Shown here in pieces: positions 1 through 37,068 of a stretch of DNA of 37,068 bases; within the stretch, counting starts at the first letter, position 1; every line of letters begins with the position of its first letter. The notes under the pieces were generated by a model. It did not search any database. It had not been told where the DNA came from and saw only the letters and a list, made by a program, of their open reading frames with translations. The position numbers and the translations under genes were made by a program. This DNA comes from a virus. The DNA lies in IMG/VR virus record IMGVR_UViG_3300000311_000002, positions 44,761-81,828 of that record; one strand, 5' to 3'.

Positions 1-1911
1 CCTATACAGGAATTTCAATTTTATGATAAGTACGCAAAGTATTTGGAAGATAAAGGAAGAAGAGAAACCTGGGAAGAGTGTGTGGAAAGAGTTATGGGGT
101 TTTTAAGAAGTATCGTTGATAAAAATGTTGAAGAAGGTTCAAGATTGACAGAGAATGAGTGGAACGAATTAATAGATGGAATGCTAAAGTTAGAGGCCCT
201 CCCATCAATGAGAGTAACCCAAATGAGCGGCCCAGCTTTAGATAGATGTAATTTGGGTGGGTACAATTGTTCTTATAGAGTTATAGATTCTATAGAAAGT
301 TTTTCGGAAGCCTTATATTTATTAATGTCTGGGTGTGGAGTAGGATTTTCTGTCGAGTCTGATTATGTATACAGACTACCAAGAATAAAAAAACAGAGAA
401 CTACCTTAGATAATAAGAAATACGTGATTCCTGACACTACTGAGGGTTGGTGTGATGCTTTGAAAATTGGTATGAGTACGTGGTATTGTGGGAAGGATAT
501 TAATTTTGACTTCAGCTTAATTAGACCTCAGGGAGCTAGATTAAAAACTAAATCTGGTAGGTCTTCCGGTCCTGGGCCATTAAAATCTCTGTTAGAGTTT
601 ACAAAAGCCAAAATTTTATCCCGACAAGGTAAACGTTTATCAACTATCGACTGTCATGATATTTTAGCAAAAATTGGTGATTCTGTACAAGTTGGTGGAA
701 CTAGAAGGAGTGCTCTTATAAGTTTATCAGATTTAGATGATGAGGAAATGCGTCATGCTAAAGATGGTCAATTTTGGCTACACACCCCTCATAGGAGTAC
801 TGTAAACAACTCGGCTGTCTATGAAGAAAAACCAACTTCTTTAGAATTTATGAAAGAATGGTTATCCTTGGCAAATTCTGGGTCTGGGGAACGTGGGATA
901 TTTAATCGTTCTGCTGCTATTAAGTGCAGCCCTAAACGTCGTAAAAAAGACAAGTTTGGGATGAATCCTTGTGGGGAGACCATATTACGAGGGGGAGATG
1001 GAAATGGTGGGGGTCTGTGTAATTTATCTATTATAGTAGCTAGAGCTGACGACACACTAGAAGACTTAAAGAGAAAAGCTAGACTAGCAACCATATTTGG
1101 TACTGTTCAGTCTTTAATGGTAGACTTTAACTATGTTTCTGAAGGATGGAAAAATAATGCTATCCTTGAAAGATTACTTGGGGTTGATATAAATGGTCAA
1201 TTTGACTGTAAAATTTTAAGACCTGGGTCAGAAAATAGGGCTGAAACTTTCAGAATACTAAAGGAATATATAGTAGATATAAACAAGGATTTGGCAAATA
1301 GATTTGGAATTAACCAAAGTGCTGCTACGACCTGTATAAAGCCAGGGGGTAATTCTTCCGTTCTTCTTGGTTGTTCAAGTGGGCTTCATCCTAGATATGC
1401 TCCTTATTATATCAGGAGAGTGCGTGCGGGGGCTTATACGCCCATTGCCAGACTAATGATGGACTCTGGGGTACCTTTTCATCCAGAGACCGGGCAGGAC
1501 CCTGAGAATCCCTCTACATTGGTCTTTGATTTTCCAATTAAGTCTCCTGAAGGGGCAGTTTGTAGGAATGACATAACAGTAATGGATCAGCTTGAACACT
1601 GGCTATTAGTTAAGGAAAATTATACAGAACACAGTGCTAGTTGTACAATTTACATTAATGACGATGAATGGCTTGAAGTTGGTAACTGGGTTTATAAAAA
1701 CTTTGATAAGATAGTTGGGTTGTCCTTTTTACCTTATAATGGGGGTGTTTACGACTTAGCCCCTTATCAAGAGATAACTGAAGAAGAGTATAATAAATTA
1801 GTATCAGAATTTCCAGAATTGGATTTTTCAAAGTTAGGTCAATACGAGCTTGAAGATACTACGGAGAGGTCATTAGATTTTGCTTGTGTTTCCGGTGCTT
1901 GTGAGCTTTAA
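1..1911 (+). CDS. nrdJ: Adenosylcobalamin-dependent (class II) ribonucleotide reductase, 5'-truncated
   Basis: It makes deoxyribonucleotides from ribonucleotides for phage DNA synthesis, using coenzyme B12 as radical source. The frame is open from base 1, so the start and about 100 residues lie outside the window; 636 residues are visible (numbered from codon 1). Motifs in order: SGCGVGF with a redox cysteine (C112), VGGTRRSALI, NPCGE with the predicted thiyl cysteine C324 and general-base E326, the second redox cysteine C340 in LCNLS, KPGGNSS, and a C-terminal CVSGAC pair (C629/C634) spaced like the external reductant cysteines of the monomeric Lactobacillus enzyme. The single-chain layout and C-terminal pair point to the monomeric RTPR type. 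A glycine-rich stretch lengthens the C324-C340 interval to 16 residues, against the 11 I recall for relatives. No intein is visible. The family assignment is firm; triphosphate rather than diphosphate preference is inferred. Confidence 0.95.
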   Translation, partial: PIQEFQFYDKYAKYLEDKGRRETWEECVERVMGFLRSIVDKNVEEGSRLTENEWNELIDGMLKLEALPSMRVTQMSGPALDRCNLGGYNCSYRVIDSIESFSEALYLLMSGCGVGFSVESDYVYRLPRIKKQRTTLDNKKYVIPDTTEGWCDALKIGMSTWYCGKDINFDFSLIRPQGARLKTKSGRSSGPGPLKSLLEFTKAKILSRQGKRLSTIDCHDILAKIGDSVQVGGTRRSALISLSDLDDEEMRHAKDGQFWLHTPHRSTVNNSAVYEEKPTSLEFMKEWLSLANSGSGERGIFNRSAAIKCSPKRRKKDKFGMNPCGETILRGGDGNGGGLCNLSIIVARADDTLEDLKRKARLATIFGTVQSLMVDFNYVSEGWKNNAILERLLGVDINGQFDCKILRPGSENRAETFRILKEYIVDINKDLANRFGINQSAATTCIKPGGNSSVLLGCSSGLHPRYAPYYIRRVRAGAYTPIARLMMDSGVPFHPETGQDPENPSTLVFDFPIKSPEGAVCRNDITVMDQLEHWLLVKENYTEHSASCTIYINDDEWLEVGNWVYKNFDKIVGLSFLPYNGGVYDLAPYQEITEEEYNKLVSEFPELDFSKLGQYELEDTTERSLDFACVSGACEL

Positions 1912-1963
1912 CTAAAATTAAAGAATTTTTATATATTATGTACTAAAGTGTAAGGGTTTGGAG

Positions 1964-2200
1964 ATGAAAAATTGTTCGTTATTTAAGCAGGAAAGAGACT
2001 ATAATTACCCTAAGTCAAAGAATGTCGTATTTTTTGATAGAGGAAGAGAAAAATTAGTAAATGATGATTATTTAAAGGAAAAACGTAAAGTTAGTGTAAA
2101 AAATCTCCCTAAGGGTGTAGGAACTGGTAAAGGTTTTAAACAGGAAACTACCAAGAAATCTAGAAGGGAAGCTAAGGCAAATTTGAAACAGTGGTACTAA
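1964..2200 (+). CDS. Small basic protein, unknown
   Basis: A 78-residue lysine/arginine-rich protein that I do not recognise. I chose the ATG at 1964 over the in-frame TTG two codons earlier because an AAGGG-like ribosome site sits a few bases upstream. The centre holds a short hydrophobic strand (NVVFF) and the C-terminus is strongly basic (KKSRREAKANLKQWY), which would suit nucleic-acid or acidic-surface binding; that is inference. Its stop codon overlaps the next start as TAATG, so the two are probably translationally coupled. It follows the reductase by 52 bases of AT-rich sequence without a convincing terminator. Confidence 0.6.
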   Translation: MKNCSLFKQERDYNYPKSKNVVFFDRGREKLVNDDYLKEKRKVSVKNLPKGVGTGKGFKQETTKKSRREAKANLKQWY

Positions 2201-2433
2201 TGAAGGATATCTTAGAGAAGATATTAAATAATGAGATTACTATTGAACAAGCAGTAGAGGAGTCTACTCAGGTTTATAAATGGTCTAGGCATTATAGGGG
2301 TAGGGTAAAATTACCCCAACCACCTAGGTACGCTCGTAATAGAAATACAATAAAGTATCATTGGCATAAGACGAGAGCAAGAAATTTAGCCCAGAAGAGA
2401 CTATCTGGAAAAGGTATTTATAGGTATAAGTAA
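2200..2433 (+). CDS. Small basic protein, unknown
   Basis: A 77-residue protein starting at the ATG in the TAATG overlap with the preceding gene. The first 23 residues form a predicted amphipathic helix (KDILEKILNNEITIEQAVEE); the rest is very rich in Arg, Lys, His and Tyr. The N-terminal helix resembles the beginnings of the products at 3535 and 5526, which may be a shared docking or targeting segment. The basic C-terminus could bind nucleic acid. Function unknown. Together with the preceding gene it forms a pair of small basic proteins between the reductase and the first beta-rich genes. Confidence 0.6.
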   Translation: MKDILEKILNNEITIEQAVEESTQVYKWSRHYRGRVKLPQPPRYARNRNTIKYHWHKTRARNLAQKRLSGKGIYRYK

Positions 2434-2434
2434 T

Positions 2435-2839
2435 ATGCAACCTGTAAAATCTATTGATGTAATAGGTATAATATCTTTAGCTTCTTTAATAGTGGAAGAA
2501 AAGGATTTGCCCGCTGTTAAAGGGAAACTAAATGGGTATTTTAATGAAATAGCAAATATTAAAACAATAAGTAATGATAGAATTAAAGATATACTAGATG
2601 ATATAGGTTCTGTCAAAGCTTTTTCAGACACTGTTCCTGCGCTTAGGGCTCTTGTTACTGATGTAAACTCATTGAACTTAGTTATTAGGTCCCTCCAAGC
2701 ATATGTAAAAGAGGGAGAAGTTTTTGTTGGTAAAGTTTCAGAAGAAGCCAACAAAAGCGTAAAATCAGCAACTGGTCATTATAAAAGAAACATGAAAGGC
2801 GATGAAAAAGCCGTATGGGATATTATAAATAGTAATTAA
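2435..2839 (+). CDS. Helical protein of unknown function
   Basis: A 134-residue protein starting at an ATG one base after the previous stop. It is mostly helical by composition, with heptad-like spacing of Leu, Ile and Val through residues 20-105 and a charged C-terminus (KRNMKGDEKAVWDIINSN). There is no signal peptide and no motif I recognise. It precedes two beta-rich small genes in the same tightly packed run. A virion-structural or scaffold-like role is possible from position only. Confidence 0.55.
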   Translation: MQPVKSIDVIGIISLASLIVEEKDLPAVKGKLNGYFNEIANIKTISNDRIKDILDDIGSVKAFSDTVPALRALVTDVNSLNLVIRSLQAYVKEGEVFVGKVSEEANKSVKSATGHYKRNMKGDEKAVWDIINSN

Positions 2840-2843
2840 TAAA

Positions 2844-3179
2844 ATGTCAACATTAAGTATAACAGCAAGTATTACTAGAACTGATACAGTTAAGAGTGTT
2901 ACTGTAGAAGAATTGGCTGAATCAGTATCAGTTAGTAATGATGAAGTTAGTACTATAGTAATAGAATCATTAGGTTCTTACAATCCACAATTTAACTCGT
3001 CAACCGCTGGGTCCTTTTTGTCTATATCGTCGGATTGCCAGTTGTCTATCTCTATAAATAATACTTCTGGTATAAAGGGAAAAAGTCTACACATATCAGA
3101 TGCAGAGATAACTTCTCTTGGGCTAGAAAATTTAAGTTCGAGTTCTGCGGCTACAGTTAGATTGATTATTGGTGGTTAA
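2844..3179 (+). CDS. Small beta-rich protein, probable virion component
   Basis: A 111-residue Ser/Thr/Val/Ile-rich protein with almost no helix-forming stretches. Its second half follows a pattern I associate with short phage virion beta-sandwich proteins: a 'status' strand (LSISSD), a hydrophobic alternating strand (LSISINN), a 'TSLGLEN' strand, then a C-terminal strand ending in a hydrophobic run and Gly-Gly (ATVRLIIGG). The product at 3182 has the same order and the same ending, so the two look like diverged paralogues. I infer a capsid-surface or tail-decoration role; no direct evidence identifies which. Confidence 0.55.
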   Translation: MSTLSITASITRTDTVKSVTVEELAESVSVSNDEVSTIVIESLGSYNPQFNSSTAGSFLSISSDCQLSISINNTSGIKGKSLHISDAEITSLGLENLSSSSAATVRLIIGG

Positions 3180-3181
3180 AT

Positions 3182-3535
3182 ATGTCTGTAAGAATTAGAA
3201 ACCAAGGAAAGATAATTAGAGCTGATACAGAAAATTTTGTTGAGTTTGCTAAATTTGACACCTTTTCGGATGTAGATTCTTTTCAGTTATTGGACTTGAG
3301 ATTAGATATTGATGAAACGGTTACGATATCACCCGCAAGTTTTAACATGTCCACTATTAGTGACATATACGTGTCAACTGATCAATATGTTACTGTAACA
3401 ATAAATTCTGCGGATTTTGATTTAGATAGTAGTGGGATAATAATGATGCGTGGGGTTTCTATAACAGACGATATTGTTATAGAAAATACTCTTACTACTA
3501 TTGCATCAGTTAAAGTTCTTTTTGGTGGTTCTTAA
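3182..3535 (+). CDS. Small beta-rich protein, paralogue of the preceding gene
   Basis: A 117-residue beta-rich protein starting two bases after the previous stop. The segment from about residue 58 (SDIYVSTDQYVTVTIN) to the end (ASVKVLFGGS) can be laid against the corresponding half of the preceding product: a strand with 'SD', an alternating T/V/I strand, a 'VSITDDIVIEN' strand, and a terminal V-hydrophobic-GG strand. A tandem duplication followed by strong divergence fits best. A probable virion surface or tail component by fold resemblance only. Its TAA overlaps the next ATG. Confidence 0.55.
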   Translation: MSVRIRNQGKIIRADTENFVEFAKFDTFSDVDSFQLLDLRLDIDETVTISPASFNMSTISDIYVSTDQYVTVTINSADFDLDSSGIIMMRGVSITDDIVIENTLTTIASVKVLFGGS

Positions 3536-3840
3536 TGTCTAGTACAATTAATTACTATTATGATATGTTGGTTTCTGGTACCTCTGTTTCAGATGTTTTA
3601 GATAGACTTGTCGAGAATATGCTTGACACTGAGTCTAAAGAAATAGAGGAAGGTTTTGGGGCTATTTATTATAATTATTATAATGGTGGAAACTCTGTTG
3701 GGGTATCAAGTCAAAGATCTTTTGGTAATAAAGAGTGGGTTGAGTTTTTAGGGGACTACCCAGATGATAAATTAGCTGATTTAGTCGGAAAAGAGTTAGC
3801 CGATAAAATTATTGAATTTAAGAAAAGTAAAAATATTTAG
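3535..3840 (+). CDS. Small protein with N-terminal helical motif, unknown
   Basis: A 101-residue acidic protein whose ATG overlaps the previous stop (TAATG). The N-terminus (YDMLVSGTSVSDVLDRLVEN) is an amphipathic helix of the same general shape as segments in the products at 2200, 5526 and 7289. A Tyr/Asn/Gly-rich middle (residues about 44-53) follows, then a C-terminal helix with DKLADLVGKELADKII. An IEE-G sequence after the first helix resembles the (L/I)xE cut sites of T4-type prohead proteases, but no such protease is in the window. Function unknown. Confidence 0.5.
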   Translation: MSSTINYYYDMLVSGTSVSDVLDRLVENMLDTESKEIEEGFGAIYYNYYNGGNSVGVSSQRSFGNKEWVEFLGDYPDDKLADLVGKELADKIIEFKKSKNI

Positions 3841-3848
3841 GAGAAGCT

Positions 3849-5501
3849 ATGGATTTTAGAAATAAACGAATGCATGATATTTCGGCTGTTCGAGCTAATT
3901 TGTATGCTAAGTCTGGAGCAGGCGGAAAATTTCATGTAAACGAAAAGATACAAACAAATCAACGGGCATTGTTTGATGGGGAAGTAATTCCTCAACATTC
4001 GAATGGTATAGTAACTAGCGTGGAAGAAGGTGCTGTCACAGTAGATTTTGGACCTATGGGTAAACATCAGGTTCCAACCTCTGTCGCTGCAAAGTATTTG
4101 GTTTCTTCCTATGTTCAAGATGATTATGACGATGTGGTTAGACAGTCATTATCTTGTCAACCCGGCACCATGGTAGAGTTTGAAGTCGGAGACTCTGTAC
4201 TACATGATAATGGTGATATCTGTGAAGTTAAAATGTATAACCAATATCGTTTAGTAGCCTTGGTTGAAAATCAATCGGGGAATGTCTATGAAGCTAGGGC
4301 TGACGAAATTGTTAAGAGAACCGAAGGTATAGAAGAGACTATAAACGAACCAAGAAAGCGCAGGAATCTCAGTACCCTTAGTCGTGCTTTAACTGCATCT
4401 AGTGATGAGTTACCAGACGATTTTAAACCTGGGAAATCTATAAAGAAGATAGCAAAGAGTGAATTTTTAAAAGCACAGGTTATAGACCCAGAGACTTTTA
4501 GTCCTAAGCCGGGAGAAGTTTATACAAAAGTGATTAAAAGAAAGCCAACTTTATTAAACATGGGTGACCAAAAGAAAGAGAATGTATTAGGTGAAGGCAT
4601 TGCCCCCGGAGCTAAGGTAGTATTAAAGTCTTTAAATAGACAACTTAATTCTTTACGTTGTTTTCCAATTCCTGCTGGTGGCGAGAGTGGTTTAGTTGGT
4701 AATGTTGGCCAGGTTGATAGTATGCTTTACCCAATTGGAAATGGTGATGTAATGTACCGTGTATTTTTCACCAATAAGGGAAGAGCGGATTTAGCTGGTT
4801 CTGAGATTTCCCCTGCTGGTGACAATGACGCAGAGGGAACTCCTGAAGCTCCTAGTAATAATGGTGCTAGTAACGAAGGGATTAGATTTCATATCGGTCA
4901 GCAAGTCCAAATAAGTGAAGGCGACGACAACGGTGTTATCATAAACATTAAAGAAGGTATTTATACTGTAGCTTTAGACTCTGGTGGTATAGTAGAAGCG
5001 CGGGTAGATGAGAATATGGTAGGCTTGGTACCCATCACTGGGTCCAAAATGCAGTCCATGAGCGTGACAAGAGAAAGTGAAAATGGGTTTGTCGAAGGTG
5101 GACTGATTGAAGTAGATGGAGAAGTAGGAACAGTAGTTGGTTTTCCTAGTTTGACTTCAGCTAGAGTTGCTTTTAGTGGTGGGGAACGAGTAATTGATAT
5201 TTCTAGTATTTCGGAAGCCGATAAAGATGAAAAGGAAGACGAAAAGAAGAAGGGTAAAAAGGATAAAGGAATCTATTTAAAAGAAAAAGAAGACAAAGAA
5301 AATAAAGATAAGAATAAGGGTAAAGATAAAGAAGATAAGAAAGAAGATAGTGATGACGAAGATGAAAATGAGGATGATGAAAAGAAAGATAAAAAGTTTC
5401 CGTTTATGAAAAAGGGAAAGAAAGATAATAAAAAAGATAAGAAAGATGATAAAGAGCCCGATAAAGATGAAGACGATGAGGAAGAAGAGGACGAAAAGTA
5501 A
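3849..5501 (+). CDS. Protein with SH3-like barrel repeats and a long K/D/E tail
   Basis: A 550-residue protein starting at an ATG preceded by AGGAGAA. At least four segments read like small SH3/KOW/Tudor-type barrels: about residues 50-85 (NGIVTSVEEGAVTVDF), 104-157 (VGDSVLHDNGDICEVKMYN), 344-395 (IGQQVQISEGDDNGVIINIK) and 417-456 (GEVGTVVGF). The last 94 residues are almost only Lys, Asp and Glu, a polyampholyte tail encoded by a strikingly purine-rich DNA run (about 5218-5501). There is no signal peptide or membrane segment. Such barrels commonly bind nucleic acid or protein tails, but I know no family combining this number with this tail. Possible roles are an internal head protein, DNA-binding protein or assembly scaffold; none is shown by the sequence. 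Confidence 0.6.
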   Translation: MDFRNKRMHDISAVRANLYAKSGAGGKFHVNEKIQTNQRALFDGEVIPQHSNGIVTSVEEGAVTVDFGPMGKHQVPTSVAAKYLVSSYVQDDYDDVVRQSLSCQPGTMVEFEVGDSVLHDNGDICEVKMYNQYRLVALVENQSGNVYEARADEIVKRTEGIEETINEPRKRRNLSTLSRALTASSDELPDDFKPGKSIKKIAKSEFLKAQVIDPETFSPKPGEVYTKVIKRKPTLLNMGDQKKENVLGEGIAPGAKVVLKSLNRQLNSLRCFPIPAGGESGLVGNVGQVDSMLYPIGNGDVMYRVFFTNKGRADLAGSEISPAGDNDAEGTPEAPSNNGASNEGIRFHIGQQVQISEGDDNGVIINIKEGIYTVALDSGGIVEARVDENMVGLVPITGSKMQSMSVTRESENGFVEGGLIEVDGEVGTVVGFPSLTSARVAFSGGERVIDISSISEADKDEKEDEKKKGKKDKGIYLKEKEDKENKDKNKGKDKEDKKEDSDDEDENEDDEKKDKKFPFMKKGKKDNKKDKKDDKEPDKDEDDEEEEDEK

Positions 5502-5525
5502 TCTTTATTAATTGAGACTTACTTT

Positions 5526-5879
5526 ATGAACACACTTTCTAATTTTGTTAGTGGACTTATAGAGGGTTCATTAGATTTAAATAAAGTATTAGAAATACTG
5601 GATGAAGAGGGGCAACCAGCAGACATAAATAGTATAATGAGTTCGATGGGATTCAGTCCAAGTAAAACCTCTTTAGCTGGTGGCAGTAAGGGTGATAGGA
5701 AGCATTTTGCTGGCCACGGTCTGTTAGTGGATGTTAGGCATTATCCAGAACATAAAGGTAAGTCTGGTAGGCGTGTTGGGGCTGTTTATGACTGGTGGGT
5801 AAAAACAAAGGGTGGAAAGAGATATCATGGAACTCATATATCAGCCCTTAGGTCATTTTTAAAAAGTCATAAATCCTAG
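5526..5879 (+). CDS. Small basic protein with N-terminal helical motif, unknown
   Basis: A 117-residue protein. Residues 1-28 form an amphipathic helix (LSNFVSGLIEGSLDLNKVLE) matching in layout the N-termini at 2200 and 3535. A loop follows, then a basic, His/Gly/aromatic-rich domain (residues about 55-117) with VYDWWVKTKGGKRYHG and a closing helix HISALRSFLKSHKS. The architecture suggests a short docking or targeting helix attached to a small folded domain. No enzymatic motif is evident and I do not recognise the family. Confidence 0.5.
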   Translation: MNTLSNFVSGLIEGSLDLNKVLEILDEEGQPADINSIMSSMGFSPSKTSLAGGSKGDRKHFAGHGLLVDVRHYPEHKGKSGRRVGAVYDWWVKTKGGKRYHGTHISALRSFLKSHKS

Positions 5880-5886
5880 TGATAAA

Positions 5887-6147
5887 ATGGATTGGTTAGC
5901 TTTAGTTAATTTGTTAATAAGCACCGGGGTTGCAGAGTCTTTAGCAAAAGTTGTCGCTTCTTTAGTATTAAGTATTATTAAACAGATAGAAGATAACAGA
6001 GTAGATGAGAACGAATTGTCGGATGCCTGGGAAATTATAGATGGCATAGCGGCTGGTCACCCGAACTGGGATGAAGAGACTAAAAATAGATATGCCGCTG
6101 ATGCAATTCTTCAATATATAATAAATAGAGGAAGAGACAGAGGTTAA
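5887..6147 (+). CDS. Small amphipathic protein, possible lysis-cassette member
   Basis: An 86-residue protein. Residues 2-33 form a long hydrophobic/amphipathic helix (WLALVNLLISTGVAESLAKV) that could lie on or cross a membrane. The rest is acidic and helical (DNRVDENELSDAWEIID), ending in a basic tail. The following two genes encode a lipoprotein-like and a one-TM protein, so all three may form a membrane or lysis module. That grouping rests on adjacency and hydrophobicity; no holin family signature is visible in this gene. Confidence 0.45.
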   Translation: MDWLALVNLLISTGVAESLAKVVASLVLSIIKQIEDNRVDENELSDAWEIIDGIAAGHPNWDEETKNRYAADAILQYIINRGRDRG

Positions 6148-6148
6148 A

Positions 6149-6664
6149 ATGGGTAAAAAAGGTAAAGATAAAAATAAGGGTAAAGGTAAAGGAAAGAATA
6201 AGGGAATGTTAGCTGTTTTCTTAATTTTGTTTTCCTTTGGTGTCATAGCTAGTTGTTCATTTATGACTAGTACACCAGACACCCCGGTTCAACAAGTAAC
6301 TTTAGATTTAATAAGGGATACTAGTAAAGTCGGGTGTATAACATCAGCCCAGAAGTTTCCAGATGAGGCAACTACGCTACAAACTATTCTCAGGACTCAA
6401 GTAATTCCTGTAGTTGGTCAAAGAGCGGCGCTAGGTAAACCAGCAAATAAAGTTGGTAATATTGCCGATGATGTTATGGCGATTTTAAAGAATTGGGATA
6501 AATATTTGGGTGTTGGCTTATCAATGGCTTTGTCTTTTGCCCAAAGTAAAGGTTATGTAGACACCTCTGCTATGTACTGGGCTTGTGTTCAGCAAGTTGT
6601 TGGTGGATGTTTGGAAGGATTAGATACAGTATTACCGACTCCAATAGTTGATATTAGAGTGTAG
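6149..6664 (+). CDS. Lipoprotein-like protein with a lysine/glycine-rich N-terminus
   Basis: A 171-residue protein. The first 19 residues are almost only Lys and Gly (with Asp and Asn); a hydrophobic stretch (MLAVFLILFSFGVIAS) follows and ends in a lipobox-like IASC, predicting lipidation at the cysteine near residue 36. A second in-frame ATG at 6206 begins exactly at the hydrophobic segment and would give a conventional 17-residue lipoprotein signal. The mature part is helical with weakly hydrophobic stretches (YLGVGLSMALSFAQ). It could be an outer-membrane spanin-like protein or another lysis accessory, supported by the neighbouring membrane genes, but no family match is claimed. The very basic extension is unusual for a signal sequence. 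Confidence 0.5.
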   Translation: MGKKGKDKNKGKGKGKNKGMLAVFLILFSFGVIASCSFMTSTPDTPVQQVTLDLIRDTSKVGCITSAQKFPDEATTLQTILRTQVIPVVGQRAALGKPANKVGNIADDVMAILKNWDKYLGVGLSMALSFAQSKGYVDTSAMYWACVQQVVGGCLEGLDTVLPTPIVDIRV

Positions 6665-6668
6665 GAAA

Positions 6669-6848
6669 ATGGAAGAGTCAAAGAAATGGTATACTTCAAA
6701 AACGCTTTGGATTAACTCTATAGCTATTATAGGAATAATAGTACAATCTCATACTGGTTTTATTATTTCTGCTGAGGACCAAGCGTCTATTCTTGGGGTA
6801 ATAAATTTGTTTTTGAGAATTATCACTAGTTTACCATTGGGTCGTTAA
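6669..6848 (+). CDS. Small one-TM protein, probable holin-like
   Basis: A 59-residue protein. The ATG at 6669 is chosen over an in-frame TTG at 6648, which lies inside the previous gene. The order is a short charged N-terminus with KKWYTSKTLW, a hydrophobic segment (INSIAIIGIIVQSHTGFII), an acidic turn (SAEDQ), then a second amphipathic stretch ending INLFLRIITSLPL. This 'W-x-S-K-T-x-W-x-N ... N-x-x-L-R-x-x-T' layout is one I associate with short phage membrane proteins annotated as holins. Function as a holin is inferred from size, membrane segment and context. The next gene starts directly after its stop. Confidence 0.55.
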   Translation: MEESKKWYTSKTLWINSIAIIGIIVQSHTGFIISAEDQASILGVINLFLRIITSLPLGR

Positions 6849-7097
6849 ATGATAAATGAAATGACCGGATCAGTGGGTATTGTAGGTATGCCTAAACCTA
6901 TGGGATTAAAAAATACCGAGGACCTGGCAGATATATTTTATAAAAGATACGGACTTGGCTCGAAAGGTGAAGGGTTGCATAGAGCCTTAATAGATTTTTG
7001 CCAATCTCGGTCTGTACCTATTGAGGATGCAAAAATATTACAAGATCAATTAGTAAATAAGTATGGTCTTTATGGTCTATCGAGTAAGATTTTTTAA
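6849..7097 (+). CDS. Small protein, unknown
   Basis: An 82-residue protein whose ATG follows the previous stop without a gap. A Gly/Met/Pro-rich N-terminus (SVGIVGMPKPMG) precedes two helices (EDLADIFYKRYG and LHRALIDFCQSRSVPIEDAK). I recognise no family. No signal peptide, metal-binding cluster or membrane segment is visible. Confidence 0.5.
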   Translation: MINEMTGSVGIVGMPKPMGLKNTEDLADIFYKRYGLGSKGEGLHRALIDFCQSRSVPIEDAKILQDQLVNKYGLYGLSSKIF

Positions 7098-7099
7098 TT

Positions 7100-7279
7100 A
7101 TGCTACCTCAATTTGTAAAACTTACAACTACTGATAATAGGACCGTATGGGTAAATTTTTGTTTAGTTGAGTGCATATACGAGGTGCCAGACGAAGGTAC
7201 AATGGTTAGTTGTATCTCTACTGAATTTTTAATTCCAGATGATGCCCAGAGCTTGATTGATAAGTTTCAGATTCATTGA
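7100..7279 (+). CDS. FlbD-like microprotein
   Basis: A 59-residue reading frame from ATG 7100 to TGA 7277-7279. It fills the only gap between two packed genes, which supports it being real. The start MLPQFVKLTTTDNRTVWVN, then a strand with CLVECIYEVPDEGTMV, and the ending LIPDDAQSLIDKF follow the layout of the short FlbD family: 'I-x-L-T-x-x-(D/N)-G-x-x-x-x-V-N', strands, then an 'E/D-x-x-x-x-(V/L)-I-x-K' helix. FlbD-type proteins occur in flagellar operons and as stand-alone phage proteins; the phage role is unknown. Similarity judged by eye. Confidence 0.55.
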   Translation: MLPQFVKLTTTDNRTVWVNFCLVECIYEVPDEGTMVSCISTEFLIPDDAQSLIDKFQIH

Positions 7280-7288
7280 TGTCCTAAT

Positions 7289-8083
7289 ATGTCCGAATCT
7301 AACAAAGAATTAGCTAAAGAGCATAAGAGGGTTGTAGGAAGGCTTAAAAAAGCTGTTGTAGCCCTTAAAACATCAAATAATGATGCTTACGATAAGATGG
7401 TATCTAAGGTACTTAGCGGGGAATTAAAAATTCAATCTAAAGAGTTACTTGGGTACATAAGAAAAGCAAAGGAAGAAAGCTTAGGAGAAAGATTTTTTGA
7501 TACAGGTGGCCCCGGACCAGACGGAGGACAAGGAAAAGCTGCTGGTGGTGGACCAGGGGACAGTTCGGATAAAACTGACCAAGGGACCCCAACAGATAAG
7601 CTATGTAAGACTTGTGGTGGACTTCTAACCGTAAGAGGTAGCTCATTATATTGTCCTAAGTGTAATACAACTGTAAACGAAGAGTTTTCTATAATGCCTT
7701 ATGAGGTAACTCCTAGAGCTGGTAGTGGGGGAATTTATAATACTCCTTTGTATGGTTATATAAGAGTTCCCGGAGGACCTATAGATACAAATACTGATGA
7801 GTCGAGAGGAAAGTTATTAGTAAAAAGACTCGGGGAAAGAACTTTTTCAATTCATGCTGACGGGGCAACAAGAGAGCACGATATGTTTTCAGCCGCAGCC
7901 GCATTTAACGAAAGGCTTAGAGCATTAGGATGTAATGAAGACAGGATGTTCGGGGAATTTGTAAATTGGTTGTATTTAGAGTCTAAACCAGGTGAGATGT
8001 ATGTCTGGGATTTTATTAACGGTGCTAGAACTGTTTATGACCAAGCAGGTTTCAAAAAACATCACAGAAATTCAGGAATATAA
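7289..8083 (+). CDS. Zinc-ribbon protein, unknown
   Basis: A 264-residue protein. Residues 1-68 are helical and charged; 70-100 are a Gly/Pro/Asp-rich disordered linker. A clear zinc ribbon uses C106-x2-C109 (CKTCGG) and C122-x2-C125 (CPKC). The C-terminal 130 residues form a folded domain with repeated aromatic and charged positions (VKRLGERTFSIHADG, FVNWLYLESKPGEMYVWDF), not recognised. Its helical N-terminus contains KVLSGELKIQSKELLGYI, resembling the N-terminal helices at 2200, 3535 and 5526. The next gene also ends in a zinc ribbon, so the two may act together, perhaps as neck or tail-assembly factors given the tail genes that follow. Confidence 0.55.
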   Translation: MSESNKELAKEHKRVVGRLKKAVVALKTSNNDAYDKMVSKVLSGELKIQSKELLGYIRKAKEESLGERFFDTGGPGPDGGQGKAAGGGPGDSSDKTDQGTPTDKLCKTCGGLLTVRGSSLYCPKCNTTVNEEFSIMPYEVTPRAGSGGIYNTPLYGYIRVPGGPIDTNTDESRGKLLVKRLGERTFSIHADGATREHDMFSAAAAFNERLRALGCNEDRMFGEFVNWLYLESKPGEMYVWDFINGARTVYDQAGFKKHHRNSGI

Positions 8084-8097
8084 TAAGGAATTTTAAT

Positions 8098-9303
8098 ATG
8101 CCTTCTGGATCACCATTTCAAGCTGAACCGGGACCGGACAATACTCCTCCTGGTGGGCCACAACAACCACCGGCAGGGCAATCATCAGGCACTGCATCAC
8201 AACAAGGTCCTCAACAGCAACAACCAGCACCAAGTGTACAACTTCAACAAACAAAAAGTTGGTTCAAGAAAGTACAAGAAATAATTTCTGACATTGGGGA
8301 AGTTGAAAATATCCTTAATGATTTACAACGCTCTGCTTTAGAGGTAAAAGCTTCTATTCCCGGTGATAAGCAACAGTTTCCTGGCAACGCTCTTCATTTG
8401 TTAGTTATAGCCTCGAAGAGTTTATTACAAGCTCAGGATCAGTTTGGTCAGACACTTCAAACACCAAAAACTGAACAGATAGGAGAAGATGTCTTTACTA
8501 CTGATAGACCAGATAGTTTAGCTGGGACTACTAATTTGTATGCTCAGACATTATCTATTCCGTATAGGAACTGGACAATTACAAGACGGCCTAATTCTCA
8601 AAATGAAATGTATGAATTAAGAGAGATAGGAGTCGGAATTCCATATTTTGTTGTAAGAGACCCAGATGGAAACTTTCGTAGCCTTTCAGGGAATAAAGAA
8701 ACCGGCGACAGAGTTGTCGGGATTTTTAATAGTTGGATGTATAATGGTAAACCGGCGATAACAAGAAATGAAAGTTATACAACCGCTGATAAATTATTAG
8801 CACCAGACGGGAATGAACCAACTAGGGCTGGTAATTGGACTGGTGGACCTGTGGCTGGGATGCCTGAAGGAGTTATTAATAGAGAGCGTGGGGGTAAGTA
8901 TAGGAGTAGACTAAGTAGATTAGTTAATCCTATGTTGTTAGCTGGTAAAGGGGCCAGTAAGTCAGAATATACAGTACATGACCATGAAGGTAAGGTCATT
9001 CATAATATAAATGATCTTGAACTAGCTAAGAGAATAGCCGGTCACTACGAAGGAAAACACAAAAGAAATAATAAAAGTCCTAAAGGTAAAAAATATAATA
9101 AAGAAATATTTAAGGTTAAACATAGAATTACTGGAAGAGAAATGCCTAGAATTACAGGCAAGTCTATATCAGTAAATGATTCTTTGGATAGATGTTCTAA
9201 GTGCCTAACGAACTCATTAATCTTTCAAGTGAATGAAGAAAAATTGACTGTACTGTGCGGAAGGTGTGGGTATATTGGTGATGTAATAGGCAATAATGGG
9301 TAG
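8098..9303 (+). CDS. Pro/Gln-rich protein with C-terminal zinc ribbon, unknown
   Basis: A 401-residue protein with an AAGGA ribosome site nine bases before the ATG. Residues 1-50 are disordered Pro/Gln/Gly-rich. A helical region (about 52-140) and a beta-rich part with RNWTITRRPNSQNEMYELRE and a strand-rich repeat at YTVHDHEGKVIHNI follow, then a basic stretch (KHKRNNKSPKGKKYNK). The end is a zinc ribbon with C366/C369 and C387/C390. It overlaps the next gene by eight bases. I do not recognise the family. Position directly before the sheath-terminator gene suggests a structural or assembly role in the neck/tail region. Confidence 0.55.
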   Translation: MPSGSPFQAEPGPDNTPPGGPQQPPAGQSSGTASQQGPQQQQPAPSVQLQQTKSWFKKVQEIISDIGEVENILNDLQRSALEVKASIPGDKQQFPGNALHLLVIASKSLLQAQDQFGQTLQTPKTEQIGEDVFTTDRPDSLAGTTNLYAQTLSIPYRNWTITRRPNSQNEMYELREIGVGIPYFVVRDPDGNFRSLSGNKETGDRVVGIFNSWMYNGKPAITRNESYTTADKLLAPDGNEPTRAGNWTGGPVAGMPEGVINRERGGKYRSRLSRLVNPMLLAGKGASKSEYTVHDHEGKVIHNINDLELAKRIAGHYEGKHKRNNKSPKGKKYNKEIFKVKHRITGREMPRITGKSISVNDSLDRCSKCLTNSLIFQVNEEKLTVLCGRCGYIGDVIGNNG

Positions 9304-10135
9304 TTTAGACGTATTAAAAAAGTATGATCAGGCCATAGTTGATTTTGTCAAGTTTACTCTCTTACCTAAGTGGACCGGTTTGACAGATTCGCAGGGTAGT
9401 GATCTGAGTCTTGAGAACCGAGTCATCTTTTCTTCCCCAGAAAGACCTTATGCTAGTGGTGGTAGTCCTCAAGAGATTGGGGAATTACTATCAACAGGTA
9501 GCGCGGCTGATATATTAGCTGCTGCGGTTCTAGCAGAAACTAAAGAAGATATAAGTAGGGTTATTCAAACATTAGCAACCCCAGTTATTTCCGTTAGTCG
9601 GGGGTCCTTGGGGTATGCAATGTATCGTAATAACACTAATGTTGTAAGAAAAGTTTTTCCTTGGGATTCACGGAAGAAATTTACTTATCGTAGTATTTAT
9701 CCAAGACCGTGGGATATACCTTATCAGATAGATATACACTGTAGGTATAGAAGTGATGCTAATGCTTGTTTACATTGGTACTTGGTAAAGCCAGACCCGG
9801 TTTTGCATATTAGTATAAATTTTGACTATCCTTGGTTTGAGCAAAAGATCGGTATATTATTTTCTAAAATTATTGATAATTCTCTTTTACAGACTGGGGA
9901 ACGTGAAAGATGGATAAGACATTCTATACCAATAACTGTTCAAGGATGGGCTTTTGAGTGTTTCGAAAATGATTATGATATGCCTGCTTATGGAAATCAT
10001 GATCCTACTAGAGATTTAGTGGTTAAATATAGAAATGCTTTATCTATTAATGTAGAAAATTATCTTATTTTAGATGACGGGACATCAATATTGGTTGATA
10101 CTGATACCGTGGATGAGGGTGCTAGTGATTTATGA
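9296..10135 (+). CDS. gp15-like tail sheath stabiliser / tail terminator
   Basis: A 279-residue protein starting inside the previous gene. The central part matches the pattern of T4 gp15, which caps the tail tube and sheath at the neck: a 'Y-P-x-P-x-x-(I)-P-Y-x-(I/L)' segment (YPRPWDIPYQIDIHCRYRSD), a stretch corresponding to the partner-binding helix (WFEQKIGILFSKIIDN), and near the end 'R-x-x-I-x-x-x-(I/L)-x-(I/F)-x-V-x-G-W' (RWIRHSIPITVQGWAFECF). Its place just upstream of sheath and tube genes agrees. The first 90 residues are not assigned. Overall it is longer than a minimal terminator, similar to T4 gp15. Confidence 0.75.
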   Translation: MGSLDVLKKYDQAIVDFVKFTLLPKWTGLTDSQGSDLSLENRVIFSSPERPYASGGSPQEIGELLSTGSAADILAAAVLAETKEDISRVIQTLATPVISVSRGSLGYAMYRNNTNVVRKVFPWDSRKKFTYRSIYPRPWDIPYQIDIHCRYRSDANACLHWYLVKPDPVLHISINFDYPWFEQKIGILFSKIIDNSLLQTGERERWIRHSIPITVQGWAFECFENDYDMPAYGNHDPTRDLVVKYRNALSINVENYLILDDGTSILVDTDTVDEGASDL

Positions 10136-10725
10136 AAACAGACACCGATATTGATAAAGTAATGGGAGATATTAAAAGTGCTCTTAATGAGTTGGCAGGA
10201 AATAAAAACTATAGGTCAGCGGTAGATTTTTTTGACATAGAGGCTAAAAAATTAGCCAATCAGTTTAGAGATGACCTTAAAAATAGGATTGAAGAACAAC
10301 AATTTGATTGGCCTAAATTAAGTGCTGTTTATTTAAAACACAAGAAAAAACTTGGTTTAGATGAAAGAATTTTAATTGCTCGTGGCGACTATGTAAGATC
10401 TATACGTTCTCGAAGAATGCAAGACATGCAGTGGATTGTGGAAATTCCACCAACTTTACATTATTCAGGACTTACGTATAGGGAACTCAGTCTATTACAC
10501 GAGTATGGGAGTGAAGCAAGGGGAATACCTGCAAGGGCTTCATGGGGGCCTGTTATAAGTGAATATAAGAATAGAGGAAGAAAAACTGTCCAGGAATTAT
10601 TAACTAGTTTTGGAAGACAGTTTAAAAATGGAGTTAAAGCATCCATTAGACCTAGTAACTATGATAGAGACGATGATGAGTCTATGGATTCGGGTTTGTT
10701 AGATATTTCTCTGGATACTGATTGA
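10132..10725 (+). CDS. Tail completion / head-tail joining protein (HK97 gp10- or Mu gpG-like)
   Basis: A 197-residue protein whose ATG overlaps the preceding TGA (ATGA). The order is an N-terminal helix, 'FDWPKLSAVYLKHKKKLGLDERILIARGDYVRSI' in two halves, then LSLLHEYGS and GIPARASWGPVISEY. The sequence 'W-x-x-L-S-x-x-Y-x-x-x-K', 'L-I-x-x-G-x-Y-x-x-S-I', 'H-E-(Y/F)-G' and 'R-I/G-P-A-R' is typical of phage morphogenesis proteins that complete the tail before head attachment. An acidic tail with DDDES follows. Partner proteins would be the gp15-like cap and the sheath. The family call is good; the exact structural position is inferred. Confidence 0.75.
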   Translation: MKTDTDIDKVMGDIKSALNELAGNKNYRSAVDFFDIEAKKLANQFRDDLKNRIEEQQFDWPKLSAVYLKHKKKLGLDERILIARGDYVRSIRSRRMQDMQWIVEIPPTLHYSGLTYRELSLLHEYGSEARGIPARASWGPVISEYKNRGRKTVQELLTSFGRQFKNGVKASIRPSNYDRDDDESMDSGLLDISLDTD

Positions 10726-10803
10726 TTTGTTGAATATTACCGAATGGCTTGGTTGTTATTATTTAAACCCAGAGTACTCACTGTAACATTATAGAGGTAA
10801 ATA

Positions 10804-12651
10804 ATGGCAACATTTGTTTCCCCTGGTTCGTATATCAGGGAGATAGATCAAAGTTTATACACCCCTACTAATTCAGCTACAACTATCGGGGTGGTTGGTA
10901 CAGCTTCGTGGGGACCGGATTGTTCCTCGGCCCGTGATAAGGGTGGTGGAGAACCGGTGTTATGTACTAGTTTAAATGATTTTATTACAAAGTTTGGCCC
11001 TTCAACAGGTAAATTAACTGGGAAGAAAACTGCTGAACACCCTGCCTGGTACGCAATGTCTCGTTATTTTCGTGAGGGTAGACTTGGGTACTTTGCTAGA
11101 GTAATTGGTGCTTCTGGAGCTTGTGCTACTGCTACTTTAGCTGGAGGTACTTATGGTTCTCCTTCCGGTGGTGTCAAAGTAAGGGCAAGATATAAAGGTA
11201 GTTTAGGAAACCAGATATACTTGAAGGTTTCTGATGGTTCTTATAATAATGATAATTGGACAACTTCTCAAAGTTCGAGAAAACTAACTGTTTACATGTC
11301 TTATGCTAGTGATCCTAATAAGATTGAACAAATCGAAGTTTATGATAATTTGGTAATGACTAGCAGTAAGGGTGGGCCAACCCAAGAACTAACCCAAGAG
11401 GATATTGATAGAGGTTGTAAAACTTGGGAAGACGCAATAGGTTATTTTGATTCTACTAATGATAATGAAGATGACGCAATAGCTGATAATGATGAATTAA
11501 TTAGTAGTTATATAGCTGTTGACGCAACTTGGGCTTCTGCTTCAAACCCAACGGCAACCAATACTTTATCAGATGAAACCTTTGTATATGCACAAATGGG
11601 GTATTCTTCAGACCCGGATGCGTATCAAAGTTCCATTGGTAACTTGACTGTTACTGTAGGAAATGATGGTTCCGAAGGGGTTGATGAGACCACTTATATT
11701 GGCGCTGGGGACCCAGATAACCCTAGTGGCATTCACGTTTTTGACGATGCAGAATCTTTCGTATTGAACGTACTATATGTTCCAGGTGTTTCTCATGTGG
11801 ACGTAATGAATGAACTGTTAGAGGTTATAGCCACTCGTGGGGATTGCATGGCACTAATAGATCCTCCGTTTGGTCTTGGAGTTTCAGATGTTATAAAATG
11901 GCATAATGGTAAACTAACTACTAACCCAGGCGGTACCATATATGACATGCCTGATGGGTCGTTGGCTGTTTGTATTGGTGAGGGAGTTACCGTTCCTCAA
12001 GTACCTTTTAATACTAACATGGCTGCTTTGTACTATCCATGGATTCAAATAAACGATGATTATACTGGGGAAGACGTTTACGTTCCTCCGTCATGCTTTG
12101 CTGCTGAGCATTATGCGTTTACTGACTATGTAGCGGAACCGTGGTTTGCCGCAGCGGGTGAAAATCGTGGTGCTCTAACTGGTGTTAAAAGAGCTGAACG
12201 AAAACTAACTTTGGGTGATAGGGATATTTTATACAGTGGGGGAAATGCTGTAAATCCTTTGGTAACATTTCAATCAACCGGAATTCGTATATGGGGGCAA
12301 AGAACTCTACAACGAAAACCCTCTGCCCTTGATAGAGTAAACGTTCGTAGACTCTTACTATATCTACGAAGAGTAATAGCTGATTCTATTAGATACTTAG
12401 TGTTCGAACCTGATGATCCTACTATGTGGAGGCAGTTCGTAAACTTAGTAACTCCGGTTTTATCTGGTGTTAAATCAAGACGAGGAATTGTTGACTACAG
12501 AGTAGTAATGGATCAAACAACTAATACTGTAGACTTAATAGAACAGAATATGGCTATGGGTAAAATTTATATTAAACCAGTAAAATCAGCCGAAATTATC
12601 GTAGTTGATTTTATATTAACAGCACAAGGAGCTTCTTTTAGCGAAGCTTAA
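10804..12651 (+). CDS. Contractile tail sheath protein
   Basis: A 615-residue protein that forms the contractile outer tail tube. It starts with MATFVSPGSYIREIDQS and a TTIGVVGTASWGP segment, both typical of the family's N-terminus. The middle (about residues 100-290) is an insertion domain rich in Thr/Ser/Asp. The conserved C-terminal domain includes LTLGDRDILYSGGNAVNPL, GIRIWGQRTL, NVRRLLLYLRRVIADSIRYL, a Pro/Trp segment and IYIKPVKSAEIIVVDF, the strands that knit neighbouring subunits. Length is close to T4 gp18 (659). It has an AGAGGTA ribosome site and a 78-base leader, the longest in this stretch, suggesting its own control. The tube gene follows. Confidence 0.95.
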   Translation: MATFVSPGSYIREIDQSLYTPTNSATTIGVVGTASWGPDCSSARDKGGGEPVLCTSLNDFITKFGPSTGKLTGKKTAEHPAWYAMSRYFREGRLGYFARVIGASGACATATLAGGTYGSPSGGVKVRARYKGSLGNQIYLKVSDGSYNNDNWTTSQSSRKLTVYMSYASDPNKIEQIEVYDNLVMTSSKGGPTQELTQEDIDRGCKTWEDAIGYFDSTNDNEDDAIADNDELISSYIAVDATWASASNPTATNTLSDETFVYAQMGYSSDPDAYQSSIGNLTVTVGNDGSEGVDETTYIGAGDPDNPSGIHVFDDAESFVLNVLYVPGVSHVDVMNELLEVIATRGDCMALIDPPFGLGVSDVIKWHNGKLTTNPGGTIYDMPDGSLAVCIGEGVTVPQVPFNTNMAALYYPWIQINDDYTGEDVYVPPSCFAAEHYAFTDYVAEPWFAAAGENRGALTGVKRAERKLTLGDRDILYSGGNAVNPLVTFQSTGIRIWGQRTLQRKPSALDRVNVRRLLLYLRRVIADSIRYLVFEPDDPTMWRQFVNLVTPVLSGVKSRRGIVDYRVVMDQTTNTVDLIEQNMAMGKIYIKPVKSAEIIVVDFILTAQGASFSEA

Positions 12652-12681
12652 TTAAACTATCTAAAATAGAGGTAAGTAAAG

Positions 12682-13359
12682 ATGGGTATACACGTATTAG
12701 CAACAAACTTGGCTCAACAGAATACTGGATTTGAGCCGCAAAGACAACACAACTGGGCAATTGAAATCCCATTTGCCGGACTCTCCGCTGGATCTGGTGC
12801 TCTGATCGGGCTGTTAAGCAGAGCGATTGGAATTGACCTTGGTCATAGTGGGATGGACAACATCGTGTTGTCGCTAGCCTCTGGATTCTTACCAAGAGGA
12901 GCAAACGAAGAAGTTCCGATTCCGTATGGAAACGAGACTGTGTATGTAGCCGGTAAGGCAACCTGGGATGCGGGTGCTCTAGTAATTAGAGACTGGGTGG
13001 ACGTTGACGTAATGGGGGCCTTAGTAGCATGGAGATCGGCTGTTTATAATCCAGCTACCGGTCAAATTGGGTTGGCTAGGAATTATAAACTTGATTGTGA
13101 CGTTCTATTATTTGGTCCTAACTCAGTTGACTCTGTGTTTAGTGATTATGGTGCTACTTATTTGAGAAAGTGGACTCTAGTTGGATGTTGGCCAGTGTCT
13201 ATTAACCCGGCAGCTAACGGTTTAGATATGGCAAACTCAAACCAAGTAATGATTGAGATGGCTCTTCGTTATGATAAGGCTTTCCCAACTCATAGAGGTA
13301 TTAGAGAAAGCTTAGAGGCTGTCGGTGTAAATATGGTTACTCAGGCTATTCTTGGGTAA
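12682..13359 (+). CDS. Tail tube protein (gp19-like)
   Basis: A 225-residue protein forming the inner tail tube. It lies 30 bases after the sheath gene with an AGAGGTA ribosome site, the usual sheath-tube pairing. Recognisable parts are an N-terminal NWAIEIPFAGL strand, a LPRGANEEVPIPYGNETVYVAG strand-loop in two pieces with VPIPYGNETV, a 'WDAGALVIRDWVD' strand, a 'NYKLDCDVLLFG' strand, and YLRKWTLVGCWPVSINP, which match the layout of gp19/Hcp-like beta-barrel tube proteins. The gene seems somewhat richer in G and C than its neighbours, as expected for a highly expressed gene. It ends before a strong hairpin region. Confidence 0.9.
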   Translation: MGIHVLATNLAQQNTGFEPQRQHNWAIEIPFAGLSAGSGALIGLLSRAIGIDLGHSGMDNIVLSLASGFLPRGANEEVPIPYGNETVYVAGKATWDAGALVIRDWVDVDVMGALVAWRSAVYNPATGQIGLARNYKLDCDVLLFGPNSVDSVFSDYGATYLRKWTLVGCWPVSINPAANGLDMANSNQVMIEMALRYDKAFPTHRGIRESLEAVGVNMVTQAILG

Positions 13360-13372
13360 CCAGTGTTGCGTG

Positions 13373-13415
13373 ACTTCACGGGTGGTTAAAAGCTGCCCGT
13401 GAAGTATTTTAACCA
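13373..13415 (+). promoter_or_regulatory. Two interleaved inverted repeats after the tube gene
   Basis: Stem A pairs 13373-13382 (acttcacggg) with 13396-13405 (cccgtgaagt), a perfect 10 bp. Stem B pairs 13383-13391 (tggttaaaa) with 13407-13415 (ttttaacca), a perfect 9 bp. The arms alternate A-B-A-B, so both cannot form fully at once: loops joining them are 0, 4 and 1 base, too short for a full pseudoknot. Stem A followed by TATTTT resembles an intrinsic terminator after the highly expressed sheath and tube genes; stem B would compete with it. The pairing is seen directly; the regulatory role is inferred. Confidence 0.6.
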
Positions 13416-13419
13416 TAGT

Positions 13420-13426
13420 AAGGAGG
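13420..13426 (+). promoter_or_regulatory. Near-perfect Shine-Dalgarno site for the gene at 13437
   Basis: AAGGAGG ends ten bases before the ATG at 13437. It is the strongest ribosome site I noticed in the window and lies just after the competing inverted repeats, which could affect its accessibility. Confidence 0.75.
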
Positions 13427-13436
13427 ATTGTAAACT

Positions 13437-14234
13437 ATGGATGATAGAGAGATTTTCGGGACTGACGTCCAACTCCCTTCAAAGGGACTTCTTTATGGTG
13501 GTAAGGTACCTGACGGTAACGTTAAGGTTTCTCCTATGACCACCCGTGAAGAAAAAGTTCTCACTGCCGCTTCTGGTGGTGAGGCAACTTACCAAATTAT
13601 TAATGCTGTTTTTAGTAGGTGCATTAGTGGTCTAGCTGACTTATCAATGGACGACTTATTGCTTGGGGATAGGTTTTATCTTTTACTGGTACTTAGGGCA
13701 GTAACTTTCGGAAAAGATTATTCGTTTAGAATAAACTGTACTAATTGCGGTCAAAGGAATAATCAAAAAATAGAATTACCAGACGATTTAGATACTGTTT
13801 ATTTACCTGATAATTTTATAGAACCTATTAGAATCACTTTACCAGTTAGTAATGCAGAGGTTGGGTTAAGATTACTTCGTGGTAAGGATGAATTTAGAAT
13901 ATCCAAGTATCTTAAAAAGCTCAATGCAAAGGCTACAGTACCCCTGGGAATAGACCCTGCTTATACCTATAGGTTAGCCTGTCAAATAACTGATGTTAAA
14001 TCACAAAGTCTTAATTGTATTAATGAGACTGATAACTCCCATAATCAGATAATGTTATGGATAGATAATCTAGTTGGTAAAGACACTGCTGAAATAAGGC
14101 AAGCTTTAACAAATGCTGATTGTGGCCCTAGTACTGAATTGATTCTAGACTGTCAAAGATGTGCTACACCATTTACCACTACAATGCCCTATGACATAGA
14201 GTTTTTTCGTCCAGGGAGTCGAAGAAGTACGTAA
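13437..14234 (+). CDS. T4_baseplate-family protein (gp26-like); probable tail assembly chaperone, short form
   Basis: A 265-residue protein. The N-terminus has LPSKGLLYGG, then VSPMTTREEKVL, the typical start of the T4 gp26-type baseplate family. Two CxxC knuckles, C101/C104 (CTNCGQ) and C239/C242 (CQRC), probably hold a zinc ion, as in many members. It lies between tube and tape measure, where long-tailed phages encode tail assembly chaperones with a frameshifted long form. Its last 11 codons overlap an open frame that continues into the next reading frame (see 14200-14574). So it may make a 265-residue form and a fusion of about 378 residues. The family assignment is good; the chaperone role is inferred from position and frame overlap. 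Confidence 0.75.
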   Translation: MDDREIFGTDVQLPSKGLLYGGKVPDGNVKVSPMTTREEKVLTAASGGEATYQIINAVFSRCISGLADLSMDDLLLGDRFYLLLVLRAVTFGKDYSFRINCTNCGQRNNQKIELPDDLDTVYLPDNFIEPIRITLPVSNAEVGLRLLRGKDEFRISKYLKKLNAKATVPLGIDPAYTYRLACQITDVKSQSLNCINETDNSHNQIMLWIDNLVGKDTAEIRQALTNADCGPSTELILDCQRCATPFTTTMPYDIEFFRPGSRRST

Positions 14235-14574
14235 TATATATGATGAACAGATGATTTTGTCATTATATACAAATACCTCTTTGACAGATATTGATAATTT
14301 ACCGGTATTTGAAAGAAAAATTTTATTAGAAAAGTTAATTGATATAAAGAAGAAAGAAAAAGAAGCTCAGGAAGGCAATGAAGGTAGGCAATCATTATTG
14401 AGAGACCCGCTTCCTGGGGAAATGCATGGTTTGTCAGATGTGGAGAAACTGGGTCGCCCTGAGTATAGAAAAAGACTAAATAGTGAGAGACCAAAACAAA
14501 CTATGTCTAGGGAAGAATTAAGAAAGAAAGCTGACGCGGTATTTTCAGCACGTAAAGATAAACAAAAGAAATAA
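14200..14574 (+). CDS. Second reading frame of the tail assembly chaperone, probably reached by frameshift
   Basis: The frame is open from 14200 (after an in-frame TAG at 14197) to TAA at 14572-14574. The first ATG, at 14251, would give 107 residues but has no ribosome site; the bases before it are AT-rich. Upstream codons read like protein (VQGVEEVRNIYDEQ) and run directly into SLYTNTSLTDIDNLPVFER, so coding sense precedes the ATG. The product has 'LP-x-F-x-R-x-x-L-x-x-(K/R)-L' helices and a strongly basic C-terminus (KKADAVFSARKDKQKK). This suits the second half of a tail assembly chaperone that binds the tape measure encoded next. Reinitiation at 14251 after the stop at 14234 is the alternative. 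Confidence 0.65.
   Translation, partial: SFFVQGVEEVRNIYDEQMILSLYTNTSLTDIDNLPVFERKILLEKLIDIKKKEKEAQEGNEGRQSLLRDPLPGEMHGLSDVEKLGRPEYRKRLNSERPKQTMSREELRKKADAVFSARKDKQKK
14202..14208 (+). other. Candidate programmed frameshift site, TTTTTTC
   Basis: In the frame of the gene at 13437 the site reads TTT TTT CGT (Phe256, Phe257, Arg). A +1 slip moves tRNA-Phe from TTT to TTC; a -2 slip moves it from TTT to TTT. Both keep perfect pairing and both enter the open frame at 14200-14574. The geometry of six identical bases then C resembles the -2 site I recall from phage Mu. It is inferred from sequence and position. Confidence 0.5.
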
Positions 14575-14583
14575 CGGATACTA

Positions 14584-17500
14584 ATGGATAGAGGGGCGAA
14601 TCAATTAAACTTCATGGTCAACTTCCGGGTTGTATGGGAGTCATTAAAAACCGGAGTTAATGATGTATTACAGTTTTTGTCTTCATCAGGTAGAACCATA
14701 AAGTCTTCTTTTAGCTCCTCTTTCGCTGACGTCGGTAAAATTCAGGATCAGTTTGAGAAAAATCCTTATTTAATTTCTCCCCTTGGTGCATCTAAAAATA
14801 TTAAAAAGAAAGTAGATGACCTAAAACGGATGTCTGATGATCTATATAAGACCTTAATAGATAACACGAGAAATTTTAGAGATGAAGCGGAATCTTTAAT
14901 TAACTCAACCCCAGGTATAAAAGATTTCTTTGCTCGTTTTTCAGAGGGAGCAAAGATGGCTGCTAAAGACCTAGCTGATGTTGCTGGTAAGATGGCTGGA
15001 ATGACCATGAAAGCCGGGGCTGCGTTAGGAATTGGAGCCATAGAAGCTATAAGGGAGGAAGCAAACGAACTAGAAAGATTATCAATAATGAGGGACAAGG
15101 ATAATAAGAGCCTTGTTGAACACAGAAAGTTGGTATCTGAAGAAGGGATAGCTATGTCGGAGGTTAACGCTAAGACCGGGGCTTCACACGACTCTTTATT
15201 AGCATATATGGATGAGTTAACTAAAGCTAAACTTCCTTTTGATGAATACTCAAAAAGTTTAATGGAATATGCTGGACACTTAAATAGGTTCATGAACGTA
15301 GATACTAGAGAGATTGCAAAATGGCAGGGAAGATTTCGAGTTACTTTCGGGGCCGCAGCGAAAGAGTCTACTGATGCGGTAAGAGTATTGGCAAGTAACT
15401 TAGATGCTCTGCAAAGAGAAAATTTAAGTTCTATGAATGACCTTATTTCTGACGTTAATTCATTTGACCAGGAAATACAGGCTTTTAATTCACAGAGGAT
15501 TAAGGATCTACATGGAGACAGGGAACAGGCTTTAAAAGAGACCGTGGAGTATGCAAGTAGACTGGCTGGAATTGCCGAGGTCATGAAGAAAAATCTTTTA
15601 CCCCCTGATGTAGGACCCAGAATTTCTCAGATGTTCAGGGAGATGGATGCAGAAAAACTTTATAAAACATTCTCATTAACTTTACAAAAAGCCAGAGATG
15701 CTGGTCATGCTGTCCCGGAATCACTTGAAAAATCTGCTGCGGCTATTAAAAAGGGTGATATTACTGGGTTTTTGATTAATTTAACAAGGGGGTTAGCCGA
15801 ACTGAAAAAAACTGGAAGTTTTGACTATATGACCAAGACAATAGCAGAATTTACTAAGGGTCTGGGTTTTGGCATTAGAGAACTTGGTATCTTTGCTAAT
15901 AAAGAAGAAGATATTGTTAAAGGTCTTACTAAAACAGAGGAGATTATTGAAAACACTTCCGGTAATGTAGAGGAGCTAAACAGGCGGATTAAAATGTTTG
16001 ATGAGACATCTACTCGTTCTATGGAAAGACTTATTGGATTATTTACTCATGGTTTTCGTGTGTTTGGGTATGTATTAAAAGATATTGCGTTTGACCCATT
16101 GGCAGACTCATTATCACATTTAATAGAAGTTATTTTAGGCCCTGGCGATGAACCTTATAAGAGGATAAGTGAATTTTCAAAAGCTTTGGGTGGACTATAT
16201 AAAGTTACTATGCCTTTTATGGCTTTGGGAGCGGTTACAATTGGTAAAACTTTAATAGGTAGAATGATTGAACTTTTACTTGGACCGGAAGTAGGTAAGG
16301 CAGCAAAAGCAGCAATGACTCTTACTGGGTCTATGAAAGGATTGTTTTCCCTTAGTGGTGGTCTTGTTTTAACTGCACTTGTTATGGCTATAGAGGATAT
16401 TCGAAAAAATGCGGATAAAATTCCAGAAGCCATAAGTGGTATAACTCAGAATATGAAAGATTTAAAAGTCATCCTTGATAAGACATGGGAAGGCACCCCG
16501 GTAAAAAAATACTGGGATGGGATAGTTCAATTTATAGATTTAGTGCAAGAAAAATTAAAAAATCTTCATATACCCTCATTGTCGAGGATGGTTAAGCAGC
16601 ATATTTCTAACTCAATTAGGACTCAATTGAATATAGAGAATGCGGCTAAGCCCGAAGGCCAACGTGGTGTTCCTCTTCCTATGGTTCAGGAAAAAGAAGA
16701 AGATGGTGGCCTATCTGAACTAGCTTTAGGTGCTATTGGGGGTAAGTATTTATATAATAAGTTCCGTAAGGCGGCAGGGTATTTTAGGGGAAGTAAGACA
16801 ACAGCAACTGGGGCCGCTACAGAGGCTGCTGCTACCGCAGGCCCCTCTACCCCACCTACAACCGGAACTGGCCGGGGATACTTTGCCGCGTGGCGTGACT
16901 CAATGGAAGCTGAGGCAGCTTCTACTGCTGCCGTGAGGCCCCAATCTTCTTGGTGGAATATAGCGTCTGGTAGAAAAGCGAAGGATGCTGTTGCTGCCCT
17001 TGGGGAAAATAATAAAGTTATTGGTGGGCTTTCAAAACTATTAGGTAGATTAGCTATTGCTGGGGTGGGAATGGAAACATTTTCAAGAAGGCAAAAAGAA
17101 AACCCTGACGAGAGCTTTGCTACTTCGGCTGTTGCTGCTGGTGGTAGGATGGCTGGAACTTATCAAGGAGCCGCAACCGGGGCAGCAATAGGAATGGGTG
17201 CTGGCCCAGTTACCGCTATTATTGGTGGTTTAATAGGAGGAATTGTTGGTGGTATAGGTGGGGAAGAGTTGGTGGTTGGGATTAAGAAAGGGCTAGAAAA
17301 TGGCCACCTTGCATCGGAAGTTGCAAAGGCTCTATTTATTACAATACCTCCTAAAATAATTGAGGGATTGGTAGAAGTTGGGAAGTCAATTAAAAATGTA
17401 CTAGAGGTTGGTATAAAAGATTTGTTTGATGCAATGACCCCAAGTGTAACCGGTTTTGTTGATTGGGTTCAAAAGAAGATTTCTAATTTTGCTAGTGGCT

Positions 17501-18066
17501 CTACTGAGGACGCTGTTGAGTCATCGAAAAAGGCAGTTCAGTCTGTTTATGAGGAGTCGAGGAGACTTGCTGAAGAAGCAAGTGCCGCTATGGGTCCTCG
17601 TAGTACAGAACCAAATCAAGGAAGTATGGTACAGCAATCTGGGTCTTGGGCGGGGTTTAACAGTCCTTTTCCTCCACAAGATCAGGTTTCAGTTGAGGAA
17701 CATGCCCAAGGAGGTATGGTAAGAAAACCAACTTTATCTTGGGTTGGAGAAGCAGGACCTGAAGCTATAATACCAACTTCAAAATTTCCTGAATTAGCTG
17801 AAGACGTTTCCGACTCTGTGATAAACAAATTAATATCTCTATTAAACCAGAATAGTCAATTAAAACAGAATAGTGATAGTACCCAAGATTATATAACAAA
17901 GGATAGAGATACTGAGAAAATAAGAGTTGATAACTCGGATATAATATTTACTCTACAAGAAATGTCTAGGGAAATTGTATCAGCAACAGATAGGGTTAAT
18001 GATACTTTAAGTAATTTTGGTTCAAGTAATCCATTAATTGACGGGTTAATAACAGGGAGATTTTAA
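14584..18066 (+). CDS. Tail tape measure protein
   Basis: A 1160-residue protein that sets tail length and is injected through the tube. Long helical, charged segments fill residues 1-480. Hydrophobic stretches lie at about 137-155, 537-575 (FMALGAVTIGKTLIG) and 862-900 (Gly/Ala-rich GMGAGPVTAIIGGLIGGIVG), the last typical of membrane-active parts. Near the end is the common tape-measure signature with AQGGMVRKPTLSWVGEAGPE AIIP (about 1041-1066), followed by a coiled-coil-like tail (VINKLISLLNQNSQL). I saw no cysteine. At the usual rule of about 1.5 angstrom per residue the tail would be near 170 nm; that is inference. Its stop overlaps the next start. Confidence 0.92.
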   Translation: MDRGANQLNFMVNFRVVWESLKTGVNDVLQFLSSSGRTIKSSFSSSFADVGKIQDQFEKNPYLISPLGASKNIKKKVDDLKRMSDDLYKTLIDNTRNFRDEAESLINSTPGIKDFFARFSEGAKMAAKDLADVAGKMAGMTMKAGAALGIGAIEAIREEANELERLSIMRDKDNKSLVEHRKLVSEEGIAMSEVNAKTGASHDSLLAYMDELTKAKLPFDEYSKSLMEYAGHLNRFMNVDTREIAKWQGRFRVTFGAAAKESTDAVRVLASNLDALQRENLSSMNDLISDVNSFDQEIQAFNSQRIKDLHGDREQALKETVEYASRLAGIAEVMKKNLLPPDVGPRISQMFREMDAEKLYKTFSLTLQKARDAGHAVPESLEKSAAAIKKGDITGFLINLTRGLAELKKTGSFDYMTKTIAEFTKGLGFGIRELGIFANKEEDIVKGLTKTEEIIENTSGNVEELNRRIKMFDETSTRSMERLIGLFTHGFRVFGYVLKDIAFDPLADSLSHLIEVILGPGDEPYKRISEFSKALGGLYKVTMPFMALGAVTIGKTLIGRMIELLLGPEVGKAAKAAMTLTGSMKGLFSLSGGLVLTALVMAIEDIRKNADKIPEAISGITQNMKDLKVILDKTWEGTPVKKYWDGIVQFIDLVQEKLKNLHIPSLSRMVKQHISNSIRTQLNIENAAKPEGQRGVPLPMVQEKEEDGGLSELALGAIGGKYLYNKFRKAAGYFRGSKTTATGAATEAAATAGPSTPPTTGTGRGYFAAWRDSMEAEAASTAAVRPQSSWWNIASGRKAKDAVAALGENNKVIGGLSKLLGRLAIAGVGMETFSRRQKENPDESFATSAVAAGGRMAGTYQGAATGAAIGMGAGPVTAIIGGLIGGIVGGIGGEELVVGIKKGLENGHLASEVAKALFITIPPKIIEGLVEVGKSIKNVLEVGIKDLFDAMTPSVTGFVDWVQKKISNFASGSTEDAVESSKKAVQSVYEESRRLAEEASAAMGPRSTEPNQGSMVQQSGSWAGFNSPFPPQDQVSVEEHAQGGMVRKPTLSWVGEAGPEAIIPTSKFPELAEDVSDSVINKLISLLNQNSQLKQNSDSTQDYITKDRDTEKIRVDNSDIIFTLQEMSREIVSATDRVNDTLSNFGSSNPLIDGLITGRF

Positions 18067-18800
18067 TGTACCGTGATTTACCGTTCCCTGGACCTCCTGA
18101 AAATGCTGCCATTGTTGACATGGTAAATAATTTTATAAGATTAGATTTTACTTATATGCCTCAGGGTTTTTCAGATGTTAAGGGAGCTAATTATTCTAAT
18201 ATAAGTGTTATAGGAAGATCAGAACCAATGCTTGGTTATGCTGGTTCCGGGGCTCGTATGTTGTCGGTTCAATTGATTTTTGCTGCTCATGGACGAAACG
18301 GGAGTAGTATTTATGATTGTGCTCTGAAAGAAGTAATAATACCAACTAGGATAGCAAGAAGTTGGCTATACCCAGATTACAGTAAAGGGAGATTAAGAGG
18401 ACTAAATGCTCCTGGGACTCCCCATCCGGTATTATTTGTTATTGGGGATTGGTTTTCTGTCCGTTGTGTAGTAAAGAATGTCCAGGTGAATTATAAGGCA
18501 CCTTGGGGTTATAATGATGTATTAATTTCTTCTATAACTACTCCTAAGACTGGATTTTTTGGTTGGGTTGAAGGGTTATTATCAAAAGCTCCTCAGGGGA
18601 TTACTTCTATATTAACTCAATCTTCTGCCCAGGCTTACACAGATGATATAACGGTCGAATCCAGAAGTTCTATGATTCCTTTAATCGCGGAAGTGAATAT
18701 AAGTCTTCAAGAAGCGTCAGAGAATACTGAGTACTCACCGTGGGATTGGAGTCAAGTATTAAATAATTCTGATACACCACCGGAACTAGAAAATAAATAA
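18066..18800 (+). CDS. Baseplate hub / tube-initiator protein (contractile-injection-system tube-like)
   Basis: A 244-residue protein whose ATG overlaps the tape measure stop. It has a beta-rich layout with GYAGSGARMLSVQLIFAA, a basic helix containing ARSWLYPDY, then PHPVLFVIGDWFSVRCVVKN and VQVNYKAPWG, and a final strand IPLIAEVNISLQEAS. The order 'P-x-V-L-x-(V/I)-G-x-x', 'V-x-V-x-Y' and a closing '(V/I)-x-(V/I)-x-L-x-E' is that of CIS_tube/LysM-type proteins that begin the tube on the baseplate. Position after the tape measure agrees. A near-equivalent of T4 gp54/gp48 is possible; by eye I cannot choose. Confidence 0.65.
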   Translation: MYRDLPFPGPPENAAIVDMVNNFIRLDFTYMPQGFSDVKGANYSNISVIGRSEPMLGYAGSGARMLSVQLIFAAHGRNGSSIYDCALKEVIIPTRIARSWLYPDYSKGRLRGLNAPGTPHPVLFVIGDWFSVRCVVKNVQVNYKAPWGYNDVLISSITTPKTGFFGWVEGLLSKAPQGITSILTQSSAQAYTDDITVESRSSMIPLIAEVNISLQEASENTEYSPWDWSQVLNNSDTPPELENK

Positions 18801-19336
18801 TGGCTGAAGAAAGAGAAATAATAAATGTAGAGTATAGACTCTATGACTATCTAACGGTAGGAGAATATCTTCATTCTAATATTATAAGAATAGACCATTA
18901 TTTTTCTAAGGAAATTGATGACCGAATAAATATTTCTGATGGACTCGCCGTCTTTACATTAGAAGCAAGATACCCAATAGGTAAACCAAGATCTAATACT
19001 GACACTGTTGGTAGCGTAGCTTTAGAAGTTGCTATACTACCTAGAACGTCAAGATATAAATCTACTTATGTTTACCCTGAGTTAGAAGGTGGGATGGGTA
19101 AGTGGCCGATTTCTGCTGCATCAGTCACTAAAGATGCAACTGACGAATATTTTAGGGTTGAGCTTAGGGAAGTATTTAGATTAGATTTAGTATCTTTTGC
19201 TGCTTATGGGACCCCCGATTATTGGTGGGTTATTGCATTAGCTAATGACATAAGAAATCCGTTTACCAGACCAATTTATAATGAAATTTTAAGAGTCCCA
19301 AGTATAAATAGAATACAGTCCCAGTTGATAAATTAA
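18800..19336 (+). CDS. gp53-like baseplate wedge protein
   Basis: A 178-residue protein starting at an ATG overlapping the previous TAA. The N-terminus carries YRLYDYLTVGEYLHSNIIRI, then beta-rich sequence. The C-terminal signature is YGTPDYWWVIALANDIRNPF followed by an ILRVPSINRIQ end. A 'D-Y-W-W-x-I-x-x-x-N-x-I-x-x-P-F ... (L/I)-x-(I/V)-P' run is characteristic of T4 gp53-type wedge proteins. It sits between the tube initiator and the hub, as expected for the baseplate cluster. The extra N-terminal beta-rich part is longer than the motif requires and its role is unknown. Confidence 0.75.
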   Translation: MAEEREIINVEYRLYDYLTVGEYLHSNIIRIDHYFSKEIDDRINISDGLAVFTLEARYPIGKPRSNTDTVGSVALEVAILPRTSRYKSTYVYPELEGGMGKWPISAASVTKDATDEYFRVELREVFRLDLVSFAAYGTPDYWWVIALANDIRNPFTRPIYNEILRVPSINRIQSQLIN

Positions 19337-19337
19337 A

Positions 19338-21422
19338 ATGCCAAGCATATTAAGAAATACCAATCGTGGGGAAGTTAGGGATTGGATTGATGCTCGTTCA
19401 GGAGGGATAGATCCTGACTTTTTAGAGGCCATAGCTTTGAATGAAGGGTCTGGTAATTTGAATACTTGCCTTGATGGGAAACCCACTGGAGGTAAGGGGT
19501 CGCCATGGGTGTATGGGATGATGCAAATAAGTGCCGCAGCGGCAGTTGATGCGAAGTTTGATATTGCCAATTTTAAAACGGGTGCTGGCTTAGTAAAGGA
19601 GCTTGAGTATGGATATAGCCGGGGTAGGCTCTCAAATCCCTCTAGTTTATCAGACCCCGACATAAATGTTAGGGCTTCCGCTGGGTATTTTAAGTGGTTA
19701 AGAGATAAGTATTGTGGTGGGGACGGAACTGCTTATAGAAAGATGGCTATTGGTTATCATGCTGGGCCTTCTGCTTTAAGTTTTGTTGTTTCTTCTATAG
19801 GGCCAAACACTAGTACTTATGTAGAGAGAGTGATTAGAGACCTTAAAATTATTAAAGGGGCAGCGTTTGTTGATAGTGATATAGATTATACCAAACCAGT
19901 TTCTGAACAATTAGGAGCAAAAGCTAAATCAGGGTTTAGATGTAAAGCTGCTAAGGATTTAGTAGAGCCGGGGATGTTCCCATATCCATTACCCCCTAAT
20001 CCTTTTCACGCTACCTTCAGTTGTCAAATAGGTGGAATATTTAATCCAGATACAAGAAAGTTAGATGGTGGTTTTGATTTAACCCCTAAAAGACCCCAGT
20101 ATATAACTTACTTTGAGTATACAGAACGTCTTGGATCAGAGACAGACTCTTTTAGAATAAGGATGTTTGATCCTGAATGGGATTCAATTGAACAAGAAGT
20201 ATTGAGAAAATGTAACCCTGATTATATCCCTGTTTCAGTGGGTTCAATTTCTGTAATGAGGCCAGACGGGGCCGGAGTTCCGTTTTCTCGTAAAGAAAAT
20301 AAAAATCAGGTTAGGGAAAAATTTATTTATAGTGGTTTTGAAAATATGTCTTTGACTTGGGGTTATGTTTCAAGTGATTTTACTACCGGTGAACGTACTC
20401 CCGTATCTTTTGTTAGTAGCCCACGAATGGCCCGACTCATGGGGTATCAACCTACTTTCGTTGGTTGGGGGGTTGACCTTGAATTAACCGGGTTGGCAAC
20501 CGATATCCTGTCGAAGTTAGAGGGTGGTGAGGATTCTTATATAGGTGGTGAATATGAGACTCCCACTGATATAGCAAGAAAAATAGCCGAGAGAAATAAT
20601 TGGCCAGACCCTTGCCTTGAACAGAGTAAGGTTGTTCCAGGTGATGATGGGAAACCAAAAAATTGGGAAAAACCATCAAAAATGGATGATTTGACCTTTT
20701 TACAAACTATTGTAGCCCCATTAGCTATTAGTGCTGAAGATGAAAATCGTGGTGGCTTTATGGTAAATTTTGATAACGAAAAGAAAATGCTACATTTTCA
20801 CAGCGTCCCGTATAATTTACCAATTATAAGAGAATATGAATACGCTAGGAATAGAACAGGAGCGATAATATCTTATAAACCTGAGGTAAATGGAATAGCC
20901 ATGGTAAATTTAGGGGCTTCTACTACTATCGCTCAAGGCTACGATACTTTAAATAAAGAACCGATTACTGTCGAAGTGGATGCTAGTGTTACTAAAGATG
21001 CTCAAGTTGAGGGTGGAGTAACAACTTTTAGGACTGAGCCAACACCCGATAGTTTAGACCATGCAATCAGAGAAGAATTTGGGGATAAGTATTTTGATTC
21101 TTCCTTAAACTCAAAAGAAGCCGTACGAATTGAGGCAACAAACTATTTTACGTCTCTTAGAAAATTTGCTATGACTGCAACACTTAGAATTATTGGTGAC
21201 CCTTTAATAAAACCAATGAGAAGAATAAGAATAATAGTTAATAGCAGTCGTGGAGTTCCCCATTTTGTTTCAGGAACTTGGTTTATTCAAGAAGTAAAGC
21301 ATATTATTAAAAACGGTAGTTATTTTTGTGACCTGTCTTTATTTCGTCACGGTGGAGAAAGTTCTTCGGCGGGTGACATGGTTACATACGGTCAATACGA
21401 TAAAGGAATACAAAATGAGTGA
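19338..21422 (+). CDS. Baseplate hub protein fused to an N-terminal lytic transglycosylase
   Basis: A 694-residue protein. Residues about 20-175 form a soluble lytic transglycosylase (SLT) domain: catalytic Glu E36 in ALNEGSGNLN, then YGMMQIS, a helix with ASAGYFKWLRDKY, and AIGYHAGPSAL, matching the E-S-G / G-x-M-Q-(I/L) / A-Y-(N/H)-x-G motifs. Residues about 200-694 form the hub: beta-barrel-rich with FECQ-like strands (HATFSCQIGGIFN), DSFRIRMFDPEWD, FIYSGFENMSLTWG, a helical ETPTDIARKIAERNNW segment, and IRIIVNSSRGVPHFVSGTWF near the end, the layout of gp27/GpD-type late-control proteins. The enzyme would open peptidoglycan during tail penetration. In T4 the cell-wall enzyme is on gp5, not the hub, so this arrangement differs. 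Confidence 0.85.
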   Translation: MPSILRNTNRGEVRDWIDARSGGIDPDFLEAIALNEGSGNLNTCLDGKPTGGKGSPWVYGMMQISAAAAVDAKFDIANFKTGAGLVKELEYGYSRGRLSNPSSLSDPDINVRASAGYFKWLRDKYCGGDGTAYRKMAIGYHAGPSALSFVVSSIGPNTSTYVERVIRDLKIIKGAAFVDSDIDYTKPVSEQLGAKAKSGFRCKAAKDLVEPGMFPYPLPPNPFHATFSCQIGGIFNPDTRKLDGGFDLTPKRPQYITYFEYTERLGSETDSFRIRMFDPEWDSIEQEVLRKCNPDYIPVSVGSISVMRPDGAGVPFSRKENKNQVREKFIYSGFENMSLTWGYVSSDFTTGERTPVSFVSSPRMARLMGYQPTFVGWGVDLELTGLATDILSKLEGGEDSYIGGEYETPTDIARKIAERNNWPDPCLEQSKVVPGDDGKPKNWEKPSKMDDLTFLQTIVAPLAISAEDENRGGFMVNFDNEKKMLHFHSVPYNLPIIREYEYARNRTGAIISYKPEVNGIAMVNLGASTTIAQGYDTLNKEPITVEVDASVTKDAQVEGGVTTFRTEPTPDSLDHAIREEFGDKYFDSSLNSKEAVRIEATNYFTSLRKFAMTATLRIIGDPLIKPMRRIRIIVNSSRGVPHFVSGTWFIQEVKHIIKNGSYFCDLSLFRHGGESSSAGDMVTYGQYDKGIQNE

Positions 21423-22104
21423 AGTATTAGTTTCTGGTAAAATCCCTTATAGATTTCAACTTGCAAAGAACGTTGGTGCTCTGTTATCCCCGGCAAGGAA
21501 TGCAAAGCTTCATGTGTATTGGTCTGGGACATCTAGTGAAGTACAATTATCGGCTGATTCTGAAGGCAATGTAGAGTTATCTCAACCTCTTACTCTAGAC
21601 GAAGATGGGGAAGCTTTTTTTTATTTAGAACCAGGACTAATAAGTTTAGTTATTGAACTCGACGATTCCACGAGTGAAACAATAGAAGATGCTGTATTAG
21701 GTGGGACAGTCACGGTAAATTATACTGGTGATTTCATGATGACAAATACAGCTACTGTAGCCCTTAGTGGTTCTACTGGTACGGCAAGTAATATTATTCC
21801 TGCTGGGGCGTTGGTTATAGCAGTTTTAGTTGAAGTAATGGAAGAAGTTAGTGGTATCAGTACTATTCCTAATGTTAGTGGGTTTAACGTTGGGTTAAGC
21901 GATGATACTAATGCTTGGTCATATCAACCTATTAGTACTGCTTTAGCAACTAAAACAACTTCTGGTGATTTTGCTGTGAAAAGTCCAATTTATATAGGTA
22001 GTGAAGCCAGAGACGTCATATTATCTGCTTATCCAGAAGGGTCTATTTTTGATGAGGGTAGTGTAAAGGTTGTAGTTAGATATATTATGCAACAGGTTTC
22101 TTAA
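21415..22104 (+). CDS. Baseplate/fibre adaptor protein, putative
   Basis: A 229-residue protein; I chose the ATG at 21415, overlapping the end of the hub gene and preceded by AAGGA. The first half has GKIPYRFQLAKNVGALLSPA and VELSQPLTLDEDGEAFFYLE, a pattern I associate with phage fibre N-terminal domains ('...P-L-x-(A/L)-D-x-x-G-x-x-x-x-Y-L-x-P-G'), which dock fibres to the baseplate. The second half is a beta domain with NTATVALSGSTGTASNIIPA and VVVRYIMQQVS, as in other phage virion proteins. It has no signal peptide and no Thr/Pro linker, unlike the four genes after it. Probable adaptor between baseplate and the receptor-binding set; inferred. Confidence 0.55.
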   Translation: MSEVLVSGKIPYRFQLAKNVGALLSPARNAKLHVYWSGTSSEVQLSADSEGNVELSQPLTLDEDGEAFFYLEPGLISLVIELDDSTSETIEDAVLGGTVTVNYTGDFMMTNTATVALSGSTGTASNIIPAGALVIAVLVEVMEEVSGISTIPNVSGFNVGLSDDTNAWSYQPISTALATKTTSGDFAVKSPIYIGSEARDVILSAYPEGSIFDEGSVKVVVRYIMQQVS

Positions 22105-22114
22105 CGGATTAATT

Positions 22115-22897
22115 ATGTTAAAATTATTTTATATATTTTTATTTGTTTTTATTACTGTTTTTGTTGCTGGGGCTCAAACTACTCCATCAACTAATACCCC
22201 TACAGCAACAGTTACGCTGACTCGTACTATTACGAAGACACCAACACCAACTAGAACTTCCGCTATTTGTTTTGAAGAAGGAACGTCTGTATGGAGAGAA
22301 GGATGCAATGTCCCTTCGGCTGGGTCTAGGCTAATTTCTATAAATGATAAAGATGCTAAATTTATTCCTCCTCCGTGGAAGTTTGCTCCTTTTGATGCTT
22401 CTATTATGGATGTCGATGGAACAGTCTGTAAAATAGTAACAGTTCAAAACTTTTTAGGTATTTTTGATCGTGGTATTTATTGTACTAAAGGGGGTGGAGA
22501 CGGAATAATTCAATCTAGTACATTAATACCATTAGCAGGAGTTGCTGGTAGTACAGTAGACTTCTTAATCAATTGGACTTTCGCTGGAACTTATACAGGT
22601 AATTGGGAAGGGTTAGCTTCTTGTTTTTGTAGACAAACAACGGGAACTTCGGTTCTGTCTAGCTCAGATTTTCCAGACCTACCCTACGCGAAAGAAATTG
22701 GCACTCATATACAAGGAACTACTAGCCCAGTAGATAAATTAATGTTAGTATCCGGGGTTCAGTGTGGTGGTGATTGTTCTATACCTGCGTCAAAGTTATT
22801 TTGGAAGATAGAATTTTATGGAAGTAGTACAACTGCCGATTCTGAGCATATGTATTTAACTGACGTTTCTATTTTATTGCCATCAACTGGGAACTAG
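22115..22897 (+). CDS. Exported protein with Thr/Pro linker and cysteine-rich domain (copy 1)
   Basis: A 260-residue protein. A Sec-type signal peptide (K3, a long hydrophobic core, AGA before Q21) is followed by a Thr/Pro linker at residues 22-49, then one domain (50-260). The domain begins CFEEGTSVWREGCNVP and has eight cysteines in all. The same domain ends the next gene's product, where it starts CFDEGTSVWRHNCNIP. C105 and C123 here become Ala and Phe in that copy, a coupled loss that suggests a disulphide. No lipobox, anchor or lectin fold is recognised. It lies in the receptor-binding position of a tail operon, yet appears to be exported; function unknown. Confidence 0.65.
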   Translation: MLKLFYIFLFVFITVFVAGAQTTPSTNTPTATVTLTRTITKTPTPTRTSAICFEEGTSVWREGCNVPSAGSRLISINDKDAKFIPPPWKFAPFDASIMDVDGTVCKIVTVQNFLGIFDRGIYCTKGGGDGIIQSSTLIPLAGVAGSTVDFLINWTFAGTYTGNWEGLASCFCRQTTGTSVLSSSDFPDLPYAKEIGTHIQGTTSPVDKLMLVSGVQCGGDCSIPASKLFWKIEFYGSSTTADSEHMYLTDVSILLPSTGN

Positions 22898-22907
22898 ATA
22901 AAATTTT

Positions 22908-24959
22908 ATGAAATTTTTAAAATACCTGTTTTTGTGCTTGGGTATTATTGGATTATTTTATAATACTTCTCAAGCTGCTGTTAGTATTTTATACCCAGAA
23001 AAAATGGCTAGGGCCGATGCTGAATCAATGTGCCAAAATGAAACAGGGGGTGACGTAGTAAGTCATTGGTGTCTCGGGAGAGATTTCCAATATGATAGTG
23101 GCCCTTTAGATGAGTGTTCTTCTTATGTACCATTAGTAAATTATTGTGGGGCGGTAGGGAGATCTGTAAACTATTTATATTTTTCTTCTACAGAAATTAA
23201 TAATGCTTTACAAAATGCGGCAGATAAAAGTTTGATACATGCTGAATTACGAATAACTACAACTGACTGTTCTTGGTCAAACATATCTAGCGGGGGCCAC
23301 GAATGGAAAACCAGCTATTTAATTCATACTACGCTAATGGAACAAGACTGGGTTCCCCCAACTAGTTACAATTGTTCTACTGATTTAGATCCAACTAATT
23401 CTGATGCCGATTGTGTTACAACATGGGGAGGGGGATTATCTAGCCCCTCTGCTATAGGTGATTGGTATCCTGGGAAGTTACTTTATTCTGGAACATATAC
23501 TTGTGTGGAAGCAACCCCTATACCCGGAACTTCAACATCGGTTCCGTATACAAAGGTTCTTGATGCTACTGACGACGTTATTAGATGGTCAAATTGTTCT
23601 GTATGTGATAATCCACACACTAATTTCGGGTGGAAGTTTGAGACTCAGCACGTATCTGGTTCCGAATTATTAGTTAATGCTGCTAGAGTTAGTAATGTAG
23701 TTTTATTGATTAGCGATGGGGTTCCAACCCCAACGGCTACTATAGAACCTACAAGGACTGTTACTTCAACTCGTACTCAGACTGGAACTTATACGGCAAC
23801 AAGCACAGTTACGGCAACCTCAACTGCAACAAACACAGCAACAGCAACTAGTACCTCCACTGCAACTTCAACCAGGACTTTTACTTCAACTCCTACTGTA
23901 ACCAGGACCCCGACATATACTTTTACGGCTACTAATACTCCTATATTTACTTTTACTAGTACGGCTACTAGGACTAGTACAAGAACCTATACAAGTACAA
24001 ATACCCCGACTAGATCACCAACGTCAACAAATACATCTACCCCTACTTCCACAGCAACTAGTACCCCATCTAGTACAGGCACTTCAACAGCTACTCGTAC
24101 TAAAACCCCAAGTAGGACCGCAACATCTACTCTTACTAGAACAGCAACTCGGACAGGAACCAGAACATTTACACCGATAAGAACGCCGACTTTTACTTTA
24201 ACTCCTCCTCCAACTAACACCAGGACGTTGAGAGCTACTAGGACTAAAACTCCTTTACCATCACCGACCTCTGCTGTTTGTTTTGACGAAGGAACCTCGG
24301 TGTGGAGACACAATTGTAATATACCTGCATCGGGGATGGAACTATATGGAGATGAGGAAGGAAAAGCAAAATTTCGTCTACCTCCTCCTATATCTATAGC
24401 GTTTGATGCTACTACAATGGATGTTGATGGTTCAGGAGCGAGGTCAATAGTACCATTAAATCTTTTTGGAATTTTAGACGAGGGGGTTTCGTTTTCTAGT
24501 TCAGAACTTGCTTATGGCTCTATCCAAGGTTCTATTATGGTAAATAATTATTCTGGTGGCCCAATTAATTTTACTGTTGGGTCGGTTTACACTGGGTTAG
24601 TCTATGGGAATTGGGTTGGGGCCATTGGGTGTGATTGTGTTAACCTACGACCAGTAACACCATTGCCTACACCGGTTAGTTTAAATTTTGATAATTTTAA
24701 CCCTACGTCTAATTGGCTTGGGGATAACTTTATCCCATTGACTGTGACTATTCCAATTACTTTTGTCACCCCTTATATAGATATAAAAGTTGTCGGTGAT
24801 ATTGATTGTGATAGAGGATGCTCTCCTAATAATGGGCCAATCAAAATTCGGTGGGCAATTTATTATGATGGGGGTCGTACTAATATTACCCCAAATAGAT
24901 TTTATATAACAGATTTATTAATGTCATATAGGGCTTTAGATTCCAACGGTGTTAAATGA
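22908..24959 (+). CDS. Exported protein with long Thr/Pro linker, two cysteine-rich domains
   Basis: A 683-residue protein. A signal peptide (MKFLKYLFLCLGIIGLF, then SQA as predicted cleavage, about residue 23) is followed by an N-terminal domain (about 25-270) with ten cysteines and two Trp-rich segments. A Thr/Pro/Ser/Arg linker of about 180 residues (272-454) comes next, then a C-terminal domain (about 455-683) homologous to that of the preceding gene. The N-terminal domain is not recognised. The C-terminal copy has six cysteines, lacking the pair C105/C123 of its paralogue (A511 and F529 here). Total cysteines are even (16). There is no catalytic motif. Probable exported adhesin or fibre component by architecture only. 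Its stop overlaps the next start (ATGA). Confidence 0.65.
   Translation: MKFLKYLFLCLGIIGLFYNTSQAAVSILYPEKMARADAESMCQNETGGDVVSHWCLGRDFQYDSGPLDECSSYVPLVNYCGAVGRSVNYLYFSSTEINNALQNAADKSLIHAELRITTTDCSWSNISSGGHEWKTSYLIHTTLMEQDWVPPTSYNCSTDLDPTNSDADCVTTWGGGLSSPSAIGDWYPGKLLYSGTYTCVEATPIPGTSTSVPYTKVLDATDDVIRWSNCSVCDNPHTNFGWKFETQHVSGSELLVNAARVSNVVLLISDGVPTPTATIEPTRTVTSTRTQTGTYTATSTVTATSTATNTATATSTSTATSTRTFTSTPTVTRTPTYTFTATNTPIFTFTSTATRTSTRTYTSTNTPTRSPTSTNTSTPTSTATSTPSSTGTSTATRTKTPSRTATSTLTRTATRTGTRTFTPIRTPTFTLTPPPTNTRTLRATRTKTPLPSPTSAVCFDEGTSVWRHNCNIPASGMELYGDEEGKAKFRLPPPISIAFDATTMDVDGSGARSIVPLNLFGILDEGVSFSSSELAYGSIQGSIMVNNYSGGPINFTVGSVYTGLVYGNWVGAIGCDCVNLRPVTPLPTPVSLNFDNFNPTSNWLGDNFIPLTVTIPITFVTPYIDIKVVGDIDCDRGCSPNNGPIKIRWAIYYDGGRTNITPNRFYITDLLMSYRALDSNGVK
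23721..24272 (+). repeat. Thr/Pro-rich linker repeat region
   Basis: About 180 codons in which Thr alternates with Pro, Ser, Ala, Arg or other residues. At the DNA level it is a degenerate repeat of ACN-rich codons, about 45% G+C by a 60-base hand count, higher than the surrounding gene because of codon content. It encodes an extended, probably unstructured stalk between two folded domains. Antisense open frames here are by-products of the repeat. Confidence 0.8.
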
Positions 24960-27900
24960 GAAAGTTTATCTTATTTCTATTAGTTTTATTAATTCCTATT
25001 AAAGTTAACGCGGTAAACTGTTCTTCGTATGAACAGTTAATAAAAAGTAGTCCTTCATTACCAATATCTTTTTTTAGGATGAAAACTGATAGCCCAACAG
25101 GAGTACTAATAGATGATACCCCACAACAATTTAATGGTTCTTACACTTCTTATTGTTCTTATGGGGAGCCCTCTTTAATTGTCGATACGGAATCTAATGC
25201 TGGGGCAATCGCTTCAAGTTCCACTTCTTGTTACGCTAGTTTGAATGGTGAGATAGTCCCCGCAAACGGCACAGACGGGTTTTCTCTAGAAGTTTGGGTG
25301 AAATGGTCTTATGATTTAACTTTATCAATGGAAAAATCTGTTATTGCTGTTCCTTGGGTTCCTAACGTCTTTTCGTATCCTGGTGGGGGTGGGGGTGCAG
25401 CGGCTTTAGCAATAGTTGGTCCTGATGACAAGCTGCGTTGTTGGATGGGGGTTTACTATTCCGTAGATCCAAATGTTGGTGGGAGATCTGTTACCTCTAA
25501 TGGTTCTTACAATGATGGAAATCCTCATTACGTAGCATGTGTTTATGAACCCCTAGATGTTGGTAGAGAATTTAAAATATATGTTGATGGTAACTTAGAT
25601 AATTATGTACCACAAAATCTTGAATTGCAACAAAGTGCTTCTAGTTCTCCTAGAGCATTTTGTTTTTCTGGTAGTAGCGGAGACCCGGTTAGCTGTGCGG
25701 GTAGTAGTACTAAATTAACTATAGATGAGATAGTAGCTTATAGAAGACCTATGGGGGCTTCTGAAATATACGATCACTATGACGCGGGTAAAAATGGTTG
25801 CACTACACAACCAACTTGGACTCCTTATCCAACAAATACAGTAACTTTAGTGCCTACAGAAACTATTGAACCTACTATTACTGAAACTCCAACTCCTTCA
25901 GTTACTAATACACCAATAGATACTTACACAAAGGCCCCAACTTCAACGGTTACTCTATCACCTACTATAACTATGACGCCAACGGATACACCTATTTATA
26001 CAGCAACCCCCTTAATTCCATATACACCTACCAATTCTCCAACGGTAACTTTGTCACCAACTAGGACAGCGACGAGTACTATAACTTCCACAAAGACCTA
26101 TATATTTACTGCAACTTCAACCCCAACTATAACTTTGTCACCCGTAATGACACAGACGCCAACTAGTACCATAAGCCCAACCCCAACTAGAACTCCTTAT
26201 GGTGGGCTACCAGGGGTACACGTAGACAATCTAGGTAGTCACGTAACTGAGGTAGATGATTTTAATTGTTCGGATTGGGGAACAACTACAAACGCAGAAT
26301 CTTGCGATGACACCGGGTCTACTGTACTAATTAAATACCCTTGTTTAATGCCAGATATGCTAAGAACAAGTTACTTAGATGTTGACAGTTCAAGAATTCC
26401 AGATACTGCGGAGATTTTATGGATCAGGGTAAATGTAACTAGAAAGTTACAAGAGTACCCACCGGACTGCTTTTATACAGAAGAAAATTCACAGCTCTGC
26501 GTAACTGATAGTATTTATTATTTTAATACTTCCCAAGGATCTTTTTCACCTGATGCTGACTCCAAAATAATAACACAGAAAGTCGAGGGTTCATACTACC
26601 CAGAACTTGAGTATTCTACATTTAGTGTTACCTACGATGTCTCTGGGTGGGGGTTAGTTGGTTCTGACATAACTGGGGATACTAATTTTGGTATAGATTA
26701 TAATGTTTCTTTATTAACCCCTTATTATATGATCCCGTTTTATGCTGGTGGTCAAGCAACTATGGATGTTGACTGTATAACAATGGATATCGGATATAGT
26801 GAATGTAATGATGATTCCGATTGTGTTGGTAGCTCCTGCATTGATCATTCGTGTGTTGGGCCAGCTTTGACTCCTACTCCATTTCCGTTGGTACCTGCTT
26901 TTAGTGATTGGAAATGTAGAGCTTCTTTTGATATAGATAATACGAGTAGGGGAGAACTAACCGACTATCCAGTTGGGTTAAAGTTAGATTTTTCCATTAT
27001 AGACTATGATAATTCACTTGATGATGGGGCGGACGTTATAGTAGTAGACTCAGACAATTCTACTGTTTTAAGTCATGAAATAGAAACTTGGGATAAAGTT
27101 AACAAAAACTCGATGGTGTGGGTTAAAGTACCAACTATTGAGGCTGCTGCTACTCATAGAATTTATTTGTATTATTGTAAATGTGGAGCTTCAACAACAT
27201 CAGACCCACCGAGCGTGTGGGATTCAGATTTTGATGCTGTTTATCATTTAGATAAAAATCCATTTAACTACCATAATTGTGGTAATGACACAGGAAATGA
27301 GTGTGATTCAACTCGTAATGTGAGCCTTGGTGGTTCTGGGAGTTACCATAATAGTCTGTACCCATTAGTTGCTGGTACATGGGGGGTGGTAGATTTAATA
27401 GGGGATAATGAAGCTGTATGCCCATTCGGTAGATGTATAGATTTTACTAACACAAGTAGGCCAGGTACCAGTATTAGTGCTTTTAAAAGTGGGGGCTTTG
27501 TTAATGCTGAGGGTATTGTAGACCCATCTACTCTTACTGGTTTTACTGTTGAAGCTGTATTTAAGAGGGACACACGAGCATCAGCGGGGGTTGGTGGGTT
27601 AGTCGCTCAGCATATAACAGGTTTGGCCTCTACAGTATATAATAGTTATTTGTATTTAGACAGTAGTTATAAATTATCAGCAAATTTAATACCAAAAACC
27701 CCTACCCCCGTTGTGGTAACTGGGGCTACGGCTGTTAACAACACGGATTATCATTATGCCGTAACAACATTCGATGGTACTGATATTCGAGTATATTTAG
27801 ACGGGTCGCTTTATGCTGGGCCTACTTCAGTTCAACCTCTTCGTAGTAGTACAGAGCCTTTTTATATTGGTAGAGCTACGGCTGGGGGTCTTACTGGGTA

Positions 27901-30586
27901 TATGGATGGTAGAGTAGATGAGATAAGATTTAGTAGTTCTGTTAGATCCGACGATTATATATCAGCAACTAATGCTAATATGAACGGTACTCTGGTGAGT
28001 ACGGTTGAGTCCTATTCAGTGAACCCGGTTTGCTTTACCCCAACACCAACACCAACAAAAACCCCTACGCCTGCGTGCTATGATAATTATGATGATGTAA
28101 CTTGGAATAAGCATATAGCTACGAATGCTTACTATAAATTCGATGAGCCAGATGTTGATTACTGTAATATTTCATTAGAAACTGATGTTTGCAATGAAGC
28201 TGTTTCTCCTTCTGGTGGTATTGAGTATAATGGGAAAATAAACTATTTTGGTTCTGGCTATATATGGAATTTTCATCAAACTGGGGCTATTGATGGGGAA
28301 AGAGGGTGGGCGGTGTCAGCTTCTAGTAGACCTTACGCATACCTTAACCAGAATTTTGGTGGAACAGATAGAAACACTATCAGCCTTTGGGTTAAAGCGT
28401 CTGGGTGGGCCACCCAAAAGAAAGTTAGTATAGTGGAAAGGACATCCAATTTTGACTTATGGATAGGAACAAGTGTCGATGGGTGCTCAGCTAGCGGTGG
28501 ATGTTTTGTATGTAAATTTACTAATGCCTGGGACGGTACTGTATTAGCGTCAGTAGTTGGATCAACTAGTCATACAGATGGGAATTGGCATCATGTTGTG
28601 TGCAGATTAGACAATGATGAGAATTTATACATAAACAATGACGGTACCATAAGTTTGTGGGTCGATGGACAAATAGAATCTTACTCGTATTTGCCTTCAG
28701 GTAGAATTACTTATGCTACCGGTGGTTGTACATTGTTTGGTAATAATGGGGGTTTATCGGGGTCTGGTGATTATCCAGATTCAGGCCATATAGTTGGAAT
28801 AGATAATTTAACATTTTACAGTGGTGCTTTGTCTGATGATGATATAAAAGAAATGTATTATGCTGGGACCCATAAATGTAGGTCCGATATAAATTTTCAA
28901 AATACTTGTTATTATGCAACAGGACATGATAATTTTTATATAGACAACTCTTCGTTCAATGATACTGCTTTTGCTATAGTGAAAGGTGATAATGAACAAA
29001 CTTCTGTGTGGGCGGTAAAACCAAACAGTACGTCTTGGGATAACAATATTTCTTATAGAGGAAGTGGTATTACCCCTGCCATTGTTCCTACTCCAACCCC
29101 AACAGGAACACAAAGTACAAGGTTGTATTTTACTGACAATACCCCTGCTTATACTCCCTCCTCTTTAATGGAAACATGGAGTACACCTACTGGATATTTA
29201 AATAGGGAACTCTCTTCTACTAAAGCTGGGTCAATTTCTTCTTTAACTTTATCTTCTTTACCTGCTGGTAACAAATTATTTTATAGATTTATTTCTCAAC
29301 CCTTAGCAGAAGATATAATATTTAATTATGGAGACGCTATAACCGTTATGTTAGGGGCTCAGGAATCTAACGCTTTGGCTAATTATGGCCCTGCGTATTC
29401 AGCAAAAATATTGGTTGGTGACACGACTACGGTTAGGTGTTCTTTACCATCGTTTCAGTACTCTATAACACCGGAGTTTAATACTTCCCCGATGTCAGTA
29501 ACTTCTAGTGCATCTTTCGTATTTTTTGATGATATATGCAAAGCCTATTTTGGTGATAGACTGGTGGTTGAGGTTGGTGCAAGAGTCGGGGTAGCTGGGT
29601 ATAATGGGACTATGTGGACAGGAGGGACCTCTGGTGATTTAGATAGGGCAACTCAATATGACCCAACTGTATATACAGGATGGGTGGAATTTAGTAAAAA
29701 TATAGCTTTTGGTACTTTACATGATCCACCGAGTTATCTTACCGGAGGAATAAAGGCTCTTGGGACAAAAGGGATTCTATTAGGTAATGATCCTACAGTA
29801 AACTGGAATGAATATGATAGATATTGTGCATATATGTGGAATGATTCAGATGACATGTCAGTTTCTTATTATGTAGGGAGTGGTGGGGATAGAAGCATCA
29901 GTCTTCCTTTTTCTGCTGGAGTAATTATTGTTGGTGGAGACGGAGTAGACCCATATGTGAAAACCTTAGACATGCCTAGTTCCGGCTCGTATCCTTGGGG
30001 GACCGCAGGGGCTATTTCTTACGGTAAAATAAAATACTTAGGAGCATCTAGTTTTACTGTTGATGCAAGTATGAACGTAAATGGCATAACCTATCATTAT
30101 GTGGCATGGAAAAACGGAGCCACTGGGTTTATACATGGAACGTACGATGGTAGTAATTCTGGTGGGCAGACCCGAACAACAACCTGTTCACCAACTTTTA
30201 TATATGTCAAACCTTCAGATGCTTCTGCCGGTGTAATGAAAGGATATGACACTCCATATGGATTTTCTCAGAGACTTGACGCTAGTGTTGATGAAGGAGG
30301 AATATCTACTTTGGGTTATGATGCAGGAACACTAAATTTTACTGTGGATAGTTCTTTAGATGTGTCGGGAACTAGTTATTATTGGTATGGGTTTTGTGCT
30401 GGTGGAAATGACTTTTTGGATTTAACAAATAGTTCAAATATTCTACGACTTACCCGTGACCCAGGCTACTTATCTAAAACTAGTGTTAGAAAAGGATCTT
30501 GGAGTGGGACGAATAGTTATATGACATTAAAAGGAAGCCCTAATAAATTTGGTCCTGTTGGGTCAAAGTCAGTTACAACCCCGTGA
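24956..30586 (+). CDS. Very large exported multidomain lectin-like protein
   Basis: An 1876-residue protein, the largest here. A signal peptide (MRKFILFLLVLLIPIKVNA) precedes: a LamG/ConA-like domain (about 75-280, with FSLEVWVKW, FKIYVDGNL, DEIVAYRR); a Thr/Pro linker (281-414); a cysteine-containing beta domain (420-625); a DUF2341-like domain running into a second LamG (651-1018; YPVGLKLDF, IYLYYCK, IRVYLDGSL, GRVDEIRFSS); a short linker; a third LamG (1042-1308; SLWVKAS, WHHVVCRLD, ISLWVDGQI); a fibre-type beta domain (about 1382-1585); and a C-terminal region with two copies of a 'F-T-V-D-x-S-(M/L)-(N/D)-V' module. LamG folds usually bind glycans. Several receptor-binding modules on one exported chain suggest a surface-glycan adhesin or extended fibre. 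Family calls are by eye. Confidence 0.7.
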   Translation: MRKFILFLLVLLIPIKVNAVNCSSYEQLIKSSPSLPISFFRMKTDSPTGVLIDDTPQQFNGSYTSYCSYGEPSLIVDTESNAGAIASSSTSCYASLNGEIVPANGTDGFSLEVWVKWSYDLTLSMEKSVIAVPWVPNVFSYPGGGGGAAALAIVGPDDKLRCWMGVYYSVDPNVGGRSVTSNGSYNDGNPHYVACVYEPLDVGREFKIYVDGNLDNYVPQNLELQQSASSSPRAFCFSGSSGDPVSCAGSSTKLTIDEIVAYRRPMGASEIYDHYDAGKNGCTTQPTWTPYPTNTVTLVPTETIEPTITETPTPSVTNTPIDTYTKAPTSTVTLSPTITMTPTDTPIYTATPLIPYTPTNSPTVTLSPTRTATSTITSTKTYIFTATSTPTITLSPVMTQTPTSTISPTPTRTPYGGLPGVHVDNLGSHVTEVDDFNCSDWGTTTNAESCDDTGSTVLIKYPCLMPDMLRTSYLDVDSSRIPDTAEILWIRVNVTRKLQEYPPDCFYTEENSQLCVTDSIYYFNTSQGSFSPDADSKIITQKVEGSYYPELEYSTFSVTYDVSGWGLVGSDITGDTNFGIDYNVSLLTPYYMIPFYAGGQATMDVDCITMDIGYSECNDDSDCVGSSCIDHSCVGPALTPTPFPLVPAFSDWKCRASFDIDNTSRGELTDYPVGLKLDFSIIDYDNSLDDGADVIVVDSDNSTVLSHEIETWDKVNKNSMVWVKVPTIEAAATHRIYLYYCKCGASTTSDPPSVWDSDFDAVYHLDKNPFNYHNCGNDTGNECDSTRNVSLGGSGSYHNSLYPLVAGTWGVVDLIGDNEAVCPFGRCIDFTNTSRPGTSISAFKSGGFVNAEGIVDPSTLTGFTVEAVFKRDTRASAGVGGLVAQHITGLASTVYNSYLYLDSSYKLSANLIPKTPTPVVVTGATAVNNTDYHYAVTTFDGTDIRVYLDGSLYAGPTSVQPLRSSTEPFYIGRATAGGLTGYMDGRVDEIRFSSSVRSDDYISATNANMNGTLVSTVESYSVNPVCFTPTPTPTKTPTPACYDNYDDVTWNKHIATNAYYKFDEPDVDYCNISLETDVCNEAVSPSGGIEYNGKINYFGSGYIWNFHQTGAIDGERGWAVSASSRPYAYLNQNFGGTDRNTISLWVKASGWATQKKVSIVERTSNFDLWIGTSVDGCSASGGCFVCKFTNAWDGTVLASVVGSTSHTDGNWHHVVCRLDNDENLYINNDGTISLWVDGQIESYSYLPSGRITYATGGCTLFGNNGGLSGSGDYPDSGHIVGIDNLTFYSGALSDDDIKEMYYAGTHKCRSDINFQNTCYYATGHDNFYIDNSSFNDTAFAIVKGDNEQTSVWAVKPNSTSWDNNISYRGSGITPAIVPTPTPTGTQSTRLYFTDNTPAYTPSSLMETWSTPTGYLNRELSSTKAGSISSLTLSSLPAGNKLFYRFISQPLAEDIIFNYGDAITVMLGAQESNALANYGPAYSAKILVGDTTTVRCSLPSFQYSITPEFNTSPMSVTSSASFVFFDDICKAYFGDRLVVEVGARVGVAGYNGTMWTGGTSGDLDRATQYDPTVYTGWVEFSKNIAFGTLHDPPSYLTGGIKALGTKGILLGNDPTVNWNEYDRYCAYMWNDSDDMSVSYYVGSGGDRSISLPFSAGVIIVGGDGVDPYVKTLDMPSSGSYPWGTAGAISYGKIKYLGASSFTVDASMNVNGITYHYVAWKNGATGFIHGTYDGSNSGGQTRTTTCSPTFIYVKPSDASAGVMKGYDTPYGFSQRLDASVDEGGISTLGYDAGTLNFTVDSSLDVSGTSYYWYGFCAGGNDFLDLTNSSNILRLTRDPGYLSKTSVRKGSWSGTNSYMTLKGSPNKFGPVGSKSVTTP
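25800..26199 (+). repeat. Thr/Pro-rich linker repeat region
   Basis: About 130 codons alternating Thr with Pro, Ile, Ser, Tyr and others (for example TVTLSPTITMTPTDTPIYTA). It joins the first LamG domain to the rest of the large exported protein. It is the same class of linker as at 23721, with less Arg and more Ile and Pro, so composition varies between genes although the alternating-Thr design is kept. Confidence 0.75.
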
Positions 30587-30591
30587 GTATT

Positions 30592-33546
30592 ATGTTTAAA
30601 CTAATTAAATATTTATACATTTGTTTATTTATAGTTTTAATTTCAACAAAAGTATTTGGGGATGACCCACCTACTGATACGCCAACTGTTACTGAAACCC
30701 CAACGGTTCCTACTAATACTCCTACAGATACTCCGACACCCTGTCAAGATGGAAATGACGATTATGTAACTCTGCTATTACAGGGAGAAGGGTCAGACGG
30801 TTCTACCTATTTTTATGACAGTTCCTCTTATCACAAGGAGACTACAGGGGTATCAAATGCTCATATTAGTATAGGCCAGAAAAAGTTTGGCGATAGTAGC
30901 GTTTATGTCTCTGCTTCAGGTGGTATAGAGTGGGGTTCTAGTAGTGATTTTGCTTTTGGTACTGGGCCATTCACAGTAGACTTTTGGCTCTATGTACCGA
31001 ATCAAGAGATAGACATGGGTTTGCCTTATGTCGATGTTTTTTATTATAATGTGGACTCAAATACTAATAGTGTCTATGCGATAGGTATTGTATATAATTA
31101 CGCTTATTTATTTTTTTCTACCGGTACTTCCATAGAGGAGGAAGGGGGGATAAAAATTGGGGAAATGATAAGTGGCCTTACTGTCGATACGTGGTACCAT
31201 ATAGCCTTGATTGGAGATGGTGGGATTGACGGTAGTAGGAATATGAAATTATATTTAGATGGTGTTCAAGTTGGGGACACTTATAATTATGACTATAATC
31301 TTACTGGGACCAATACCTCCGTGGGTTCTTTTTATATAGATAATTATCCTACTAATTATGTCTCTAGTGCGTTTATGATAGATGATCTAAGGGTTTCCAA
31401 AGGGGTATCTAGGTGGTCAAGTGATTTTTCCCCACCAGAATGTGCTTATTCAGTACCTACTATTACCCCTACTTTTAATACTTATACACCGACTGTCACT
31501 TCAACTCCAACTAATACAGGTACTATTACTAATACTCCAACTATTACTAATACTCCTCTTCAAACGTATACAGCAACACCTGTCAGTAGACAAATATTTA
31601 TGGTAGCTTCAGACCCTTTGAATTCTGTTATTATAAGTAGTGCTGGTCAAGTTAGGTGGGTGGTAGGGTCTAAAGTAGACAGTTTGGCAGGAGCTTTTAA
31701 TAATAAAGGACATTATTATTTAGTTAGTAGTACGAATACTTTGAGATGTGTTTTATTAGATAATTATGTGGAAACTAGCGATTCATGGAGTAGTACAGTT
31801 GGGGTTGGCGAGGCAGTCCCCTTACAAACAATGTCACCATGTACGTTTCCCCTAACTATTAATAAGGGAGATCGGTTTATAGCAGAGCTTGGGTATAAAG
31901 CAGGTAATTCGTTGTCTACTTATACTGGAACATCGTGGTTTGGGGGGACTGGAGATGACCTGGTTATAACGTCTGATGGAGATACAGGAGTACTAACAGA
32001 TGTTGGTAACATAGAGTTAAATTTTACCGGTGACATAACTCCAATATCAACCCCAACCCCAACCCCAGCGGTTAGTTGCGGGTATCCAACAGTAGTTTTA
32101 AGGGATGGGCCAACTTTATATTGGAGACTTGATGAACCTTCTGGTACTAGTGCTGCTGATTCTTCTGGAAATAGTTATACTGGAACAGCTTCAGATTCAT
32201 CAATATTGGTGGGATCGACGGGAGCACTAAATGGGCCAGACGGGTACTCAGCTAAATTTGACGGTTCTGGGTATATACGATCTTTAGCAATTCCGCCTAT
32301 TACTAATATGTTTGCATTTGAATTTTGGATTCAGATTGACGATTCAAGTACAAGAAACGAATTATTATATTATAGTGGCGGGGCTTTTATAATCCATTAC
32401 GATTACATTTATGGTGATAGAAAACTTACGGTAGAGTTTGGTAATTTAGTAAATAATGATACAGAGATTTATACAATAATCCCAATTGAAGATAGTGATT
32501 GGCATCATATAGTTTATTCTTATGATGGGCATACTTTTAATAGTTATAAAGACGGAGTACTAGTGAATTCTTATGCTGCTGATTTTATACTGAATCAAGG
32601 TGGGGATAGTTTGGTAACTATAGGTAATACGGATTTTTATGGCTCCTTAGACGAGGTAGCTGTTTATGTGGGATCTTACTTAACTGAATACCAGGTGTTG
32701 TCCCATTATGATTGGGGTAGATCTAATTGTGTAACCCCTGTACCCACGTTCACCGGGACAGTTCCTCCTTCTGCTTATACCCCTACTATAACTGGTACTG
32801 CCACACCGACAGTTCCTTATACACCAACACCTGAGGTTACTTGTGCTGGGACGGTGGTTGTTAGCGGTCCTGCCCCTTCTGGCCATTGTAGTCAATCGTA
32901 CAGTACTATTGGTTCATTGTCGTGGAGTCCTTGGGTTAAACTAGGGCAATGCAGTGACTGGAGATGTGACGAGGATAGTGGTGTTTATAGTATTTCTTCA
33001 CAACTTAATAAAGACAGTATAACTAAAACTTTAAGGTCATATAATTTTGACTTTCAGCCTCAAGAACTTCCAAGTACTTATGATATTAGGGGAGTAAGAG
33101 TTTTGGTTAGAAAAGGAGTTCATTTTTCAACTGCTGGAGACGCGAATATTAGAGATTATAGTGCTAAATTAGGGGTGTTGTACGGGGACGGAACCACAGA
33201 AGTTTTTATGCCTCAGGACAAAGCAAATTTAGATAGTGACTGGTGCAAAACATCTAATAAATGTGAGTGGGGAGTTTATGGTGGGTATGATGATGAATGG
33301 GGAGGTAATATTCCTGTAGATAAACTAAGAGATATATCATTCGACTATCAAGTCACTAATCCTGGGGATTGCAGTGGCTCTTGCCCAGAAGCAGTTGTCG
33401 GGTGTGTTGTGATGGAAATTTGCTACATTGTAGGGGCCAATACTCCTACACCAAGTGTTACTAGGACACCTACAGTAACTAAAACTAGAACTCCAATAAC
33501 TCCTTTACCAGTAAGCGTAAGAGGAAACCCAATAGTTTTTCAATAG
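30592..33546 (+). CDS. Exported multidomain LamG protein with four Thr/Pro linkers
   Basis: A 984-residue protein; I prefer the ATG at 30592 over the GTG at 30583, which would add MSI before the signal peptide. The signal peptide is MFKLIKYLYICLFIVLISTK with predicted cleavage near VFG-DD. Then come: a Thr/Pro linker (about 25-52); LamG 1 (52-285; FTVDFWLYVP, MKLYLDGVQVG, IDDLRVSKGV); a linker; a fibre-type beta domain (332-481) of the same kind as in the preceding gene; LamG 2 (497-710; LYWRLDEPSG, FEFWIQID, WHHIVYSYDG, GSLDEVAVYVG); a linker; a cysteine-rich beta domain (750-950); and a short C-terminal linker. The domains look drawn from the same pool as the gene before. Probable exported glycan-binding protein; its place in virion or host envelope is unknown. 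Confidence 0.7.
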   Translation: MFKLIKYLYICLFIVLISTKVFGDDPPTDTPTVTETPTVPTNTPTDTPTPCQDGNDDYVTLLLQGEGSDGSTYFYDSSSYHKETTGVSNAHISIGQKKFGDSSVYVSASGGIEWGSSSDFAFGTGPFTVDFWLYVPNQEIDMGLPYVDVFYYNVDSNTNSVYAIGIVYNYAYLFFSTGTSIEEEGGIKIGEMISGLTVDTWYHIALIGDGGIDGSRNMKLYLDGVQVGDTYNYDYNLTGTNTSVGSFYIDNYPTNYVSSAFMIDDLRVSKGVSRWSSDFSPPECAYSVPTITPTFNTYTPTVTSTPTNTGTITNTPTITNTPLQTYTATPVSRQIFMVASDPLNSVIISSAGQVRWVVGSKVDSLAGAFNNKGHYYLVSSTNTLRCVLLDNYVETSDSWSSTVGVGEAVPLQTMSPCTFPLTINKGDRFIAELGYKAGNSLSTYTGTSWFGGTGDDLVITSDGDTGVLTDVGNIELNFTGDITPISTPTPTPAVSCGYPTVVLRDGPTLYWRLDEPSGTSAADSSGNSYTGTASDSSILVGSTGALNGPDGYSAKFDGSGYIRSLAIPPITNMFAFEFWIQIDDSSTRNELLYYSGGAFIIHYDYIYGDRKLTVEFGNLVNNDTEIYTIIPIEDSDWHHIVYSYDGHTFNSYKDGVLVNSYAADFILNQGGDSLVTIGNTDFYGSLDEVAVYVGSYLTEYQVLSHYDWGRSNCVTPVPTFTGTVPPSAYTPTITGTATPTVPYTPTPEVTCAGTVVVSGPAPSGHCSQSYSTIGSLSWSPWVKLGQCSDWRCDEDSGVYSISSQLNKDSITKTLRSYNFDFQPQELPSTYDIRGVRVLVRKGVHFSTAGDANIRDYSAKLGVLYGDGTTEVFMPQDKANLDSDWCKTSNKCEWGVYGGYDDEWGGNIPVDKLRDISFDYQVTNPGDCSGSCPEAVVGCVVMEICYIVGANTPTPSVTRTPTVTKTRTPITPLPVSVRGNPIVFQ
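31448..31590 (+). repeat. Thr/Pro-rich linker repeat region
   Basis: About 45 codons of alternating Thr with Pro, Asn, Ile and Ser (TPTNTGTITNTPTITNTP) between the first LamG and the fibre-type domain. Shorter linkers of the same kind lie near 30663-30744, 32731-32838 and 33440-33520 in the same gene. Confidence 0.7.
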
Positions 33547-33554
33547 GACTATAA

Positions 33555-34715
33555 ATGACTTTTTCATTATTAGATTCTTCCTTATTACCAAATAAAGATG
33601 AGATGGTATCAAAAGATACTTATCTAGGTCTTTATGAAGGGGATGTAGAAGACGTTAGAGATCCATATAATTTGGGTAGGATAAGGGTAAGAATACCAAT
33701 AATTCATACACCTAAACAAGGGACGCCAGGTAAGAATAGAAAAATCACTAAGACAAAAGAATTACCTTGGGCATTACCTTGTTTTCAACCTGGGACTTTT
33801 TCTCCTCCTAGTGTTGGCGATTCAGTGTGGGTATTATTTAGACGTGGAAACCCAGACTACCCTGTATATTTAGGAACTTGGTATGGAGTATTAAAAAACA
33901 AAAAAATTAAGGGTGGTCAAATAGGAGACTCGTCACCTGAAAAACCTGACTCAACTTTGCTCGGTGGGTTGTCAATGAAGAGTAATGTTAGTGAGGAAGT
34001 TCCTAGTAGTTCTAATGCTTCTTCTTATTATGTAAATCCAGGCAACGAATCACCGGAAGAGTCTTATAAACTTAAATCTACCCTAGACCCAACAGTTAAA
34101 GTTATAGCTTCAACTCCTAAGGGTCACACTATATATACAGTAGACGATGATGGAAAGGAAAAATTAGTTATTGTGGATAGATTCGGCCAAACTATTGAAA
34201 TGGTATGCCCGGTCTCAGGATCAGAAAACAAGGGCAACAAGTCTCGTAGGGGGACTAAAGAGGCCGCTGGTAGTGGGGCTTTACCAGTAGACAAGGCTGC
34301 TGGTGGACAAACTTATATAAGAATAATTGATGCTAACGGACAGTTTTTAAAACTTACAACGTCAAATTCTGGGGGTAAAAAAATAGAATTAAATGGACCC
34401 GATTCCGGTTTTATTAATATTGAGGAAGACGGAAAGTTAATAACTTTAAAAAGTAATAAAAATGGGGAGATTAGTATTGATGATAATGTAGTTTGTGTTA
34501 GTTCTGCCGATGCGAAAATGACTTTAGACAATTTGGGTATTGTAACTATAGAAAGTGTTGTTGGATGTAGAGCTACTTTGGATAATATAGGTAATGTGAT
34601 AGTTACTAATCCTGCTGGTGGAAGTATTTCTTTATTAGTAACTGGGGATTTTAATATTATGTCTGCTGGCGGAGCTATAATTAGTTCTTTGGGGCCTATA
34701 ATAAACATAAATTAG
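33555..34715 (+). CDS. Baseplate spike with OB-fold (gp5/VgrG-like)
   Basis: A 386-residue protein. The OB-fold lies at about residues 24-115, with GLYEGDVEDVRDPYNLGRIR, VRIPIIHTP, PWALPCFQPG, PSVGDSVWVLFRRG and GNPDYPVYLGTWYG, the classic gp5/VgrG-type core ('G-x-V-x-x-x-x-D-P-x-x-L-G-R-(I/V)-(R/K)-V'). A Ser/Asn/Gly-rich connector follows, then repetitive strands ending LLVTGDFNIMSAGG and SSLGPIININ, which should form the triple-stranded beta-helix needle. There is no lysozyme domain, unlike T4 gp5; the cell-wall enzyme is instead on the hub at 19338. There is no signal peptide. The PAAR gene is directly downstream, giving a spike plus tip pair. Confidence 0.88.
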   Translation: MTFSLLDSSLLPNKDEMVSKDTYLGLYEGDVEDVRDPYNLGRIRVRIPIIHTPKQGTPGKNRKITKTKELPWALPCFQPGTFSPPSVGDSVWVLFRRGNPDYPVYLGTWYGVLKNKKIKGGQIGDSSPEKPDSTLLGGLSMKSNVSEEVPSSSNASSYYVNPGNESPEESYKLKSTLDPTVKVIASTPKGHTIYTVDDDGKEKLVIVDRFGQTIEMVCPVSGSENKGNKSRRGTKEAAGSGALPVDKAAGGQTYIRIIDANGQFLKLTTSNSGGKKIELNGPDSGFINIEEDGKLITLKSNKNGEISIDDNVVCVSSADAKMTLDNLGIVTIESVVGCRATLDNIGNVIVTNPAGGSISLLVTGDFNIMSAGGAIISSLGPIININ

Positions 34716-34732
34716 TATATGGAGGTTGTGCT

Positions 34733-35023
34733 ATGGGTTCTGGTGGTAAAATAGCTAGGGATGGGGATGTCTGCGGTGGTGGGACTTTAATAGCCTCCCA
34801 ACAATTAATCAGAATTAACGGTAAGCCAGTAATATGCGTTGATGATAAGGTTTCCCCACATCCCCCTTATGATGGGCTTCATTCATCAGCAAAAATGGCA
34901 GAGGGATCATCTAATCTATTTGTTTTGGGTAAAAAAGTATGCAGGATGGGGGATTTAGCTTCTTGTGGGCATCAAATAACTGATGGGAGCCCGACTACTT
35001 TTAATTTTAGTCCTAGTACGTAA
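34733..35023 (+). CDS. PAAR-domain spike tip protein
   Basis: A 96-residue protein that caps the spike as a sharp metal-bound cone. A strong GGAGGT site precedes the ATG. The PAAR-like layout is: GKIARDGDVC at the start, INGKPVICVDD, SPHPP with H43, KMAEGSSNLFVLGKKVCRMGD in two pieces, then SCGHQITDGSPTTF with C78 and H80. H43, C78 and H80 are good candidates for the metal site, with C35 or H50 as a possible fourth ligand. Family and position next to the spike agree. It lacks any fused effector. Confidence 0.9.
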   Translation: MGSGGKIARDGDVCGGGTLIASQQLIRINGKPVICVDDKVSPHPPYDGLHSSAKMAEGSSNLFVLGKKVCRMGDLASCGHQITDGSPTTFNFSPST

Positions 35024-35032
35024 GTATATTTA

Positions 35033-35677
35033 ATGAAGTTACTAAAATTTTTGCCCGTTCTAATTATTTTGCAAGCTGGTGCTTCTTATGCTGTTGCTAC
35101 TAAAACTAAAACACCAACTCCCACAGCAACTTTTACTAAAACACCAACTCCACTGTCTACAATAACCCCAATGGAATGCGAGGGCGATAACAGGGCAGAT
35201 GGGTATATTACTAATAATATAGGGCTATGCATACCTGAAGTTAATAATAAATTTTGGGCCTTAAATTTAAATAATAACTTTGAACGAATAGATAAGGTAT
35301 TTGCTCCTCAAGTTGGGCATTCACATACGTTACAAGTCCCAAGTACCTATGCTATTAGTGGAACATTACCGCAAGGATCTTATACTTTAAGATGGTACGT
35401 GCCTGTTCCTAATGGTCAAAAGGTAACTTTAGTTTCTTCAATGGTTTATTGTAATTCTGGAAGTGGAGTTTTAACTTTACAACAAGCTAAATTTACTGAT
35501 CCAAATACTTTTTTTTCTATTACTGGGTGGTCTTCAATACCTGTTTCTACTAATCCTATAATATTTGACGGACCTAGAATAAGTGTTGGTCCTAGAGATT
35601 CTTTTAGACTTTTAGTAAGTTCAGGATCTATTACAGATTTGTCATTTACATTTTTTATGGAATATAAGATACACTAA
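35033..35677 (+). CDS. Exported protein with Thr/Pro linker and one beta domain
   Basis: A 214-residue protein. The signal peptide (MKLLKFLPVLIILQAGASYA) has predicted cleavage after SYA at residue 20. A short linker TKTKTPTPTATFTKTPTP follows to about residue 46, then a beta-rich domain (about 48-214) with MECEGDNRADGY, SHTLQVPSTYAISGTLPQGSY and a final FFMEYKIH strand. Three cysteines are present in the mature part. The N-terminal third of the domain has NNKFWALNLNNNFERID, a helix-like segment. No catalytic or lectin motif is recognised. It resembles a minimal member of the exported set, placed after the PAAR gene, so the set straddles the spike genes. Confidence 0.6.
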   Translation: MKLLKFLPVLIILQAGASYAVATKTKTPTPTATFTKTPTPLSTITPMECEGDNRADGYITNNIGLCIPEVNNKFWALNLNNNFERIDKVFAPQVGHSHTLQVPSTYAISGTLPQGSYTLRWYVPVPNGQKVTLVSSMVYCNSGSGVLTLQQAKFTDPNTFFSITGWSSIPVSTNPIIFDGPRISVGPRDSFRLLVSSGSITDLSFTFFMEYKIH

Positions 35678-35695
35678 TAGTAGGATAGAGTAATA

Positions 35696-37068
35696 ATGAG
35701 GTTGTTAAAAATATTATTTTTCCTTTGTCTTAGTGTGTTTTTTACTGCACTTGAATCTAAAGGGCAGACCTCAACCACAACAATCACCAGCACACCGACT
35801 CAGACGCAAACGATTACATCCACACCAACCATTACTTCAACACCGACGCTTCCCGAAGAACTCCCAGCATCCTTTGGCTGCTACGATGGTGATGGAGCAG
35901 CAAGCCAAGCGGTTGCACTAGGATTCCAACCCGCTGTTGTTTTTGTAGGCAAGAAGGGCACATCCGCCGCGCACAACATATGGTGGTCTTCCGATACGAT
36001 GGGTTCCGGCTATGCGTGCCAGACGTATTACGTGTCTGGATTCCTCTGCCAACAGTCTTACATCACATTGAGTGGGACCGGATTCACAGCAGGCAGCAAT
36101 CTGAATGCCTCGGGATCAACTTATTGCTACTACGGTTTCGCGAAAGCGTGGCAGGTGCTCGCCACAGGCTCATACGTTGGAAACGGCACTAACCCTCGTA
36201 ATATCACAGGCGTTGGATTTGACCCGGATCTAGTGTGGTCATCGGTATACTACACGAATTCCGGTGCTTCCGCACAAGGAATATATTTCCGTACCACTGA
36301 CATGACAGGGGCTAGGTCTTGTGGGATTAGCTCAAACACAAGCGGCGGCAACTGCCCAAACAATTACGTCACGGCACTAATCACGGACGGGTTCAGTGTC
36401 ACCAACTTGAATGTTAATAACGCTCACTACAATTACGTTGCTATGAAGAAGAATGCTGCCATCTCACGTTGGCTCTGGACTACAACGTGGAGCGGTAATG
36501 CTTCTGCCACCCCCCGGCCTATCTCGCTTGGAAATCAAGCTCGTATGGTAATGGTCAGTGGGGCGGGAAACTACGGTTATTGTGCTGGAATGCGGCATGA
36601 CCAGGGGAGCATGTCCGTGAATCCGTACATCCAAAAGACTACTCTTGCGGACAAGGAAGACGACATCACGATGGGGGACACCGATGGGATTACCATTCAG
36701 GGTGAATGCAACAGCCAGTTTCTCACTAGTTACGCATGGGGTTTGTACGAGCCGAGTCATACGCCAACGGTGACGCCGACCGCAACTGCGACGGACACTC
36801 CAACCAACACTGCGACATCCACCCACACGGCAACACCAACGGACACGGCGACCGACACTCCCACGAACACACCGACATCCACGCACACGGCAAGCAGTAC
36901 GCCAACCGATACGCGGACAGACATTCCGACGCCGACCGACACCGCCACGCAGACTGGGACCGCAACGGAAACCGCAACCGCTACAGTACCAACTGACACT
37001 CCAACCCAGACTGCCACCAGCACAGTGCCGACGAACACGCCGACTCCGGTCACAACCGACACGCCAAC
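35696..37068 (+). CDS. Exported, GC-rich chimeric protein with Thr/Pro linkers, 3'-truncated
   Basis: An open frame from ATG 35696 to the window end (457 codons, no stop), so it is partial. It begins [20 protein letters not shown], a signal peptide with predicted cleavage near SKG-Q at residue 23. A Thr/Pro/Gln/Ile linker follows to about residue 58, then a domain (about 60-350) with repeated 'G-F-(T/S)-x-x-x-x-L-N-x-x-x-x-x-Y-x-Y' modules ([15 protein letters not shown] and [17 protein letters not shown]) and ending near [15 protein letters not shown], then a second Asp-rich Thr/Pro linker to the edge. The same modules occur in the C-terminal part of the gene at 24956. G+C rises from about 25% to over 50% at the end of the signal peptide, indicating a fused foreign piece. 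Confidence 0.65.
35757..35770 (+). other. Base-composition breakpoint
   Basis: Hand counts of consecutive 60-base lines give 15/60 G+C at 35641-35700, 15/60 at 35701-35760, 31/60 at 35761-35820 and 34/60 at 36481-36540. The switch coincides with the end of the signal-peptide coding region (codon 24 starts at 35765). The reading frame is unbroken across it. Confidence 0.75.
36755..37068 (+). repeat. Thr/Pro/Asp-rich linker repeat, GC-rich version
   Basis: At least 104 codons alternating Thr with Asp, Pro, Ala, Asn and Ser, running to the window edge. It is about 60% G+C (36/60 at 36781-36840), against about 45% for the equivalent linker at 24001-24060, so the difference is not due to linker amino-acid composition alone. 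Several antisense frames here are repeat by-products. Confidence 0.75.

Follow-up and report, generated by a model that had tools for sequence, protein, structure and literature searches.

Programmed +1 ribosomal frameshifting as the probable source of two forms of a T4 gp26-type tail assembly protein in a phage

The stretch of DNA analysed here (the window) comprises 37,068 nucleotides, positions 44,761 to 81,828 of the IMG/VR virus record IMGVR_UViG_3300000311_000002. The arrangement of two overlapping reading frames between its tail tube and tape measure genes is best explained by programmed +1 ribosomal frameshifting at positions 14205-14208, a reading to which, on the comparative sequence evidence, a probability of about 0.88 is assigned. 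Very probably one gene yields in this way a short and a long form of a tail or hub assembly chaperone, analogous to the G/GT pair of phage lambda. The short form would correspond to T4 gp26 and the long form to T4 gp51; homology is direct for the gp26 part and goes by way of intermediates in the case of the extension. Conservation extends to the site and to both frames, which are also under coding constraint, and a start codon for the downstream frame is absent or unconserved. A sequence-only reading had already suspected a programmed shift ahead of the tape measure gene, and the comparative evidence strongly supports it; to judge from the relatives, the arrangement is more general than could be seen from the window alone. 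The features are collected in Table 1.

Table 1. Positions of the tail genes and of the elements of the putative frameshift in the window.
Feature	Position	Strand	Remarks
Sheath	10804-12651		upstream of the gp26-type gene
Tail tube protein	12682-13359	+	phrog_4542, E=5e-15; upstream neighbour
gp26-type baseplate hub assembly protein, short form, 265 aa	13437-14234	+	PF12322, phrog_150, AlphaFold2, Shine-Dalgarno (SD) sequence
Frame overlap, 35 nt	14200-14234	+	+1 frame blocked on the 5' side by TAG 14197-14199; 0-frame stop TAA 14232-14234
Candidate shift site TTT_TTT_CGT	14202-14210	+	P-site UUU 14205-14207 to UUC 14206-14208; A-site Arg codon CGU
+1-frame extension VQGVEEV...KDKQKK, predicted three-helix C-terminal domain	14209-14574	+	phrog_634, profile chain to the T4 gp51 C-terminus, AlphaFold2
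First ATG of the +1 frame	14251-14253	+	not regarded as the main start: no SD, in a helix, not conserved
Tape measure protein	14584-18066	+	phrog_794, E=6.7e-8; phrog_1047 (tail-associated lysin), E=6.4e-9; downstream neighbour

The position of the gp26-type gene between tail tube and tape measure is the usual one for genes of tail assembly chaperones. Its ATG is preceded by a strong SD sequence (-10.8 kcal/mol). The product matched PF12322 with E=5.6e-17 and 62.6 bits, above the curated cut-off of 24.5, which places it in this family, and phrog_150, the T4 gp26-type baseplate hub family, with E=1.4e-17. The upstream part and the extension were modelled with AlphaFold2 as two separate pieces. 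The model of the 0-frame product (pLDDT 90.9) was confident as far as the FF motif, and the 0-frame tail beyond it was disordered. The viral fold matches to this model were gp26-type hub proteins, the baseplate hub subunit of SP-15 being the top one; Foldseek returned no significant match in the PDB, and no solved structures were found for the profiles or for T4 gp51. PF12322 was also present in 4/392 bacterial genomes of one phylum, in three of them above the cut-off. A separate 6-kb contig (L002, IMGVR_UViG_3300000309_000024) encodes a gp26-like protein identical to that of the window in 265/265 residues.

The overlap of 35 bases noticed in the sequence-only reading was confirmed. The upstream ORF ends with GAG TTT TTT CGT CCA GGG AGT CGA AGA AGT ACG TAA, its protein closing with FF-RPGSRRST, and the +1 frame has no stop between 14200 and 14571 and is closed by TAA at 14572-14574. 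Within the overlap the run TTTTTTC lies at 14202-14208 and is read GAG TTT TTT CGT CCA in the 0 frame; as had been stated, the window by itself permits here a slip of +1 or of -2. A 0-frame UUU followed by CGN inside the ORF overlap is found as TTT_CGT at 14205-14210. The +1 slip on TTT/C at 14205-14208 would join ...DIEFF to VQGVEEV... and gives a fusion of 378 residues, the size that had been proposed.

In the mechanism that we infer, the majority of ribosomes would continue through GAG TTT TTT CGT to the TAA at 14232 and release the 265-residue short form. A minority would stall while peptidyl-tRNA-Phe occupies UUU 14205-14207 and CGU (Arg) stands in the A site, where a presumed slow decoding of Arg, together with the fact that tRNA-Phe pairs better with UUC, would favour a forward slip. 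The tRNA would re-pair one base ahead on UUC and translation would go on with GUC CAG GGA to the TAA at 14572, which would give the 378-residue long form with its added helical domain. A fixed ratio of short to long form, to judge by lambda gpG/gpGT, would probably serve the assembly of hub, tape measure and tube.

In the model of the extension piece, which starts at 14206, helices were predicted at residues 5-22, 26-30 and 34-65, with pLDDT of about 97 over residues 11-50. The sole named family matched by the extension was phrog_634 ('baseplate hub assembly catalyst'), to which the C-terminal part of T4 gp51 belongs, and this match was weak (E=0.015). The extension (14209-14571) and its relatives also weakly resemble DUF6760 (PF20546), with 5/19 members matching and a best E of 0.03; this resemblance points to a possible link to other contractile systems, including extracellular injection systems.

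By tblastn, gp26-type genes were found in SP-15, LIS04, GXN1, immuto and a 595-kb metagenomic phage. In each of the four named phages (4/4) the gp26 ORF stops a few codons past an FF-type motif and a homologous +1 frame continues without an obvious start. An alignment search of IMG/VR gave at least 80 loci, with 81 distinct junctions once duplicates had been taken out. Among the matches listed, the homologous domain lies in the +1 frame at 78 of the 81 gp26-type junctions and in the -1 frame at 3, and the +1 domains are entered at the same FF codons as in the window. These loci are related to one another and the counts are not independent, so that the truly independent sites are fewer than the raw numbers. 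Re-pairing of tRNA-Phe one base forward, from UUU to UUU or UUC, is possible at 78/78 of the sites listed. The commonest form, AAC TTT TTT TGG CCT GAC (TTTTTTTGG, in 63 loci among the matches listed), reads NFFWPD in the 0 frame and NFFGLT... in the +1 frame, and a site of the same type occurs in Rhodothermus phage RM378. At seven of the TTTTTTTGG sites the -1 frame is open too, yet the homologous domain is in +1.

Coding constraint was followed from the 0-frame stop to the conserved Met. The differences between related loci fall, by position in the +1 frame, 1009 times on third, 516 times on first and 367 times on second positions (the pairs compared not being independent), and this excess of third positions indicates +1-frame translation of the stretch 5' of the conserved Met. 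The earlier impression that the downstream frame is protein-like upstream of its first ATG is borne out. At L197, L200, L202 and L206 the FF motif is replaced by LFNP (codons CCC AGT) and the domain is still in +1; here tRNA-Pro could slip by +1 on CCC_A in the manner of the Listeria phages. The gp26-type junctions of the jumbo phages L006 and L090, and those at L080 and L210-L212, have the domain in -1, for the most part at T_TTT_TTC; a TAATG overlap is present in L006 in addition.

The closer relatives of the window were collected in a second search with SP-15, LIS04 and GXN1 as queries, which gave 35 viral loci and one locus of a bacterial MAG. In this lineage the second Phe codon of the FF site is TTT in 22/22 cases (23/23 with L192); it is followed by C at 22 of 23 sites, and CGN is the codon after it at 20 of 23. 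In the remainder of the genes of the lineage Phe is encoded by TTT and TTC in the ratio 122:50, and Arg by AGA/AGG and CGN in the ratio 183:52. CGN is thus kept against the usual choice for Arg, and UUU_CGN is under selection that goes further than the requirement of the protein for Phe and Arg. That CGN is the minority choice for Arg (52/235) may hint at slow decoding in the A site.

The same codons bear on the direction of the shift. A slip of two bases back on U6C, from UUU to UUU, would lead into the same frame with the junction EFFFVQG; the TTTTTTC of the window is compatible with it, as are 70/78 sites of the wider set among the matches listed, and a -2 shift is documented in phage Mu (PMC5009743). 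At the other 8/78 sites listed, which belong to at least six lineages, re-pairing at -2 is excluded and +1 is allowed; these are TTC_TTT_TGG, TTT_CTT, TTT_CTA and TTC_TTT_CGT variants scattered over the tree. Moreover, in the lineage of the window the first Phe codon varies freely (TTT:TTC = 15:7, n=22), each of the 7/22 TTC codons barring -2, and the second is always the TTT that +1 needs. Since there are relatives in which -2 re-pairing cannot take place, the direction is read as +1. The -2 slip, improbable in our estimate, was set aside for the lineage on this re-pairing and codon evidence, the window alone formally permitting it. Where the sequence-only reading had left '+1 or -2', the first part thus stands and the second is disfavoured.

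Marginally less probable still is separate translation, in which ribosomes stop at TAA 14232 and re-initiate by coupling at ATG 14251 to give a free protein of 107 residues. The ATG lies 17 bases 3' of the stop, and ATGs soon after the stop occur in many cyanophage loci and in the jumbo phage L006. The claim that ATG 14251 has no ribosome site proved correct (no Shine-Dalgarno pairing, duplex energy 0), although this is a weak clue by itself because an SD is likewise missing at 5/26 other start sites scored in the window. The ATG corresponds to residue 16 of the modelled piece, within predicted helix 5-22, so that a protein begun there would be expected to be without most of helix 1, and coding constraint extends upstream of it. 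It is not kept in the relatives and is absent at this point in L187, L003 and L196. Against the shift it counts that, among the matches listed, 34/81 loci do have a start-type codon (ATG, GTG or TTG; ATG in 19) among codons 1-30 of the compared frame, though an SD-like sequence occurs at only 3 of these starts. Re-initiation would also leave the conservation of UUU_CGN unexplained. A separate start at 14251 was discarded, as structure, conservation and SD all speak against it. A good start at 14251 in homologues with no conserved slippery run, a pattern that would have spoken against the shift, was absent from the related phages, in which the slip codon is conserved and the start is not.

Slippage of the polymerase on the T-run, giving mRNAs one base short, is very unlikely: most sites have T6 or T7, but TTTCTT, TTTCTA and TTCTTTC sites show the same arrangement with at most three or four consecutive T, and these interruptions at several sites argue against it; it was discarded. 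A sequencing error or a decayed gene, for which nothing speaks besides the broken frame itself, is practically negligible, being refuted by recurrence of the arrangement in the isolates SP-15, LIS04, GXN1, immuto, Mel-JY01 and RM378 and in dozens of independent contigs.

With regard to stimulatory elements of the +1 frameshift, no consistent RNA structure was found 3' of the sites (mean z -0.6 for the 60 nt downstream, mononucleotide shuffle), nor was there a consistent internal SD near the shift site across the sites. In the window a predicted hairpin of -11.2 kcal/mol begins about 20 nt farther 3'.

The results go beyond the sequence-only reading in the conserved A-site CGN, in the match of the two parts to the paralogues gp26 and gp51, and in a -1 site at the same place in cyanophages. 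The literature counts T4 gp26 and gp51 among the chaperones of hub assembly and describes gp51 as essential, absent from the particle and of unknown function (PMC3004832). Both belong to PF12322 (8.8e-64 and 3.9e-52), the family of the window protein. T4 gp26 ends with GLKEFFELL at the aligned site, and gp51 runs on by a stretch of 41 letters aligned with the +1 domain. The two forms in T4 are separate paralogues in divergent placement (genes 26 and 51), whereas the window and other lineages have one copy with a shift site. A scan of whole genomes showed two copies in T4 and phiAS4, of which one is short and the other extends to position 281-282 of phrog_150, and a single gp26-type copy in the other phages scanned in this way. 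With gp26 ending at the FF motif and the extra domain present in gp51, T4 apparently duplicated the gene instead of shifting.

The link between the extension and gp51 rests on intermediates because the direct comparison is not significant: the profile of the window lineage against the gp51 C-terminus gave 3%, and the window extension against T4 gp51 3-29%. In HHalign the window lineage matched immuto-like sequences at 96%, these matched cyanophages at 88%, and cyanophages matched the T4 gp51 C-terminus at 97%; the reversed-column controls gave 0.2-0.3%.

The cyanophage-type loci (L097-L176) contain U_UUU_UUC shortly ahead of the gp26 stop, with the -1 frame open past the stop, in 77/77 distinct loci. 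The codon preceding the two Phe codons of the heptamer ends in T in 77/77, and TTC makes up only 27% of Phe codons elsewhere. These phages probably shift by -1 at the place that corresponds by homology to the +1 site; many of the loci have an ATG just past the stop, and re-initiation may occur there. In Synechococcus phage S-SCSM1 the small downstream ORF matches positions 241-281 of phrog_150. At this locus (L094:3150-3215) the heptamer is kept and about 11 extra bases 3' of it place the downstream ORF in +1, the -1 frame being closed; the change of frame may reflect an ATG start of its own, a +1 shift or an assembly problem.

We consider it likely, from the sequences compared, that T4-type contractile phages make a G/GT-like pair by one of three interchangeable routes: a +1 shift at UUU_Y (UUU_CGN in the window), a -1 shift at U_UUU_UUC (cyanophages), or the gp26/gp51 duplication (T4 and close kin). 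A review calls the tail frameshift of long-tailed phages widely conserved, 'except T4' (PMC5009743). A T4 pair made from the duplicated genes 26 and 51 would explain this apparent lack of a frameshift; T4 would then no longer be an exception, and the essential gp51 would gain a testable role.

Few recoding events in phages are as well conserved as the frameshift of tail assembly chaperones; its direction differs, being -1 in lambda-type phages, -2 in Mu and likely +1 in HSTV-2 (PMC5009743). As in the window, the gene for lambda gpG/gpGT lies between tail tube and tape measure, but the window protein is of the PF12322 or T4 gp26 type, which is another family. Comparison of the window with known G/T chaperone families gave non-significant matches only (E 0.038 and 0.081); the pair of the window would therefore work like lambda G/GT and not be a member of that family.

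As a +1 motif, UUU_CGN is known above all from eukaryotic viruses. In influenza A the PA-X site is UCC_UUU_CGU, with +1 shifting demonstrated by mass spectrometry (PMC3498833), and UUU_CGN has been proposed as a +1 site in plant amalgaviruses (PMC5052127). The window shares with them the P- and A-site motif UUU_CGN and, as predicted here, the +1 direction and the change of pairing from UUU to UUC; it differs from PA-X in that the ribosomes are bacterial and that the E site holds UUU or UUC and no UCC. The +1 shifts in structural genes of the Listeria phages PSA, A118 and A500, which take place on the proline codon CCC (PMC5009743), differ from that proposed for the window in the genes and in the slip codon. 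The open-access literature searched contained no account of frameshifting in gp26-type genes or of a UUU_CGU site in phages. The data herein presented supply a large set of predicted natural UUU_CGN-type +1 sites for bacterial ribosomes. Existing annotations miss the downstream domain or call it as a separate ORF, for example in LIS04, SP-15 and immuto.

Rfam and tRNA searches of the window gave no matches. Elsewhere in the window, a protein of 1876 residues (24956-30586) with three Laminin_G_3 (concanavalin-like lectin) stretches and DUF2341 is likely, from its domains, to be a receptor-binding or tail fibre protein. A tail-region protein of 694 residues (19338-21422) carries an N-terminal Transglycosylase SLT domain (E=1.6e-5), and a ribonucleotide reductase gene (43-1911; phrog_367, E=2.1e-135) adjoins the structural genes.

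Follow-up and report, generated by a model that had tools for sequence, protein, structure and literature searches.

Predicted Sec signal peptides on lectin-like and other tail-region proteins of an uncultured contractile-tailed phage

Introduction

Tailed-phage virions are taught to assemble in the cytoplasm, and the locus analysed here raises the question of what a tail operon is doing with a run of genes whose products appear to be addressed to the Sec pathway. The window, i.e. the whole stretch of 37,068 nucleotides that was analysed, comprises bases 44761-81828 of a linear 81,828-base IMG/VR record (IMGVR_UViG_3300000311_000002; hereafter G000, with L007 a locus in it). A first-pass annotation, made from the letters of the window, had described six genes with signal peptides and alternating-Thr linkers and had proposed that they encode an exported modular adhesin system of lectin-like proteins.

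Filamentous phage coat proteins pass the host export machinery before assembly and are thus virion proteins that use host export; these phages differ, however, in that assembly proceeds by extrusion, and they are unrelated to tailed phages. A signal peptide is also used by phage endolysins such as the fOg44 lysin (PMC12571629), but these are lysis enzymes whereas the signal-peptide genes of the window encode structural-type proteins. No description of a set of signal-peptide-bearing tail proteins was found among the open-licence papers listed.

Methods

Signal peptides were called with a rule of our own, not SignalP, that looks for a positive n-region, an uncharged hydrophobic core and a small-X-small cleavage site; the cut-off of 3.9 was chosen once scores had been seen. 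In the shuffle control, residues 2-40 were permuted in 5000 trials per gene. Background ORFs (at least 150 aa) were drawn from the loci of two Thr-X linker pattern scans of viral contigs, with 191 T-linker ORFs left out. Figures from these two scans hold among the matches listed (at least 120 rows each), and in the first scan 16 ORFs open at the 5' end and simple-repeat linkers were left out of the count. The whole-length follow-up covered five of the first ten records, each picked for one gene with signal peptide and linker already seen. Genes are named by their start coordinate.

Results and discussion

The tail operon and its signal-peptide genes

The phage of the window is of the contractile-tail type, with family matches to sheath, tube, tape-measure-like, baseplate-wedge-like, gpV spike and PAAR proteins (Table 1), and the same record encodes, ahead of the window, a major head protein of phrog_138, which we take to be of the kind found in T4-like phages (tblastn matches in 2515 phage records, all below 60% identity). 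The sole match of the sheath query among viral contigs was a 6-kb contig that is 100% identical over the sheath protein; the spike/hub and SLT-domain queries found no relative of the phage there. Genes 18066-37068 all lie on the + strand with intergenic gaps of -8 to 18 nt, and the six signal-peptide genes are tightly packed in the tail operon between the SLT-domain tail protein and the spike (flanking gaps -4 to 18 nt; 24956 starts within the last 4 nt of 22908), which bears out the placement originally proposed. These genes do have the N-termini and alternating-Thr stretches attributed to them, and 21415, 33555 and 34733 have neither.

Table 1. Coordinates of the features discussed (SP, signal peptide; T-linker, Thr-X linker; shuffles, trials reaching the observed SP score)
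Source	Coordinates	Strand	Feature	Evidence
Window	10804..21422	+	Contractile-tail genes: sheath, tube, tape-measure-like, baseplate wedge-like, SLT-domain tail protein	None SP-positive
Window	21415..22104	+	Gene directly upstream of 22115; no SP, no linker	SP scan, linker scan
Window	22115..22897	+	SP + T-linker + C-terminal domain of ~210 aa common to 22908	SP score 5.01; cut between VAGA and QTTPS; 2/5000 shuffles
Window	22908..24959	+	SP + Cys-rich N-terminal domain (by eye) + T-linker + C-domain as in 22115	SP score 4.27; 42/5000 shuffles
Window	24956..30586	+	SP + LamG + T-linker + DUF2341; modular giant, 1876 aa	SP score 5.49; 0/5000 shuffles
Window	30592..33546	+	SP + T-linker + LamG + T-linker + LamG; 984 aa	SP score 4.51; 0/5000 shuffles
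Window	33555..34715	+	gpV-like spike / baseplate hub; no SP, no linker	Phage_base_V E 2.6e-11; phrog_430 E 5.4e-17
Window	34733..35023	+	PAAR spike-tip protein; no SP, no linker	PAAR_motif E 5.6e-12
Window	35033..35677	+	SP + T-linker + domain with weak tail-fibre-like motif	SP score 4.28; 21/5000 shuffles
Window	35696..37068	+	SP + T-linker + DUF7361/DUF7483-like domains + long T-linker; cut by contig end	SP score 3.96; 24/5000 shuffles
G000	38973		SP + LamG + linker + small C-domain
G000	40150		SP + C-terminal stretch in common with a baseplate protein
G000	42263		SP + linkers + LamG + small C-domain of 38973
G000	43798		SP + small C-domain of 38973/42263 alone
L268	4229-5377		phrog_399 structural protein with SP	E 1.6e-12
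L274	3772-4497		phrog_399 structural protein with SP	E 9e-13
G007	7488, 13992, 61689		Further linker ORFs
G003	14159, 15693		Further linker ORFs
G002	30297, 31381		Further linker ORFs
G005	18976		Further linker ORF

All six N-termini have a K/R n-region, an uncharged h-region and a small-X-small site, that is, a tripartite signal with a site of the SPase I type (6/6 in the rule-based scan); no lipobox was found in any of them, and the mature parts hold no 19-residue stretch above a Kyte-Doolittle value of 1.70. The earlier argument that these are no chance hydrophobic starts withstood both controls: the observed score was reached by 0-42 of 5000 shuffles per gene, and at the background rate (24/1071 viral ORFs at the same cut-off) finding at least six signal-peptide genes among nine has a probability of about 1e-8. 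In the whole record, 12 of the 76 genes checked are positive. Export as such of the signal-peptide proteins is, in our judgement from the sequence, likely.

Two less favourable readings of these N-termini deserve consideration. They might be unused for export, as hydrophobic leaders that stay on in the virion or are cut off by a protease of the phage, which would fit virion membership without extracytoplasmic assembly, export being read here from sequence; yet the signals are complete and tripartite with small-X-small sites seldom matched by shuffles, and we give this reading little credence. An artefact is more improbable still. The detector is home-made, the contigs are uncultured, any hydrophobic start might have been flagged, and misassembly or wrong starts could mislead, one call in record G005 depending on an assumed GTG start. 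Against this, the six are single intact same-strand ORFs with an in-frame stop 0-15 codons upstream (30592 alone shows another possible start, a GTG three codons further upstream), signals recur in at least ten other records, and the rule, run at 3.5 on a cultured-phage control, flagged one CDS in 32, a lysozyme.

Domains, linkers and paralogues

The mature parts are modular. The C-domains of 22115 and 22908 are 30% identical (E 3e-25), following a Thr-X run at aa 26-49 in the former and a long T-linker spanning aa 282-433 in the latter; an AF2 model of this domain (pLDDT 46) was left unused. In Pfam, 24956 matches Laminin_G_3 in three stretches (E 7.9e-30) and DUF2341 (E 8.5e-14), and 30592 matches Laminin_G_3 in two (E 6.4e-22) together with the baseplate wedge subunit family phrog_1469 (E 2.5e-11). 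The motif of 35033, LN.NF..ID..F....GHSH, lies in a protein with a pairwise match over 41 columns to a Rhizobium phage tail fibre, whose E of 0.001 holds for that single comparison; the protein matched nothing in Pfam or PHROG, nor by tblastn against cultured phages. Gene 35696 matches DUF7483 (E 6.7e-10) and, below the cut-off of that Pfam family, DUF7361. The label lectin-like is accordingly apt for 24956 and 30592, both LamG members by Pfam, and not for 22115, 22908 and 35033, which are not LamG members and for which neither Pfam nor PHROG gave a family above cut-off.

Thr-X runs of at least four units occur in all six signal-peptide genes and in none of 18066, 18800, 19338, 21415, 33555 and 34733, and 18 genes further upstream within the window have no run of at least five units. 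Over the 76 genes of the record, runs of at least 12 residues are found in 8 of 12 signal-peptide-positive genes versus 1 of 64 others (Fisher p 2e-7), the lone exception showing, by eye, a membrane segment at its N-terminus. A Cys enrichment (2.00% vs 0.96%) was dropped as proof of export, since T-linker proteins elsewhere that lack a signal peptide are equally Cys-rich (13 with signal vs 74 without, among the matches listed, p = 0.21).

Four more signal-peptide genes lie just upstream of the window. Standing among these is 40851, which lacks a signal peptide and whose match is to a virion structural family. The C-terminal stretch of 40150 matches a baseplate protein of HCTV-2 (E 3e-5) and SilentRX gp34 (E 1e-5), and the baseplate family phrog_20556 at E 0.008. 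The small C-domain of 38973, 42263 and 43798 has a predicted structure with eight strands (mean pLDDT 83) that is, by our reading, a jelly roll, and it resembles small, mostly uncharacterised phage proteins: its 47 BFVD matches at E <=0.001 are mostly unnamed or uncharacterised, many come from tailed phages, one is a named virion structural protein and one a plant satellite-virus coat protein. An alignment of this domain found no relative among viral contigs. A LamG is common to 30592 and 38973, and each paralogue (22115/22908; 30592/38973; 38973/42263/43798) keeps its own signal peptide.

Relatives without the signal

The LamG domains of the record match PHROG baseplate and virion families, LamG/ConA-like PHROGs 1469, 13163 and 24074 being the nearest known, and the LamG of 30592 has tblastn matches in 63 phage records, of which 48 belong to Synechococcus phages. 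Of the eight proteins read from six cultured viruses, six being relatives and two neighbours, none has a signal peptide (0/8) or a linker (0/8). In particular, the LamG/ConA-like proteins of Synechococcus S-SKS1, Rhizobium RHph_TM3_3_9 and Acidovorax ACPWH belong to the same LamG family, some in baseplate families, but all three lack both the T-linker and the signal peptide that 24956 and 30592 carry. These cultured relatives indicate that such domains are normal residents of phage tail regions, the signal being the unusual part. Among the uncultured LamG relatives at ten loci of a LamG-alignment scan, the hydrophobic N-terminus or signal peptide is missing in eight (L271 and L272 look like copies, and L269 has a short Thr-X run); the two loci with signals, L268 and L274, come from one metagenome. 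Searched against PDB sequences, the LamG alignment gave no match.

The first-pass annotation had named homologues without the hydrophobic N-terminus as evidence that would count against it, and such homologues do exist in part, namely the six cultured relatives and eight of ten uncultured ones; because the signals recur in other phages, we read the two observations together as a gain of export and not as an artefact.

Cellular proteins, too, contain LamG and DUF2341 modules, LamG was matched in 5/14 control genomes, and some modules might be of cellular origin, the domains having been compared mainly with viral collections. This bears on a further alternative, that the genes are morons, host-derived surface-protein genes lodged in the tail region for host modification. 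Its precedent is lambda Lom, which PMC12309495 describes as a signal-peptide-bearing outer-membrane protein encoded between the tail spike and the tail fibres, and which resembles the present case as a signal-peptide protein encoded among tail genes. Lom, however, is a single outer-membrane beta-barrel expressed in lysogeny, whereas the window holds a modular fibre/lectin set; Pfam matched no barrel family in the six genes. The multi-gene nature of the set, the fact that the LamG relatives found (in viral collections, the only ones searched) are phage proteins, several in baseplate families, and a consensus scan in which promoter-like (54 vs 57.5 in shuffles) and terminator-like sites (9 vs 13.4) showed no excess over chance make a Lom-type origin rather improbable.

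Recurrence in other uncultured phages

At least ten other uncultured phage records have signal peptides on genes in or near structural regions, and structural genes in the same stretch are backed by family matches in 8 of those 10. A gene with signal peptide and linker stands directly before a portal in G003/L106 (there also after a terminase), G007/L214 and L216, one short ORF before it in G002/L044 and about 3-6 kb before one in G001/L039; in L128 such a gene follows the tail genes GpU and GPD. For G005/L189 and G006/L195 the setting was judged structural by eye only, none of four structural families being matched in G005 and G006. Terminase families were matched in 0/5 records, and the terminases of G001, G002 and G007 were read by eye. 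L216 has three adjacent signal-peptide genes, one of them a linker protein with sub-threshold LamG similarity. The five whole-length records yielded eight further linker ORFs, seven with a signal peptide by the rule and the eighth by way of an assumed GTG start.

Linkers by themselves are a poor guide. Among the matches listed, the two scans gave 98 loci with linker ORFs. Those with at least two such ORFs numbered 27, with a signal peptide on none of the ORFs in 24, on all in two and on some in one (where the odd ORF overlaps a longer one); the other 71 loci had a single linker ORF, with a signal peptide in 16. In the first scan, again among the matches listed, 13 of 87 start-resolved linker proteins have a signal peptide and 74 have none, and several of the 13 (L011, L028, L061, L067, L104) were not placed in phage structural regions. 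The viral-contig T-linker proteins, matched by PHROG 15511, thus resemble the window set in having Thr-X linkers between domains and differ from it in mostly lacking the signal. As most linker loci lack signal peptides, linkers alone do not imply export. The strict co-occurrence of signal and linker claimed for the window therefore stands there and fails elsewhere (24 of 27 multi-linker loci among the matches listed have no signal, and L268 and L274 have signals and no linkers); comparable signal-peptide sets do exist in other uncultured phages, their coupling to linkers not being general.

In G007, four adjacent signal-peptide genes (6937-19439) are followed by one gene and then a GH108 endolysin, and are preceded by three large genes without signal that matched no informative family and that we take, from size and order, to be tail genes. 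One signal-peptide protein (L246 13992-19439, 1815 aa) combines PKD and GDSL-esterase domains with a sub-threshold LamG match and is possibly a surface-polysaccharide esterase; two G007 signal-peptide proteins share domains with 35696 (E 1e-9; the protein at 7488) and with 30592 (E 2e-4). In G002, three adjacent signal-peptide genes directly follow a tail fibre gene without signal. The products of L195 10850 and G007 11995 look like tail fibres by eye, with no match to cultured phages by tblastn and no family match.

Signals on virion-type proteins

In our view, L268 and L274 argue most strongly that the signals mark virion-type proteins, beyond adhesins. Four adjacent genes of L268 have signal peptides. 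They encode the phrog_399 protein, a LamG protein that matches baseplate families, a small protein resembling, by eye, the start of the next one, and a tailspike-like protein of 1005 aa; this last protein matches tail (E 6e-8), tailspike (E 1.6e-7) and tail-fibre PHROGs as well as BcepMigl gp58 (E 1e-9). Both loci have a signal-peptide phrog_399 gene a few genes after the capsid gene, beside which L274 encodes a signal-peptide LamG protein (LamG sub-threshold). None of the six signal-peptide proteins of these loci has a Thr-X run, so that signal and linker are separable. The major head proteins of both loci have no signal peptide, nor do the two cultured relatives of the tailspike-like protein that were read, and the L268 phrog_399 protein, which we would guess to be a neck adaptor, had no tblastn match among cultured phages. 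Signals on tailspike-like and PHROG structural-family proteins make an exported adhesin system, as first proposed, too narrow a description, although its Sec-like signals are upheld.

Operon position, signal peptides, modular domains, a partial kinship with phage tails and recurrence in other phages can be read from the DNA itself, and together they suggest that some tailed phages may send tail parts out of the cytoplasm. The six genes and the four upstream would then encode late proteins, related to those of virion tails and baseplates, that have gained Sec signal peptides. Their products would be translated together with the tail genes, presumably late, exported through Sec, cleaved, and folded outside the cytoplasm; most probably they would serve as tail appendages (fibres of lectin type), fitted to virions that are otherwise complete, either in the periplasm or once lysis opens the envelope, with the Thr-rich linkers as flexible, possibly glycosylated spacers. 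Since sheath, tube, tape measure, spike and PAAR protein have no signal peptide, the tail core is presumably cytoplasmic and a late-joining route must be assumed. The reading we prefer, with a confidence somewhat short of even, is that late virion-type appendages leave by Sec and probably encounter the virions in the periplasm or during lysis. A bolder form, in which Sec exports fibres, tailspikes and even the head-region phrog_399 protein for attachment in the periplasm or at lysis, capsid and tail core being made inside and the appendages gaining disulfides and surface glycosylation, is conceivable but doubtful.

The chief rival to the virion-joining model is that these proteins are secreted adhesins that never enter the virion: late lectins, retained on the infected cell or free in the lysate, that mask receptors or exclude superinfection, so that progeny avoid debris. 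Signal peptides on predicted soluble mature parts would suit it, as would binding-type modules (LamG here, PKD and GDSL in the G007 protein). A bare linker opens the mature protein in four of the six, without a recognised virion-attachment domain, and resembles a surface stalk. The ordinary tail fibre without signal in G002 also favours it, the adjacent signal-peptide proteins not being needed there as the primary fibre. The tail-operon position, the tailspike-like and structural-family proteins of L268 and L274, which have no clear role as free adhesins, and the lack of a lipobox (the sole anchor type sought) weigh against it, and on balance we consider it unlikely.

If the recurrent set of signal-peptide fibres, tailspikes and structural proteins is real, it would imply either an extracytoplasmic assembly step in Caudoviricetes or secreted phage lectins that act during or after infection. 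Phage structural genes of this kind could, we suspect, pass as host contamination in annotation.

Other features

A dockerin-type protein, 55% identical between copies, is common to G000 (L007 14636-15151) and G001 (51136-51960; L039 3631-4455), the two matching Dockerin_1 at E 2e-6 and, just below cut-off, 2e-4; the G001 copy has a clear signal peptide, and the hydrophobic start of the G000 copy is not called by the rule. Its alignment gave two weak dockerin matches among genome contigs (42% over ~62 residues; Calditrichaeota and a Bacteroidetes MAG), too weak to name a host. L007 also encodes a 562-aa signal-peptide protein with sub-threshold PQQ-propeller similarity (5056-6744), a small exported-looking protein with an N-terminal hydrophobic segment (7742-8272) and the only tRNA found in the record, a tRNA-Leu (CAA) at 6744-6816. 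The signal-peptide-positive gene 50909 of G000 looks more like a membrane protein, and window positions 1-1911 hold a gene end that by eye resembles ribonucleotide reductase. Among viral contigs, L074, L093, L126 and L200 form a different group of signal-peptide proteins, with Thr runs and the common motif QD[LV]C...Q.Q.FG.
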